Shown here in pieces: positions 1-53,996 of a DNA stretch of 53,996 bases. The stretch comes from Candidatus Nealsoniibacteriota bacterium. Its GTDB lineage: Bacteria > Patescibacteriota > Minisyncoccia > Minisyncoccales > PWPS01. The notes beneath the pieces were generated by a model that was not told the DNA's origin, did not search any database, and was given only the letters and a program-made list of their open reading frames with translations. How positions within the stretch are numbered: the stretch's first letter is position 1; every line of letters starts with the position of its first letter. Made by a program: the position numbers and the translations under genes. The stretch covers positions 1 to 53,996 of the forward strand of contig PUNQ01000040.1 of assembly GCA_003551845.1 (NCBI GenBank), in the 5' to 3' direction.

Positions 1-383
1 GCCAAGAAAGGGGACAGCTTGGAGAGGACTCCGAAAGTTTTGTAATACGGAGTACAAAATGAAAAAAACAGAGCCAAAGAAGCGGCACTGAAAGCTCTGA
101 GTATAATTAATGCTCCAAAATAAAAATCAGCTTGACTGACTGCGAAGATGAGTGCAAAAAAAGTCGGATAAAGTGCCCATTTAAAAATTTTGGTGATCGG
201 TAATGATCCGGCAAAACCCAAAAGATAAACCGAAAAGAGAACAATCAGTAAAACCGATGGATTTTCAGTAAATACTATTGAAGCTAAAACAAAAAAGAAA
301 AATGCCAGCTTAAAGTAAACTGACATCTTCTGAAAATCTCCTTCTCTATTTGCAAAATCGTCCATCAAATAGATTGAACTCAT
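1..383 (-). CDS. CbiQ/EcfT-type energy-coupling transmembrane protein (partial)
   Basis: An open frame starts at the ATG at 383 and runs off the left edge with no stop, giving about 127 residues. It has two or three hydrophobic segments, including FKLAFFFFVLASIVF near residue 25. Near residue 100 it has an ILRAFSAASLALFF segment followed by a short loop and LSKLSPFL, which resembles the conserved Arg-containing region of CbiQ/EcfT subunits. EcfT couples the S-component to the ATPases in ECF transporters. Its start overlaps the cbiM stop as ATGA (383-380), which implies translational coupling. An ATPase gene (cbiO/ecfA) is expected just beyond the edge. Family assignment rests on motif recognition and on the cbiM neighbour. 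Confidence 0.72.
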   Translation of the reverse strand, partial: MSSIYLMDDFANREGDFQKMSVYFKLAFFFFVLASIVFTENPSVLLIVLFSVYLLGFAGSLPITKIFKWALYPTFFALIFAVSQADFYFGALIILRAFSAASLALFFSFCTPYYKTFGVLSKLSPFL

Positions 384-1348
384 AAAAGATCCGGCTTTCC
401 TTTGGATATGAAGCTGATAGCCATTCCGACTACGATCGATTCTATTATCGCCGCATACAGAAATATCGGTAAGGCGATAGCAAAAAATCTCTTTAACGAA
501 ATCTCATCATCATAATAGTCTTCCGGATCATGACTATGGCTGTGGTCATGGTCATTCTCGTGATCGTGATCTTCTACATCTCCTTCATGATGGTCATTTC
601 CATGATATTCTTCATGGTGGTGGCCGTCCTCATCATTTTCATATTCTTGGTCATTATCTTCTTCGTGACCGTCTCCATGATCTCCATGGTGAACTTCTTC
701 GTGCCCATGATCTTCTTCATCTTCTTTATAATGACTTTCTTCGTGTCCGTCACTTTCATATTCATGATCTCCGTGGTGATCTTCTTCGTGCCCATGATCT
801 TCTTCGTGATGATAATGGCCGTGATCGTGACTGTGGTCATGAATCAAGACTTCTTCCGGATTCAGATTGATGGCAAAAACCATCCCTCCCAAAAGAAGAA
901 AAGAAGCCATAAGACTTAAAAAGGTGACTACTCCACCGACAACCCCTTTCAATGCGGATCCCTTTTCGGAAATAATACTTTTAGCTAAACCGAAAAGATA
1001 AAAACCGAAAAGGGCTTGTGACCATAAAAGCAAGGTGTTTAATCCTATAACCGTAACTCCGCCGTGACCAATCGAGGACAAAAGCGAATTAACGATAAAA
1101 GAGACTATCAACGCCCACCACGGACCGACTATGATTCCCACCAAAACCATCAGGTTGATATGGGCCGGCAGCCCCAAGGGAACCGACATAACTATCAGCG
1201 ACAGAGCGGCAAACAGAGCCGCCAGAGGCATCTTTTCTTCCTGTTTTTTTGCAAAGTAAATTGCCACTACGAGCAAACCGACAACCAGTATCAATCCGGC
1301 TATCCAGAGCCAAGGTGGCAATACTCCGTCGGGTATTTCTATATGCAT
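380..1348 (-). CDS. cbiM: CbiM/NikM-like cobalt/nickel ECF transporter S-component with His-rich loop
   Basis: A 322-residue membrane protein. The N-terminus MHIEIPDGVLPPWLW matches the CbiM/NikM signature, in which the amino terminus and His2 bind the metal. H63 in GLPAHINLMVLVG and the GHGGVTVIGLN loop near 94-104 are also CbiM hallmarks. Transmembrane helices lie at roughly 12-32, 42-60, 65-90, 105-122, 135-160 and 288-312. Residues about 170-281 are an insertion made almost entirely of His, Asp, Glu and Gly, far longer than usual, and probably a metal-binding or buffering loop. The start lies 1 nt after the rny stop, so the two are co-transcribed. Family knowledge predicts Co2+ or Ni2+ uptake; which metal is unknown. 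Confidence 0.85.
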   Translation of the reverse strand: MHIEIPDGVLPPWLWIAGLILVVGLLVVAIYFAKKQEEKMPLAALFAALSLIVMSVPLGLPAHINLMVLVGIIVGPWWALIVSFIVNSLLSSIGHGGVTVIGLNTLLLWSQALFGFYLFGLAKSIISEKGSALKGVVGGVVTFLSLMASFLLLGGMVFAINLNPEEVLIHDHSHDHGHYHHEEDHGHEEDHHGDHEYESDGHEESHYKEDEEDHGHEEVHHGDHGDGHEEDNDQEYENDEDGHHHEEYHGNDHHEGDVEDHDHENDHDHSHSHDPEDYYDDEISLKRFFAIALPIFLYAAIIESIVVGMAISFISKGKPDLL

Positions 1349-1349
1349 A

Positions 1350-2879
1350 TTATTTTGCGTATTCGATTACTCTTTTTTCTCTTATAACGTTAACCTTTAT
1401 TTCTCCGGGATAGTTGAGTTCTTTTTCTATTTTATTGGCAATATCCTTGGATAACTTTTTAGCTTCCAGATCATTAATTTCATCCGGCTTGACAAAAACC
1501 CTGACTTCTCTTCCCGCCTGCACCGCATACACTTTTTTAACTCCCGAAAATGCGGAGGCCACTTCTTCCAATTCTTTCAATCTTTTTAAATAATTTTCCA
1601 AAGTGTCTTTTCTCGCTCCCGGCCTGGCTCCGGAAATCGCATCCGCCGTTTGCACTATCACCGATTCTATAGTTTCATATTCATAATCTTCATGATGTGA
1701 CTTCATTGCGTCTATTACTTCTTGTCTGACACCGAATTTTTCCAAAACCCTTATTCCTATATCGACATGAGACCCTTCCACCTTGTGATCCAAGGCTTTT
1801 CCGATATCATGAAGGAGTCCCGCTTTTTTACAAACGAATTGATCCGCACCTATTTCCGCAGCCAAGGCTTCAGCCAAATAACTGACTTCTCTGGAATGCA
1901 GTAATACGTTTTGGCCGTAACTCGACCTGTAATAAAGCCTTCCCAAAAGTCTTATTATCTTCGGGTCAAGTTCAACTATACCCGTATCGTAAACGGCCTG
2001 TTCTCCCGCCTTTTTAATTTGATCGGAGACCTCTTCTTCCGCCTTTTCAACCATCTCTTCAATTCTGGCCGGTTGGATCCGCCCGTCGAAGATCAGTTTT
2101 TCCAAAGCGGTTTTTGCAATCTGTCTTCTTATCGGATCAAAGCTTGATATTAAAACCGTTTCCGGCGTATCGTCAACCACGACTTCCACTCCGGTCAGCT
2201 TTTCCAATGTTTTTATATTTCTTCCTTCTTTCCCGATAATTCTTCCCTTTATATCGTCATCAGGAAGAGAGACATTGGTTGTGGTCAAGTCTTGTGCTTG
2301 GGAGTGACTGTATTTTTGAATTACCGTAGCTAAAATTTCCTTGGCTTTTCTTTCATACCTTTCTTTTCCCTGTTCCTCCAATTTTCTTATCTTTTCCAAA
2401 ATATCGGCTTCCATTTCTTTTTCTATTCTTTTCATTATTTCCTCCTCGGCTTCTTCCTTGCTCAATTCGGATATTCTTTTCAGTTCTTGATCGGCTTCTT
2501 CCCGAAGCTCTTCAATTCTTTTTTTTACTTTTTGGAGTTTTTTTACTCTTTCTTCAAAATTCCTTTCCTTTTCCTCGAAGTCGGCGATCTTTTTGTCTAT
2601 ATTGTTCTCTCTTCTGAGTAAAAACTTTTCTTTTTTTCTTAATTTTTCACTTTTTTCCTCCGCTTCACTTCTGGCTTCTTCAAGAAGGCTTTCCGCTTTT
2701 TCGCGCGCCCTTTCAACCATTTTTCTGCTTTTCTCTCGGGCGGCGTTCATTCTATTTTGTACTTTCGTCTCTATCGCTTCATAGTCTCTTTTCGCTACTT
2801 TTTGACGAGCATGATAACCCAAAACGGACCCTGCCATCAGGGCTACCGCACCCACCAAGAGAGTGATTAAATTTTCCAT
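1350..2879 (-). CDS. rny: Ribonuclease Y
   Basis: A membrane-anchored endoribonuclease that initiates mRNA decay. The 509 residues, close to the usual 510-520, show the full domain order: an N-terminal transmembrane helix (about 3-21), a long charged coiled coil (about 25-190), a KH domain around GRIIGKEGRNIKTLEK (about 212-270), and an HD phosphohydrolase domain with LLHDIGKALDH and a later MKSHHEDYE (about 325-430), then a C-terminal domain. It heads a minus-strand unit that continues into cbiM after 1 nt. A predicted promoter lies just upstream (2897-2925). Confidence 0.97.
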   Translation of the reverse strand: MENLITLLVGAVALMAGSVLGYHARQKVAKRDYEAIETKVQNRMNAAREKSRKMVERAREKAESLLEEARSEAEEKSEKLRKKEKFLLRRENNIDKKIADFEEKERNFEERVKKLQKVKKRIEELREEADQELKRISELSKEEAEEEIMKRIEKEMEADILEKIRKLEEQGKERYERKAKEILATVIQKYSHSQAQDLTTTNVSLPDDDIKGRIIGKEGRNIKTLEKLTGVEVVVDDTPETVLISSFDPIRRQIAKTALEKLIFDGRIQPARIEEMVEKAEEEVSDQIKKAGEQAVYDTGIVELDPKIIRLLGRLYYRSSYGQNVLLHSREVSYLAEALAAEIGADQFVCKKAGLLHDIGKALDHKVEGSHVDIGIRVLEKFGVRQEVIDAMKSHHEDYEYETIESVIVQTADAISGARPGARKDTLENYLKRLKELEEVASAFSGVKKVYAVQAGREVRVFVKPDEINDLEAKKLSKDIANKIEKELNYPGEIKVNVIREKRVIEYAK

Positions 2880-2896
2880 ATTCTATTGTTTTTGGC

Positions 2897-2925
2897 ATTT
2901 TATACACGCTTAAAATTGATACCAA
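2897..2925 (-). promoter_or_regulatory. Predicted sigma70-type promoter for rny-cbiM-cbiQ
   Basis: Read on the minus strand: TTGGTA (2925-2920), 17-nt spacer, TAAAAT (2902-2897). Initiation about 7 nt downstream would leave a leader of roughly 10 nt before the rny ATG. The -35 is imperfect (4 of 6). Confidence 0.45.
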
Positions 2926-3064
2926 ATCAGGCTAAGCCGGATTAAATCGATTTTTGCAGTAATTCTATATGCTTTTTGATTTTCAATCGGATCGAGTGAA
3001 AATAATCCGGTATTTTTTAATAATTTATATTAAAAATATATCAGAGAAGCGGTTTTATGTCAAC

Positions 3065-3090
3065 GAAAAAACCCGCTTTGAACGGGTTTT
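3065..3090 (-). terminator. Rho-independent terminator after clpP
   Basis: On the minus strand, AAAACCCG, a 7-nt loop, CGGGTTTT and a six-T run, 17 nt past the clpP stop. The rest of 2880-3106 (apart from the rny promoter) contains no gene I can support. Confidence 0.85.
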
Positions 3091-3106
3091 CGCTTTTTCT
3101 CTTTTA

Positions 3107-3706
3107 CTACTCTTTTTTCAGTTTTTGTTCCTTGGATATCACTTTGTCTATCAGTCCGTATTCCTTGGCTTCCTCGGCACTCATATAAAAATCTCTGTCG
3201 GTGTCCTTTTCTATTTTTTTCAAGGTTTGGCCGGTGTGAGAAGAAAGAATTTCGTTTAATTTTTTTCTGATCTTCAAAATATGATCGGCGGCAATCTCTA
3301 TCTTGGCCGCTTCACCTTCCACTCCTCCCATTACCTGATGAAGCATAACTTCCGAGTTGGGAAGTCCGAATCGTTTACCTTCGGCTCCCGATCCCAAAAG
3401 TACAGCTCCCATGGACGCCGCTATTCCGACACAAACGGTCGATACGTCCGATTCGACGTATTGCATGGTATCGTAAACGGCCATTCCGGCGGTAACCGAT
3501 CCTCCGGGGCTGTTTATATAAAGTTGAATATCCTTTTGAGAATTCTCACTCGCCAAAAAGAGCAGTTGAGCGATAATTGAATTGGCTACCTGATCATTAA
3601 TCGGACCCCCCAAAAAGATTATTCTTTCTTTTAGAAGACGGGAATAGATATCGTAAGCTCTTTCTCCCCGTGGACTTTTTTCGATTACTGTCGGTATTAA
3701 ATTCAT
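3107..3706 (-). CDS. clpP: ATP-dependent Clp protease proteolytic subunit
   Basis: A serine protease that forms the barrel-shaped ClpP tetradecamer and degrades proteins delivered by Clp ATPases. The length of 199 residues is typical. The catalytic triad is visible: Ser98 in GIAASMGA, His123 in MLHQVMGG and Asp172 in [10 protein letters not shown], matching E. coli S97/H122/D171 spacing. The oligomerisation region [13 protein letters not shown] is intact. It lies 24 nt downstream of nusA on the same strand and is followed by a clear terminator, so nusA-clpP is probably one transcript. No ClpX or ClpC gene is in the window. Confidence 0.97.
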
Positions 3707-3730
3707 AATTTTTAAATTTTTATGACTTTA

Positions 3731-4912
3731 TTAATTTTTATCCTCTTTTTCCGTTTTAGCATCATCCTTCTCATCTTCTTCATTCTCCCCATTCTCCTCA
3801 TTTTCTTCTTCTGAGGATTTTTCACCCAGAGCTTTTACGTCTATTTTCCATCCGGTTAAATTTGCCGCCAAACGGACATTCTGTCCGTCCTTGCCGATAG
3901 CCAAAGAAAGCTCATCTTCCGAGACTACGGCTACCGCTTTATTTTCTTCCAGAACTTCTACTCTGTGAACATTTGCCGGAGACAGTGCGTTGGAGATGAA
4001 TTCCTCTTCATCTTCGGACCATTCAATTATATCTATCTTCTCTCCATCCAATTCCGAAATTATCGCCCCCACCCTGGTTCCTCTTTGCCCTACCGCCGTT
4101 CCGACCGGATCCACGCCCTCTTCTTCTGAAAAAACAGCTACCTTGCTTCTCGATCCGGCCTCGCGGGCAATCGCTTTTATCTCCACCACTCCGGTCGATA
4201 TTTCCGGAACTTCCAGCTCGAAAAGCTTGGAAACCAGCTTGGGAAAGCTTCTTGAAAGATGAACTTTGGGGCCTTTGGAGCTTTTTTCCACTTTTAAAAC
4301 ATACATCTTGTACCGCTGCCCCGACTTGTAAAACTCACCCGGAATCTGTTCTTCTTTGGATAAAATTCCCAAAACCTTTCCTATATCGACCAAAATATTT
4401 CTTCCTTCTATTCTTTGAACCACTCCCGAAACCACCTCTCCTTCTTTTTCTTTGTATTCTTCATAAGTCAAGTTTCTCTCCGTTTCTTTTATCTTCTGAA
4501 GAACTACCTGTTTTGCCGTTTGAGCCGCAATCCTCCCGAAATCTTCCTTGCTTTCCAACTCTTCTTTGATTTCTTCTCCCGGCTCCGCATCATCGATTTC
4601 GTCGGCCATTACGTGACGCTTCGGATTGAATCTAACTTTTTCTCCGGCGCTTTTCATCTCTCCCTTTTTCAGCTTTTCCAACTCCTCGTCAGTTAAAATC
4701 ATATCTTCATCGACGACTTTTTTAACTTTCCAGAACTTCACTTCTCCGTTTTTCGGGTTGAAGTCGGCTTTTATCAAATCTCCCTTTTCTCCGTATTCTT
4801 TTTTATAGGCCGTGGCTATGGCCTGTTCGACAACATCGAGAATCCTGTCTTCCGGAATCTCTTTTTCGGCCGCTATTTGTGACATGGCCGCTGCAAATGA
4901 TTTCAAATCCAT
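3731..4912 (-). CDS. nusA: Transcription termination/antitermination protein NusA
   Basis: An RNA polymerase-binding elongation factor controlling pausing, termination and antitermination. The 393 residues show the NusA N-terminal domain (about 1-125), an S1 domain (about 155-210, EGEVVSGVVQRIEGRNILVD), and two KH domains with GTAVGQRGTRVGAI (about 270) and LAIGKDGQNVRLAANL (about 340). The last 35 or so residues are an acidic Glu/Asp/Lys tail in place of the C-terminal repeats found in some proteobacteria. The gene has its own promoter and a hairpin-containing leader (separate entries), which suggests autoregulation. Confidence 0.96.
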   Translation of the reverse strand: MDLKSFAAAMSQIAAEKEIPEDRILDVVEQAIATAYKKEYGEKGDLIKADFNPKNGEVKFWKVKKVVDEDMILTDEELEKLKKGEMKSAGEKVRFNPKRHVMADEIDDAEPGEEIKEELESKEDFGRIAAQTAKQVVLQKIKETERNLTYEEYKEKEGEVVSGVVQRIEGRNILVDIGKVLGILSKEEQIPGEFYKSGQRYKMYVLKVEKSSKGPKVHLSRSFPKLVSKLFELEVPEISTGVVEIKAIAREAGSRSKVAVFSEEEGVDPVGTAVGQRGTRVGAIISELDGEKIDIIEWSEDEEEFISNALSPANVHRVEVLEENKAVAVVSEDELSLAIGKDGQNVRLAANLTGWKIDVKALGEKSSEEENEENGENEEDEKDDAKTEKEDKN

Positions 4913-4945
4913 AATGGTTTCGGTTACGTGAATAATAAATTACTT

Positions 4946-4981
4946 TTAAAAAGAGTCCGCTTTAATGCGGACATCTTTCAT
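4946..4981 (-). other. nusA leader: terminator-like hairpin overlapping an 11-codon leader ORF
   Basis: On the minus strand, GTCCGC (4972-4967), a 6-nt loop and GCGGAC (4960-4955) are followed by TCTTTTT. This is an intrinsic-terminator shape placed between the nusA promoter and the nusA start. An ATG at 4981 opens MKDVRIKADSF, and the frame covers the hairpin and stops at 4946. Translation of this ORF would melt the hairpin, so it could act as an attenuator. The alternative is a distal terminator for the cca transcript. Seen directly: hairpin, T-run and ORF. The regulatory role is inferred. Confidence 0.5.
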
Positions 4982-5001
4982 ATCTTTACCGTCTTTACTT
5001 C

Positions 5002-5030
5002 AAGATAATTGAATTTCCCTTAATTGTCAA
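5002..5030 (-). promoter_or_regulatory. Predicted promoter of nusA-clpP
   Basis: On the minus strand: consensus TTGACA (5030-5025), 17-nt spacer, TATCTT (5007-5002). The predicted start near 4995 gives a leader of about 83 nt that includes the hairpin at 4955-4972. Confidence 0.6.
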
Positions 5031-5098
5031 ATAGTCGAAGACTTGAAAAACACCACTTTATGTTTTAGACTTCAAGCAGATTAGATAATCAAATTATT

Positions 5099-5266
5099 AT
5101 GACTGAAAGAGCTAAAAAATTACTGGTGGTTTTATTCATCTCAATTATAATATTCATTTTGGCTTGGATCTTCAGACCTTTCGAGCCCGAAGAAGAAACC
5201 TTTAATCAAGAAGATGAGGAGCAAGAAGACGTAATGCCCTCTCCCGGAGAAATTCCCGAGTTTTAA
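5099..5266 (+). CDS. Small single-pass membrane protein, function unknown
   Basis: A 55-codon frame with ATG at 5099 and TAA at 5264-5266. The product starts with MTERAKK, continues with one hydrophobic helix (LLVVLFISIIIFILAWIF, residues 8-25), then a strongly acidic tail rich in Glu, Gln and Pro. Lys/Arg before the helix and acid after it fits an N-in, C-out anchor. It ends one base before the converging cca stop (5267), the tight packing expected of a real gene. No promoter or Shine-Dalgarno is obvious. It matches no family I recognise and could be spurious. Confidence 0.5.
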   Translation: MTERAKKLLVVLFISIIIFILAWIFRPFEPEEETFNQEDEEQEDVMPSPGEIPEF

Positions 5267-6718
5267 TCAGAGCCAATACTTTTTTTTGGTCATTTCGTCA
5301 CGCTTGCTTTCCACTCTTTCAATGCTTTCACGGCTCGCATCTGCGAGCTTTTTCAGCTTTTTATCTTCCATATCTCCCAAACTTTTAATTCTACCGATCA
5401 AAAGATCTCTCTTGTTTTTTTTGGGATCGGACAAAACTTCGGCTAAAAGAATATTCAAAATATCTCCGACTTTGGGTCCGGGATCAATTTTCAAAACTTC
5501 CATCACGTCATCTCCGTCAACTTCCAACATATTGGTAGTTATCGGATCCCGTGAAACTTTCTCCACTACATATTGAAGGTGTCTCAGCTTATACGGCTCG
5601 GCCTTGGGAACTCCGGACCCTATTCGATCCGCTTTTCTCACTTTGATCAAATCATCCATATTTTCTTTTCCGACCTTTCTGACCAGTCTCCTCACGGAAG
5701 ATTCCGATACTTCCCCCACGTTATAATAAAAGAGGTGATATCTGACCAGTTTGGTTATTTTCTCGATATCCTTTTTGGAAAATTTCAATCGCTTCAATAT
5801 TTTTTCAGCCAGCCTTTCACCGACCACTTCATGATTATAGAAGGTAGCCTCCTCTCCTTTTCCCTCTTTTACTTCCGGCTTGGCTATATCATGAAGAAGA
5901 GCCGCCATCCTGACATGCATATTGTAGTCCTGCTCGGCGGCATATTTCAAAGATAAAATAGAATGCTCATAACAGTCGTAAATGTGATGCTTGTTTTGGT
6001 CCATTCCGTATCCCCTCTCCAATTCCGGAATTATATGTTTTAACAACTTCAACCTTCTCAATATCTCAATTCCCGTGGCGGCATTCTTGCTCATTATTAT
6101 CTTCAACAACTCATCCCTTATTCTTTCATTGGATATTTCGGCTAAAAGAGAGGAGTTTTCAATTATCGCCTTCTCGGTCTTTTTTTCTATTTTGAACTCC
6201 AAAGTTGTTGCGAAGCGAGCCGCTCTCATCATTCTCAGTCCGTCTTCGGCGAATCTTTCTTCCGGATCTCCGACCGCTCTTATTACCTTCTTTTCGAGAT
6301 CCTTTCGCCCTTCAAAAAGATCTATCAGCTGTGAGTCTTTTCCTATTTTCATCGCCAAAGCATTTATGGTGAAGTCTCTTCGAGAAAGATCTTCTTCTAT
6401 ACTTTGAGCCCATTCCACTTCTTCCGGATGCCTGCCGTCCTTATAATCTCTCTCCGTCCGGTAGGGTGTAATTTCAACCTCTCTTAGCGATTCTTTCTCA
6501 CTGCCGGTAATTACCGTTACCGTGCCGAATCTGTTGTTCGAATAACTGTTTTCAAATATTTCTTCTATTTTTTTCGGATCGGCATTCGTGGCTATATCCC
6601 AATCATCGGGTACTTCTTTCAAAAGAATATCCCTGACACATCCGCCCACCGCGTAGGCTTCATACCCCGCTTTTTCCAATTTTTCGGATATTTTTTTTAT
6701 CTCTTCGGGTATTCTCAT
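5267..6718 (-). CDS. cca: CCA-adding tRNA nucleotidyltransferase with HD domain
   Basis: Adds or repairs the 3' CCA of tRNAs. This is needed here because none of the six tRNA genes in the window encodes CCA. The 483 residues follow the class II nucleotidyltransferase plan: the head motif YAVGGCVRDILL with the metal-binding DWDIA (about 21-45), RRDFTINALAM (about 112-122), a KVIRAVGDPEERFAEDGLRMMRA-type neck region (about 145-167), and an HD domain with MAALLHDIAKP (about 271-281). A poly(A) polymerase role is possible from the same fold, but the tRNA role is more economical. It has its own promoter, divergent from tRNA-Arg. Confidence 0.92.
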   Translation of the reverse strand: MRIPEEIKKISEKLEKAGYEAYAVGGCVRDILLKEVPDDWDIATNADPKKIEEIFENSYSNNRFGTVTVITGSEKESLREVEITPYRTERDYKDGRHPEEVEWAQSIEEDLSRRDFTINALAMKIGKDSQLIDLFEGRKDLEKKVIRAVGDPEERFAEDGLRMMRAARFATTLEFKIEKKTEKAIIENSSLLAEISNERIRDELLKIIMSKNAATGIEILRRLKLLKHIIPELERGYGMDQNKHHIYDCYEHSILSLKYAAEQDYNMHVRMAALLHDIAKPEVKEGKGEEATFYNHEVVGERLAEKILKRLKFSKKDIEKITKLVRYHLFYYNVGEVSESSVRRLVRKVGKENMDDLIKVRKADRIGSGVPKAEPYKLRHLQYVVEKVSRDPITTNMLEVDGDDVMEVLKIDPGPKVGDILNILLAEVLSDPKKNKRDLLIGRIKSLGDMEDKKLKKLADASRESIERVESKRDEMTKKKYWL

Positions 6719-6753
6719 GGAGAAGTTTTTTTATTTTGACAATAAGCCATATT

Positions 6754-6798
6754 ATTCTATCTTAAAAACTTGTTTTTTTCAATGATTTAATCTAAAAT
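6754..6798. promoter_or_regulatory. Overlapping divergent promoters for cca (minus) and tRNA-Arg (plus)
   Basis: Minus strand, for cca: TTGAAA (6782-6777), 17-nt spacer, TAGAAT (6759-6754). Plus strand, for tRNA-Arg: TTGTTT (6770-6775), 17-nt spacer, TAAAAT (6793-6798), 11 nt before the tRNA. The two core promoters interleave, so polymerases could not occupy both at once. Confidence 0.6.
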
Positions 6799-6809
6799 AA
6801 ACCATAAAG

Positions 6810-6883
6810 GCCCCCGTAGCTCAACCGGATAGAGCGTCCGGCTTCGGACCGGAAGGTTGAGGGTTCGAATCCTTCCGGGGGTA
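6810..6883 (+). tRNA. tRNA-Arg (anticodon UCG)
   Basis: A 74-nt cloverleaf. The 7-bp acceptor stem is GCCCCCG with CGGGGGU (one G-U at the end), the D stem is GCUC/GAGC, the anticodon stem is UCCGG/CCGGA around loop CUUCGGA, and the T arm is GAGGG-UUCGAAU-CCUUC. U33 is followed by UCG. The discriminator is A and no CCA is encoded. Confidence 0.95.
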
Positions 6884-6910
6884 CAAACTTTATTTTTTCA
6901 AAAAATATTT

Positions 6911-6916
6911 TATAAT
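6911..6916 (+). promoter_or_regulatory. TATAAT positioned for leaderless transcription of the 6923 gene
   Basis: TATAAT at 6911-6916 with 6 nt before the ATG places +1 on the A of the start codon. The -35 is weak; read-through from tRNA-Arg could contribute. Confidence 0.45.
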
Positions 6917-6922
6917 TGGGAA

Positions 6923-8434
6923 ATGAAAAATAGCTTTCTTTTTTTGTTGGCGATCCTTTTTGTTATCCTCGCGGGCCCCTTACCCGTTTTCGCTAATGAT
7001 ATGGATGCGGACTCTTACGATATGGTGATAGTCGATGATGAAGGAGATATTCAGAGGATATTACAAATAGAATATGACGGCCTCGTACCTTGCGGAAGAT
7101 GCTTGAAAGCCGAGGTTTCCAACGGAGCACATCCCGTTTTCAACGTCGATTTGGACAGAATCCACGGATGCGACTCTGCAGCCTGGGGCTCGGGAAGTGA
7201 AACCTTCGTTCCCTGCACTCTTTGTCATGGCTTTATCGTTTTCGATCGTGTGGTAAGTTTTTTTCTGGGAGTCTTGATTCCCGCCCTGGCACTCCTTTTT
7301 ATCGTAATTTCGGGTTTGATAATGATTACTTCGACCGGCAACCCGGACAGGATAGAGACGGCTAAAAAGGCCTTCATAGCTTCCATAACCGGTGTATTTT
7401 TGGCTTACGCCTCTTGGGCAATAGTAACTTTGGTCATCTCCACTTTCATGGAATGGGATGAAGTGGAATGGTCCGTCGGAGGAATAGAAGTTCAACACAT
7501 GTGCAACGTAGTTGCCGAAGAAATCGATTTTCACACGGAGGATGAAGAAAATGGAGAAGAAAACGGGCCGGAGAACGGTAATGGAAATGGTCCCGTAAAT
7601 GGAAACGGGCCGGAGAACGGTAATGGAAACGGGTCGGAGAACGGTAATGATTATTTCGAACTGATTATTAATTGCGAAGACGGAGGAAATACTACTGCAG
7701 GCTGTGGAGATATGGATGTTGAGAGCGGAAGAACTCTTAATATTGAAGCTGTGCCCGAAGACGAATATGAATTTGCAGGCTGGAGTGATTGTGATAATGT
7801 TACCGAGAGGTTCTGTGAATTGGAAATGTCGGGAGATAGAAGTATTACTGCTCATTTTTCTGAAGAGTCAGCCACCGACCCCTCATATATGTGTCCGAGC
7901 GGAGAAGAGCAATGTGATAATTGGAGATCGGGAGCAGAGTTGGTGGAAGCCGAAGTTTGTGAACCTCCGCCCTTGCATGAAAAATATATCTGTTGCGAAT
8001 ATAATGACGATACTCATCGAGAAGGTTGTGAGGCTGCCTATTACTCTTTCAACTTTCAACACACTGAATATGGAGACGGCAGTGTTCTAATTCAGTGGTC
8101 ATATGGAGGTAATATAGAATGTGAGGGAGAAAATTTTGAAATAGAAGAAAATCCCGGCGAAATCATAGTTGCTCCGGAAGAAGAAACCACATACGCCATA
8201 AATTGCGAAAGGCCGGGTGGTCTGGAAAATATAAGAGAAGAAATAACAGTTTCTCCGGTAGAAGAGGAGTCAAAGGCGGAGTGGGTGTGTATGCAGGAAG
8301 AAGAAGAGTGTGAAAATAAAGAAGGGTTTGTGGAAGAAGACGAAGAAGGAGAGAAGTGTTCCGCTGATTTTGATGAATTCCCTTTTTGTGATGTCGCAGG
8401 GGGAGAAATGGCAAAATGTTGTATAAAAGAATAA
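6923..8434 (+). CDS. Secreted type IV secretion pilin-hairpin protein with InlB-like and Cys-rich regions
   Basis: 503 residues from the ATG at 6923; a longer frame from 6857 would start inside tRNA-Arg. There is a signal peptide (about 1-24). A conserved Cys-containing segment (LVPCGRC, then VPCTLCHGFIVFD) leads into two transmembrane helices (about 105-175) separated by STGNPDRIETAKKAF, the T4SS-pilin (PF18895-like) hairpin common in CPR. Next come an Asn/Gly linker with NGNGPENGNG repeats (about 200-235), an InlB B-repeat-like module with EFAGWSDC and ITAHF (about 240-300), and a tail with two similar Cys clusters each ending in CC. A TATAAT ends exactly 6 nt before the ATG, so the mRNA may be leaderless. 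Confidence 0.75.
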   Translation: MKNSFLFLLAILFVILAGPLPVFANDMDADSYDMVIVDDEGDIQRILQIEYDGLVPCGRCLKAEVSNGAHPVFNVDLDRIHGCDSAAWGSGSETFVPCTLCHGFIVFDRVVSFFLGVLIPALALLFIVISGLIMITSTGNPDRIETAKKAFIASITGVFLAYASWAIVTLVISTFMEWDEVEWSVGGIEVQHMCNVVAEEIDFHTEDEENGEENGPENGNGNGPVNGNGPENGNGNGSENGNDYFELIINCEDGGNTTAGCGDMDVESGRTLNIEAVPEDEYEFAGWSDCDNVTERFCELEMSGDRSITAHFSEESATDPSYMCPSGEEQCDNWRSGAELVEAEVCEPPPLHEKYICCEYNDDTHREGCEAAYYSFNFQHTEYGDGSVLIQWSYGGNIECEGENFEIEENPGEIIVAPEEETTYAINCERPGGLENIREEITVSPVEEESKAEWVCMQEEEECENKEGFVEEDEEGEKCSADFDEFPFCDVAGGEMAKCCIKE

Positions 8435-8440
8435 CCAAAA

Positions 8441-8513
8441 GCCTCCGTAGCTCAACCGGCAGAGCAGGTCCCTCTTAAGGACAAGGTTCCGGGTTCGATC
8501 CCTGGCGGGGGCA
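8441..8513 (+). tRNA. tRNA-Lys (anticodon CUU)
   Basis: 73 nt. Acceptor GCCUCCG pairs with CGGGGGC (one U-G), D stem GCUC/GAGC, anticodon loop CUCUUAA gives CUU, T arm CCGGG-UUCGAUC-CCUGG. The discriminator is A with no encoded CCA. It begins 6 nt after the preceding gene and is probably cut from its transcript. Confidence 0.93.
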
Positions 8514-8569
8514 CAAAAAAAGGTTTAAAATTCAAAGAATTTGTAGTATAGTTAATCAAGAAAAAATAA

Positions 8570-8851
8570 ATGACAAATACAATGAAAACGGAAAAAGAAA
8601 AAGCGGAAATACTTAACGAGTACGGTTTGGACGAAAACGACACCGGTTCTCCGGAAGCTCAAATCGCAATCCTTACCGCAGAGATAAATAATCTTTTCGA
8701 GCATCTCGAAGACCATCCCAAAGACAAGCACTCCAGAAAGGGGCTGGTCGGAATGGTAAACAAAAGAAAAAAACTTCTCAAATACTTGAAAAGAGAAGAT
8801 GAAGGCAGGTACGAGGAAATTATTAAAAAAACCGGACTTAAAAGTAAATGA
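8570..8851 (+). CDS. rpsO: 30S ribosomal protein S15
   Basis: Binds 16S rRNA helices 20-22 early in small-subunit assembly. The 93-residue product contains the S15 signature [13 protein letters not shown], followed by [29 protein letters not shown], and ends with the usual [12 protein letters not shown]. The start at 8570 gives [10 protein letters not shown]; the in-frame ATG at 8582 is an alternative. A TATAGT about 18 nt upstream may be the -10. It starts an operon in which the next gene begins inside its stop codon (ATGA), continuing to pnp. The rpsO-pnp pairing is an old bacterial arrangement and supports the calls. Confidence 0.97.
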
Positions 8852-9351
8852 CAATAAAGCACAAGGGCCAAAGAGTGGTCGTTTTGATGGATGTTCAAAA
8901 TCTTTACCACTCGGCCAAACATTTATATCAGTCGAGAGTCGACTTCAAGCAAGTTTTAAATCTCGGCGTAAGTAAAAGAACCCTGATTCGTTCTTTCGCC
9001 TACGTCATAAGAACGAAAAGCGGGGAAGAAAAATCTTTTTTTGACGCTTTAACCAACCTGGGTATAGAGACCAGGATTAAGGACCTTCAAGAATATCAGG
9101 GAGGATTCAAGAAAGGAGATTGGGATGTCGGCCTGGTGGTGGATGCAATCAGGCTTTCCGGAAGTGTCGATTCCATAGTTTTGGTCACCGGTGACGGTGA
9201 CTTTGTTCCTTTGGTGGAATATCTACAAAATAAAGGAATAAGAGTTGAAGTTATCGCCTTCAAGCGGTCAGCTTCTTCAAAACTGATAGAAGCCGCCGAT
9301 GAATTCATGGACCTGGAAGAAAACCCCAAAAAATATCTACTTAAAAAATAA
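8848..9351 (+). CDS. NYN (PIN-like) domain protein, putative ribonuclease
   Basis: 167 residues. The pattern [15 protein letters not shown] near the N-terminus, [14 protein letters not shown] in the middle and [17 protein letters not shown] near 110-127 is the NYN/LabA-DUF88 fold, with acidic residues (D15, the DWD pair, DGD) positioned to bind a metal as in PIN nucleases. The C-terminal [19 protein letters not shown] is also typical. The ATG overlaps the rpsO TGA and the stop is 1 nt before pnp, so it sits translationally between S15 and PNPase. A role in RNA processing is plausible from fold and context but unproven. Confidence 0.85.
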
Positions 9352-9352
9352 T

Positions 9353-11479
9353 ATGGAAGAAGATAAATACGAAATACAAATCGGAGGAAGAAAATTAACG
9401 GCCAGCTTTAAAAAGATGGCCGAACAAGCCAACGGCAGTGTAGTTCTCCGCTACGGCGATACCGTCGTTTTGGCGACGGCGACGATGTCGGAAAAGGATA
9501 AAAAAGATGAACTCGGCTATTTTCCCCTGATGGTTTTTTATGAAGAAAAGTTTTATGCAGCGGGAAAGATAGGCGGCTCCAGATATACTCGCAGAGAAGG
9601 TAAGCCTTCCGACAGGGCGACTCTCATATCCAGAATGATAGACAGATCGATCAGGCCCCTTTTTCCGGACAACCTGAAGAGAGAAGTGGAAATAATCGTC
9701 ACCTGTCTTTCTTGGGATGAAGAAAACGATCCCGCCGTTTTGGGTGGATTGGCTTCTTCCATAGCTCTTTCAATCTCCGACATACCCTGGAACGGTCCCG
9801 TATCGATGATAAGGGTCGGGAAAGAAAAATCCGGAGAACTGATACTCAACCCGGATTATCAGGAAAGAGAAGAAGGGCCCATAGAAGCCGTTTACAGCGG
9901 ATTTTTCAACGACAACGGAGAATACGTAATAAATATGATTGAGAGCTTCTTCGAAGAAGCTTCCGATGAAGAAATTATAAAATCGGTTCAAGTAGCCGAA
10001 AAAGCAACAAAAAAACTGGAGGAATTTCAAAAAAAGATAATTGAAAAAAAAGGTGAAGAAAAGATATCTTTACCGGAAGAAAAATCCGATCCGGAGATTA
10101 AAAAGATGGTTGAGGATTTCAGAGACGATATTGAAAAAGCGATTTTCGAGAATGACGATGATGATCATTTGAACAAAATTGAAGAAGAAATAAAGGAAAA
10201 AGTCTCCGAAGAAGATGAAAAAGAAGCCTTAAATTATTTTAATGATCTTAAAAAGAGTATCGTCAGGGAAAAGATATTGAAAGAAAATAAAAGACCGGAC
10301 GGAAGAAAAGCGGATCAGATCAGAGAACTATCGACGAAAGTTAAAATTCTGCCCAGAACTCACGGAAGCGGACTCTTCTCAAGGGGGCGCACAAGATCAC
10401 TTTCAATAATAACTCTCGGCCCTCCCGGTGATAAAAAGCTATTTGACAATATGGAAGAAGAAGGTAAGAAAAGGTTCATGCATCACTATAATTTTCCTCC
10501 TTATTCCGTAGGTGAGTCCTGGCCTCTCAGAGGTCCGGGCAGGAGAGAAATCGGGCACGGAATGCTCGGAGAAAAAGCTATTCGACCGGTTCTTCCGAAA
10601 ATAGACGATTTTCCCTACACGATAAGATCGGTTTCGGAAATACTTTCTTCCAACGGATCGACTTCTCAAGCGGCGATAACCAGCACCTCCTTGGCCCTGA
10701 TGGACGCCGGAGTTCCCATAAAAGCTCCCGTAACCGGGATATCGGTAGGTATGGTTTCAACAAGCAAAGACGATTATCGCCTTTTGGCGGATATTCAGGG
10801 ACTTGAAGATCATGCCGGAGATATGGATTTCAAGGTGGCGGGAACTAAAAACGGCGTGACCGCTATCCAGATGGACGTCAAAATAGATGGAATTACGATC
10901 GATATCATGAAAGAAGCCCTAAAGAAAGGTGAAAAATACAGAAGTGTGATACTGGATAAAATCAATGAAGCGATAGAAAAGCCCAGAGAAGATCTTTCTC
11001 CCTATGCTCCCCGAATAATAACGATGAAAATCGACCCCGACAAGATAAGAGAAGTAATCGGTCCGGGAGGAAAAGTAATAAATGAAATCATAGATGAAAC
11101 CGAAGTTTCAATAGATATAGAAGACTCCGGTGACATCTTCATAACTTCCGAGGATAGACAATCCGCGGAAAAAGCTGTAGAATGGATAAAGAACATAGTT
11201 CGAGAACCGGAAAAGGGAGAAATATTCAAAGGAAAAGTTAAAAAAATAATGAATTTCGGCTGCTTCGTAGAGATTATGCCCGGCACCGAAGGACTGGTTC
11301 ATATATCCGAACTGGAATCGGGTCACGTAAACAAAGTGGAGGATGTGGTTAAGGTCGGTGACGTAATTCCGGTTAAAGTCTTGAAGGTGGCCAACGACGG
11401 AAAAATTGATCTTTCATTAAAAGATGCTAAAAAAGAGATAAAAAAGAACCGTCAAAGGAGGGATGACAAAAATAAATAA
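9353..11479 (+). CDS. pnp: Polyribonucleotide nucleotidyltransferase (PNPase)
   Basis: A 3'-5' phosphorolytic exoribonuclease. From the ATG at 9353 it has 708 residues, normal for the family; a longer frame from 9299 would overlap the NYN gene. Domain order is complete: RNase PH 1 (RYTRREGKPSDRATLISRM, about 80), the helical linker (about 210-320), RNase PH 2 with the substrate-binding RTHGSGLFSRGRT (about 338-350) and DFKVAGTKNGVTAIQMD (about 495), KH domain (GPGGKVINEIIDE, about 565), and S1 domain (GKVKKIMNFGCFVEIMPGTEG, about 625-690). It follows the NYN gene by 1 nt with no Shine-Dalgarno. Confidence 0.97.
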   Translation: MEEDKYEIQIGGRKLTASFKKMAEQANGSVVLRYGDTVVLATATMSEKDKKDELGYFPLMVFYEEKFYAAGKIGGSRYTRREGKPSDRATLISRMIDRSIRPLFPDNLKREVEIIVTCLSWDEENDPAVLGGLASSIALSISDIPWNGPVSMIRVGKEKSGELILNPDYQEREEGPIEAVYSGFFNDNGEYVINMIESFFEEASDEEIIKSVQVAEKATKKLEEFQKKIIEKKGEEKISLPEEKSDPEIKKMVEDFRDDIEKAIFENDDDDHLNKIEEEIKEKVSEEDEKEALNYFNDLKKSIVREKILKENKRPDGRKADQIRELSTKVKILPRTHGSGLFSRGRTRSLSIITLGPPGDKKLFDNMEEEGKKRFMHHYNFPPYSVGESWPLRGPGRREIGHGMLGEKAIRPVLPKIDDFPYTIRSVSEILSSNGSTSQAAITSTSLALMDAGVPIKAPVTGISVGMVSTSKDDYRLLADIQGLEDHAGDMDFKVAGTKNGVTAIQMDVKIDGITIDIMKEALKKGEKYRSVILDKINEAIEKPREDLSPYAPRIITMKIDPDKIREVIGPGGKVINEIIDETEVSIDIEDSGDIFITSEDRQSAEKAVEWIKNIVREPEKGEIFKGKVKKIMNFGCFVEIMPGTEGLVHISELESGHVNKVEDVVKVGDVIPVKVLKVANDGKIDLSLKDAKKEIKKNRQRRDDKNK

Positions 11480-11492
11480 AAAGGTGAGGACG

Positions 11493-12077
11493 ATGAAGGG
11501 AGATATCGCTCTGATAAAGAGCGGAGAATTGACTTTTTCCGAAAAAGAAGAACTTTCCGCCGGACCTCCTCCCTCTCCCGAAGCTCAGCCGATTACACCG
11601 CCTCCTCCACCCGAACCCCCCTCGGCAACCGAAAAGCCGTCTCCTCCCGAACCCGAGCCCGTTACCACTCCTCCTCCCTCTCCCGAAACCGATAAGCAAT
11701 CTACTAAAAAAGAAAGTGTGTTATCCGAAGAGCTTAAAAAGGAGCTTACCGATTTCGGTGTTCAAAGTTTGCAAGAGCTTGAGTCGCATGAAAAGAAGAC
11801 GAGAGAAAAGCTGGGAAAGATAGAAAGAATAATGGGAGAAACGGATCAAAAAATAGAAGACATATCTCAAGAGATAAGAAGCCTTTCTCAACAAATAGAT
11901 GAAAGTGACGAAGGGGTCACCGAAAGAAAATTAAGAAAAAAGAGAGCCGGCCTATTCAAAGAAAGAAAAGAGTTGGAAAAAAATAAGCTCGAAATAATTC
12001 GAAGAAAAAGAGAGACCAAAGAAAGTTTAAAAAAAATAAGCGTTTTTAAAGATAAATTAACCGATTCTTCCCATTAG
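11493..12077 (+). CDS. Pro-rich, coiled-coil hypothetical protein
   Basis: 194 residues starting MKGDIALIKSGELTF. I chose the ATG at 11493 because AGGTGAGG precedes it at a normal distance. The in-frame ATG at 11463 overlaps pnp and has its AGGAGG almost touching the start codon. Residues about 25-75 are mostly Pro, Glu and Ser (PPPPPEPP, PPPSPE); residues about 85-190 are a highly charged helix likely to form a coiled coil. There is no signal peptide or membrane segment. It lies immediately upstream of the giant coiled-coil gene (12 nt apart) and shares its Lys/Glu-rich, Pro-linker style, so they may be partners. I do not recognise the family. Confidence 0.8.
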   Translation: MKGDIALIKSGELTFSEKEELSAGPPPSPEAQPITPPPPPEPPSATEKPSPPEPEPVTTPPPSPETDKQSTKKESVLSEELKKELTDFGVQSLQELESHEKKTREKLGKIERIMGETDQKIEDISQEIRSLSQQIDESDEGVTERKLRKKRAGLFKERKELEKNKLEIIRRKRETKESLKKISVFKDKLTDSSH

Positions 12078-12089
12078 GACTTTTTAAAT

Positions 12090-15000
12090 ATGAATAAAAT
12101 AAAACAAATAAAAGAAAAAATAAAAGAAATCGGGGAAGATATAGAAAAGTTGGAACTGAAAAAAGAACAGATTTCAAAGAGAAAAGAACAATTGAAAGAG
12201 ACCGTTTCCGAAGTAAAAAGCAAGCTTGAAAAAATTGAAGAGGAAAGAAAAAACCTGGAAGAAAAAGGCCAGGAAAGCGAAGAAGAGATGAAAAAAAGAT
12301 GGAAGATGGAAGACAAAATTACCGCATTGGAAGAAGAGCTCTGGAAGTGGGAAGACGAAATGGAAAATCTCCCCGAAAGTAAAAAGGATGATCTGGAAAA
12401 AGAAATTTCCACTTTAAGAAAAGAAAAAAGAACCTTGAAAAGAGAGCTCAGATCCTTGAGAAGACAAGAAGAGGAGCCGGATGAGGAAGAGATAAAGAGA
12501 GAGCTGGCCAACCAGCCGGAAGAACAAAGAAAAGTGAAAGAAGAAGAAATGAGATTGGTTAAGAAGAAGGAAAAATTAGAAAAGAGGTTGAGAGAATTGA
12601 TGGAGGAAGAAAGCAATTTGAAAAAAGAAAAAGATGAATTGGAGCGTGCTCTGGAAGAAGAGAACGACCCCGCAAAGAGACAATCACTTCAATCCGAACG
12701 CTGGGAAGTTGAAGATATGCGTAGAGAAAAAAGAAAAGAAAGGTGGAGACTTGAAGAGGAGATTATGGACACTAAAAAGAAGATCAAGGAAAAAGAGAGT
12801 GAATACGAAGCTCTGGAAAGAAGGAGAAGGAAACTGGAAAAAATAAAAATCCGAAACGAAGCTTTCAAGGACTTGCCCGATGATGAAAAGGCAATTGAAG
12901 AAAAAGTGGAAGAAATAAAGGCGAGCCTGGAGAAGAAGATTGAGCAAAAAGAAAAGCTTTCGGAAGAAAGAGGAAGATTGGAGTCAAAGCTTGAAAAAAT
13001 AATTCCCAAAGAAGAAAAAATTGAAGAACAGGAAAAAGAGATAGAGAAAAAAGAAGAATTGGAAAATGACCCTCAAAAATCAAAAGAGCTGAAGGAAAAG
13101 AGATGGGAACTGGAAGATATGCGCAGAGAAATAGAAGACAAAAGGTGGCAAGAAGAAAGAAAAATTCAGAAAAAGGATGAAGAAATTGAAAGAGTGGATA
13201 CCGAAATAGCTCAACTTGAAGAGCAAAAAGCACAATTGGAATTGGTTCTGAGTGATTTAAAAGAATTGGAAGAGAGAGAAGCCGTAAGAAAAAAAGATCG
13301 GGAAGACGAACAGCTGGAAGAGATCGAAAAGCTGCAAAGGGAAAGAGTGGAAAAAGAGAAAGAGAAAGACTTCAGCCTGGAAACGGAAATAGAAGAAACC
13401 GAAAATAAAATTCAGGAATTAATCAAGGAGGAAAAGACTCTCGAAGTCGAAAAAGAAAGTTTGGAGCAGCGAAAATCACGAACCAAAGAATTTTTGGAAG
13501 ACATACTCAGAAGAGTTGAGGAGATAAAAGAAAGAGAAAAATCAATAGAAGAAAAGGAAGAAATTGCCGAAGATGCGGAAGAGAAGAGGCGCTTGGAAGA
13601 AAAAAGATGGGATTTGGAAAAAGAACGAAGAGAATGGGAAGAAAAAGAATGGAATATGGAAGAAAAATTGAACAGGATAAAGCAAAGAGAAGAAAAACTT
13701 AATATTGAATACCGGGAAGCCGTAAGTAAAAAGGAAGGGTTGAAAGACAAGGTTCGTGAATTAAGACAAAACAAAAAGAAGCAAGCGGTTAAAAGAGAAA
13801 AGAGAAATGTCAGAAAAGATTTGGCTTTAATAAAAGAAGAAAAGAGAGACTTGAATGAAAAAAGAGCCAAAAAGAGAGAGCAGATCAAGCATCAAGAGAA
13901 AAAGATGGAGCTCGTCGAAGAAAGAGAAAAGAAAGTGGAAGAAGAAAAAGAAAAGATAGAAGAAAAAGAAAAGAATGTGACCGGTCCGGAAGAAAAAAGA
14001 GCCGTCGAAGCTCGCAGATGGCGAGTAGAGCAAAGGAGAAAAGACATCGAAGAGGAACGCTGGGAAGTTGAAGAAAAATTAGAAAAATTAAAAGAAGAAG
14101 GGGGGAAGATAGAGCTTCAATATCAACAAGCGTTAAATAAAGAGCTCGAACTGGAGGAAAAACTCGACTCTTTGGATGAAGAGATCGGTAAAATCGAAGC
14201 GATCAAAGAAAAGGAAGAGTTGGAGGAAAGGTTGGAAAGATTTTCCGAGCTACGAGCGACTCTGAGAGATCAAACCTCCGACATGGAGAAAAGAAAAGAG
14301 GAGATTGAAAAAAAGTTGGAAGAAATAAAAAAAGAAGAAGAAGAAATCGAGGAAGAAGGAGAAGAAGTCGAACGAGATGAAAAATTAGCCGAGGGTGCTG
14401 AAGACAGAAGAAAGGTGGAAGAAAAAAGGTGGAGAATCGGAGAAGAGAGAAGAAGAGTAGAAAAGGAGAGGTGGGATTTGGAAAAAGAACTTGAAGAGCT
14501 GAATAAAAAACAGAGAGAGCTCGATCTCGTTCTGGAAAGAGAAAAAGAGGCAAAAGAGAGATTGAGAGACATAGAGATGATGCTCAGTGGAAAGCCCAAA
14601 AAAGAAGAAAAGGACGTCTCACACGAAAAAAGATCCGAGGCGAAAGAACAAAAAAAAGAAAAAGAGGAAGAAGATGACGACATAAAAAAGGAAGATGCCT
14701 CGGAAGAAGAGGATCAAACAACTCAAAAATCGGAAGACTCGGAAGAGTCCGGAAAAGACGAAGATAGAGAAATGAGCGAAAGAGAAAAATTTTTAAAAAG
14801 TCTTGATGAGAAATTGGAGAGTGAAAGCAGTGACGATATTAAGCCGGAAACAGCTGACGAACCGAAAGGAGGAGCTTTTCCGGATACTGCGGAAATGCAA
14901 AAAGAAGACACTTTCCCCTCTTCGGAAAAAGCTTCCGAACAAACTACGGATAAGGACCCTTATAAAGAAGATTCCTCTTCCGCGGAAATTCCTGATTTCG

Positions 15001-17033
15001 ATTCCGAAGAGCAGAGCTCCGATGTTTTTCAGCGTCCGATTGATTCTCCTTCAAGATCGGCTCAAGAGATACCACAACATCCACAACAGCCGGAAGCACC
15101 ACCCTCCGACCCTTCGTCCTCCTCCACTCCGACTCCACCTACTCCCGATAACATCGCCGAAACTCCTTCGGCGGACGATCTTCCGGAAAGACCCGCCAAA
15201 AAGTCCTCCGTTTTGCCGAAATTGATTATTCTGGTAATCGGACTCGCTTTTCTGGGAGGTGTCACTTTCGCAGTTCGTTCCGTTTTGTTTCCCGGGCCCA
15301 CGTTTGAAATTGTAGAAATAAAGCATGACAATATAGGAGATTATCTTTACAACTTTGAAGTTGAATATGTCGGTGATTTCTCCACTTTCAATTGGTCCCT
15401 TCTTTATCAAGAAGAAGAAATAGATGAATTCGAAGGAACTTCTTCCACAAGAAGCATAAGTTCCGAATATGCGAATGAAGAAATAACAATTTCAATAGAG
15501 GGATATGACCAAGAGGGTCAAAGGGTGGATGAAAAATCAACATCCTTTATAGTGGATGAAGTTCTTAAAATAAATGATCTGACGGTGAATAGATTGGAGA
15601 ATCACGAATATGAATTTCAAGTTGATTACGAAGGAGGGTTTTCACAATTTTTGTGGACTCTTTCCGTAGAAGATGATGATGTCGCCACCATGGAGGGAGA
15701 GAGCGTAACACACAGTTTCGATCCCGAACTCGTCGATGAAGAACCGACCGTCACCGTCACCGTAGAAGGATTGGCGGAAAAAGAAGATGAAGAGGGAGAG
15801 ATGGAGATGAGTGTTGTCAGTAGTCTTTCCGAAGATTTTCAAATTACACTGGAGTTGGAAGCTTACACTCTCTTCGAAATAGATGAAAATCAAGATGAAA
15901 CTATCAGATACGAGCTGAGCCCGGAAGAAATTCCCAGCGTCTTGAAGAGTTTACTTGAAGGAGATACAGGTTACACTTTCAGTGAAACGGTAATAGTGAA
16001 TGATGAAGCAATACCCTCCAGATTAATTCATCTCGGTGAATTTTTAGACGCATTCAATATAAGTCCGATAACTCAAAGTTTTTTACAATTTCTTGAAGAT
16101 GAGTTTACTCTCTTCGTTCATTACGGTGAGATAAACAGTGTCGGCTTCGTTGCAAAAGTTGAAGATGATGTAGCGGTTAGAAGTTTTCTGGATCAGGCTT
16201 TGAGGCCATGGGCAAGAGAAGATATTGTAGGAGACTTTTCCGAACTCATAGAAATTCATGAAAGAAAAGACGGTTCCGAAATCACTATTGATGATATAAA
16301 CCGGGAAAGAAGAAGTACTTATCATTCGGGTCATGAAATCAATTACTTTTCACACGAACCGAAAAGAGAAACTCTTGAGCAAAACGTAAGACGCTGGATT
16401 GAAGAATATCTGCCGACATTCGTACATAAAAACGGTTCCGATCTCACCCATTCGGAAACCGAGGGAGATGAAGTATATGCTGAAATGATATTCGAATTCG
16501 AAACTTCTCAGCCCGGATACGGCAGTCTGGAATCAACCGGTCCGACTTCACACACTACAAAACTGATCATAGAAAATTATGAAGTGATCGAAGCGATAAC
16601 CAATGAAGAGTTCGACGAAATTTCCGGAGAGCTTTTAGAAGTTGATCCGGAGATCGAAACCGTTGTAATTGTCAGTGAAACGGTCGGAAATATGGGATTG
16701 AATGTCAGAGAACGTCCTTCCATACAATCATACAACTTCGCCAGGGCCAGTGGAGGAGATCAGTTCAACCTATTGGACGAAGAAGGAGATTGGTATCTAA
16801 TACAATACAGTGAAGACGAAACCGGATGGATTCACAAAAATTTCGCCCGAGAAGAGGAAGTGGAAGTCGGGCGAGATCCGGAAGCGGGTGAAGGAGTAGC
16901 CGAAACCGTAATCGAATCCCCGGAAGAAGAAGTTGATTTCGGAATCCATTACTCCGTAGTCGATGAAAAACTCATAGTGACTCTCTCCATGGAAGCGATG
17001 GAAGAAGTTATTAATCGTTTGGAAGACAATTAA
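12090..17033 (+). CDS. Giant membrane-anchored coiled-coil protein with Trp-pair repeats and C-terminal SH3b domain
   Basis: 1647 residues. Residues 1-830 are an almost unbroken Lys/Glu/Arg coiled coil. Inside it, six modules each contain two tryptophans exactly 14 residues apart (W71/W85, 205/219, 339/353, 507/521, 644/658, 781/795), most in an RW-x-x-E context with RR between them. Residues 830-1035 are an acidic, Ser/Pro-rich linker; 1043-1064 is a transmembrane helix; two similar beta-sandwich-like domains follow (about 1070-1150 and 1165-1260), then an unknown domain (about 1265-1520) and an SH3b-like domain (about 1529-1587, GLNVRERPS...GWIHK). Orientation is probably coiled coil inside, SH3b outside. 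No ATPase head is present, so it is not an SMC. Function unknown. Confidence 0.85.
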   Translation: MNKIKQIKEKIKEIGEDIEKLELKKEQISKRKEQLKETVSEVKSKLEKIEEERKNLEEKGQESEEEMKKRWKMEDKITALEEELWKWEDEMENLPESKKDDLEKEISTLRKEKRTLKRELRSLRRQEEEPDEEEIKRELANQPEEQRKVKEEEMRLVKKKEKLEKRLRELMEEESNLKKEKDELERALEEENDPAKRQSLQSERWEVEDMRREKRKERWRLEEEIMDTKKKIKEKESEYEALERRRRKLEKIKIRNEAFKDLPDDEKAIEEKVEEIKASLEKKIEQKEKLSEERGRLESKLEKIIPKEEKIEEQEKEIEKKEELENDPQKSKELKEKRWELEDMRREIEDKRWQEERKIQKKDEEIERVDTEIAQLEEQKAQLELVLSDLKELEEREAVRKKDREDEQLEEIEKLQRERVEKEKEKDFSLETEIEETENKIQELIKEEKTLEVEKESLEQRKSRTKEFLEDILRRVEEIKEREKSIEEKEEIAEDAEEKRRLEEKRWDLEKERREWEEKEWNMEEKLNRIKQREEKLNIEYREAVSKKEGLKDKVRELRQNKKKQAVKREKRNVRKDLALIKEEKRDLNEKRAKKREQIKHQEKKMELVEEREKKVEEEKEKIEEKEKNVTGPEEKRAVEARRWRVEQRRKDIEEERWEVEEKLEKLKEEGGKIELQYQQALNKELELEEKLDSLDEEIGKIEAIKEKEELEERLERFSELRATLRDQTSDMEKRKEEIEKKLEEIKKEEEEIEEEGEEVERDEKLAEGAEDRRKVEEKRWRIGEERRRVEKERWDLEKELEELNKKQRELDLVLEREKEAKERLRDIEMMLSGKPKKEEKDVSHEKRSEAKEQKKEKEEEDDDIKKEDASEEEDQTTQKSEDSEESGKDEDREMSEREKFLKSLDEKLESESSDDIKPETADEPKGGAFPDTAEMQKEDTFPSSEKASEQTTDKDPYKEDSSSAEIPDFDSEEQSSDVFQRPIDSPSRSAQEIPQHPQQPEAPPSDPSSSSTPTPPTPDNIAETPSADDLPERPAKKSSVLPKLIILVIGLAFLGGVTFAVRSVLFPGPTFEIVEIKHDNIGDYLYNFEVEYVGDFSTFNWSLLYQEEEIDEFEGTSSTRSISSEYANEEITISIEGYDQEGQRVDEKSTSFIVDEVLKINDLTVNRLENHEYEFQVDYEGGFSQFLWTLSVEDDDVATMEGESVTHSFDPELVDEEPTVTVTVEGLAEKEDEEGEMEMSVVSSLSEDFQITLELEAYTLFEIDENQDETIRYELSPEEIPSVLKSLLEGDTGYTFSETVIVNDEAIPSRLIHLGEFLDAFNISPITQSFLQFLEDEFTLFVHYGEINSVGFVAKVEDDVAVRSFLDQALRPWAREDIVGDFSELIEIHERKDGSEITIDDINRERRSTYHSGHEINYFSHEPKRETLEQNVRRWIEEYLPTFVHKNGSDLTHSETEGDEVYAEMIFEFETSQPGYGSLESTGPTSHTTKLIIENYEVIEAITNEEFDEISGELLEVDPEIETVVIVSETVGNMGLNVRERPSIQSYNFARASGGDQFNLLDEEGDWYLIQYSEDETGWIHKNFAREEEVEVGRDPEAGEGVAETVIESPEEEVDFGIHYSVVDEKLIVTLSMEAMEEVINRLEDN

Positions 17034-17044
17034 AAATTATAAAA

Positions 17045-17392
17045 ATGAATAACAAAAAGAGACGAGAAAAGCTGATAAAGCAAAAAAAGGAGCTCAGATC
17101 AATGCTCGAAAGATTCGCTAAAGAAGATACCAAGCCGAAAGGTGACTGGGACACCAAGTTTCCCAAATTCGACGGAGGCGCACTTGAAGAAGCCGCTGAC
17201 GAAGTTGAAGAATATGAATCTCTACGTTCCGTAGAACACTCTCTGGAATTGAAGCTTAAAAAAACAAATGAAGCTCTTGAAAAAATGGAGGAAGGATCTT
17301 ACGGAAAGTGCTCCGAATGCGGTAATGCGATAAGCGAAAAAAGGCTTTCTCTGATTCCCGAAGCGGACAAATGCAAGGATTGTAACAATTAA
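17045..17392 (+). CDS. DksA/TraR-family zinc-finger protein
   Basis: 115 residues. An N-terminal helical region (about 1-75) with charged heptads is followed by KMEEGSYGKCSECGNAI and, 17 residues on, CKDC, the C4 zinc finger of DksA/TraR proteins. Such proteins insert a coiled coil into the RNA polymerase secondary channel or otherwise modulate transcription; whether this short version keeps the acidic tip function cannot be judged. It starts 11 nt after the giant coiled-coil gene and ends the operon before a strong terminator. No Shine-Dalgarno. Confidence 0.88.
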   Translation: MNNKKRREKLIKQKKELRSMLERFAKEDTKPKGDWDTKFPKFDGGALEEAADEVEEYESLRSVEHSLELKLKKTNEALEKMEEGSYGKCSECGNAISEKRLSLIPEADKCKDCNN

Positions 17393-17412
17393 TTTTTCTT
17401 TCCGACTTTAAA

Positions 17413-17438
17413 AACTCCTCTTTGCCGAGGAGTTTTTT
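17413..17438 (+). terminator. Intrinsic terminator of the rpsO-pnp-...-traR unit
   Basis: AACTCCTC, loop TTTGCC, GAGGAGTT, then Ts, 20 nt after the traR stop. A-runs on the other side make it potentially bidirectional. Confidence 0.88.
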
Positions 17439-17463
17439 GATTGGCTTTTTTTAAATTTAAATT

Positions 17464-17484
17464 AAAAAGCCTTCTTTACGAAGG
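17464..17484 (-). terminator. Intrinsic terminator of the LysM/M23 peptidase gene
   Basis: On the minus strand, CCTTC, loop GTAAA, GAAGG, then CTTTTT, about 30 nt past the 17516 stop. Confidence 0.75.
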
Positions 17485-17515
17485 ATTGTTTTGAGCTCTC
17501 TATTTTTACCGATAA

Positions 17516-18442
17516 TCAATTCATAGTCATTCCTCTTTGCATGTGCGAAAAGGGATTGCTCACTCCTCTCGTTTCAAAATGAAGATGACAGCCCGTAGAA
17601 AGGCCCGTATTTCCCATGGTTCCTATCTGCTGCCCGCCACTTACCGTCTCCCCCGATGAAACGTAAATATCCTGCAAATGGGCGTACAAGGCCTCAAAAT
17701 TACCATAATCTATCCAAATGTAATTGCCGGCCGGCCAGCTTCCGTATCCGGTTCTTGAAACGGTTCCCGAACTACCGGAGTAAATCGGAGTTCCGCAGTT
17801 ATTGGCGATATCCACCGCGTTGGCATGGCCCGGATGGTCTCCTTGGGTTACCGTCCCGTGTGTTACCGCCGCAAATCCGGTATAAGTAGTTGTCGGCGCT
17901 CTTTGCGGAACCGGTTCTGCGGGCTTTTCTCCGTCGGGGATAATGAGTTGGTCACCCGGAACTATTCCCGTTTCGTCTTCAATATCGTTAAAGGCGATAA
18001 TATCTTCTCCACTCGCCTTGTGTTTTTCCGCTATATGGCTAAGCGTATCACCCTTTTCCACATAATATAAAACTCCCGTAGTCGGAAGAATCAAAAGATC
18101 ATCACCGGGATTTACTCCGTTAGTAATACTGTTGGCCCACTTGATGGTATCGACACTTATATCGAATCTGTCGGCAATCGAATTCAGACTGTCTCCTTTT
18201 TCAACCTGATAAGATATTATTCTTTCTCTTTCATTTCTCTCTTCCGTTCTCACCGCCAAAACCTGTTCCGAACGGAAAGTGGAGGGTGATTTGGCCAAAA
18301 TGCTGCTTCCGTCCATGAAAGAAAAGCCACGCACATCACCGTTATCAATGTTTTTAGCACTTAAAAATAGGTTGTTATCCGGAATTACGTATTCGTCCGC
18401 TTCACTCGCTTGGCCCCATAATGTAAAAGTCCATACAATCAA
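17516..18442 (-). CDS. LysM-M23 peptidoglycan endopeptidase
   Basis: A cell-wall hydrolase. Two LysM repeats (YQVEKGDSLNSIADRF... and YYVEKGDTLSHIAEKH..., about 75-170 of the listed frame) bind glycan. The C-terminal M23 domain has the zinc ligands of HANAVDIA and HLHFETRG. The coordinate given uses the only standard start in frame, TTG at 18442, but this falls inside the transmembrane segment. The frame stays open upstream to 18580 and encodes a Lys/Arg-rich cytoplasmic stretch (RTRKTKNPFRRKGEISSERD) before the helix. That extension looks genuine, so the start is either non-canonical or hidden by a one-base indel in the A5 run at 18578-18582. Confidence 0.85.
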   Translation of the reverse strand: MIVWTFTLWGQASEADEYVIPDNNLFLSAKNIDNGDVRGFSFMDGSSILAKSPSTFRSEQVLAVRTEERNERERIISYQVEKGDSLNSIADRFDISVDTIKWANSITNGVNPGDDLLILPTTGVLYYVEKGDTLSHIAEKHKASGEDIIAFNDIEDETGIVPGDQLIIPDGEKPAEPVPQRAPTTTYTGFAAVTHGTVTQGDHPGHANAVDIANNCGTPIYSGSSGTVSRTGYGSWPAGNYIWIDYGNFEALYAHLQDIYVSSGETVSGGQQIGTMGNTGLSTGCHLHFETRGVSNPFSHMQRGMTMN

Positions 18443-18594
18443 TAAGCAAAAAGCTACACCCGTTCCGGCAATTAGCTTAATTTTTCCTTTTACAATCCGT
18501 TTTTTATCTCTTTCTGAACTTATTTCCCCCTTTCTCCGGAAAGGGTTCTTGGTTTTTCGGGTACGAATATCAGATAGTTTTTACTTCCTTGCCC

Positions 18595-18623
18595 ATTCTA
18601 CCACCGGAATAAAATAAAGTCAA
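18595..18623 (-). promoter_or_regulatory. Predicted promoter of the LysM/M23 gene
   Basis: On the minus strand: TTGACT (18623-18618), 17-nt spacer, TAGAAT (18600-18595). The expected start near 18588 lies downstream of the ATG at 18596-18594, so that ATG could not be used from this promoter. Confidence 0.6.
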
Positions 18624-18633
18624 GTCAATTAAA

Positions 18634-18662
18634 TTGAACTCTTTTTTCTTTTCAATTATAAT
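18634..18662 (+). promoter_or_regulatory. Predicted leaderless promoter of rsmA
   Basis: TTGAAC (18634-18639), 17-nt spacer, TATAAT (18657-18662), then 6 nt to the rsmA ATG. Standard geometry puts +1 on the A of ATG. Confidence 0.7.
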
Positions 18663-18668
18663 CGAGTA

Positions 18669-19499
18669 ATGGAACTAACTTCCAAAAAAACGGTTAAAAA
18701 AATCCTGAATGAAAAAGGTGGCTCTCTTAAACGATTGGGGCAAAACTTTCTCATAAATGAAAATACCTTGGATCAAATGACGAAAGCGAGCCGATTGAAT
18801 TTTCAAGATGAGGTCTTGGAAATAGGGCCCGGCCTGGGAGCCTTGACCGAAAAACTGGCACATAACTCAAAAAAAGTAATAGCCGTGGAAAAGGATGATC
18901 GCTTTATTTCTCATTTGAGATCATTTTTTTCTTCTTCTTCAAATGTCCGAATTTTAAATCGAGACATATTATCTTTTTCTCCGAAAGATTTTTTTAAAAA
19001 TGATTATAAGATAATATCAAACCTCCCTTACAACATAGCCGTTCCGACAATAAGAAAATTCATAAATATCCGCGGCCCTTCCGTAATGGTGTTTATAATC
19101 CAAAAGGACGTTGCTTACAGAATAGCTGCAGAAAAAAAGCACAGCTTTCTTTCCGTGTTGGTTCATCTCAGAAGCACTCCCGAAATCGTCTGCACTGTTT
19201 CCAAAAGTTCTTTTTGGCCCGTTCCCGATGTCGAGGGAGCGATAATTAAACTGACTCCGCATCAAAAATATCCCGATGAAAAAAATTTCAATGAAAATTT
19301 TTTTAATGTCGTCGAAACGGGCTTCCGGCATCCCAGAAAACAGATAAAAAATAACTTATCGACTTTTGAGAGCTTTTCCAAAAAGGATATAGAAGATTTT
19401 TTAACCCGAGCAGAGGTCAATCCCAAAGACAGACCCGAAGACCTGACTGTCGAGCAATGGATAAAAATCGCCTCCTTGTTTGACTTTAAAAAAGGATAA
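18669..19499 (+). CDS. rsmA: 16S rRNA (adenine(1518)-N6/adenine(1519)-N6)-dimethyltransferase
   Basis: Dimethylates the two adenines of the 3' hairpin of 16S rRNA late in 30S assembly. The 276 residues contain the family start RLGQNFLINENTLDQM, the SAM-binding VLEIGPGLGALTEKLA (about 57-72), an acidic VEKDD, and the catalytic NLPYNIAVPTIRKF (about 118-131, consensus NLPY). The C-terminal helical domain ends with KDRPEDLTVEQWIKIASLF. Its promoter leaves no room for a 5' UTR. It is followed by envelope genes with their own promoter. Confidence 0.96.
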   Translation: MELTSKKTVKKILNEKGGSLKRLGQNFLINENTLDQMTKASRLNFQDEVLEIGPGLGALTEKLAHNSKKVIAVEKDDRFISHLRSFFSSSSNVRILNRDILSFSPKDFFKNDYKIISNLPYNIAVPTIRKFINIRGPSVMVFIIQKDVAYRIAAEKKHSFLSVLVHLRSTPEIVCTVSKSSFWPVPDVEGAIIKLTPHQKYPDEKNFNENFFNVVETGFRHPRKQIKNNLSTFESFSKKDIEDFLTRAEVNPKDRPEDLTVEQWIKIASLFDFKKG

Positions 19500-19508
19500 C
19501 GGTAAAAT
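19480..19508 (+). promoter_or_regulatory. Predicted promoter of the LRR/surface block, inside the rsmA 3' end
   Basis: TTGACT (19480-19485), 17-nt spacer, TAAAAT (19503-19508), with 8 nt to the ATG at 19517. The leader would be 1-2 nt. Confidence 0.6.
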
Positions 19509-19516
19509 TTGTTAAT

Positions 19517-22363
19517 ATGTCGTTTTATCAATCCAAATATTTTAATGCTTCGGCTTTCGTAATTATTTTTCTTTTTTTAATTTTTACACTGAAGCCGATT
19601 CAAGCTCAAGAAGGCCCGGAAATAAGAGTTTTTACTGATGAAGAGGAGTCCGTTTCTCTCTCCGGAGAATGGAGGGCCGACGGACACGGAGACTGGATAT
19701 TCGTCGGAGAAGGTGAGGGTGGGCAAGATTTAATCATGAAAGAAACGAGAGCGGCAAGTCACTTTTTCGGGAGGGAAGGAGAAAAAGAGATTATTCTTCA
19801 CCCTTACCAGGACAATAGATTGAGCAGGATAATTTTTCCCCGTCAAAATCTTATCAGAAACATCCCTGAAGGTCCGGCTGAATTGGAAGATTTTTTCCGT
19901 TTTGACTTGAGTAAAAATAAGATGGGCGTACTCAGAATATCGGAGGAAGAATTCGATCAATTGTCGGAAGAAGAAATCAGAGAAAGACTTGAAGAAGGAA
20001 TGATTCCGGAATATATAACTGACTTTGAGGATTTGAGAAGATTTTATCTTCATGAAAACAACTTCTGGGGTCCGTTCCCCGACGGGATTGAGAACTTGGA
20101 AGAGCTGGAATATCTCTTTTTGGATAATAATCACCTCCAAACGGTTGAAATGGACGGCGTCTCCATACCGGGCATCCCCCCCGGTCTTACCGAATTGGAC
20201 AGGCTTCAAGAGCTCCGGTTGCATGATAATGAATTATCCACTTTCATATACGGAGAATTTACTCCCGGTTTTTTGGAAAGACTCCGAATTTTAACTCTAA
20301 AAAACAATCACATCTCCTCAAGACCTCAAGAAGAATTTCACCACCTGGAAACCGTAAATGTTTTGAATTTAAAAAATAACCGAATTCCTTACTTTTTCAA
20401 TGCCGAAGACATAAGGCTGGACAGCCTGGAATATTTGAATCTTTCTCACAACAGATTGGGGGCTTATGAGCCGTATATTAATCTTGATGAGCCACTTCTT
20501 CCTCAAATCGGTGATCTGGAAAGCTTACAAGAGCTAAATGACTATCATTTTCGCAGAGTCTGGCATCCCAAGCAGCTCCTAATCGACTTGAGATATAACG
20601 ATTATTGGGGAGCGGTCCCCGAAGAAATAGGGAACTTGGAAGGATTGGAAGCATTGCACTTGGACGGAAACAGATTTACCGGAGAGATTCCCGAAGAAGT
20701 GGAGAATTTCGGAGAATACGATGAAATAGACGGTGAGCCTTTTATGCCCTTTACCATCTTTTCGGCTTACGGCAATCATTTTACTGAAGAAATACCGGAA
20801 GAACTGGGAGTCGGAAGCTTGGACTATTTAAAACAATTAAGACTTCACAATAACTTTTTTACCGGGGAGATTCCTCAAGAAGTTTTAAATCTTTCTCAAA
20901 AGGATATAAACGAACCGCTCTATACTCTCAATCTTTCCCATAATCGTCTGGAAAGCCTTGAAGAACCGGCCGATTCTACCGCCAGAATGTTCTTTCTGGA
21001 TAGAAATGATTTTGAAGACTTGCCCGAAAATGTCAGAGCCGGAGAAGTAAAAGTTTTATCCCTGGAAGAAAATTTGCTTGAAGGCTTGCCGGAAAACTTT
21101 GGTGACAATTTCGCAAATGCCAAAGAGCTGTCTCTTTTTAAAAATCCGGATATAGATGAACTGCCGGATAGTTTTGAAGCTCTGCAAAACCTTTATTTTC
21201 TCGATTTGGGAACCCTTCAACTCGATGAATTTCCCATCGAGGTCACTGAGCTTATAAATCTTGAATACTTGAACTTAGCCAGACAAACCACGGACAAAAT
21301 AACTTGGCCGGGAGAAATAATGGAAAATGAAATTCCGGAAGAGATAGATCAGTTAGTGAATTTGGAAACCTTTTTGATTGAAAATAATTTAATAGATGAG
21401 CTTCCCGAAGACGCCTGGAGTAGTCTTCAAAATTTGCGCTTTTTTTACGGTCACCATAATGAAATAGATAACTTACCGGAGAGCATGGGAGATATGCAAA
21501 ATATAGAAAGAATCTATCTTAATGAAAACAAAATAGAAGAAGAAATTCCGGACAATCTGACCAGAACGAGCCAGCTCAGAAGAATATTTTTACAATACAA
21601 CAGTCCGGACGGGCGTCAAACCGACGGCCGTGGCGGCATTATCGGAGAATTGCCGACCAATCACGCTTGGGGGCAACTGGAATACTTTTTAGCCGACACC
21701 AATGAGATAACGGGAGGCATCCCCGAAAGATTCGTAAGTAATCTCCCCCAATTGGAATGGTTCAGTATGTATAGAAACAAGCTGGATGGAGAGATAGATC
21801 CGGCAATCGGAAATATGGAGAGTTTGGAGTGGTGGGATATAGCTTTAAGTGAAGACTCTTCCAACGACGGAGCGGGATCGGCAGGTGGTCTCATAGGAGA
21901 TATTCCTCCGACGATCGGTAACTTGGAAGATCTGGAAGTTTTCAACTTCAACAACAATCAAATAGAGTTGGTTCCCGACGAGATAAACAATCTCGACAAT
22001 TTGATGATCTTGCACGGCTTTGAAAATATGGTTGAAGAGTTCGCAGAAGACATAGGGGGTATGGATGAACTTTGCCAATTGGATTTTCACAATTCCGAAT
22101 ACGGTGGTAATTGGGTTGAGCAATGGCCCGACGGAGTGGAAGATTTGCCCAATTGGGTCTACTTCAGCTTCGGAGAAAATGAAGTCATGGAAGGAACGGT
22201 TCCTTGGGATGATTGGCTGGGAAATTATCCGGATCATGCCATATGGGTAAACAATAATCAACTGGAGGGAGCTTTCGTCGACGGCATGGCCGAAGAAACA
22301 AGGGATATGGTCTTTTTCAACGCCCGAGATAATGATTTCGACGGCAATTTACCGGCCAACTAA
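19517..22363 (+). CDS. Secreted leucine-rich repeat protein
   Basis: 948 residues with an N-terminal signal peptide (hydrophobic AFVIIFLFLIF, then KPIQAQ, about 13-31). From about residue 115 to the end it is a long array of leucine-rich repeats. Many carry the GxIP/N-x-L-x-G consensus usually associated with plant receptor LRRs (for example DNNEITGGIPERF-like and GDIPPTIGNLEDLEV), mixed with shorter bacterial-type LPE repeats. There is no C-terminal anchor or sorting motif, so it is probably released or held by the next protein, which has related repeats and starts 5 nt downstream. A protein-binding role is expected from the fold; the ligand is unknown. Confidence 0.85.
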   Translation: MSFYQSKYFNASAFVIIFLFLIFTLKPIQAQEGPEIRVFTDEEESVSLSGEWRADGHGDWIFVGEGEGGQDLIMKETRAASHFFGREGEKEIILHPYQDNRLSRIIFPRQNLIRNIPEGPAELEDFFRFDLSKNKMGVLRISEEEFDQLSEEEIRERLEEGMIPEYITDFEDLRRFYLHENNFWGPFPDGIENLEELEYLFLDNNHLQTVEMDGVSIPGIPPGLTELDRLQELRLHDNELSTFIYGEFTPGFLERLRILTLKNNHISSRPQEEFHHLETVNVLNLKNNRIPYFFNAEDIRLDSLEYLNLSHNRLGAYEPYINLDEPLLPQIGDLESLQELNDYHFRRVWHPKQLLIDLRYNDYWGAVPEEIGNLEGLEALHLDGNRFTGEIPEEVENFGEYDEIDGEPFMPFTIFSAYGNHFTEEIPEELGVGSLDYLKQLRLHNNFFTGEIPQEVLNLSQKDINEPLYTLNLSHNRLESLEEPADSTARMFFLDRNDFEDLPENVRAGEVKVLSLEENLLEGLPENFGDNFANAKELSLFKNPDIDELPDSFEALQNLYFLDLGTLQLDEFPIEVTELINLEYLNLARQTTDKITWPGEIMENEIPEEIDQLVNLETFLIENNLIDELPEDAWSSLQNLRFFYGHHNEIDNLPESMGDMQNIERIYLNENKIEEEIPDNLTRTSQLRRIFLQYNSPDGRQTDGRGGIIGELPTNHAWGQLEYFLADTNEITGGIPERFVSNLPQLEWFSMYRNKLDGEIDPAIGNMESLEWWDIALSEDSSNDGAGSAGGLIGDIPPTIGNLEDLEVFNFNNNQIELVPDEINNLDNLMILHGFENMVEEFAEDIGGMDELCQLDFHNSEYGGNWVEQWPDGVEDLPNWVYFSFGENEVMEGTVPWDDWLGNYPDHAIWVNNNQLEGAFVDGMAEETRDMVFFNARDNDFDGNLPAN

Positions 22364-22368
22364 GTTTT

Positions 22369-25300
22369 ATGAATATTAATTCAGATTCAATCAAAAAAAT
22401 ATTATTGATTCTCTCGGTGGCGGCAATAGCCGTTTTTGCTGTTTTCGTTTTAACCGATTTCGATTATTCTTTTTTAACCGCCGATTTAAGTGTTGATGAG
22501 CCCGATGATCCGGAAACGGCGGAAATCGCTCCTCTTTCGGGTGGGGGCACTTTACCACCACCACGAAGCTATTCACAGGAGTTCAATCCGGGTCAATACC
22601 TGACTTATCCGAGCCACCCGGAAGAATTACCCTTTTTCAGAAGATGGGGAGATGAATTCGGAGACCCATCAAAACACTCCGGACAATCCCTGAAAGTCTT
22701 GACTTATGTCGACGGAATACATGTCCCCGGAGCCCAAATAAATCAGGTCAACGTGGATGATATAGAGAGCATTCCTCCCGGGGGAATGGGAGGCTTAACA
22801 CCCTATTATACCGATTGGATGCAGACGGAAATAAAAGATGTCTTTTTGGAAGCTCCCGAAGAGCACGGTGGAGGAAGATTCGTCGGTTGGTCCGGTTGTG
22901 ACGCTCCCGGAGAATTGGATAAAGAGCCCTCTTGTCAGGAGCAAACCGTAGAGGAGCTTCGTTGTCAGGTATCAATAACCAACAAACAAACCAGAAGAAT
23001 AGAAGCTCACTATATGATATCCGAACCCGTATTACCTCTCCAGCTTTGGAGTGTAAGCAATAATGAACTAACCGGTGGAATTCCTCCCACGATTTGGGAA
23101 ATCTTGGAGCCTCAAATCGCTTTCAAGTCCGCCAACCAGGCCGACGGACACCTTCAGGGAGGTATTCCGGACACGATTGCCGAGTTACCCTCTCTGCAAC
23201 TGAATATAGGAAGAAACTACTTGGATGGCGAAATTCCGGAAGCGACAGGTGATATGGAAAATATAGAGTGGCTCGGCTTTTATCTTAACCGGCTCACCGG
23301 AGAAATTCCGGCCGCTCTGGGAAATTTGGGAGATACTCTGCGATACCTGCTTCTTTATGATCAGGTAGGAAAAGGAGGCGGCTTAACGGGAACACTTCCC
23401 AGAGAGCTGGGAGATTTAACTAAATTGGTCCGCTTTGAAATTCACGACAATTTTCTGGAAGGTATTATTCCCAAAGAATTAGCCGATATCAGTTTACTTA
23501 TTCCTTCCGAAATGAGATTTTTCAATAACAGATTTGAAGGAGCGGAAGAAGGACTTATGTCCGATTCGGTTTGGGAAGGGGTTAATTTCAATACCAATCG
23601 AATCGGCCAACAAGCCGGTGAAGACATTCTTTGGGATGCGGCTGAAAGAAGCGGAACCTATATAGATCTTTGCAACAATGACGTAATCGGCGGGCGCGTA
23701 GATTATGAGATAGGTGGCGGATGTAAAGATACGGGCATCATCGATGCCGTTAACGCAGCCGTAGAAGCCGGTTGGGACGTATACATACCTATAGAACTGT
23801 ATCAAGATTACGAATGGTGGGACGGATGTAGCAGTGCTACATGTCAAATAGAGTATGATGACGAGACGGGAGAACCGATAGGTGCCAGTAAAGGAGGTTG
23901 CAGTCCTCAGCAGTCAAGCAATCAAAAACCCTATTGCGAAGGCCGTGCCGAATGTGTAAGAGTGGAAGAGCCGATCGAAACTTGTGATGATATCGCTTCC
24001 AATTCGGAAGGTCTTCCGGAGGAAGTCAAGCACGCTTCAAATTGCCCCGGTTGTGATTATTGGAAGCACGACGAATGTGAACCCAGGTGTGAATTCGAGG
24101 GACAATGCACACAAAATACAGATACTCTCGAATGTGATGAAAGTTACCCTTACGATGGAAGAGATGAAATTGAACCCACCGAGGAAGATCCTCCCAAAAG
24201 TGAAGATTGTATGGATGTTCATAGATACTATGAAGTTCCTCCTCCTTCAGTCAACGCACCATCTTCTTCCGGTAATCGCGACATGATCGACCCCGCAGAA
24301 GAAATTCCGATACCCGTCAATAAGTTGAACGTACCTCTCGACCCTTGCCCCAACCCGCCCAGAGAACCTCGCTTCGTTTACAGAGAAAAGGTAATTCACG
24401 AAGAACGTCAATTCAGACCGGAACACACCGGTTGCGGAGGAGATATACTGGTCAGAAAGTGGCAAAGAGTGGTTATGCAGGCCGGATATTGTACTTCCGC
24501 GGAGTGCAGGGACCCGCAGTGGCTCGATCCCGAAGAGGGTGGCTACGTCCAAATTCACGAACGTTTCGTGCCCGGACCGGAAGGAAAAGTTTTCGAAGAG
24601 GTCGGAAGCTGGCAAAAAGCCTGGCCCTCCAGTGTCGAAGACGGTCACCCAAAACTCAGTGAAACCCACCCGCAAGGAAGAAATCAATGGAAGACGGAAA
24701 AACAGCTCAAGGATGAATTCGGGGAGCCGGTTCCTTTTCCCGTTTGTCAGAGTGATTGTGTTCAGCCACCGCCCGGAGTTCCCGATGAGATTGCCGAATT
24801 CAAGCAAGAAGATCCCTACTACTTCAACAATCCTTGGCTTCCGGAAATAGTGGGAGGAGAAAGATCCGACAATATAGAGCTTTTAAGAGAAAAAAATCTC
24901 TTGGCCGGAATGAGGTCCATTGAAGATTTGATGATTGAAAAAGACTATCTGGACACCGTTTCTTTACCGGTCAAATTATTCTGGTGGAACGTTCCCGGTT
25001 GGCACGAAGGATGGGTGGAAGACGGTGAAGACAGGTTCTGTGAAGGGCCGGAAGATATCGCCTGCGTTCATCATTACATAATACGTTTCGACAACATAAA
25101 CAGGGAGGACAGGCCGGCCGAGTTTCACCGGCATGAAGTAATCTACTGGCTGACCGAAGAACACGGTTTGGATTATAATGAAGCTCAAAATTTATATACA
25201 GAATTAAAACAGCAAAACCATCGAGCTTACGTAAACTGGAGAATAGAGGAAAAAGACAGGACGACCACCGACGTTATGCGCTATGACCGGGACAATATAG

Positions 25301-28300
25301 TAGGATGTGACGATTGCGGAGCCGAAAAAGAAATTTGGCTGGACACCAATACCTTCAACCCGCTGGAATTCGAGCCGGTTTACGAATACGACCGTCCACA
25401 CAGGGATTTCATGAAAGAGTGGCTCCTGGAAAGGTTCGAAAATCACGAACACAGCGAGGCTTTGGAAGAAATAATAGAAGAAGTTTATGACTCTTACGGC
25501 CGACCCGGATTTTTCCGCTCCGGCGCCGAGCATACCTACACCTTACAAGCCGCTTGTAAGCAGCACGACTTTTTGGAAGAAAACATGGACAGATGGGGAA
25601 TATATGAAGACGACAGACGTCTGAATCCCGAAGGTCACCACACTTCCGAAGACAAGGGTAGATGGGGATATGAGGGTTCTTTCTCTTCCCAAGCCAGTGA
25701 CGCACCGGAGCTGATCTCGCCCATAGACCCCAATTGGGTATCTCCCTACGATCCTTTGGAATATGACCCCTATCATGACTACAGCCGCCTGAGAGCGGAC
25801 GCATACGATTATCCGGACGGATACAGATACCCGGCGGAGCTTTACGGCTTACGTGAAGACTATGATCCGGACGATCCGAGTGCCGGACCTCCGGTTGTCG
25901 GTCCTCCCGATACGGGCCCTACCGTACCACCGGAAGATCCACCAACGGATACCGACCCGGAAACGGGCATTACGGAGGGACCTCCGGTTGAAGACAGCAA
26001 CAACCCGGGAATGGAGTGTAGTACGAGTGGATTAGGAAGAACGGATCCGCCTTCGGAAGAAGTTAAGGATATTGCCGGGGTAGACGGCAGAAATCACGGA
26101 GAGGTTTATGAAAACTGGCTTAAAAGTCAAGAAGTGAACTCTACTGTTGCTAACAGAATAGCTTGGGCCGGAGGAAGTTGTCATACCATTCCTCCTCTGT
26201 TCGAAGAAGGCGATCACCTTCATTGTTGGAGAAAAATGCTTTCAACTGCAGATGTCTTGGAAGATCTTCATGTCGGTGGTGAGGCGGATGGATTTATCGT
26301 TACTTCCGCTTATAGAGATTTGGCATGCAATAATGCGGTTGGAAGCACGGCATCAACCAGTTATCACATGAGAAACATGGCTACCGACATTCAAAGCACC
26401 CGGGGAGGGCTCCGTGGTCCGAACAAGGATCTTTATTGGCATCTTGATGCCATTCTTCCTTCCGGAACCGGTCGTTTGGAGTATTATCCGCCAGCTCCGG
26501 GCAGGGGCGCATTCGTACATATCGATACCAGATCGGGAGGATGGAGATCGCATATTAACAATGAACAAAGCCCCATTTACGAAGAAGAAAACCCTCTATT
26601 AAGCTTGGAAGATAACAATTTTTCTTCCCGGTTCAGTCACAGTCAAATTTTGGATGGCGAAAAATCACAAGTCTTGGGCGAATCGGTCTCGGGAACTCAA
26701 ATAAATCCGAACGCATACATGAAAGAAGAGTACGACCTTCAAGAATGGCTTGATGAGCAAGATAATCCTTTCAAGCTTTGGGATCAGGCTTACCCTTTCC
26801 AAAACTTGGTTCTGCAAGATCAAGTCCCCTTCAGAGAAGAGTTGAGATGGATTCAGCAATGGTATCACTTGAGACCGGAAAGAAGACCCGTTCCCGCCTC
26901 GACTTATCAATTAAAATTCGGGTCCGGTTTCAGAGTTAATCTGGAAACGATCTCCAGATTCGGCCAGCCGGTACTTGAAACCTGCCACCCTCAATTTGTC
27001 GATTCTTTTCACGTCGACTTGGGAGAAGAAGAGCTGGTAGACTTACCGGTCTGTATCTATAAAAGAAGGGTGACCGAAGGTCATGAAACTCAACACATTT
27101 ATCCGGAACCCAATTTGCGTGACAGCGAAATGGAATTTTTCACTCTTCCACAAGAAGAAGAGGTTGATATATACTCTTGGAATGTAGCTACCTGCCGGGA
27201 TTCGGGTCAGACCGACTGCACCGATTTCAGTCAGATGTGGAGACTTCAACTGGATGAAAGAGAAGATCCTCAATTTTTCCCTCCCAGAAATGATGAAGAC
27301 GTAATTAAAAACATGAGAAATCCCTGGGTTGACGAAGACGACGCCACAATGGGCTTTCCTTTACGAGTGGCCTGGGAAAGACGCTTCGGAGCCAGAAGCT
27401 ACGTCTACAGAATAGCGAGAGAAGGAGTGGACTGGGAAAGCGATCCCTACGAAGCCATGGATGCCGAAATATTGAGAGGACACTTCGTCAGATACGAAAT
27501 AGATGAGCTCGACGAAGACGGCTTATTCGACCTGGATGAAGAATATGTTTGGGATATAAAAGCTTGCAGAGACGACCATATAGAACATGACAAAGAAACT
27601 CCCCGAGACATACTCGAGTGGGCCGATGAGCATAAAGAGTGTACCGACTGGAGATCCGAAACACACGACGACGCTCCCTTCGAATTCAAGACTACCGGCA
27701 GAGCCCCGACGGAGCTCTACAGCCCGGAACCGATAGGTCTTCTCCAAAGAGCTTCTTATCCTCTTAGATTCGATTGGGAAGAAGTTCCCGGAGCCAAATC
27801 CTACGCCATAAGAATTTATGATCCCGATCTTTCACCCGGATTCGATCCCTTTCCCGGATGGGAATTCGACTTGGTTCACGAGGGTATTTTGGCAATCGTT
27901 CCCGAATCCGAATTTTTCTACTACCGAGAGATATTGCTCAATGAAGAATACGATTATGAAATTTACACCTGTGCCGACAAAGTTCCCGACATTGAATACT
28001 GGTTTTTAACTCAAAGCTGGGAAGAGAGAAAAGAAGACCTTCATTGCGGAGATGAGAGTCTGAACGGAATAATTACCCCCACTCTGTTCGGACCTCCCAA
28101 TCTTTCTCCGGGTGGATCTCCGGAAAGACCGGTGCAACTCCCGATGGAAGAGTCGATCCAGACGATAACCTGGAGCAGTCTCGAAGAGGTCGACTACTAT
28201 TGGATAAACATAGAAAAAGTTGACGAACCCACATCTTTGACTCAAAAAGCTTATGCTCAAAATGAAGAATTTCCGAAAATAGTCGACACCAACAGTTTCG

Positions 28301-28827
28301 TATATGATTTTCCGGAAATCGGAACTTATGAAATAGAGGTAAAGGGATGTCTTATGGTGGAAGACGGTGAATGCTTGGACGGTGCACTCGGTTGGTCGGT
28401 TCCAAAAGAGCATTACACTCCCGGGGTAGAAAACAGACCCAGATACGTTGAATTGGTTTACGACGTCCAAAAGGGAGGAATCGTTCCTTGTGGCAGGGAG
28501 ACCAATATATTTTCACCGGAAGAGCCCGTAGACAGCAGAGACGACTGTCGTCCCGTCCACTTCTTTGTTTTCATCGGTCTCTTCATTGAAGAAATCTTGG
28601 TGAAAATTCTGATTCCCTATTCTCTGATAATTCTTCTCATCTATACCGGCTATCTTTACTACACCGGATTGGGAAAGCCGGAAACCATGAAAAGAGTCTT
28701 CAAAATTTGGAATTATGCCCTCAAGGGATATCTACTGATATTTTTAGCTTGGTTCATTATCGGTATATTTTTAACAATGATCGGTTATCAATTCGGAGTC
28801 TGGTGGCAAATTACCATTAACTTGTAA
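22369..28827 (+). CDS. Giant surface protein: LRR, Cys-rich, M15-like peptidase and C-terminal pilin hairpin
   Basis: 2152 residues. N-terminal signal anchor (about 9-29); InlB-like region with RFVGWSGCD (about 150-215); GxIP-type LRRs (about 230-400); Cys-rich region (about 480-600); long Trp/Tyr/acid-rich region; Pro linker (about 1175-1210); a peptidase M15-like domain (about 1290-1395) with TSAYRD, SYHMRNMATDI and FVHIDTR that supply the expected His/Asp/His zinc ligands; Fn3-like repeats (about 1550-2030). The C-terminus (about 2040-2140) has VPCGRE, two transmembrane helices and GKPETMKRVF between them, i.e. the T4SS-pilin hairpin seen in the 6923, 29652 and 31080 genes. M15 enzymes cut D-amino-acid peptide bonds in peptidoglycan; activity here is inferred. 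Confidence 0.82.
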   Translation: MNINSDSIKKILLILSVAAIAVFAVFVLTDFDYSFLTADLSVDEPDDPETAEIAPLSGGGTLPPPRSYSQEFNPGQYLTYPSHPEELPFFRRWGDEFGDPSKHSGQSLKVLTYVDGIHVPGAQINQVNVDDIESIPPGGMGGLTPYYTDWMQTEIKDVFLEAPEEHGGGRFVGWSGCDAPGELDKEPSCQEQTVEELRCQVSITNKQTRRIEAHYMISEPVLPLQLWSVSNNELTGGIPPTIWEILEPQIAFKSANQADGHLQGGIPDTIAELPSLQLNIGRNYLDGEIPEATGDMENIEWLGFYLNRLTGEIPAALGNLGDTLRYLLLYDQVGKGGGLTGTLPRELGDLTKLVRFEIHDNFLEGIIPKELADISLLIPSEMRFFNNRFEGAEEGLMSDSVWEGVNFNTNRIGQQAGEDILWDAAERSGTYIDLCNNDVIGGRVDYEIGGGCKDTGIIDAVNAAVEAGWDVYIPIELYQDYEWWDGCSSATCQIEYDDETGEPIGASKGGCSPQQSSNQKPYCEGRAECVRVEEPIETCDDIASNSEGLPEEVKHASNCPGCDYWKHDECEPRCEFEGQCTQNTDTLECDESYPYDGRDEIEPTEEDPPKSEDCMDVHRYYEVPPPSVNAPSSSGNRDMIDPAEEIPIPVNKLNVPLDPCPNPPREPRFVYREKVIHEERQFRPEHTGCGGDILVRKWQRVVMQAGYCTSAECRDPQWLDPEEGGYVQIHERFVPGPEGKVFEEVGSWQKAWPSSVEDGHPKLSETHPQGRNQWKTEKQLKDEFGEPVPFPVCQSDCVQPPPGVPDEIAEFKQEDPYYFNNPWLPEIVGGERSDNIELLREKNLLAGMRSIEDLMIEKDYLDTVSLPVKLFWWNVPGWHEGWVEDGEDRFCEGPEDIACVHHYIIRFDNINREDRPAEFHRHEVIYWLTEEHGLDYNEAQNLYTELKQQNHRAYVNWRIEEKDRTTTDVMRYDRDNIVGCDDCGAEKEIWLDTNTFNPLEFEPVYEYDRPHRDFMKEWLLERFENHEHSEALEEIIEEVYDSYGRPGFFRSGAEHTYTLQAACKQHDFLEENMDRWGIYEDDRRLNPEGHHTSEDKGRWGYEGSFSSQASDAPELISPIDPNWVSPYDPLEYDPYHDYSRLRADAYDYPDGYRYPAELYGLREDYDPDDPSAGPPVVGPPDTGPTVPPEDPPTDTDPETGITEGPPVEDSNNPGMECSTSGLGRTDPPSEEVKDIAGVDGRNHGEVYENWLKSQEVNSTVANRIAWAGGSCHTIPPLFEEGDHLHCWRKMLSTADVLEDLHVGGEADGFIVTSAYRDLACNNAVGSTASTSYHMRNMATDIQSTRGGLRGPNKDLYWHLDAILPSGTGRLEYYPPAPGRGAFVHIDTRSGGWRSHINNEQSPIYEEENPLLSLEDNNFSSRFSHSQILDGEKSQVLGESVSGTQINPNAYMKEEYDLQEWLDEQDNPFKLWDQAYPFQNLVLQDQVPFREELRWIQQWYHLRPERRPVPASTYQLKFGSGFRVNLETISRFGQPVLETCHPQFVDSFHVDLGEEELVDLPVCIYKRRVTEGHETQHIYPEPNLRDSEMEFFTLPQEEEVDIYSWNVATCRDSGQTDCTDFSQMWRLQLDEREDPQFFPPRNDEDVIKNMRNPWVDEDDATMGFPLRVAWERRFGARSYVYRIAREGVDWESDPYEAMDAEILRGHFVRYEIDELDEDGLFDLDEEYVWDIKACRDDHIEHDKETPRDILEWADEHKECTDWRSETHDDAPFEFKTTGRAPTELYSPEPIGLLQRASYPLRFDWEEVPGAKSYAIRIYDPDLSPGFDPFPGWEFDLVHEGILAIVPESEFFYYREILLNEEYDYEIYTCADKVPDIEYWFLTQSWEERKEDLHCGDESLNGIITPTLFGPPNLSPGGSPERPVQLPMEESIQTITWSSLEEVDYYWINIEKVDEPTSLTQKAYAQNEEFPKIVDTNSFVYDFPEIGTYEIEVKGCLMVEDGECLDGALGWSVPKEHYTPGVENRPRYVELVYDVQKGGIVPCGRETNIFSPEEPVDSRDDCRPVHFFVFIGLFIEEILVKILIPYSLIILLIYTGYLYYTGLGKPETMKRVFKIWNYALKGYLLIFLAWFIIGIFLTMIGYQFGVWWQITINL

Positions 28828-28831
28828 ACAT

Positions 28832-29662
28832 ATGAAAAAGGATAAGCAGGAAAAGCAAAATGGAAAGGAAACCGTCTTCTACTTGGCTATAATCGCAATC
28901 GTTATTTTGGTTTTGGGTGTTCGCATATTTTCACAAGGCAGGAGGATGAGTGATTCCATCGATAGGATTCAAGAAGAAGGGATGGATATAGATTATGAAG
29001 AAGAAGAGCCCGGCTTTTTTGATATTGAAACCCAGCAAAATGACGAAGCCGGTTTTGATAAAAGCTACATCTCTGCGGACGGAAAATTAAGCTTCGATTA
29101 TCCTTCGGATTGGCAAAAAACGGATAATGACGAAATATTGGACCTTTTCAGAGGACTTGACGGCTATCAGTTGCCGGATGATTTCGAGCAAGAGATATCC
29201 GAAATCGATGATTTGGAAGACATCGACCCGGAAGAATTTGCATTTTCCGAACCGGGAAGAGAAGACCACCAAGACCTCTTCTCGGAAATGGATATTGATT
29301 TTATGGCTATAAAAACGACCTTTCCCAATCTTTCCATTGGTATTATTTCGGTTCAAGAGGTACACTTTGACGAAGAAAAAACTTCCGAAACCCTCGCTGA
29401 GACTCTAATTTCCGACCTGGAGCATGAAGACCGGGATACTAAAGTGGAAATATCGGATGTCGAAACCGGAGAATATTATGTCAGAATGAATACTTTAACC
29501 TACACTCAAAATCGCCCCGCTTTCAGGTCAAAAAATCTGGCTCTTATCGGAGAAGATAAAAAAGTTTACATAATTAATTTCAACTCCGATTATAGCGGCT
29601 GGAACGAATTTGAAAATGAATTCAACAGAATAATATCGTCCATAGATTTCGATGGTCGTTAA
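28832..29662 (+). CDS. Membrane-anchored extracytoplasmic protein, PsbP/DUF1795-like (tentative)
   Basis: 276 residues. A Lys-rich start, one transmembrane helix (TVFYLAIIAIVILVLGVRIF, about 14-34), an acidic linker, then a soluble domain. That domain begins with SADGKLSFDYPSDWQK, the opening strand pattern of PsbP/DcrB-like lipoproteins, and ends with EFENEFNRIISSIDFD, the matching closing helix. An acidic insertion (about 110-150) separates the first strands from the rest. It begins 4 nt after the giant protein and overlaps the next gene by 11 nt, so it is part of the surface operon. No enzymatic motif is seen. Confidence 0.75.
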   Translation: MKKDKQEKQNGKETVFYLAIIAIVILVLGVRIFSQGRRMSDSIDRIQEEGMDIDYEEEEPGFFDIETQQNDEAGFDKSYISADGKLSFDYPSDWQKTDNDEILDLFRGLDGYQLPDDFEQEISEIDDLEDIDPEEFAFSEPGREDHQDLFSEMDIDFMAIKTTFPNLSIGIISVQEVHFDEEKTSETLAETLISDLEHEDRDTKVEISDVETGEYYVRMNTLTYTQNRPAFRSKNLALIGEDKKVYIINFNSDYSGWNEFENEFNRIISSIDFDGR

Positions 29663-31040
29663 TTTTTTAAAATATCTCTTTTTATCTCTTTTTATTCTTC
29701 TTTTCGGAACGAAGGAGGTTTTTGCGGGTCAAATTCCCTTGGAGATAAACTGGCCCACTTCACCGACGGGGATTTCCCTGGAGGGGGCGACTTTGGCCGA
29801 ATTGACCGCTTATTTTTTCGAATGGGGTATTTTGATCGGAGTAATTTTGGCTTTCGGAATACTTCTTTATGCCAGTTTTTCATATATAACCACATCCGGA
29901 AATGAAGTAAAGCTGAGCAAAGCCAAACAGATGCTGCAATCCGCCTTTTTGGGTCTTTTGCTTCTTCTCGGATCTTGGATTATGATCATTGTTTTAAATC
30001 CGGAATTGACCGTCATTACCGAGGTGGGAGTGTCAAGCCCTTTCTACGACGGAGCCTTTCGCATGGACGCTTTTGAAGAAAAAGACCCCTGTGATTATGC
30101 CATAATCTCCTATACGATAAGAGGTTTGGACGATAAAACAAGACACACCATGATAGAGGTCGGCGACATAACCACCCTGACTCAAAGACAAAGACATGAT
30201 GAAAGAGACTTATCGATGGATCCCTTTTTCGGAGTCGCCTGTCAGGACGGGGGAGAAATAGAAGAACACGACTATGAAGAAGATGTTAGATTCATAGAGG
30301 CGAGAGTGGTAGCCGACAACCAGCAACTTACCCCGGTATGTAATATGGGCTGTGCTCAAGACCCGGGAGAAGAATGCGACTCGGAGATGTTTATTGAAAG
30401 AGAATTCAATATGCCCAAATATTGCTATGACTACAGAACCTTTTATCATCCGGGAGACCCTCGTTTTCCCGGTTATGAGACCACCGGAAGCGTCAAATAC
30501 ATATCACAAAAAAAAGGTCCCATAGAACTAACTTGCCTTGAAGGAGATGTAGCTTTGGATCATGAACAGGGCTGTGCTTTGAATTTGTATGCCGGCAGAT
30601 TCGCCGGCCGCTGTGGAGACATGATAGGCTCACCCGGGATAATGGGTAGCTCTCCTTCCGAGGGCTGGGACAGAAATGTCAATTGTATGGGAGTTACGGT
30701 TCATGAACCCGGGGTGGCCATGCCCAAATTCGATCTCACCGTAATAAATGATTGGCCGGAAGGATCACAAAGCCCGGAGATCCGAATCGTCGAAGACGGA
30801 TCTCGAGTCGGAATCGTAGAGAGAGGAGAAACGAAGACATTCAAAAGGCTCCCTTTCCGTGCCGATTTGGTGGTTGACGTCGCATTGGAAGAAGGTGACG
30901 GTTACGCCCTTTTAACCGACTCCAACATGGTCGGCAAACATTGCGACAGTCGTGCCGAGCTTTCCGACGGAAAAAGACTGAGGTGTGAATTCGAGCTAAT
31001 TCAAAATTTGGAAATAACTCTTGAAAAAAAAGAGTATTAA
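29652..31040 (+). CDS. Type IV secretion pilin-hairpin surface protein (paralogue 1)
   Basis: 462 residues. Signal peptide (about 1-25, ending KEVFA-G), then LEINWPTSPTGISL and a two-helix hairpin (about 55-120) with SGNEVKLSKAKQMLQSA in the cytoplasmic loop and LNPEL after the second helix, as in T4SS pilins of CPR. The remaining 340 residues are extracellular, with many Cys pairs but no recognised domain. It is clearly related to the next gene: same signal, W-P-x-S-P motif, hairpin and LNPEL/INPEL. Typical CPR pilins are about 100-150 residues, so the large C-terminal part is an added module. Confidence 0.8.
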   Translation: MVVNFLKYLFLSLFILLFGTKEVFAGQIPLEINWPTSPTGISLEGATLAELTAYFFEWGILIGVILAFGILLYASFSYITTSGNEVKLSKAKQMLQSAFLGLLLLLGSWIMIIVLNPELTVITEVGVSSPFYDGAFRMDAFEEKDPCDYAIISYTIRGLDDKTRHTMIEVGDITTLTQRQRHDERDLSMDPFFGVACQDGGEIEEHDYEEDVRFIEARVVADNQQLTPVCNMGCAQDPGEECDSEMFIEREFNMPKYCYDYRTFYHPGDPRFPGYETTGSVKYISQKKGPIELTCLEGDVALDHEQGCALNLYAGRFAGRCGDMIGSPGIMGSSPSEGWDRNVNCMGVTVHEPGVAMPKFDLTVINDWPEGSQSPEIRIVEDGSRVGIVERGETKTFKRLPFRADLVVDVALEEGDGYALLTDSNMVGKHCDSRAELSDGKRLRCEFELIQNLEITLEKKEY

Positions 31041-31064
31041 TCTTCTTTTATATACTTTATTTTA

Positions 31065-31073
31065 TGCTATAAT
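31065..31073 (+). promoter_or_regulatory. Extended -10 promoter for the 31080 gene, leaderless geometry
   Basis: TG-C-TATAAT (31065-31073) with exactly 6 nt before the ATG at 31080 and a weak -35. It would allow separate transcription of 31080-35445. Confidence 0.55.
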
Positions 31074-31079
31074 TTTTCA

Positions 31080-32789
31080 ATGAATAAATTCGTAAAGAAA
31101 ACTCGACTATTCATATTTTCCCTTTTATTTTTCTTTCTTGTTTCTCTGCAGGTTGCCGCAGAAGGGCTGGAAATAGATTGGCCGGATTCACCCATGAACA
31201 CTTCTTTGGAAATGGGTTCCGGGGTGGCGGAATTGGTCAAATACCTTTACGAATGGGGTATAGCGATAGGAATTATCATCTTTTTCGGAGTCCTTATCTT
31301 TGCCGGATTTGAATTTATTACTTCCGCGGGTTATCCGGACAGACGCAATTCCGCAAAAAAAAGAGTCGTTTCCGGTTTTGCCGGGGTTCTTTTGCTCTTG
31401 GGTTCTTTTCTCCTTTTAAATACGATTAATCCCGAATTGACCACAATAAGAGAGGTGGAGCTCAGAGAAGAAGGTGCCGGATTTCACGAATTTCAATCCG
31501 GAATGGTCGATGATGAAAAAATGTGTGAGTTCGCCTTCATAACGGTTCAGGAAGACGATATTGATACGAGAACGACCCATTTTGCAATTCCCGGAATGGC
31601 GATTAAAACTGAAGAAGTGTTGCCGATGCACAGTTACGCCTGTGTTCCGGAAAGAAATGAAAATCAGGTGCTCGAAGTCAGGAGAAATGAAGACGAGGGA
31701 TATTACAAATTGGTAAGAAGACAGACCGGAAGAGAGGTTAGTCAAGATGACTTTTCAAATTATGAGAGAGTTTATTACCGTGATCAGGATAGTGGTGAAG
31801 AGTTCGACCTGGAGGACGATTATCAAGATGATTTGAATCAGCTTTACGCCATGCGCTATGAGCATATGGGGGATATAAATATAGACGTAGATACACAAGA
31901 ACAACGTGACCTGTTTGCCTTCTGGCTTTCCGCCCGTGAAAGAGGGCTTTACAACACATTTGCTCCGGGAATATGTAGTGATGGTCTTGAGGGTGATGAC
32001 GATGTCGGAATGATTGAAAACCCGGACTTCGAAAGAATTAGATGTCTGGAACTTGATATTGAAGAAGGCGGGGACGGAAGTATAACCGGAGTTACGGTTG
32101 AAGAATGGAGAAAAAGAGGTTATGCGAGCCTGAACAAGGCTTGGGAAGCAATAGGAGAAAAAACGAGCGAAGAGTTGGATGAAGACAGCACCTGTCCCAC
32201 CGCTGAAGAAATGGGAGCGGAGGATGGCTCCAGGCTGGGCTACAGAAGAGATTCGACCGGGGGGGGATGTCCTTTGGCCTTTTATGACGGAACGGAGGTT
32301 GAATACAGATACGTATTTTTCGGAAGAGAAGAGGTTCCGATATGTGAAAAACAGATCTCCAGACCGGCCGCGGATATGGATCACTTTGATGCCATAGTCG
32401 ACAGAGAATCAAATTGCATGGAACTCATAAGGCACGAGCCCGCCCTGGGAGTCGATCCTTCTTCCTACACCCATAGAGTCACTTTGGACAGAAGCGTTGC
32501 CGGCTCGGGTGAGGGGATTATATATTTCTGCAGAGGCGGAGTTAGAGATAATTGTAAAGAAGGATCTTCTTCATTGATGAGAACGCTCAGAGATCCCGAT
32601 CAAGAAGATAGCTTCAATGTGGTTCCCGACCGTTACACAATCTCAATAGCCCCGGCAGGATATAGACATCCCGATGGAAACTTTTGGCATTACGAGTTCG
32701 CTTATCCCGAAGAATGTGAAGGGAAGACAGAGTGCGTCGGAAGAATAAGAAGAGATATGGAATTTATAATCAGAGAAAAAGTAAATTAA
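31080..32789 (+). CDS. Type IV secretion pilin-hairpin surface protein (paralogue 2)
   Basis: 569 residues, paralogous to the preceding gene. Signal peptide (about 1-27), LEIDWPDSPMNTSL, then two helices (about 55-120) around SAGYPDRRNSAKKRVVSG and INPELTT. The extracellular C-terminus (about 130-569) is acidic, contains scattered Cys pairs and ends in an FN/strand-rich segment; no known domain is recognised. It has its own extended -10 promoter, starts after a 39-nt gap and ends 1 nt before the VirB6-like gene. It is probably a structural or adhesive component of the same envelope apparatus. Confidence 0.8.
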   Translation: MNKFVKKTRLFIFSLLFFFLVSLQVAAEGLEIDWPDSPMNTSLEMGSGVAELVKYLYEWGIAIGIIIFFGVLIFAGFEFITSAGYPDRRNSAKKRVVSGFAGVLLLLGSFLLLNTINPELTTIREVELREEGAGFHEFQSGMVDDEKMCEFAFITVQEDDIDTRTTHFAIPGMAIKTEEVLPMHSYACVPERNENQVLEVRRNEDEGYYKLVRRQTGREVSQDDFSNYERVYYRDQDSGEEFDLEDDYQDDLNQLYAMRYEHMGDINIDVDTQEQRDLFAFWLSARERGLYNTFAPGICSDGLEGDDDVGMIENPDFERIRCLELDIEEGGDGSITGVTVEEWRKRGYASLNKAWEAIGEKTSEELDEDSTCPTAEEMGAEDGSRLGYRRDSTGGGCPLAFYDGTEVEYRYVFFGREEVPICEKQISRPAADMDHFDAIVDRESNCMELIRHEPALGVDPSSYTHRVTLDRSVAGSGEGIIYFCRGGVRDNCKEGSSSLMRTLRDPDQEDSFNVVPDRYTISIAPAGYRHPDGNFWHYEFAYPEECEGKTECVGRIRRDMEFIIREKVN

Positions 32790-32790
32790 A

Positions 32791-35064
32791 ATGTATAATT
32801 TTTTAAAAAAGATAAGTAAAAATATATTCCAAAGCCTTTCAGGAGTCGTAACCAAAAAGACTTTTCTTCTTTTTTGTCTTCTCTTTTTAATCATTCCCCT
32901 CTTTTCCGAAGCACTGATCGGAACCGGTATCTTCGACTTTTTTACCGCCTCCTTGGAGGGTATTTCGGAATTGACCGGACCGTTTAAAGGGTTTTTTGTC
33001 GCTCTTTTCTATTTTCTTTTCATATCTATGGCCGCCCTTTATCTGGGTGTCCACCTTTTGGATATCGCCTCCGATCCGACAAATCTGCAAATAATGGAAA
33101 GTGAATTCGTTCAAATAGGATGGCAATTCACTTCCAGCCTGGCGAATACGGCAATAATAATCGCCCTGGTCGTAATCGGAATAGCCACCATACTGAATCG
33201 GGAAGACTACCACGCCAAAAAAACATTACCCAAGCTGATCATCGTTGCCTTGTTGGTGAACTTCAGCCTGGTGCTGGTCGGTATAGTCGTCGATATTTCT
33301 CATATAATCTTGAATACTTTTTACCGGGTTGACTTGGGGGCGGAACTAACCAGCTCCATTTTTACGGTTGCCCAAGATCAAATAACTCAATTTACCGCCT
33401 TTTTCACGGTAACTATAGTGGCTCTCGCCGTTCCGTTTACCGCTCCTTTAAAACAGGTCGCCTTCACCATTTTAATGTTCGGAGTTTTTCTGCCCCAGAT
33501 AATTACCGCTATTTTAACTATCTTTACCAGTATTGTTTTGGGTTCGATAATATACCTTTACACTCTCCTTTTTTATGCCAGAACGTTCATAATTCAAATT
33601 TTGGCCATCCTCTCTCCCTTGGCTTTTGTCGCCTGGGTCTTGCCGAGTACCGAATCTCTTTTTAAAAAGTGGTGGAATGCTCTGGTGGGCTGGTCCTTTT
33701 TGGGTGTCGCTCTTTTCTTTTTCCTCCTTTTGTCAACAATCGCCGTCGCTCCTTTTCGTCCCGATACGCCACCCGACATCTTTGAATACGGAAGCATCGG
33801 CACTATCTTTGTCTATTATTTGACCTTGTCCGTATTTTTGGGTATCGCCGGACTGCTTTCAAAAAGAATGATGCCCGCCGGAGCCAAAGCTATAATTGAC
33901 GGAGTAAAATCAACCGCCACCGGCTTCAAAAAAGTCGCCGCCCCCCAAGCCAAGGCGATGAGAAAAGATTTCAGCGACAAAATGGCACTCGGATCAACTC
34001 AAGAGAATATAGAGGAATTACAAAGGCAATATGACAGTGCCGGCATGCTCGGAAAATTACGGTATGGAGCCGAGCTGAACGCCGCCAAGGGAGGAAGATT
34101 CGTAAGTAGAGATATCGCCGGAAAATCTCCCGAAGCGATCGCATCACAATCCGATATCGCCAAAAAGAGTAAGTCATTAACTAAGGACGCCACCAATGAG
34201 GAACTTGAAAGGATGTCAAAAAATGAGCGCAAAACACCATATGAAAGAAGGGAGGCGGAAAAAGAGCTTTACAAGAGAGCCGGCACCGGAAAATATAAAA
34301 TGTCCGACGAAGAAAAAGAAAGGGCCAAAGACAGGTTCGGCAATCTGGATGAAGGTACACAAAAAATGATGTTGAAAGAAATGAGCAATAAAGAGCTAAA
34401 GAGTAGCGTTTCGGATTTCTCCGGAACATCCGCCCAATTGAAGGCAATAGAAACTTTGATGAGAAGATTCGTTAAGGGAGACGTCTCTCTTGATTCGACC
34501 ACCAGAAAAGCGATCGCCGAAAATCAATCCCGCCTTGACGGAGACGTCCTTAGATCGGCTATAAATGTCGATCCCACACTTAATATAGATTTGGCAGAAA
34601 ATGAAACCGAGGGAAGATCAAAGATGGTTAGAGACATTGAAAACAGATCGGCTTCGCAATTGTCAAAGATAAACCTGAGTCAAGCCAAGTCGGAAGAGGA
34701 CAAGGCCACAATAGCCAGACTGATGATTCAAAATCCGGCCGGAATGGAATCAATCAGTGAAAAAAGTTCTACGCACCAAAAGAGAGCCTTGTTGGAAGGA
34801 GTTGATAACCTAAAAAATATAAGTAAGGACCCGAGATCATACAACGAAACTTTTAAAGACGTCGAAGGTGTCGGAGAGATAAATGAAGAAACTTATAAAA
34901 AGACGGTTGAAGCTCTAAGAGGTGTCGTTGTCAAAAATAAAGAAAATTGGCATGAAGGCATAGTCAAAGTTATTGAAAAAGAAGCCGATAATTTATCGGA
35001 ATCCGAAAATGATTCCCGGTCCGATCATGCGGGTACCGGACAACCCGGTATGGGTACTATTTAA
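32791..35064 (+). CDS. VirB6/TrbL-like polytopic membrane protein
   Basis: 757 residues. The first 370 are membrane-spanning, with about seven or eight helices. They include a conserved-looking segment ARTFIIQILAILSPLAFVAWVLP followed by ESLFKKWWNALVGW, a pattern shared by TrbL/VirB6 channel proteins of type IV secretion systems. Residues about 375-757 are a hydrophilic, Lys/Glu/Ser-rich, probably cytoplasmic domain of mostly helical repeats without a recognised fold, longer than in most VirB6 proteins. It lies directly between a pilin-like gene and a small hypothetical gene. Family level is fairly secure; the transported substrate is unknown. Confidence 0.78.
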   Translation: MYNFLKKISKNIFQSLSGVVTKKTFLLFCLLFLIIPLFSEALIGTGIFDFFTASLEGISELTGPFKGFFVALFYFLFISMAALYLGVHLLDIASDPTNLQIMESEFVQIGWQFTSSLANTAIIIALVVIGIATILNREDYHAKKTLPKLIIVALLVNFSLVLVGIVVDISHIILNTFYRVDLGAELTSSIFTVAQDQITQFTAFFTVTIVALAVPFTAPLKQVAFTILMFGVFLPQIITAILTIFTSIVLGSIIYLYTLLFYARTFIIQILAILSPLAFVAWVLPSTESLFKKWWNALVGWSFLGVALFFFLLLSTIAVAPFRPDTPPDIFEYGSIGTIFVYYLTLSVFLGIAGLLSKRMMPAGAKAIIDGVKSTATGFKKVAAPQAKAMRKDFSDKMALGSTQENIEELQRQYDSAGMLGKLRYGAELNAAKGGRFVSRDIAGKSPEAIASQSDIAKKSKSLTKDATNEELERMSKNERKTPYERREAEKELYKRAGTGKYKMSDEEKERAKDRFGNLDEGTQKMMLKEMSNKELKSSVSDFSGTSAQLKAIETLMRRFVKGDVSLDSTTRKAIAENQSRLDGDVLRSAINVDPTLNIDLAENETEGRSKMVRDIENRSASQLSKINLSQAKSEEDKATIARLMIQNPAGMESISEKSSTHQKRALLEGVDNLKNISKDPRSYNETFKDVEGVGEINEETYKKTVEALRGVVVKNKENWHEGIVKVIEKEADNLSESENDSRSDHAGTGQPGMGTI

Positions 35065-35076
35065 AAACTTAAAAAA

Positions 35077-35445
35077 ATGACCTTAACGGAAAAAGAAAAA
35101 AATTATTTGATAATTCAAAAGATAGTAAAGAAATTCAACTTGGAGACCGATGCCGATCCCGATAATCTTATTGAATATATATTTGAAAGCCCTTCCGCCA
35201 TCTTGGCCGAACTGATCGTCAGATATAAAAAAAGAGAGATGGAAAAAGAAGACATGGTACCCTTTCTTGTTGAAAAATTGAATATAACTGAAGAAAAGGC
35301 AAAAAATATAAAATCGATAATGGAGGATGTTCTTCTTTCCGATATTGAAAGATCTTCTTTGGGTCCGGGGAAAGACCGAGTCGGATTCAAATCTTCAAAA
35401 AAACAAAACAAGGGTCCGGATAAATACAGGGAGCCGATTGAATAA
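35077..35445 (+). CDS. Small helical hypothetical protein
   Basis: 122 residues, soluble, charged, predominantly helical, with a Lys/Gly-rich disordered C-terminus (KSSKKQNKGPDKYREP). There is no signal peptide, membrane segment or recognisable motif. It begins 12 nt after the VirB6-like gene and is the last gene of this plus-strand block before a terminator, so it may be a cytoplasmic accessory of the secretion apparatus. I do not recognise the family. Confidence 0.7.
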   Translation: MTLTEKEKNYLIIQKIVKKFNLETDADPDNLIEYIFESPSAILAELIVRYKKREMEKEDMVPFLVEKLNITEEKAKNIKSIMEDVLLSDIERSSLGPGKDRVGFKSSKKQNKGPDKYREPIE

Positions 35446-35472
35446 AAAATGCCGGCATTTTTCAAGCCGGCA
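35444..35472 (-). terminator. Intrinsic terminator between convergent genes
   Basis: Stem TGCCGGC/GCCGGCA with a 9-nt loop. The T-run (TTTTTT) follows on the minus strand, serving the SPFH gene. On the plus strand the hairpin is followed only by AAATTTAG, so termination of the 35077 gene would be weaker. Confidence 0.75.
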
Positions 35473-35499
35473 AATTTAGTCCATATTATCGATCTGTTT

Positions 35500-36768
35500 C
35501 TATAAAGTAAATTTTTGCCCCTTTGTTCCCGTACACAGGAGAGAAACTTCTTCCGGATTTATATCTTCTTCATCTTCATCTTCCCTTACGAATCCCGCTC
35601 TCGGGGTATCGTTTTCACTTGCTTCTCCTCCTATAATTGTCCTTATTTTTCCGGCTAATTCTCGGCTTATTCCCAATTCTGCAAATATTGAAGATAGCTG
35701 GCTACCCTCAATACTGAACTCTCCCCTGTACAACTGTCCATTTTCCGCAGCCTTTTTCAGTTTAAAGAGTTCTATGGCTCTTTCCAATGGTTTCGGATAT
35801 CCCGCATTTTGAAAAAGATTCGCTATTTTTCTGACCGGCTTCATTTCTTCATATTCACGGTCGCCGAGCCCTTTTCCTTTCTCTTTTTCAGCTAATTTCT
35901 TGATCTCTTCCGCCTCTTTTTTTCTTCTTGCGATTTGAATGTTCCTTCTGGCCTTTTTGGTTTCCGGGTCGAGTCTGTATCCGGAAACGGTTATCCGAAT
36001 TACCTCATAGCCCAGCCTTCTGAGTTGATTTCTCAGTTCTTCGGCCTGAGCCTTGCTCCTTCTGTCTCTCTCTGCATCTCGGACAAGATTAAATCCCCGT
36101 CCTTTCTTTTTTAGAGCATCATCCATAGATTCGAAGTCGGATAGATAATTATAAATGAAACCTTCAGCCGCCATTCTCGCAGTTTTTCTAAAGCTTTCCC
36201 AGTCTTTGTTCTTAAAAGCCGCCCGATAGCTGCCTGTCCTCTTCTTTTCTTCAGCTTGATTAGAGCCGTCCTCTTCTTCTTGTCTTATTTCCACGTCATA
36301 GGGCTGATTCTTTTTGTATATTTCAACTAAAATTTTTGCCCCCAACGGCTTTAAAGATCCGTCGGGAAAATCTATCCACATCTCTTCGTTTCGATCGTCT
36401 TCTTCATCATCTTCTTCTCTCTCTTCGTCCATTTGATAAAGTGGGATGCTGATTTCAGTTGCATCCATCACTATTATCTCTCCCCAAACAGGGAATATGT
36501 GAAGTCCGGGATCCAGAGTTTTCACGTATTTTCCGAAGCGAGTATATACTCCCGCTTTTTTTTCATCAAGTGTCTTTACTCTGAGCAGTGAAAGGATTAA
36601 AATTAATGCGAACGACACGGTCACCAGTCTCCACATCGACGAAAATGTTTCCATTATCTCCATTCCGGTTATTTCTTCAATTTCCATGAGTCCGCCGTAT
36701 AATAAGAACGTCGTTAAGAGAGCTATTACCATTGCCATTATTACTATAAAAACTAAAGTTTTTTTCAT
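35500..36768 (-). CDS. SPFH/band-7 (stomatin-like) membrane protein
   Basis: 422 residues. Two N-terminal hydrophobic segments (about 5-25 and 45-62), then EKKAGVYTRFGKYVKTLDPGLHIFP (about 70-94), a textbook opening of an SPFH domain. The domain is interrupted by an acidic insertion (about 113-130) and continues to about residue 290 with the ERDRRSKAQAEELRNQLRRLGYEV region. The C-terminus is charged and not recognised. SPFH proteins form membrane scaffolds. This gene has a consensus promoter and one of the few good Shine-Dalgarno sequences here (AAAGGAG, 8 nt before ATG), and it splits the two secretion-type blocks in opposite orientation. Confidence 0.85.
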   Translation of the reverse strand: MKKTLVFIVIMAMVIALLTTFLLYGGLMEIEEITGMEIMETFSSMWRLVTVSFALILILSLLRVKTLDEKKAGVYTRFGKYVKTLDPGLHIFPVWGEIIVMDATEISIPLYQMDEEREEDDEEDDRNEEMWIDFPDGSLKPLGAKILVEIYKKNQPYDVEIRQEEEDGSNQAEEKKRTGSYRAAFKNKDWESFRKTARMAAEGFIYNYLSDFESMDDALKKKGRGFNLVRDAERDRRSKAQAEELRNQLRRLGYEVIRITVSGYRLDPETKKARRNIQIARRKKEAEEIKKLAEKEKGKGLGDREYEEMKPVRKIANLFQNAGYPKPLERAIELFKLKKAAENGQLYRGEFSIEGSQLSSIFAELGISRELAGKIRTIIGGEASENDTPRAGFVREDEDEEDINPEEVSLLCTGTKGQKFTL

Positions 36769-36829
36769 CCGGAATTCTCCTTTCTTCTTATTTCCTTATT
36801 TTTATGTTAATGAACTCTTCCTTTTATTT

Positions 36830-36858
36830 ATAATAAAATAATTTAATGATATTGTCAA
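36830..36858 (-). promoter_or_regulatory. Predicted promoter of the SPFH gene
   Basis: On the minus strand: TTGACA (36858-36853), 17-nt spacer, TATTAT (36835-36830), leader about 55 nt ending in AAAGGAG. Confidence 0.65.
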
Positions 36859-36881
36859 CCCTTTTACCCTCTCTTTTTTTA

Positions 36882-36890
36882 TGATAAAAT
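36882..36890 (+). promoter_or_regulatory. Extended -10 promoter for prgI-virB4
   Basis: TG-A-TAAAAT at 36882-36890, with a TTTACC about 16 nt upstream. The inferred start near 36897 favours the ATG at 36917 over the GTG at 36893. Confidence 0.5.
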
Positions 36891-36916
36891 GAGTGTACGA
36901 TTCATCCAAGCTCATC

Positions 36917-37327
36917 ATGAAGTTCAAAATACCACGCTATATAGACTATGAGGCTAAAATATTCGGTCCGGCCAGCTTCAAGCAGTTTCTCGTTCTTCTG
37001 GGCGGGATGGCGACCATAGGTTTTCTTTTCGTGGTTATAGAAAGTTTTTTGGGCTTTGTTTTTTCCGCAATGGTTATCGGGGGGCTCGTCTTAACGATAA
37101 CTTTCGGAAAAATAGATGAGCAACCCCTGGTTTCTCTAATCGGTAAATATATAACCTTCAGATTATCCGGAACCAAAACTTATTTTTGGGAAAAGAAAGA
37201 AGTTTACCCGAAGGCGATCAAAATGAAGGAGATGAAAGATGTCGATGATGAGAAAGAAACCAAGTACGAAGTATCGAGAAAAACGGGTAGATTGGATAAA
37301 ATGTCTAAAAATATAGAGCTTTCTTAA
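36917..37327 (+). CDS. PrgI-family (VirB3-like) inner-membrane protein
   Basis: 136 residues from ATG 36917; GTG at 36893 in frame is upstream of the likely transcript start. The start MKFKIPRYIDYEAKIFGP and two close transmembrane helices (about 20-60) followed by GKIDEQPLVSLIGKYITF are the PrgI pattern. PrgI occurs next to VirB4/TraC ATPases in Gram-positive and CPR type IV secretion loci and takes the VirB3 position. It is followed after 1 nt by the TraC-like fragment. Confidence 0.85.
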   Translation: MKFKIPRYIDYEAKIFGPASFKQFLVLLGGMATIGFLFVVIESFLGFVFSAMVIGGLVLTITFGKIDEQPLVSLIGKYITFRLSGTKTYFWEKKEVYPKAIKMKEMKDVDDEKETKYEVSRKTGRLDKMSKNIELS

Positions 37328-37328
37328 T

Positions 37329-37931
37329 ATGAAAAAACAAAGCACTCAAAGCTTTTTGGAAATCAGTCAAATAAGGGAAGGAACCTTAATTCTTAAAAAC
37401 AGATCTTTGCGAGCAATTCTCATGGTTTCTTCGGTAAATTTAGCTCTTAAATCAACCGAAGAGCAAACGGCGATAATAAATCAATTTCAACTCTTTCTAA
37501 ATTCCCTGGATTTTACCTGTCAGATAGTCGTTCAATCCAGAAAGGCGAATTTAACCGGATACATTGATATGATAAGGGGTTGGGAAAAAAAACAAGAAAG
37601 CGAATTATTAAAGCATCAGACCAGAAGTTATATAGAATTCATAGAAAATTTCGTCAGAGAAGAAACCATTTTGACCAAAAGATTCTTCATAGTGGTTCCT
37701 TACAATTTTTATGAAACTCCCACTTCCGAATTAACCGAAGAAAATTTTAATAGGTTGAGAAAACAATTAATGGAAAGAATGCAGTTTGTGGCTCTCGGTC
37801 TCAGGCGCTGTGGTCTTCAAGCCGCGCCCTTGTCCAGCTCGGAGCTGGTAGAGCTCTTTTGGATGCTTCACCATCCGAAAGAGGCGGAAACGGGCTATTA
37901 TCCCGAATTTCCTCAAGAATTAATAAATTGA
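37329..37931 (+). CDS. TraC/VirB4 N-terminal-like protein
   Basis: 200 residues, soluble, with alternating strands and helices: FLEISQIREGTLILKN, RAILMVSSVNLALKS, then a helix-rich middle and a C-terminal LSSSELVELFWMLHHP. This resembles the N-terminal membrane-interaction domain of VirB4/TraC ATPases that lies before the P-loop domain. It is encoded separately here, 12 nt before the ATPase gene. A split VirB4 is the simplest reading; the two products should form one complex. It has no catalytic motif. Confidence 0.75.
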   Translation: MKKQSTQSFLEISQIREGTLILKNRSLRAILMVSSVNLALKSTEEQTAIINQFQLFLNSLDFTCQIVVQSRKANLTGYIDMIRGWEKKQESELLKHQTRSYIEFIENFVREETILTKRFFIVVPYNFYETPTSELTEENFNRLRKQLMERMQFVALGLRRCGLQAAPLSSSELVELFWMLHHPKEAETGYYPEFPQELIN

Positions 37932-37943
37932 TGTCCATAAAAA

Positions 37944-39746
37944 ATGCTTGACGACATAAAAGGTAAAATAGATGATCTTTTGGGAAAAGAAAAAGGGCCC
38001 GATCCGACTACCGATCCTTCGACATTGAGCATAAAAGATATCATTGCCCCTTCTTTCATTGAAGAAGAGCAAAAATATCTGAAATTCGGTGAAAAATTAT
38101 CCAAGTCCTTTTTCGTTTTTTCTTACCCTCATTATCTGACCAGCGGATGGCTTTCTCCGATTGTTAATTTGGACGCTCAAATGGACATATCCTTTTTTAT
38201 TCATCCCGTCGATACCGGAGAAACTTTGAAAAGGCTCAGGAAAAAATTAACCGAAGTGCAAGCACAAATGTCCGAAAACAGGGAAAAGGGATTGGTTAGG
38301 GATCCCATTCTCACTACCGCATATCAAGACTTGGAAGAGCTTCGAGATCGTCTCCAGTCGGCAGAAGAAAGAATGTTCAAGCTGGGTCTTTATATAACCA
38401 TATACGGTGATAATGATAAAGAAATTTCGGATATAGAAACCAGTTTAAGATCAATATTCGAATCGAAAGTGGTTTATGTCAAGCCGGCCCTCTTTCAACA
38501 AAAGGAGGCATTTGTCAGTACCGCTCCCTACGGGCTCGATAAGCTTCAAACTCACACCAGAATGAATACTCGCCCCCTTTCCAGTATTTTTCCTTTCATA
38601 TCGGCCAATTTGAGCTCGGATGAAGGAATTCTCTACGGAGTGAACATGCATAATAATTCTTTGGTCCTTTTTGACAGATTCAGCCTTGAAAACCCCAACC
38701 AGGTGGTCTTCGGAACTTCCGGTTCCGGAAAGTCTTATTTGGTTAAATTGCAATCTATAAGATCCCTGATGGCCGGGACGGAAGTTATCGTCATCGATCC
38801 GGAAAATGAATATAAGACTTTGGCGGAAGAAGTGGGTGGACAGTTTTACAATATTTCTCTCGGATCCGACAGTCATATTAATCCTTTCGACTTACCCAAA
38901 CCGGGACCGGGAGAGCGACCGGGAGATACCTTGAGAACCAACATAGTCAACCTGGTCGGCTTTATACGGATAATGCTCGGAGGGCTTTCCAATGAAGAAG
39001 ATGCCATGATAGATCAAGCCCTGAAAGAAACCTATGCCGCCAAGGATATCACTCCTCAAAGTGATCCCGATACCTGGGATGATAAAATCCCAATTCTTTC
39101 CGACTTGGAAGACGTTTTGGAGTCCATGGAAGGAACCGGATCATTACTTATAAGACTGAGAAGATTTACCAGGGGAGCTTATTCCGAATTCTTCAATAGA
39201 TATTCCAACGTTTCAATGGATAATAAATTAACCGTCTTCGGCATAAGGAATTTGGAAGACGAGTTGAGGCCGATGGCCATGTTCATGATAATGCGCTATA
39301 TCTGGAAAACGATTACTCGCAGTCAAAAGAGAAGAATTCTGATAATAGACGAGGCTTGGTGGATGATGCAAAATGAAGACGGTGCGTCCTTTCTTTTCGG
39401 CCTGGTTAAAAGGTCACGTAAATACGGTTTGGGAGTGACTACCATTACTCAAGATGTTGCCGACTTTATGAAATCCGAATACGGAAAACCGATAATTACC
39501 AATTCGGCACTTCGCTTTCTTCTGAAACAATCTCCCGCGGTAATCGATATGATTCAGAAAACATTCAATCTTACCGACCAAGAAAAATACATCCTCTTGG
39601 AAGGAGAAGTGGGTGAGGGTGTCTTTTTTGCAGGTAAAAAACATGTGGCGATGAAAGTAATCGCTTCTTATACCGAAGATCAGATAATAACCTCCACTCC
39701 GGAAGAAGTACAAAAAATAAGAGAAAGAAAAATTAAAGGGGTTTAA
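37944..39746 (+). CDS. VirB4/TraC-type type IV secretion ATPase
   Basis: 600 residues. The P-loop is GTSGSGKS (257-264). The Walker B region RRILIIDEAWWMM lies near residue 465-477, followed by KYGLGVTTITQDVADF with the conserved sensor Gln, and the DPENEYKTLAEEVGG segment after the P-loop is typical of VirB4/TraC. The N-terminal 230 residues hold the rest of the VirB4 N-domain. It would energise assembly or substrate handling of the secretion or pilus-like apparatus. It overlaps the convergent khpB stop by 14 bases. No VirD4 coupling ATPase is seen. Confidence 0.92.
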   Translation: MLDDIKGKIDDLLGKEKGPDPTTDPSTLSIKDIIAPSFIEEEQKYLKFGEKLSKSFFVFSYPHYLTSGWLSPIVNLDAQMDISFFIHPVDTGETLKRLRKKLTEVQAQMSENREKGLVRDPILTTAYQDLEELRDRLQSAEERMFKLGLYITIYGDNDKEISDIETSLRSIFESKVVYVKPALFQQKEAFVSTAPYGLDKLQTHTRMNTRPLSSIFPFISANLSSDEGILYGVNMHNNSLVLFDRFSLENPNQVVFGTSGSGKSYLVKLQSIRSLMAGTEVIVIDPENEYKTLAEEVGGQFYNISLGSDSHINPFDLPKPGPGERPGDTLRTNIVNLVGFIRIMLGGLSNEEDAMIDQALKETYAAKDITPQSDPDTWDDKIPILSDLEDVLESMEGTGSLLIRLRRFTRGAYSEFFNRYSNVSMDNKLTVFGIRNLEDELRPMAMFMIMRYIWKTITRSQKRRILIIDEAWWMMQNEDGASFLFGLVKRSRKYGLGVTTITQDVADFMKSEYGKPIITNSALRFLLKQSPAVIDMIQKTFNLTDQEKYILLEGEVGEGVFFAGKKHVAMKVIASYTEDQIITSTPEEVQKIRERKIKGV

Positions 39747-40191
39747 TGACGACGTGTCTTTCCGGAGGATCTCCTTCGCTTTCGGTCGTTACGTCTTTTC
39801 TGCTCTCCAATTCAATATGAATTATTCTTCTTTCGGCCGCCGGCAGGGCGGGCATTCTTTTTTCCACTCCGGTTAAAGAAACTTCATCGGCCGCCTCCCT
39901 TGCCTTTTGCTCCAAATACTCTCGCTTCTTTCTTTTATAGTTGTTTATATCCAGGCTCACATAGATTCTTTGTTCTATATTATTTATGAGTGCCAGCCTT
40001 AAAAGTCTTTCCGTTCCTTTCAATGTCTTTCCGTTTTCTCCGATTAAAACCTGTGGATTCTCCATTTCTACATTGACTTTTATATCTCTTTCATTTTCTT
40101 TTTCAAGATCAACTTTGATTTCCGGATCTATTTTGGAAAAAAACTCTTCCGCTATTTTTTTCATCTTTTTAATTTCACTTTCTTCTATCAT
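39733..40191 (-). CDS. khpB: KhpB/Jag RNA-binding protein (KH-R3H)
   Basis: 152 residues. The KH-like region with LIGENGKTLKGTERLLRLAL (about 52-71) and the C-terminal R3H domain with ALPAAERRIIHIELE (about 113-128) identify Jag/KhpB, an RNA-binding protein whose gene normally sits beside yidC and rnpA near the origin, as here. The N-terminal Jag domain is reduced. It is the last gene of the rpmH-rnpA-yidC-khpB unit and converges on VirB4 with a 14-base 3' overlap. Confidence 0.9.
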   Translation of the reverse strand: MIEESEIKKMKKIAEEFFSKIDPEIKVDLEKENERDIKVNVEMENPQVLIGENGKTLKGTERLLRLALINNIEQRIYVSLDINNYKRKKREYLEQKAREAADEVSLTGVEKRMPALPAAERRIIHIELESRKDVTTESEGDPPERHVVIKPL

Positions 40192-40220
40192 TTTTTTATT
40201 TCATTGGTTTAAAAATATAT

Positions 40221-40940
40221 CTAAACTGCTTTTTCCTTCAAATTTTCTTCTTCCGTTTTTATTAATTTGTGCTGGACCAGAGAAAAAATAATGGTAATTA
40301 TCCAATACACACCGACCGCCGAAGGCAGACTGGAAAGAATAAAGACTGTAAAAATAGGTAAGACGAACTTCATTTGTCCTTTCATTATTTCTCCGATTCC
40401 TCCTTTTTTCTTTTCTTCTTCGGAAGAGCTCGGCATGGTAATCCTGACTTGAATAAATTGTCCGAGCCCCGCCAATACGGCTAAAATTATATTCGGCTCG
40501 GATAAATCCAGAATCCCCAATGATAAATACTCAACCACTTCCGGTTTATGAATAAAATTGTAAAGATGAACCAGCTCTCCGGCGCCCAATCCTCGTCTGA
40601 ATATTTGAAAAAGAGCTATTATGACCGGGAATTGAATAAATAGCGGCAAGATTCCCGAAAAGGGGCTTACACCCTCCTTACTATAGAGCTCCATTACTTT
40701 TTCCGCCTGTTTCTCTTTATCTTCCTTATATTCTTCCTGGAGTTTTTTCACTTTCGGCTGAAGGTTTTTCAGTGCCTTTTGTGATTTGGTCGCTTTCGCC
40801 GAGACCGGATACAGAGCCCCCTTCACTATCAAAGTGATAAATATCACCGCTAATCCCAAATCACCCAAATTATTGTAAAGAAAAATTAGAAGGTTAAAAA
40901 GCGGTTGATAAAATACGACGTAAAAAAAATTACCTATCAT
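40221..40940 (-). CDS. yidC: Membrane protein insertase YidC/Oxa1
   Basis: 239 residues, the short form without the large periplasmic domain of proteobacteria. Membrane segments lie at about 5-20 and 28-48, a conserved cytoplasmic stretch follows with KATKSQKALKNLQPKVKKLQEEYK (about 50-75), then GVSPFSGILPLFIQFPVIIALFQIF (about 91-115), further helices near 140-160 and 190-220, and a charged tail. It inserts proteins into the cytoplasmic membrane. The start overlaps the rnpA stop (ATGA). Confidence 0.94.
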   Translation of the reverse strand: MIGNFFYVVFYQPLFNLLIFLYNNLGDLGLAVIFITLIVKGALYPVSAKATKSQKALKNLQPKVKKLQEEYKEDKEKQAEKVMELYSKEGVSPFSGILPLFIQFPVIIALFQIFRRGLGAGELVHLYNFIHKPEVVEYLSLGILDLSEPNIILAVLAGLGQFIQVRITMPSSSEEEKKKGGIGEIMKGQMKFVLPIFTVFILSSLPSAVGVYWIITIIFSLVQHKLIKTEEENLKEKAV

Positions 40941-41281
40941 TCTTTCAAAAATTTAAATTGAACTAATTGCTTTTTAATTGCTTTTTCAAGCTCTTCAATC
41001 GATTTTTTTTCAGCACCGGATCCGGCGATAATTATTATTCTCACACCTTCATCCAAATTTTTCATTAATCCTTTAAAAGCCTCTCTCATCTTTCTCTTCA
41101 TTTTATTGCGCTCCGTCGCTTTTTTAAATGCCTTGACCGGTGCCACAAAGGCGATCTTCTTGTCCTTTTTATTCACTTTTCTGATCCTGATTTCTAAAAA
41201 TTCACTTTTTAATCTTTTTCCTTTCTTGAAAGTTTCTTCAAAATCTTTCTTCTTTTTCAATCTGTTTCTTTTGGGAATCAT
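40937..41281 (-). CDS. rnpA: Ribonuclease P protein component
   Basis: 114 residues, very basic. The N-terminus MIPKRNRLKKKKDFEETFKKG and the RNR-type motif in KKATERNKMKRKMREAF (about 52-68) are diagnostic for RnpA, which assists the RNA subunit in tRNA 5' maturation. The position between rpmH and yidC is the classical order. The catalytic RNA (rnpB) is not in the window. Confidence 0.92.
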   Translation of the reverse strand: MIPKRNRLKKKKDFEETFKKGKRLKSEFLEIRIRKVNKKDKKIAFVAPVKAFKKATERNKMKRKMREAFKGLMKNLDEGVRIIIIAGSGAEKKSIEELEKAIKKQLVQFKFLKE

Positions 41282-41324
41282 TCTTTAATAAAATAATAAG
41301 GAGTTAAAATAACCACCCTTTAAG

Positions 41325-41459
41325 CTAAGCGGAAAGCTTTTTTCTTCCCTTTTTTCTTCTTCTCTTTAAAACTTTCTTTCCCGATTTGCTTTTTTTTCTT
41401 TTTAAAAATCCGTGCTTCTTTTTTCTCTTTTTTTTGCTCGGTTTATAAGTTTTTGACAT
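41325..41459 (-). CDS. rpmH: 50S ribosomal protein L34
   Basis: 44 residues, very short and Lys/Arg-rich. The product begins MSKTYKPSKKKRKKKHGF and ends GRKKLSA, an unmistakable L34 pattern with the conserved KHGF and RRRKKGRKKLSA blocks. It starts at the ATG 41459-41457 and stops at TAG 41327-41325, 43 nt before rnpA. Its promoter lies in the origin region. Confidence 0.96.
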   Translation of the reverse strand: MSKTYKPSKKKRKKKHGFLKRKKSKSGKKVLKRRRKKGRKKLSA

Positions 41460-41500
41460 TTTCTTTTTTTATTTTACCGAATATTTATTGACTGGTATAG

Positions 41501-41529
41501 ATTTTAATTGAAATGAATCAAAAAGTCAA
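41501..41529 (-). promoter_or_regulatory. Predicted promoter of rpmH-rnpA-yidC-khpB
   Basis: On the minus strand: TTGACT (41529-41524), 17-nt spacer, TAAAAT (41506-41501). Confidence 0.6.
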
Positions 41530-41713
41530 AATAGAAAATTCATAATTTCTTAAAAACTTGTGGATAACTTTTAGAAGAAAAAGTTTATCATCTCTTTTTT
41601 TTTAAATTTAATTAGTAATAATTATTAAGAATTTTTTACTCTTTTTATTTATTTTTCAACAATTTTTCCCCATTTTTTTCCACTTTTTAAGAGTTTTTTT
41701 GATTTTCCATTTA

Positions 41714-41731
41714 TGTTATACTTTTTCCACA
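41714..41731 (+). promoter_or_regulatory. dnaA extended -10 promoter with overlapping DnaA box
   Basis: TG-T-TATACT (41714-41722) is followed directly by TTTTCCACA (41723-41731), one mismatch from the consensus TTATCCACA and covering the expected start of transcription. Binding of DnaA here would repress its own gene. Confidence 0.5.
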
Positions 41732-41747
41732 GTAATTAAAATAAAAG

Positions 41748-43100
41748 ATGAAAAAAGAAAAGCTTTGGGAATCAATTTTGGCAGAGGTTCAGCTTGCCAT
41801 TTCACCTACGAAATTCAATACCTGGTTCAAAAATACCGAATTAATGGAGTATGAAAACGGTAAAATAAAAATTGCCGTGCCCAATGCTTTCACTAAAGAG
41901 TGGTTAAAAAATAAGCATAATGAAACCATAATTGAAGCGGTTAAAAGTGTCGGAGAAAAAGTTGATCGTGTCGATTACATAATAGAACAAAATACTCGCC
42001 GAAAGAAAAAAAAGAAAAAGGAAGAAATCAAAAAAGAAGACAATGAAGGGCAGATGGAATTTGAAGAATTTCAGATTGATAAAAAGTCCAATTTGAACCC
42101 AAAATATACTTTTGAAAATTTTATTGTCGGACCATTTAATGAGCTCTCACACGCGGCCGCTTATGCGGTAGCCGAAAATCCCGGAAAAGTTTATAATCCA
42201 CTTTTTATATACGGTAAGGTGGGACTGGGAAAAACTCATCTTTTACAATCCATAGGAAACGAAGTTAAAAAATCTTCAAAAAAAGTAAAATATATTCCCG
42301 CTCAAAAATTCATTACCGGGGTCGTTAACGGTATAAAAAACGGCCAAATGGAACATTTTAAATCAAAATATAAGGATATAGATGTTCTGATAATTGATGA
42401 TATTCAATTTTTATCGGGAAAAGAAAAAACTCAAGAAGAATTTTTTCATACTTTCAACGACCTTTACGAAAAAAATAAACAAATCATTCTTTCTTCGGAC
42501 AGACCTCCCAAATCAATAAGATCTTTAACCGAAAGACTGAGATCGCGTTTTGAAGGTGGAATGATAGCCGATATAAATTTTCCCGATCTGGAAACCAGAT
42601 TGGCCATATTAAAAACCAAAGCTCAAGAAAAAAAATTCAATATATCCGAAGAAGTATCTTCTTATATAGCTGAAAATATCCAAAAAAACATTCGCGAATT
42701 GGAAGGAGCTCTTAATAAACTCGTCGCTCATCATAAGCTGACCGGAAAAAAAATAACAAAAAAAGAAGCTGAAAAAATATTGAAAAATATTCTCGAATCT
42801 CCTACAAAAAATGTTTCTTCTTCTCAAATAACAAAAGCCGTAAGTAAATTTTATGATATTTCCGAAAATGATCTGAAAGGAAGCTCCAGAAAAAAAGAGA
42901 TTGTTAAACCGAGACAAGTGGCCATGTATCTTTTAAGAGAAGAGTTGGAATATTCATTTCCTTTTATCGGTAAAAAAATGGGTGGTAAAGATCATACTAC
43001 CGTTATGTATTCTTATAAAAAAATCAAAAAGAAATTGGATACAGATGAAGATATAAAAGAAGAAATTTCTTTAATCAAACAGATGATGCTTTCCGTTTAA
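41748..43100 (+). CDS. dnaA: Chromosomal replication initiator protein DnaA
   Basis: 450 residues with the four-domain plan. Domain I (about 1-80, LWESILAEVQLAISPTKFNTWF), a short Lys/Glu linker (about 84-110), AAA+ domain with Walker A GKVGLGKT (156-163), Walker B VLIIDDIQF (D217/D218) and RLRSRFEGG (arginine-finger region), and the DNA-binding domain with PRQVAMYLLREEL and GGKDHTTVMYS (about 385-430). It opens the origin and binds the DnaA boxes on both sides of the gene. No Shine-Dalgarno. Third codon positions are richer in A/T than in the surface-gene blocks. Confidence 0.98.
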   Translation: MKKEKLWESILAEVQLAISPTKFNTWFKNTELMEYENGKIKIAVPNAFTKEWLKNKHNETIIEAVKSVGEKVDRVDYIIEQNTRRKKKKKKEEIKKEDNEGQMEFEEFQIDKKSNLNPKYTFENFIVGPFNELSHAAAYAVAENPGKVYNPLFIYGKVGLGKTHLLQSIGNEVKKSSKKVKYIPAQKFITGVVNGIKNGQMEHFKSKYKDIDVLIIDDIQFLSGKEKTQEEFFHTFNDLYEKNKQIILSSDRPPKSIRSLTERLRSRFEGGMIADINFPDLETRLAILKTKAQEKKFNISEEVSSYIAENIQKNIRELEGALNKLVAHHKLTGKKITKKEAEKILKNILESPTKNVSSSQITKAVSKFYDISENDLKGSSRKKEIVKPRQVAMYLLREELEYSFPFIGKKMGGKDHTTVMYSYKKIKKKLDTDEDIKEEISLIKQMMLSV

Positions 43101-43332
43101 TTTTGAAGCCTGTGGAAAAGATGTTAAAAAAGAAGTTAAATACCTATTGAAAAAAAGTTAATAAAAAGAGATTAAAAAAAATTATAAAATTATTAACAAC
43201 TTATCAATACTATCGGCATATCTTTTCCATACCCTTTTATTGACTTAAAAATCAACTTAAAAATAAAGTTTTCCAAAACACTAATAAAAACAATAACCTT
43301 TTAAAAAAATAATTAATTAATAATTAAAATTT
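43101..43332. other. Candidate oriC, downstream part (dnaA-dnaN intergenic)
   Basis: 232 nt, very AT-rich, no ORF. It contains TGTGGAAAA (43111-43119), the exact reverse complement of the box at the dnaA promoter, plus weaker matches such as TTTTCCATA near 43224 and TTATCAATA near 43201. With the upstream part it would form a two-part origin flanking dnaA. Confidence 0.55.
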
Positions 43333-44457
43333 ATGAAATTTAAAATCCGTCAAGATAAAATAAAAAAAGGATTGGCTATTGCCGGTAGAATCGCTACCAA
43401 ATCCGTTTCTTTGCCCATATTAAAGAATATACATATAAAAACTGAAAATAATTTTTTATCCCTTTCCGCTACCGATCTGGAAGTCGGGGTTAAATGGTGG
43501 TCTTTATCCAAAATAGGAGAAGATGGTGAAACCACGGTTCCTCTTGACCTTTTTTCTAATTTTATAGGTCTTTTACCCGGAGAAGAAAAAGTTGAAGTGG
43601 AAAGTGATAATAATGATTTAAAAGTTGTTTGTGAAGATTATAAAACGGAGATAAAAGGGTTGAGTGCGGATGATTTTCCAATAATTCCGGAAGTTGAAGC
43701 TGAAAAAGTATTGAAAATAAAAAATGACAAATTAATGGAAGGCTTAAAACAAGTCGTCGATATACCTTCAAGTACTAAAGTTAAACCGGAAATATCGGGG
43801 GTCTATTTTCAATTTAAGGGAAAAACTTTAAAATTAGCCGCTACGGACAGCTATAGGTTGGCCGAAAAAATATTATTTTTAGAAGAAAAGATAAAGAATG
43901 ATTTTTCTTTCATATTACCTCAGAAAGCGGCTAAAGAATTATTGAATATTTTTATTGAAGAAGATGAAATTGAAATAAAATTCGATTCGAACCAAGTTTT
44001 ATTTGAATCTTCAATGGATGAAACGGACCATCCAAAAATTCAATTGGTTTCTAAGCTTATAGAAGGAGATTATCCCGATTATGAAGCTATTATTCCGGAA
44101 AAAACGGATACTCAAGTATTGCTTGAAAAAGAGGAATTTTTAAATAAAATAAAAGCCGCCAGTTTATTTAGCGGAAAAGTTAATGAAGTTACTATTGATG
44201 CCGATGAGAAGGAGGATAAAGTTTTAATATCCAGTGAAGATAATGATCTCGGAAAATATGAAACCGAAATGAAAGCTAAAGTGGAAGGAGAAGAAGTTAA
44301 AATTTCATTCAATCATCGCTTTTTAAAGGATGGTTTGGAACAAATAAAAGCGGCTGAAATAGTTTTTTCCATGAGTGGAGAAGATGGTCCGGGAAAGATT
44401 GTTCCGGTGGGAAATGACGATTTTTTATACGTGGTTATGCCTATTAAGAATAGGTAA
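43333..44457 (+). CDS. dnaN: DNA polymerase III beta sliding clamp
   Basis: 374 residues, normal length. The N-terminus MKFKIRQDKIKKGLAIAGRIATKSVSLPILKNI and the segment LSATDLEVGVKWW are typical, as are GVYFQFKGKTLKLAATDSYRLAEK at the start of the second domain and the closing VVMPIKNR, the usual beta-clamp end (VMPxR-like). It forms the ring tethering the polymerase to DNA. The standard dnaA-dnaN order supports the origin. Its stop abuts the convergent PBP gene at 44458. Confidence 0.97.
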   Translation: MKFKIRQDKIKKGLAIAGRIATKSVSLPILKNIHIKTENNFLSLSATDLEVGVKWWSLSKIGEDGETTVPLDLFSNFIGLLPGEEKVEVESDNNDLKVVCEDYKTEIKGLSADDFPIIPEVEAEKVLKIKNDKLMEGLKQVVDIPSSTKVKPEISGVYFQFKGKTLKLAATDSYRLAEKILFLEEKIKNDFSFILPQKAAKELLNIFIEEDEIEIKFDSNQVLFESSMDETDHPKIQLVSKLIEGDYPDYEAIIPEKTDTQVLLEKEEFLNKIKAASLFSGKVNEVTIDADEKEDKVLISSEDNDLGKYETEMKAKVEGEEVKISFNHRFLKDGLEQIKAAEIVFSMSGEDGPGKIVPVGNDDFLYVVMPIKNR

Positions 44458-46341
44458 TCAGTTTCTAACGTAATCTTCCATTAATACTCTCCAGGCCGGT
44501 CCGGCTACCGATACTCCGGGAGAATTCAACATTCTTTCATTATTATTATTTCCGGCCCATACTCCGATTGCTATATCCGGAGTATAACCGACTATCCAAC
44601 CGTCTCTGAAATTTTGAGTCGTCCCCGTTTTAACGGCTACTTTTTCATTTTCAAAATGGAGTATGGAATTGCTTCCGAAAATGGGTGCTCTTGCTTCGTT
44701 ATCACTTAATATATCGGTTATTTCTTGCGCTACGGAAGAGCTTACCACTCTTCTTTGAGTTGAATTTTTTTGTTGTATTATATTACCCGATCCGTCTTCT
44801 ATTTTTAAAATTGATGCGGTTGGTGATTTCATTCCGTCAGCGGCAAAAACGGAATATGCCGAGGTTAATTCCAAAAGGTTGACTTCTCCTCCTCCCAGCA
44901 CCAAAGAAAGCCCGTAATGATAAGGATCTTCGGTAAAAGTGGTTATTCCGAATCTTTCCGCCCACTCTATACCCTGTCTTAATCCTACCATTTCATCCAA
45001 AACTTTTACTGCCGGAACATTCAAGGATTGAGCCAATGAATCTCTTAGACTCACTTCACCACGAAAGCGATTATCGTAATTTCTCGGAATATAAGGATTG
45101 GCCAGGGTTCCGAAGTTTGTTCTTTCGTCTATTACCGTAGTTTCTCCACTGTATCCGTTTTCAAAAGCTTTTGCATAAATGAAAGGTTTGAATGCCGATC
45201 CGGGCTGTCTTCCTCTCAAAGCTACATTCGTATAAGGATCAAAAAGACAAGATCTACCGGGAACACAATCTTCCGGATATTTTTCTCCGAAATAGTCCGC
45301 TGAACCGACCAATGCTAAAATTTCACCGGTATTCGGATCAGTCATGACTATGGACATATTGTGAGCATTGAATTGAGCGCTGTTTTGTTCTGCCATTATT
45401 CTGGCCACGTTTTCAGCTTTTCTTTGTAGTTCGAAATCTATGGTGGTATATATTTTTAATCCTCTTTCATTTAAAAATTCAGCTCCGTAATGATTTTCCA
45501 GTTGTTGTTTTATATGTAAAACAAAATGAGGAGCTCTCAAATAGTTTCTGAATCTTGAAAATTCGGGTTCTTCATCTATAGCTTCTTCTCGCTCTTTTTC
45601 GTTTAAATAACCGAGATGTGCCATCCTGTTTATGACATAGTTTCTTCTTCCCATTAAAGCGTCCAAATTGTCTCCGTAGGGAGAAAGTGAAGAAGGTGAT
45701 CTTATCATGGCTACGAGAGTTGCCGATTCGGCAACCGTCAATTCGGAAGCTGATTTATTGAAAAATGATTGAGCGGCGGTTTCGATTCCGTAAATATTAT
45801 GACCGAAAGGAATTTGATTAAAATAAAACTCCAAAATTTCTTCTTTGGAATATTTTCTTTCCAATTCGATGGTTAAGATTACCTCTCTTATTTTTCGCAT
45901 GAAAGTTTTTTCATGAGTCAAAAGAGCTGACCTGACTAATTGTTGAGATATCGTTGACCCTCCGGCTGAAAGACTCCTTTCTCGTAAATTTATTAGTACT
46001 GATCGACCTATTCCTTCCAAATCTATACCGTAATGATCATAATAGTTGGAGTCCTCGGCTGAAAGTAATGCTTCTATCAAATGATCCGGAACGTCTTCTA
46101 TCGATATGAGCTCTCTTCTTTCTTCTCCGTGAACCGTATAAAGTAAATTTTCTCCGCTTCTGTCGTAAATTCTGGTCGGCCTACTTATTGTTCTGTCAAC
46201 GAAGTTATCCGGTCGGGGAAGATCTCTGGCAAAATAAATAAAACTGATTGCTCCCAAGAAGATGGAAGAAAAAACCAAAATAACCACTATATAAAATAGG
46301 GTCGGGATTATTTTTTTAATTTTTTTGATTAATTTTCTCAT
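44458..46341 (-). CDS. Class A penicillin-binding protein (GT51 + transpeptidase)
   Basis: A bifunctional peptidoglycan synthase. I start it at ATG 46341 (MRKLIKKIKK, 627 residues). A longer frame from TTG 46398 begins upstream of the predicted promoter. Lys-rich tail, one transmembrane helix (about 14-36), GT51 glycosyltransferase domain with SAEDSNYYDHYGID and GGSTISQQLVRS, then a transpeptidase domain with the SxxK motif in GSAFKPF, SxN in SQSLNVPAVK and KTG in VKTGTTQNF. All catalytic motifs are intact. It converges on dnaN with no gap. It shows the cell makes or modifies its own murein. Confidence 0.95.
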   Translation of the reverse strand: MRKLIKKIKKIIPTLFYIVVILVFSSIFLGAISFIYFARDLPRPDNFVDRTISRPTRIYDRSGENLLYTVHGEERRELISIEDVPDHLIEALLSAEDSNYYDHYGIDLEGIGRSVLINLRERSLSAGGSTISQQLVRSALLTHEKTFMRKIREVILTIELERKYSKEEILEFYFNQIPFGHNIYGIETAAQSFFNKSASELTVAESATLVAMIRSPSSLSPYGDNLDALMGRRNYVINRMAHLGYLNEKEREEAIDEEPEFSRFRNYLRAPHFVLHIKQQLENHYGAEFLNERGLKIYTTIDFELQRKAENVARIMAEQNSAQFNAHNMSIVMTDPNTGEILALVGSADYFGEKYPEDCVPGRSCLFDPYTNVALRGRQPGSAFKPFIYAKAFENGYSGETTVIDERTNFGTLANPYIPRNYDNRFRGEVSLRDSLAQSLNVPAVKVLDEMVGLRQGIEWAERFGITTFTEDPYHYGLSLVLGGGEVNLLELTSAYSVFAADGMKSPTASILKIEDGSGNIIQQKNSTQRRVVSSSVAQEITDILSDNEARAPIFGSNSILHFENEKVAVKTGTTQNFRDGWIVGYTPDIAIGVWAGNNNNERMLNSPGVSVAGPAWRVLMEDYVRN

Positions 46342-46351
46342 TGCAGCAATC

Positions 46352-46379
46352 ATTATACCATTTATATCTTTATAATCAA
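46352..46379 (-). promoter_or_regulatory. Predicted promoter of the PBP gene
   Basis: On the minus strand: TTGATT (46379-46374), 16-nt spacer, TATAAT (46357-46352), then 10 nt to ATG 46341. The leader would be about 3-4 nt, nearly leaderless. Confidence 0.6.
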
Positions 46380-46483
46380 TTATGATAAAATTGTCCAATT
46401 TAAATAAAAAATTTGGAATTTAATGATTTAATTATTTATGTTAAAATTACCCCATTACACACTGTATATCTAAAAATAAAAAT

Positions 46484-47668
46484 ATGAAAAAAGAAGAAAT
46501 AATAAAAAATATTTTGGAACGGGGAGTGGAAGATATTATTGATAAAAAAGAACTTGAGAAAAAATTGAAGTCCGGGGAAAAATTAAGAATTAAACTGGGA
46601 GTTGATCCTACGGGGCCCAAAATACATTTGGGAAGAGCATCTCAATTTTGGAAGTTGCAAAGCTTTCAAAAGTTGGGTCATCAAGTGGTTTTAATAATAG
46701 GTGATTTTACTGCTCGTATAGGAGATGCTTCCGATAAACAAGCGATGAGAACCCCTCTTACCGAAGAAGAGGTGAAAAAAAATATGGAAGGCTACATAGA
46801 TCAAATAGGAAAAATATTGGATATGGATAAGGTGGAAGTCAGACATAACAGTGAGTGGCTGGGAAAAATGAAAGTGGAAGACTTTTTATCCTTGGGAATG
46901 AATTTTACTGCACAACAGATGATAAGGAGAAGAAACTTCAAGGAAAGGTGGGATGAAGATAAGCCGATAGGAATTCATGAATTGGCATATCCTCTTCTTC
47001 AAGGGTATGATTCGGTAATGGTTGAAGCTGATGTGGAGATAGGTGGATTCGATCAGTTATTCAATTTAAAAACGGGTAGAAAAATACAGAAGATTTTTAA
47101 TCAAGAACCTCAACAAATAATGACCTCTCAAATGCTGTACGGTCTCGATGGAAGAAAGATGTCGACCAGTTGGGGTAATGTGGTTACCATAGTGGATGAA
47201 CCGGCCGATATGTACGGAAAAATAATGTCTCTCAATGATGATTTAATTTTTGATTATTTTAAGCTTTGTGCTTTCTATCCCGAAAAGGAGTTGAAGCGGG
47301 TGAAAAAGGAATTGGAAGAAAAAAATCCAAAAGAATTAAAAAAAGAATTGGCTCGGGCGATAGTCCAAATTTATCACGGAGAGAAAGAGGCTCAAGAGGC
47401 TGAAAAAAGATTTGAGAATATTTTTGAAAAGGGAGATATTCCCGAAGAAATTCCTGAAAAAAAGATTGAAAAAAAGGAAATGGGAGCTCTTAATTTGGTT
47501 TATGCAACGGGACTCGTAAAATCAAAATCGCAGGCAAAAAGATTAATAAAACAGGGGGCCGTATCAATTGATAAAAAAAAGATTGAAAGCTGGAAAAAGG
47601 ATATAGAAATAGAAGACGGAATGGTTATTAAAATAGGAAAGAGAAGATTTATGAGGATAGTCAAGTAG
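46484..47668 (+). CDS. tyrS: Tyrosyl-tRNA synthetase
   Basis: 394 residues. A class I synthetase with the HIGH-type motif HLGR (48-51, in DPTGPKIHLGR) and the KMSKS-type KMSTS (about 225-229). The tyrosine-pocket region and GYDSVMVEADVEIGGFDQLFN are typical of the eubacterial TyrRS with a C-terminal S4 domain (about 330-394, LVKSKSQAKRLIKQGAVSID). It charges tRNA-Tyr. A TG-T-TAAAAT element lies about 40 nt upstream. The 3' end overlaps the convergent ruvC stop by 8 bases. Confidence 0.96.
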   Translation: MKKEEIIKNILERGVEDIIDKKELEKKLKSGEKLRIKLGVDPTGPKIHLGRASQFWKLQSFQKLGHQVVLIIGDFTARIGDASDKQAMRTPLTEEEVKKNMEGYIDQIGKILDMDKVEVRHNSEWLGKMKVEDFLSLGMNFTAQQMIRRRNFKERWDEDKPIGIHELAYPLLQGYDSVMVEADVEIGGFDQLFNLKTGRKIQKIFNQEPQQIMTSQMLYGLDGRKMSTSWGNVVTIVDEPADMYGKIMSLNDDLIFDYFKLCAFYPEKELKRVKKELEEKNPKELKKELARAIVQIYHGEKEAQEAEKRFENIFEKGDIPEEIPEKKIEKKEMGALNLVYATGLVKSKSQAKRLIKQGAVSIDKKKIESWKKDIEIEDGMVIKIGKRRFMRIVK

Positions 47669-48149
47669 TCAAGAGATCTCTGTTTACTTTTTGACCTCCG
47701 CATATGGCGGCCCCCAAGGCGTCGGCGGCATCGTTGGGTCGGGGAATCTCTTTCAATTTCAACTGGGCTTTAATCATTCTTTGAACTTGCATCTTTTTTG
47801 CATTGCCGTGCCCGGTTATGGTCGCTTTTATTTGTGAAGGAGTAAACTCGTAGACCGGAATTTCCTCCTTGGCCGCCTTCAAAAGAATTACTCCTTTGGC
47901 CTGACTTACCACCATGGCCGTTTTTACGTTTTTTCTGAAGTAAACTTTTTCGACCGCCAAAACGGATGGAGAGAAACGTTTAAAAATTTTACAAATTTCT
48001 TCTTCAATTTTCTTTAATCGTTCAGAGTCGGATAATTTTTTGTCCGTCTTTATAATCCCGTATTCCATACAGGTAATGGTGGAGTTTTCTTTTTTTATTA
48101 CTCCGTATCCGGTAGTTGCCGTTCCCGGGTCTATTCCTAAAATTATCAT
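47661..48149 (-). CDS. ruvC: Crossover junction endodeoxyribonuclease RuvC
   Basis: 162 residues from the ATG at 48149 (MIILGIDPGTATTGYGV). A longer frame beginning at 48218 overlaps yebC and is not credible. Catalytic acids D7, E67, D140 and D143 match the E. coli set (D7, E66, D138, D141). It resolves Holliday junctions, normally together with RuvAB. It starts 1 nt after yebC and is the last gene of the pilB-ruvB / yebC-ruvC stretch on this strand. Confidence 0.95.
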   Translation of the reverse strand: MIILGIDPGTATTGYGVIKKENSTITCMEYGIIKTDKKLSDSERLKKIEEEICKIFKRFSPSVLAVEKVYFRKNVKTAMVVSQAKGVILLKAAKEEIPVYEFTPSQIKATITGHGNAKKMQVQRMIKAQLKLKEIPRPNDAADALGAAICGGQKVNRDLLTT

Positions 48150-48150
48150 T

Positions 48151-48846
48151 CTATTTATGAGTAAAATAAATTTGTTCGATTTCGTCGTGATCTTCCAATT
48201 TTTCCAAAAAACTTTCATCCTTTGGCTCGGTGACTGTTTTTGATTTCGGTTTATAACCCAATACCGCCGACTCTATGGACAGACTTTCTTTGATTTTATT
48301 TTTTACTTCATCGAGTTTGTCGGGAGCGGTATAAACAAGCATCGTTTCTTCATCGTATTTTATGTCTTCCGCTCCCGCTTCTATTGCCAGTAGTTCATTT
48401 TCTTCCGATTTTTCAATTTCGATCACTCCTTTTCTCTCAAAAAGCCAAGTGACCGATCCCGGCTTGGCCAGTTTTCCACCGGCCGGCTTTAAAATTTGAT
48501 TTATCTTGGAAACGGTTCGATTTTTATTATCGGTAACTCCTTGAATAATTACCGCCAGCCCGTTGGGGCCGTAAACTTCCAGCATGAAATCTTCAAGAGC
48601 TCCGGATTGTCCTTCTCCGGCACCTTTTTTGATCGCTTTTTCTATATTTTCCTTGGGCATGTCTTCCGCCTTCGCTTTCTCAATGGCAGTGCTTAAAGCC
48701 GGATTCATATCCGGATTTTTTTCTCCTCCACTTTCTCTTACCGCCGTAATTATCATCTTCGAAAGGCGAGCGAACTTTTTCGCTCTCTTTTTGTCCTTTT
48801 TCTCTTTTTTTCTTTTTATATTACTCCAATGACTGTGTCCCGCCAT
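48151..48846 (-). CDS. yebC: YebC/PmpR-family protein
   Basis: 231 residues. The start MAGHSHWSNIKRKKEKKDKKRAKKF is the family signature, followed by GGEKNPDMNPALSTAIEKAKAEDMPKENIEKAIKKG. YebC proteins were long called transcription regulators; family knowledge now also links them to translation of difficult sequences. The upstream start is 10 nt from a perfect palindrome (48856-48888), and the gene is 1 nt from ruvC. Confidence 0.95.
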   Translation of the reverse strand: MAGHSHWSNIKRKKEKKDKKRAKKFARLSKMIITAVRESGGEKNPDMNPALSTAIEKAKAEDMPKENIEKAIKKGAGEGQSGALEDFMLEVYGPNGLAVIIQGVTDNKNRTVSKINQILKPAGGKLAKPGSVTWLFERKGVIEIEKSEENELLAIEAGAEDIKYDEETMLVYTAPDKLDEVKNKIKESLSIESAVLGYKPKSKTVTEPKDESFLEKLEDHDEIEQIYFTHK

Positions 48847-48855
48847 AATTTCAGT

Positions 48856-48888
48856 CCCCTTTTTACACCTCGTAGGTGTAAAAAGGGG
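48856..48888. repeat. Palindromic repeat copy 1 (perfect 15-bp stem, CGT loop)
   Basis: CCCCTTTTTACACCT, then CGT, then its exact complement AGGTGTAAAAAGGGG. It lies between ruvB (stop 48891) and yebC (start 48846). T-run before and A-run after the core are the reverse of a terminator. Three more copies are near the right end of the window. Confidence 0.9.
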
Positions 48889-48890
48889 AA

Positions 48891-49886
48891 TTAGTCGTAG
48901 CTTTTATTCAAGTGATCATAGGCCTTTTTTGTTGCCACCCTGCCACGAGAAGTTCTTTTTATGAAGTCTATTTGAACCAAATAAGGCTCATATATTTCTA
49001 AAATGGTGTCTTGTCTTTCGTTGGATGCCGCCGCCAGTGCCTTCAATCCGGCGGGGCCACCGTCGAATTTTTCTATCAAGGTGTTTAAAATATTTATATC
49101 TCCGGACTCCAATCCTTTTTTGTCCACGTTCAAGTTTTTAAAAGCGGTGTCGGTAATCTCCGGAGTCACTTTCCCATCTTTTTTTACCTGTGCAAAATCT
49201 CTCACTCTTTTTAAAAGCCGGTTTGCCACTCTCGGAGTAAAACGAGATCGTTCCGCTATCTTTTTTATCGATTCTTTATCTATTTCAACTCCCAAAAGGT
49301 CGGCTGATCTTTTTACTATTTTTTCTATCTCTTTTTGACTGTAGGGTTCCAATCTGAAAGTTGCTCCGAAGCGGTTTCTCAGCGGACCGGAAAGCAGAGC
49401 TAATTGTGTGGTCGCTCCTATCAAAGTGAATTGAGGAATTTTTAAGTCGACTGTTCTCGCCATCGGACCGTTGCCGACAACCAGGTTGAGATTGAATTCT
49501 TCCAAAACCGGATATATCATTTCTTCACAAACCTTGTTCAGTCGGTGAATTTCATCTATAAAAAGAATATCTCCTTCCGAGAGATTGGTCAGTATGGCCG
49601 CTAATTCGCCCGCTTTTTTGACGGCCGGACCGGAAGTGATTCTTATCCCCGTCTTCATCTCCTTGGCCATTAGATAGGCCAAGGTGGTCTTTCCCAGTCC
49701 GGAATTACCGTGAAAAAGCATATGTTCCGGAGCTTTATCACCTCTTTTTTCCGCTGCCTCTATTATTATTCGGATGTTTCTTTTTACCTTTTCTTGACCT
49801 ATGTATTCTTCCCACCTTTTCGGTCTTAGTGCCAAGTCAAGAGTTTGGTCCTCATCCATTTGTTCCGGAGTTGTTTTTTTAGTCAT
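48891..49886 (-). CDS. ruvB: Holliday junction branch migration helicase RuvB
   Basis: 331 residues. AAA+ Walker A GNSGLGKT (60-67), Walker B ILFIDEIHR (D111/E112), sensor region TLIGATTQLALLSGPLRNRFG with the arginine finger, and the C-terminal winged helix ending in ...SRGRVATKKAYDHL. As a hexamer it drives branch migration with RuvA, which is not in the window. Its start overlaps the pilB stop by 4 nt (ATGA). Confidence 0.97.
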   Translation of the reverse strand: MTKKTTPEQMDEDQTLDLALRPKRWEEYIGQEKVKRNIRIIIEAAEKRGDKAPEHMLFHGNSGLGKTTLAYLMAKEMKTGIRITSGPAVKKAGELAAILTNLSEGDILFIDEIHRLNKVCEEMIYPVLEEFNLNLVVGNGPMARTVDLKIPQFTLIGATTQLALLSGPLRNRFGATFRLEPYSQKEIEKIVKRSADLLGVEIDKESIKKIAERSRFTPRVANRLLKRVRDFAQVKKDGKVTPEITDTAFKNLNVDKKGLESGDINILNTLIEKFDGGPAGLKALAAASNERQDTILEIYEPYLVQIDFIKRTSRGRVATKKAYDHLNKSYD

Positions 49887-51211
49887 AATCCCAATACACG
49901 TTCTATTTCTTCTACCGTAGTTTTTCCGTCCAAGAGCTTTATGATGCCGTCTTGTAGCAGAGTAACCATTCCTTTTTCAAGAGCTTTTTTCCTTATTTCC
50001 GCCGCTGAAGGATTTTTGAATATTAAATTTTCTATCTCTTCATCTACTACCAAAGCTTCAAAAACACCTATTCTGCCACTGTATCCGGTCATGTGGCAGC
50101 TTTTACACCCTTTGGCATTGTATATTTCGGTTACTTCCGAACAATGTGGATTTATGTCATCGGGAACATCTTCCATTACCTTTTTTATTTTTTCCAATAA
50201 ATTTTCGTCTTCGTAATCTTTTATTCTTATCTTTTCGCTACATCTGTCACAAAGTCTTCTGACCAATCTTTGGGCTATTATTATATTCAAAGCGGGGGCT
50301 ATGTTTACCGGCTCTTCTCCCAAAGCTTGCATTCTGGGGATTGTTCCGGCAGCGTCATTGGTATGCAATGTGCTGAAAACGGTGTGCCCGGTCAGAGCGG
50401 CTTGTAGCCCTATGCTTACGGTCTCCAGATCTCTCATCTCACCGACTAAAATTGCATCCGGGTCCTGCCTTACTATTGACCTCAGACCGCTGGCAAAATC
50501 ATAACCCTTTGAGGGATTTACTTCCGTTTGAGATATTCCTTCCAAATGATATTCGATTGGATCTTCGATGGTAATTATCTTTACCTCCGAACTTCTGATA
50601 TATCTTAAAAAAGCATAAAGGGTAGTCGTCTTACCGGAGCCGGTGGGACCGGTCAGTATAATCATTCCATTCGGCTTTTTTATCTCCCTTTTGAAGATGG
50701 TTTCCAAGTCATCACGAAGTCCCAACTTGCTCAAAGTTATCAATTTTCGAGGATCCAAAATTCTCATCACTATCGTTTCTCCGTATTCCGAAGGTAGGGT
50801 GGACGTTCTTATCTCAATTGATCTTTCCTCTTCTTTTCCCGGATATAATACTGAAAATCTTCCGTCTTGAGGCTTATTTTCAATATTTAATTTTACTCCG
50901 GAAAGAAGCTTTGCTCTTGAAAGGATGCTTTTGTAAATACTTTTTTCTATGTTGAGCACATCTTGTAAGACACCGTCTATTCTTATCCTTATTTTTGCTT
51001 TTTCTTCCGAGGGCTCGACATGAATATCCGAACTTTTAAGATTTATGGCTCCACCCATAATCAAGTTGAAAAGATCAGAAGTGTCTTCACTCAATCTATT
51101 TTCTATCTCTTTTTTGAAAGAAGGGATATTATTCGCCTCGGTCTTTAATTTTTCCGCTAACGGCTTCGATATCGTTATTTCGTCGGTAATTTTTCTTCTA
51201 TCACTTTCCAT
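49883..51211 (-). CDS. PilB/GspE-type secretion/pilus assembly ATPase
   Basis: 442 residues. Walker A GPTGSGKT (188-195), Asp box ITIEDPIEYHLEGISQTEVN, Walker B RQDPDAILVGEMRD, and a tetra-Cys zinc site (LCDRC ... CKSCHMTGYSGR) define the PilB/GspE extension ATPase. It is shorter than typical PilB (about 560) because the N-terminal domain is missing. No PilC, PilM-Q or pilin gene of the T4P type is nearby; it is coupled by ATGA to ruvB instead. It may power a type IV pilus encoded elsewhere or the envelope machine of this window. Confidence 0.92.
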   Translation of the reverse strand: MESDRRKITDEITISKPLAEKLKTEANNIPSFKKEIENRLSEDTSDLFNLIMGGAINLKSSDIHVEPSEEKAKIRIRIDGVLQDVLNIEKSIYKSILSRAKLLSGVKLNIENKPQDGRFSVLYPGKEEERSIEIRTSTLPSEYGETIVMRILDPRKLITLSKLGLRDDLETIFKREIKKPNGMIILTGPTGSGKTTTLYAFLRYIRSSEVKIITIEDPIEYHLEGISQTEVNPSKGYDFASGLRSIVRQDPDAILVGEMRDLETVSIGLQAALTGHTVFSTLHTNDAAGTIPRMQALGEEPVNIAPALNIIIAQRLVRRLCDRCSEKIRIKDYEDENLLEKIKKVMEDVPDDINPHCSEVTEIYNAKGCKSCHMTGYSGRIGVFEALVVDEEIENLIFKNPSAAEIRKKALEKGMVTLLQDGIIKLLDGKTTVEEIERVLGL

Positions 51212-51237
51212 GTTGAATATATGTTATGAAGTTATGG

Positions 51238-51243
51238 TAAAAT
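51238..51243 (+). promoter_or_regulatory. Possible -10 of tsaE
   Basis: TAAAAT at 51238-51243, 10 nt before the ATG at 51254; a TTGAAT lies 19 nt further upstream. Weak but similar in layout to the other short-leader promoters here. Confidence 0.35.
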
Positions 51244-51253
51244 TTTCTTTACT

Positions 51254-51757
51254 ATGTTAAAGTTTAACTTAAATGAAAAGTCAAGTCAATTTATGAAAAT
51301 AATTACGACCGATGAAAAAGAGACCGAAAAATTGGGAAAAAAGACGGCAAAAAAAATAACCGAAAAAGAAGACAAAAAAAATGATGCTACGGTCATTGCT
51401 TTAACCGGAGAGCTTGGATCGGGAAAGACGGTTTTTGCAAGAGGGATCGCCGCTTATTTCAAAATATTGGAGATTACCAGCCCCACCTTCGTTATAATGA
51501 AAAAATATGAAATTAACGGAGAAAGATTTTTTCATCTTTATCATATCGACCTTTACAGAATAAAAGAGGGGGATTGCCTTTCCGAAATGGGTTTTGAAAA
51601 GCTTCTTCGAGACCCCCGAAATCTGATCGTGATTGAATGGCCGGAGAGATTGAATAAGTTACCGGAAAATAGAATTTTAATAAAATTTGAAAACATATCT
51701 CTCGATAAAAGAAGGGTGATTTTTCCTGAAAATTTTACTCTTGAAGAAAGTTGGTAA
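51254..51757 (+). CDS. tsaE: tRNA threonylcarbamoyladenosine biosynthesis ATPase TsaE
   Basis: 167 residues. P-loop GELGSGKTVFARG, switch SPTFVIMKKY, then YHIDLYRI and IVIEWPERL are the TsaE pattern. With TsaB, TsaC and TsaD it makes the t6A37 modification of ANN-decoding tRNAs. Two starts are possible: 51254 (MLKFNLNEKSSQF...), which follows a -10-like element closely, and 51293 (MKIITTDEKETEKLG), which looks more like the usual family N-terminus. It is followed 30 nt later by tRNA-Ala. Confidence 0.93.
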   Translation: MLKFNLNEKSSQFMKIITTDEKETEKLGKKTAKKITEKEDKKNDATVIALTGELGSGKTVFARGIAAYFKILEITSPTFVIMKKYEINGERFFHLYHIDLYRIKEGDCLSEMGFEKLLRDPRNLIVIEWPERLNKLPENRILIKFENISLDKRRVIFPENFTLEESW

Positions 51758-51787
51758 TTTAGTTATAATAAAGAATGTGCCAAAAAA

Positions 51788-51860
51788 GGGCCCGTAGCTC
51801 AGCGGCCAGAGCGCATGCGTGGCACGCATGAGGTCGAGAGTTCGATTCTCTCCGGGTCCA
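51788..51860 (+). tRNA. tRNA-Ala (anticodon GGC)
   Basis: 73 nt. Acceptor GGGCCCG with CGGGUCC (one G-U), D stem GCUC/GAGC, anticodon stem CAUGC/GCAUG around GUGGCAC, T arm GAGAG-UUCGAUU-CUCUC. Discriminator A, no encoded CCA. Confidence 0.95.
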
Positions 51861-51925
51861 CAGCTTTCAAGTTTATAAGGTGAAGCAGTGAATTTTCGAC
51901 GTAGAACTATCATGATGTGAGTTCG

Positions 51926-52010
51926 GGTGGGGTGGCCGAGTGGCTTAAGGCGGCGGTTTCGAAAACCGTTAATCCTCACGGATTCGTGGGTTCGAATCCC
52001 TCCCCCACCG
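51926..52010 (+). tRNA. tRNA-Ser (anticodon CGA)
   Basis: 85 nt, class II with a long variable arm. Acceptor GGUGGGG with CCCCACC, anticodon loop UUCGAAA gives CGA, discriminator G as usual for Ser. No encoded CCA. The 65 nt before it hold nothing I can identify. Confidence 0.93.
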
Positions 52011-52112
52011 CACAAATTCGGATGTGGAAACTTGAAAAATTGGTAAAAATGAAAAGAAACGACAGGTAGGACTCGAATCTTTAAAGATTAATAAAATTTA
52101 ATTCAAAAAAAT

Positions 52113-53594
52113 ATGAGCAAAAAAACAAAAAAAAGACCTCCGGTAGTGGCCGTTTTGGGTCATGTTGACCATGGGAAAAGCTCTCTTTTGGAGGCGATAA
52201 AAAATCTCAAGATAACCGATAAAGAATCGGGTGGGATAACCCAGCACACCGGAGCTTATATGGTTGAGGAAAAAGGAGAAAAAATAACATTCATAGATAC
52301 ACCCGGACATGAAGCGTTTTCCGCTATGAGATCCAGGGGAGCGGAAGTTGCGGATATAGGAATATTGGTAATTGCCGCTGATGAAGGTGTTAAAAAGCAG
52401 ACCAAAGAAGCGATAAAGCATTTAAAAGAAGCCGGAATTCCCTTTATAGTCGCGTTGAATAAAATGGATAAAGCTGACGCCAATTGTTGTGAAAAAGCAA
52501 AAAAAGAACTCTCTTTGGAAGACGTCTTTGTCGAGTCTTACGGAGGAAAAGTTCCTTGTGTTCAAGTTTCGGCAAAAGAAAAGAGCGGAATCAAAGAACT
52601 GCTGGAAATGATTGTTCTTATTGCAGAGATGGAAGAAATTGAGGCCGATTATGAAAAGCCGGCTGAAGGAGTCGTAATAGAAACTCATATCGATCCCAAA
52701 AAAGGAGTCAGTGCAACGTTGCTCGTCAAAGAAGGAACACTGGAAAAAGGTGACATTATAGGAACCGATTGTTGCTTCGGAACGGTCAGAGAAATAAAAA
52801 ACTTCAAGAAAGAGGAATTAAAGAAAGCGCCCCCATCCACTCCGGCACGAACTTCGGGCTTAAAGATGAATCCGCATGTCGGTGAAGAGTTCAGGGTTTT
52901 TGAGACCAAAAAAGAAGCCAGGGACGCCAGAGTGAGTGAAGGAGGAATGATTGATTTTTCGGAAGAATTCAATCCGGAAGGAAAAGCGGTTAATTTGGTA
53001 ATAAAAGCGGACGTATTGGGTTCTTTGGAGGCAATTAAAAATGTTTTGAAAAAACTTCCTCGGGAAAAAGTGGGAATAAATGTTTTGGATTGTGGAATTG
53101 GGGAAGTCTCGGAAAATGATGTTGATCGAGCGAAGACCTGGAATGGGAAAATTTTAGCTTACAGAGTAAAGGTGAATAATACCGCCAAAGAATTAGCCAG
53201 ACAAAATGAAATTGATATTTTTAATTACGACGTGATATATAACTTGACGGAGGGAGTGAGAAAAGAGATGGAAAAGCTTCTGGAAGCGGAAGAAGTGGAA
53301 GAAGAAACCGGAACCGCCAAGATTTTGGAAGTCTTTAAAACGGATAAAAAAAGACAAATTTTGGGTGGAAAAGTCATAAATGGAAAAGTTGAAAAAGGAA
53401 CACCGGTTAAAATTATTAAAGAAAAAGAGATAATCGGTGAAGGAAAATTGATAAATATAAAGAAAGGAGAAAAAGATGTTGACAGAATACCGGAAAGAGA
53501 GGAGTTCGGAATGCTTTACGAAGGAGAAGAAGAAGTAAAGGAGGGGGACTTTTTAAAGGCTTACAGAAAAAAGAAAGTAACTCCGGAACTTTAA
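52113..53594 (+). CDS. infB: Translation initiation factor IF-2, short form
   Basis: 493 residues. The protein begins almost directly with the G domain: G1 GHVDHGKS (16-23), G2 region GGITQHTGAY, G3 DTPGHEAF, G4 NKMDKAD, followed by domain II, domain III (KADVLGSLEAIKN...) and the C-terminal fMet-tRNA-binding domain. Typical bacterial IF-2 has 250-500 more residues at the N-terminus; these are absent, leaving only a 10-residue basic leader. It recruits initiator tRNA and promotes subunit joining. There is no Shine-Dalgarno (the start follows an A-run). Confidence 0.95.
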   Translation: MSKKTKKRPPVVAVLGHVDHGKSSLLEAIKNLKITDKESGGITQHTGAYMVEEKGEKITFIDTPGHEAFSAMRSRGAEVADIGILVIAADEGVKKQTKEAIKHLKEAGIPFIVALNKMDKADANCCEKAKKELSLEDVFVESYGGKVPCVQVSAKEKSGIKELLEMIVLIAEMEEIEADYEKPAEGVVIETHIDPKKGVSATLLVKEGTLEKGDIIGTDCCFGTVREIKNFKKEELKKAPPSTPARTSGLKMNPHVGEEFRVFETKKEARDARVSEGGMIDFSEEFNPEGKAVNLVIKADVLGSLEAIKNVLKKLPREKVGINVLDCGIGEVSENDVDRAKTWNGKILAYRVKVNNTAKELARQNEIDIFNYDVIYNLTEGVRKEMEKLLEAEEVEEETGTAKILEVFKTDKKRQILGGKVINGKVEKGTPVKIIKEKEIIGEGKLINIKKGEKDVDRIPEREEFGMLYEGEEEVKEGDFLKAYRKKKVTPEL

Positions 53595-53610
53595 CTTTTG
53601 AATTTCAATT

Positions 53611-53683
53611 GGCCTGGTAGCCAAGTGGCTAAGGCGACGGTTTGCAAAACCGTTATACGCGGGTTCGAATCCCGCCCAGGCCT
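53611..53683 (+). tRNA. tRNA-Cys (anticodon GCA)
   Basis: 73 nt. Acceptor GGCCUGG/CCAGGCC, anticodon stem ACGGU/ACCGU around UUGCAAA, T arm GCGGG-UUCGAAU-CCCGC. Discriminator U, the Cys identity element. No encoded CCA. It lies 16 nt after infB. Confidence 0.95.
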
Positions 53684-53692
53684 CATCCCTCT

Positions 53693-53717
53693 TTTTTACA
53701 CCTCGTAGGTGTAAAAA
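53693..53717. repeat. Palindromic repeat copy 2
   Basis: TTTTTACACCT, CGT, AGGTGTAAAAA, 11-bp stem, between tRNA-Cys and tRNA-Leu. The outer C/G arms of copy 1 are imperfect here. Confidence 0.88.
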
Positions 53718-53730
53718 GGGGATTGTTATT

Positions 53731-53815
53731 GCCGCGGTGCTGGAATCCGGTATACAGGGCGGACTTAAAATCCGCTGAGCGCAAGCTCTTGTGGGTTCGA
53801 TTCCCACCCGCGGCA
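53731..53815 (+). tRNA. tRNA-Leu (anticodon UAA)
   Basis: 85 nt, class II. Acceptor GCCGCGG/CCGCGGC, anticodon stem GCGGA/UCCGC around CUUAAAA, variable stem GAGC/GCUC with a GCAA loop, T arm GUGGG-UUCGAUU-CCCAC. Discriminator A, no encoded CCA. Confidence 0.95.
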
Positions 53816-53823
53816 CACCCCAT

Positions 53824-53846
53824 TTTTACACCTCGTAGGTGTAAAA
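53824..53846. repeat. Palindromic repeat copy 3
   Basis: TTTTACACCT, CGT, AGGTGTAAAA, 10-bp stem, immediately after tRNA-Leu; preceded by CCCCAT as in copy 4. Confidence 0.88.
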
Positions 53847-53864
53847 TTTTTAACCTATTCCCCA

Positions 53865-53889
53865 TTTTTACACCTACGAGGTGTAAAAA
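53865..53889. repeat. Palindromic repeat copy 4 (opposite orientation)
   Basis: TTTTTACACCT, ACG, AGGTGTAAAAA. The loop is the reverse complement of CGT, so this copy is inverted relative to copy 3, 18 nt away. Outer CCCC and GGGG arms are present. Confidence 0.88.
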
Positions 53890-53981
53890 TCTGGGGAGAG
53901 GGATTTAGCATTGAATAGATAGTCTTTTTAATATATAATTGAAAAAGATTATAAAATGATAAATATAATAAATATAATAAT

Positions 53982-53996
53982 ATGGAGATATTAATA
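53982..53996 (+). CDS. Possible start of a gene cut by the window edge
   Basis: ATG at 53982 opens a frame (MEILI) that runs off the edge. It is preceded by several TATAAT-like stretches in a very AT-rich segment (53930-53981). Too little sequence to judge. Confidence 0.2.

Follow-up and report, generated by a model that had tools for sequence, protein, structure and literature searches.

A candidate NusA-feedback attenuator in the nusA leader of Patescibacteria

As recounted in two papers (PMC12288461; PMC8745188), the work of Mondal et al. (2016) established that nusA of B. subtilis is controlled by NusA-stimulated termination in its own leader. Feedback by NusA has also been proposed for the nusA leaders of E. 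coli and S. agalactiae. In the rimP-nusA-infB leader of S. agalactiae, RNA-seq places transcript release at an intrinsic terminator 31 nt after the transcription start (PMC4448216). A further element of this kind is the rimP-leader (Naville and Gautheret 2010; PMC2965389), a conserved GGGc...gCCC terminator stem that precedes rimP-nusA-infB and mostly lacks an antiterminator. Its regulator was left open between RimP and NusA, with NusA named as the best candidate (PMC2965389).

We found no description of nusA leaders in Patescibacteria in the open-licence literature. The leader analysed here carries a promoter-proximal terminator directly ahead of nusA, and its conservation makes it very likely that the element is an attenuator. 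The best explanation, to which we assign a probability of roughly 0.7, is that the terminator would serve as a feedback attenuator that acts through NusA-stimulated termination.

The nusA leader and its surroundings

The window, by which we mean the whole stretch of 53,996 nt that was analysed, corresponds to one 54-kb contig from a genome of 864 kb. Judged by nusA, the closest named relatives are Candidatus Nealsonbacteria, and we take the organism to be a patescibacterium of the class Paceibacteria. The nusA and clpP genes form one transcription unit (Table 1), and clpP also stands 3' of nusA at several inspected loci of the same family. The terminator that closes this unit abuts a predicted rny promoter (TTGACA-17-TATATT, beginning at 3063; the whole segment spans 3035-3090 of the minus strand). 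An ORF of 55 aa with a single hydrophobic segment (MTERAKKLLVVLFISIIIFILAWIF...) is located at 5099-5266 on the plus strand, where it is divergent from nusA and convergent with cca.

The first-pass annotation had described a promoter, a 6-bp GC-rich hairpin, a TCTTTTT tract, and an 11-codon ORF upstream of nusA, and all four are correct base for base on the minus strand. Thus, a terminator composed of a GC stem and a U-tract stands between the promoter and the first gene of the nusA unit. Five of the six base pairs are G-C, and the loop comprises 6 nt.

Table 1. Coordinates of the nusA leader and neighbouring features in the window
Feature	Position	Strand	Remarks
Promoter, sigma-70 type, TTGACA-17-TATCTT	5002..5030	-	Consensus match; -35 TTGACA 5030-5025, -10 TATCTT 5007-5002
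Predicted transcription start	about 4995	-	Placed from the promoter
11-codon ORF, MKDVRIKADSF (ATGAAAGATGTCCGCATTAAAGCGGACTCTTTTTAA)	4946..4981	-	Spans both hairpin arms and ends in the T-run; judged incidental
Terminator hairpin, GTCCGC-ATTAAA-GCGGAC	4955..4972	-	About +24 to +41 of the predicted transcript
U-tract, TCTTTTT	4948..4954	-	Directly 3' of the hairpin; predicted release site
nusA, controlled gene	3731..4912	-	393 aa; Pfam NusA_N, S1, KH_5; ATG at 4912
clpP, second gene of the nusA unit	3107..3706	-	Pfam CLP_protease
Ordinary terminator after clpP, AAAACCCG...CGGGTTTTTT	3066..3090	-	Closes the nusA-clpP unit
cca, upstream gene	6718-5267	-	Same strand as nusA; ~290 nt in between

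Taken alone, the hairpin in the window is only mildly unusual. Terminator-like sites number 23 in its first 15 kb, compared with 20.5 ± 4.5 in shuffled sequence. A leader segment of 52 nt folds at -15.7 kcal/mol (z -4.7), which was equalled by none of 200 shuffles, and the fold of a 117-nt segment reaches a z-score of only -1.4. The pattern GTCCGY-N3-8-RCGGAC occurs a single time in the 864-kb genome, and this occurrence is the nusA leader.

Conservation of the leader terminator

Regions upstream of nusA were gathered from the family, order, class, and phylum, and were examined by a fixed procedure in which promoters, called as consensus matches, were scored first and a terminator was then sought no more than 90 nt further on. 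The succession of promoter, intrinsic terminator, and nusA was recovered at 91 of 116 loci of the order, at 45 of 69 from other orders of the class, and at 12 of 20 from other classes, counts that represent related genomes and not independent events. Shuffled leaders passed the same procedure in 1.1%, 1.3%, and 5.3% of cases, respectively. Control ORFs from the same kind of loci scored positive four times in 126, and two of these positives belong to nusA units, one being a nusA start and the other a gene inserted between leader and nusA, which leaves 2 of 124. Because the arrangement is conserved among relatives far beyond chance, we take the leader terminator to be real. At the locus with the inserted gene (L022), an ORF of 126 aa (MTNNKHQKFDLEERTGEFGE...) sits between the promoter and hairpin and nusA, and an attenuator there would control the inserted gene as well as nusA.

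Inspection by eye revealed a TTGACA promoter, a GUCCG...CGGAC hairpin, and a T-run in nearly all members of the family and in most of the order. About 20-25% of the order loci were missed by the procedure; on inspection, some of these show the hairpin (e.g., L023, L083, and L088), some have hairpins that are weaker or more distant, and others have none. The hairpin core [GA][TC]CCG...CGG[AG][CT] is present within 300 nt of nusA at 91 of 117 loci of the order and 34 of 69 loci of other orders (shuffles, 0.75%). In other classes, a hairpin of different sequence occupies the same place (e.g., UUCCGCGG...CCGCGGAA), and therefore the structure outlives the sequence. Four loci from other classes (L187, L188, L190, and L193) share a different conserved nusA-leader hairpin, ATCAGATTCCGYGG...CCGCGGAATTCT, which occupies the same place and has a weaker U-tract.

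Changes within the stem point to selection at the RNA level. Those observed include G-C to A-U, C-G to U-A, and U-A to C-G, and pair counts over 54 sequences reveal changes on both sides at four stem pairs, although the motif used to choose these sequences (alignment A1) itself requires most of the pairs, so that the counts lean towards structure. At the second pair of 126 motif hairpins, U-A is found 76 times, U-G 37 times, C-G 10 times, and C-A 3 times. The U-G wobble is good in the sense RNA only, and it is twelve times commoner than its mirror image, C-A, which argues that the sense RNA is under selection. With compensatory changes found in relatives, in an alignment whose sequences were motif-chosen, the comparison proposed in the first-pass annotation was positive throughout the order and the class and in part of the phylum. 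The same range of conservation supports its central suggestion of an attenuator-like intrinsic terminator between the promoter and nusA.

In 125 leaders chosen without regard to the tail, T accounts for 57-86% of the bases at positions +2 to +9 past the hairpin, and A for 58-71% at positions +10 to +14. The U-tract read from these leaders is thus 8 nt long and ends sharply, a pattern that marks an intrinsic terminator.

A covariance model was built from the nusA-leader hairpins of the order and was run on 60 genomes. Matches were obtained in 55, and in 37 of these the top-scoring one genome-wide fell at nusA. Because the model was trained on nusA leaders, this result describes the rarity of the element elsewhere and not an independent discovery. 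On this count, we rejected the notion that the hairpin is a generic terminator sequence of these genomes. Of the good matches away from nusA that were inspected, most were terminators, either at gene ends or immediately ahead of rplJ. At L312, L314, L317, L326, L328, and L329, terminator hairpins of the form GTCTGC...GCAGACATTTTT lie directly before a gene whose product begins MALTKEQKQ or similar, which was judged from this N-terminus to be rplJ (ribosomal protein L10). Several are preceded by a TGCCGCAGAC...AGGCA segment, and these hairpins probably constitute the attenuator of the L10 leader in these Patescibacteria.

Control of termination

In the proposed mechanism, RNA polymerase would start about 24 nt before the hairpin or, in many relatives, right at it. 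Once the GUCCG/CGGAC hairpin and the U-tract have been transcribed, either a transcript of about 45-50 nt would be released or polymerase would read through into nusA-clpP. NusA bound to polymerase would stabilise the hairpin and the pause. High NusA levels would then favour termination and lower nusA mRNA, and low levels would let transcription pass. We infer from the leaders and from the described systems that the terminator is active in vivo, that it stops only part of the transcripts, and that it is tuned by NusA.

Two features of the leaders argue for this mechanism. The first is the strength of the hairpins, whose median stability is -8.3 kcal/mol versus -10.9 kcal/mol for gene-end terminators of the same genomes (p 1e-4; 32 gene-end examples, taken from the collected loci). 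Terminators reported to need NusA are those with weak hairpins and interrupted U-tracts (PMC8745188), and the weakness of the leader hairpins therefore counts in favour of NusA feedback. The second is geometry. Counted from the -10 box, the stem begins at 7-9 nt in roughly one-third of the order leaders and at 22-36 nt in roughly one-half, and in 72 of 148 leaders the hairpin starts no more than about 10 nt from the predicted transcript start. With the hairpin this close to the predicted start, about half of the leaders have no RNA from which an antiterminator could form and cannot accommodate a leader peptide. The terminator itself must therefore be the point of control, and this is where NusA acts.

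No rimP gene was found in the window's own genome, and in the 4 of 20 relatives that have one it is on a contig other than that of nusA. RimP feedback therefore cannot explain the conservation. A search for Rho in 20 genomes (the window's own and those of 19 relatives) yielded nothing above the family cut-off, which suggests that Rho is absent from these Paceibacteria. The weak Rho-family matches are ORFs of 463-585 aa that look like ATPase subunits.

The sequence of the GUCCG/CGGAC stem appears more conserved than a bare terminator requires, and this hints at something besides simple NusA-assisted termination. One candidate, which we regard as unlikely, is that the stem itself is a recognition element for the S1-KH region of NusA. 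If so, the terminator on which NusA would act lies just 25-30 nt or so from the start site. The leader would then constitute a minimal feedback switch that is sequence-specific and operates where sigma gives way to NusA, in bacteria seemingly without Rho. The high conservation of the stem likewise suggests recognition by some protein, and the activity of the same terminator could be set not by the level of NusA but by a different factor able to weaken or open the hairpin, such as a cold-shock protein, NusG, or another RNA-binding protein. In E. coli, terminators lie in the nusA leader region and the operon is cold-induced (PMC6511841). Set against this are the best-studied cases, in which NusA feedback is documented or proposed as the regulator, and the fact that nusA is the gene common to all these units. 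We consider control by another factor distinctly unlikely.

Another reading, and one we judge improbable, is that the element is a constitutive, unregulated partial terminator, or a 5' stem-loop, and either reduces the amount of nusA mRNA or stabilises it. In 72 of 148 leaders the hairpin occupies the far 5' end of the predicted transcript, a location in which a stem-loop can protect an mRNA. However, a protective stem needs no U-tract, yet the sharp-ended tract of 8 nt is conserved, and the combination of promoter and terminator is missing from other genes of these genomes, as the 2 positives in 124 controls indicate.

It is highly improbable that the hairpin is unrelated to nusA attenuation and is instead the terminator of cca or a DNA operator. 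The cca gene is upstream on the same strand, about 290 nt away, and the hairpin is an inverted repeat near a promoter. Nevertheless, the promoter stands between cca and the hairpin, and the order of promoter, hairpin, and nusA is kept despite different upstream neighbours, and we therefore rejected the upstream-gene terminator. An operator was rejected on the wobble asymmetry, with U-G outnumbering C-A, and on the varying distance between the arms, by which the loop changes length among the motif hairpins.

Least credible of all is control by ribosomes translating the MKDVRIKADSF ORF, as the first-pass annotation had raised: the window has this ORF intact and extending across both arms, and the nearest congener (L003) keeps the frame only with a TTG start, but no short ORF is conserved in the leaders, just 18 of 91 leaders from the order and 14 of 45 from other orders have an ATG ORF running through the hairpin, the encoded peptides are unrelated, and about half of the leaders are too tight for a leader peptide. 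This hypothesis was rejected, and feedback by NusA on the terminator itself remains the preferred reading.

Comparison with described nusA leaders

An Rfam search at gathering and permissive thresholds returned no family for the nusA leader element. Resemblance to the rimP-leader is nonetheless considerable: both are short terminators with a conserved stem signature, mostly no antiterminator, and less strength than ordinary terminators, both lie 4-130 nt before the first gene, and for both NusA is the proposed regulator. The signatures differ, with GUCCG...CGGAC in Patescibacteria and GGGc...gCCC in the rimP-leader; GGG...CCC arms occur in 4 of 148 leaders, compared with 106 that carry UCCG...CGG. 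The score against RF01770, the rimP-leader family of Gammaproteobacteria, is 16 bits versus a cut-off of 47, and the operon here is nusA-clpP, with rimP absent or not adjoining nusA, in place of rimP-nusA-infB. Because the element departs from the rimP-leader in signature, Rfam score, and operon context, we file it with the nusA-operon attenuators and not with the rimP-leader.

The S. agalactiae leader offers a close parallel in geometry, given that in Patescibacteria the median distance from the predicted start to the end of the hairpin is about 30 nt. It belongs to a different phylum and to an operon with rimP, and the likeness involves no demonstrated sequence relation. B. subtilis, as far as the accounts of its leader describe it, would share with Patescibacteria the principle that intrinsic termination in the 5' leader governs transcription into nusA, and the part of NusA in Patescibacteria is assigned by this analogy. 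In B. subtilis the leader precedes rimP (ylxS)-nusA-infB, whereas the leader described here precedes nusA directly, followed by clpP.

If the preferred reading is correct, NusA-linked leader attenuation extends to Patescibacteria, a large and mostly uncultured group. The attenuator would also be a minimal one, in that many relatives manage with neither antiterminator nor leader peptide and termination is seemingly intrinsic, without Rho. Moreover, an attenuator placed directly on nusA, in genomes where rimP has been lost or moved, favours NusA over RimP as the regulator.

Follow-up and report, generated by a model that had tools for sequence, protein, structure and literature searches.

The window, that is, the whole stretch of DNA under analysis (53,996 nucleotides of a Candidatus Nealsoniibacteriota genome), carries a gene for a protein of 1647 residues, which follows the gene for PNPase and a short gene. 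These genes and the parts of the protein are the following, given with their coordinates, strand and, in parentheses, the basis of the assignment.

1350-2879 (-): RNase Y (Pfam domains RNase_Y_N, KH and HD)
8848..9351 (+): predicted RNase with a NYN domain, immediately preceding PNPase (Pfam NYN, E=2.6e-36)
9299..11479 (+): PNPase, the constant upstream neighbour, with its likely start at the ATG at 9353 (Pfam RNase_PH, KH and S1; synteny)
11463..12077 (+): 204-aa gene with an N-terminal VRTMKGDI motif at 11484-11507 (ORF; motif comparison)
12090..17033 (+): protein of 1647 aa, comprising a Trp-containing coil with predicted hairpins, an acidic/Pro/Ser linker, a TM helix and an SH3b ectodomain (ORF; orthologues G001-G003)
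12090..14669 (+): coiled-coil part, residues 1-860, with six predicted hairpin turns (sequence; AF2 of residues 470-880)
12300..12344 (+): Trp pair 1 (W71/W85), a divergent pair (sequence; family alignment)
12702..12746 (+): Trp pair 2 (W205/W219), turn ENDPAK (profile match 12615-12836)
13104..13148 (+): Trp pair 3 (W339/W353), turn ENDPQK (profile match 13014-13238)
13608..13652 (+): Trp pair 4 (W507/W521), turn AEDAEE (profile; AF2 helix break)
14019..14063 (+): Trp pair 5 (W644/W658), turn VTGPEE (profile; AF2 hairpin model, pLDDT 97.8, pTM 0.80)
14430..14474 (+): Trp pair 6 (W781/W795), turn AEGAED (profile; AF2 helix break)
14670..15209 (+): acidic/Pro/Ser low-complexity linker, residues 861-1040 (composition)
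15213..15275 (+): single TM helix, residues 1042-1062 (hydropathy and sequence)
15276..17030 (+): ectodomain, whose homologue is a separate downstream gene, C, in a sister genus (G006) (orthologue comparison)
16695..16841 (+): SH3b domain, SH3_3, PF08239, residues 1536-1584, E=6.5e-10 (Pfam profile)

Other plus-strand genes of the window encode a T4SS-pilin-like TM domain fused to an InlB B-repeat-like domain (6857-8434), a secreted leucine-rich-repeat protein of 948 aa (19517-22363) and, following the latter, a 2152-aa ORF that has no Pfam match (22369-28827).

The coil (residues 1-860) is made up of 29% E, 18% K and 10% R. A preliminary description of the sequence had pointed out six pairs of Trp residues placed 14 residues apart and the near absence of this amino acid from the rest of the coil, and both observations hold: all twelve codons are TGG at the residues claimed, the pair-to-pair spacings of 134, 134, 168, 137 and 137 residues are reproduced from the ORF, and 12 of the 14 Trp of the coil belong to the six pairs, with W87 and W516 outside the pairing scheme. 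When 14 Trp were placed at random in 880 residues, at most 4 pairs at distance 14 arose in 200,000 trials, compared with the 6 observed; with all Trp forced into one heptad phase, at least six pairs arose in 142 of 200,000 trials. The Trp pairing in the window protein is not due to chance.

The Trp residues are also conserved. Among orthologues of the same genus, all six pairs are kept in G003 and G001 and five in G002, and family members at ~30% identity (G004, G006 and G009) have six pairs each. Modules 4-6 were aligned from 10 sequences (29-53% identity), none of which departs from Trp in any of the six columns. Using a profile in which Trp was masked, we retrieved 185 modules in 73 ORFs, with W at position 1 in 171 (92%) and at position 2 in 169 (91%), the first W preceded by Arg in 168 (91%) and Arg at +6 in 159, percentages which are upper estimates because the loci were mostly fetched with a Trp-containing profile. 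For modules outside the profile-building set the corresponding counts of W are 147/161 and 145/161, while the Trp frequency in the remainder of these coils is 0.16%. Pair 1 of the window protein gave no match in the module profile search; its pattern, RW...W-W, is nevertheless conserved in the family. The preliminary description would have regarded homologues without the Trp spacing as evidence against the module: such homologues do exist, but nearly all those examined lack the entire coil, and in two (G019 and G064) the coil is kept and the first Trp of a module is lost, with Arg in its place.

A profile of the module was then built and used to search Patescibacteria genomes, as had been proposed, and 86 of the 147 genomes of the order were found to have the module, frequently in two copies that lie 411 bases (137 codons) from each other. 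In a survey of 287 genomes of the phylum only one of the ~284 genomes outside the order had a match, and therefore the profile is not merely detecting coiled coils. Judged from these searches, the module is almost exclusive to a single order of Patescibacteria, and the repeat is order-wide and not a peculiarity of the window protein. The module spacing is likewise conserved: of 112 intervals, 61 measure exactly 137 residues, as does the interval in 30 of the 39 proteins with two modules, the remaining two-module proteins being mostly about one heptad shorter (129-130 residues). The usual member in the order has 450-950 aa, begins where the PNPase gene ends, often with an overlap, and consists of an N-terminal [IV]RTMxKD[IL] motif, a coil with two modules, a TM helix and a variable tail. 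A module was also noted beside a LysM/M23 peptidase on a contig of a Pacearchaeota archaeon MAG (L111), probably a mis-binned bacterial contig.

That the Trp spacing arises by accident from the heptad composition, the protein being a common coil of the SMC or myosin type, was suspected at first, and a weak NCBIfam SMC match (E=3.8e-6), typical of coil composition, would agree with it, but the idea was dropped after the Trp-blind profile and is refuted by conservation, as the Trp are kept in divergent homologues and under that profile, which is itself specific (the single extra-order genome mentioned above), leaving it a negligible probability. Indeed, the SMC_prok_B match reaches 25 bits for a cut-off of 567, and no ABC ATPase head domain was found with Pfam, so that an SMC- or Rad50-like assignment does not hold.

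Searches of the coil against Pfam, NCBIfam, PHROGs and PDB sequences returned only generic coiled-coil matches, and the module alone retrieved from the PDB sequences generic coils only, with E values of 0.005 or worse. A Pfam search with the protein and 70 modules gave no match to Spectrin or EzrA, the iSH2 family of Pfam did not match the module, and tblastn of the whole window protein against phage records gave no match. In the literature on coiled coils or PNPase in Patescibacteria or Nealsonbacteria nothing was found on the window protein. The earlier statement that no described family has this layout is thus upheld, the module being unmatched in Pfam, NCBIfam and the PDB. The bacterial SH3 domain (PF08239, 39.5 bits for a curated cut-off of 27) accounts for the outer tip of the window protein only and leaves the coil unexplained. 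Spectrin repeats and EzrA share with the window protein an arrangement of tandem helical repeats. However, the spectrin unit has ~106 residues and three helices, whereas the window module has 134-137 residues per helix; and EzrA, a bacterial protein with a single TM helix and a cytoplasmic helical repeat, has this helix at the N-terminus with the cytoplasmic repeats after it, while in the window protein it is C-terminal to the coil.

We have then analysed the structure of the repeat by modelling, fold comparison and covariation. The AF2 model of residues 470-880 (nine orthologues; pLDDT 87.6, pTM 0.48) has helices at model positions 27-160, 164-297 and 301-364, and a break of three residues lies just ahead of each Trp pair. 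Module 5 modelled alone (166 residues, 70 sequences) gives two helices with a 3-residue break, at a pLDDT of 97.8 and a pTM of 0.80, every residue being above 90. Each Trp pair starts 11 residues past a predicted tight turn joining two helices of ~134 residues. AF2 monomer models of coiled coils may mislead (PMC9775385). The top Foldseek matches of the module model in the PDB are antiparallel two-helix coiled coils, the best being PI3K iSH2 (3l4q_C; TM 0.76, rmsd 2.4, 149 columns), and CT398, HP0958 and a dynein motor entry were also matched. PI3K p85 iSH2, CT398, HP0958 and dynein contain, as the module would, a pair of long helices running antiparallel on either side of a tight turn, but they show no sequence relation to it (Foldseek E >0.01, no Pfam match), and here the hairpin is repeated within one chain and has a Trp-Arg signature at the turn. 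What seems not to have been described before is the repeat family, with its Trp-Arg signature and strict pitch; as a fold, the antiparallel hairpin is known.

Independently of AF2, covariation across the turn was measured as four-class mutual information; its maximum lies on the antiparallel diagonal i+j=-18, with z=8.9 for a null maximum of 3.95, on a background that is inflated by family structure. Of the 25 strongest pairs, 5 fall on this diagonal, against an expectation of 0.3 (P ~1e-5, uncorrected for the number of diagonals scanned), and four of these five are long-range and follow heptad steps (-31/13, -45/27, -52/34 and -59/41). The diagonal ranks first near the turn in two independent subsets and fades beyond ~50 residues from it, so that the support from covariation covers the near-turn stretch. 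Charge-only covariation across the turn gave no convincing diagonal, and the covariation claim thus rests on the four-class mutual information.

The preliminary description had seen in the modules a folded structural repeat, perhaps the unit of a rod. The first part is borne out by AF2, Foldseek and covariation; the second is contradicted by the same analyses, which point to a tight antiparallel helical hairpin of two long helices, a model well supported by computation. A straight end-to-end rod (a molecular ruler or filament), with the Trp pairs as contacts between neighbouring rods or strands, would suit the strictly kept 137-residue period and the great length of the helices. It does not explain why a helix break lies just ahead of every Trp pair, nor does it agree with the fold comparison of the module model or with the antiparallel sense of the covariation across the turn; moreover, members with two modules and homologues without a coil make a length-counting role unlikely. 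None of the results calls for a ruler or a filament, and we consider the rod improbable.

The hydrophobic pattern of the modules suggests how the hairpin might be closed. Counting the first Trp as 0, core positions -1, 6 and 13 are occupied by Arg and positions 2, 9 and 16 by aliphatic residues, and the Trp at 0 and 14 adjoin the core Arg residues. On the -18 diagonal Arg -1 is opposite residue -17, and 115 of 162 modules have Glu there. In the arrangement that we propose, the Trp pairs would mark where the second arm of each long antiparallel hairpin starts: a helix of ~134 residues would end in a short turn, x-D/N/S/T-P-E-E, followed by the next helix, whose first three heptads read R-W-x-phi-E / R-R-x-phi-E / R-W-x-phi-E. 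Arg in one core position would pair with Glu of the preceding helix with Trp beside it, and such polar Arg-Glu layers, covered by Trp, may close the hairpin tip and fix the register. With six turns, residues 1-860 would form some seven helices, each ~20 nm long, which would lie in the cytoplasm as a bundle or a zigzag.

The preliminary description had also placed the coil at the membrane and the SH3b-like domain outside, and this agrees with the single TM helix predicted at residues 1042-1062 and with the PF08239 match in the ectodomain, across this helix from the coil. Lys/Arg residues lie on the N-terminal side of the helix, and no signal peptide is present in the RTM and coil part, so that a cytoplasmic location of the coil is to be expected. 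In an unrelated member of the order (L078) a signal-like N-terminus is followed by a cohesin domain, a TM helix and, at the C-terminus, a Trp module, an order of domains that would independently place the module in the cytoplasm. We infer an N-in topology, with a cytoplasmic coil and the SH3b ectodomain outside. The L078 protein (G096, 13-1779) also has an Ig-like region, and a second cohesin-like protein follows it. The tails of the order members end ~20-25 residues from the start of the TM helix, or contain an SH3b domain or an ectodomain of 230-260 residues; since many members end ~25 residues past the TM start, SH3b lies outside the common core.

The linkage to PNPase is conserved, as PNPase is directly upstream in nearly all loci of module proteins with a visible upstream gene, and the orthologues G001-G003 occupy the same place after it. 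In the window the 204-aa gene overlaps the end of PNPase by 17 bases, and the NYN gene also precedes PNPase in class-level relatives (L171-L177, read by eye). The RTM motif, which occurs about once per genome, and the PNPase neighbourhood are the constant features of the family, and most members have a TM helix. In order members without a module match the gene after PNPase mostly retains the RTM motif and has no long coil, and in other orders of the class its product joins the RTM motif through a Pro-rich linker to a TM helix and an ectodomain. From these layouts it is likely that an old PNPase-linked protein with RTM motif, TM helix and ectodomain gained two hairpin modules in the order. Sister genera have three genes, A (RTM motif and module coil), B (six modules, in many cases with SDLDFKF at the end) and C (TM helix and ectodomain); in the window genus A is reduced to 155-204 aa and B and C are fused (1540-1647 aa). 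By gene comparison, the window protein corresponds to the B-C form, and the 204-aa gene at 11463-12077 to A, the split-off ancestral N-terminus. The window protein is a Nealsonbacteria-specific expansion (from 2 to 6 modules) and split form of the order-wide post-PNPase protein.

The stand-alone B proteins (L055, L056 and L057) share a near-identical C-terminal tail, (D/N)(L/I)SDLDFKF, which resembles a binding peptide. A second RTM-motif protein of the window genome (VRTMKNDI, 406-aa frame; L170, G000:C47, 1957-3174, minus strand) has no Trp module, and its neighbours are the B and D genes of a V/A-type ATP synthase and a prepilin-like gene, not PNPase. RNase Y is found within ~10 kb on the PNPase contig in G004, G006, G009 and G010; elsewhere in the order it is far from PNPase or on another contig.

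These results suggest that the coil hangs from the membrane by one TM helix and that the most likely role of the family is that of a membrane-tethered scaffold or spacer holding whatever binds the RTMxKD motif, the leading candidates being PNPase and the NYN nuclease. Taken as a whole, this explanation (a coil with hairpin turns, an order-wide post-PNPase protein, a membrane-tethered scaffold or spacer) is in our judgement reasonably probable, whereas the identity of the partner is speculative and PNPase or NYN in that role is, on balance, rather unlikely.

A tether of the envelope or of cell division, EzrA-like in broad layout, with a partner in the cell wall or divisome and with the proximity of PNPase as inherited synteny, would account for the frequent combination of a TM helix with SH3b or another ectodomain, for the retention of both parts in coil-less homologues of the class and for the M23/LysM peptidase nearby. 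On the other hand, many members have no ectodomain at all, their TM helix being ~25 residues from the end, and the cytoplasmic RTM motif and the PNPase linkage extend over the order and reach into the class. We see such a tether as a possibility worth keeping, though an unlikely one.

The membrane-tethered scaffold could be narrowed to RNA decay based on PNPase, with RTMxKD[IL] docking PNPase or NYN and the hairpins, locked by Trp and Arg at a 137-residue pitch, setting the distance from the membrane; in Nealsonbacteria this scaffold would be split (2-3 genes) and expanded from 2 to 6 turns. RNase Y and RNase E are membrane scaffolds of the RNA degradosome (PMC5289998), and they resemble the window protein in its predicted membrane anchor, in its coil or linker, which would be cytoplasmic, and in the genetic proximity to PNPase; they differ from it in that the window protein has no nuclease domain, and the coil of RNase Y is a parallel dimer (PMC9775385). 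As would be expected of a degradosome scaffold, the gene is linked to PNPase across lineages, and the location of RNase Y ~6 kb from the NYN-PNPase genes in the window was counted in favour of the link to RNA decay. Against it, RNase Y is present in 20 of 20 relatives tested (RNase E/G is absent from all 20), which makes a second scaffold unnecessary, many homologues have the RTM motif and no long coil, and the second RTM protein of the window genome adjoins ATP-synthase genes. This narrower version, for both its docking and its hairpin-spacing parts, is unlikely.

A further proposal, that the hairpin modules serve the assembly of type IV pili, draws on a module protein of G001 that lies in the order PilB, PilC, module protein, PilM, and on its counterpart, a second Trp-module coil of the window genome (L112, G000:C40, 1573-3408, cut by the contig end) that directly follows prepilin-like genes. 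However, the widespread form sits at PNPase and not at pilus genes, and a mobile structural module common to two systems explains both locations, so we regard a pilus scaffold as very improbable; the second occurrence of the module, beside type IV pilus genes, is in keeping with a structural unit that can be reused.

The coil, the RTM motif and PNPase can all be produced in E. coli, and hence the membrane-tethered scaffold could be tested without culturing the organism. The analysis defines an undescribed repeat family, for which RW-x13-W after a D/N-P turn, at a 137-residue pitch, is diagnostic, and which occurs in a large bacterial group that is uncultured and has strongly reduced genomes, tied to a conserved gene of RNA decay.
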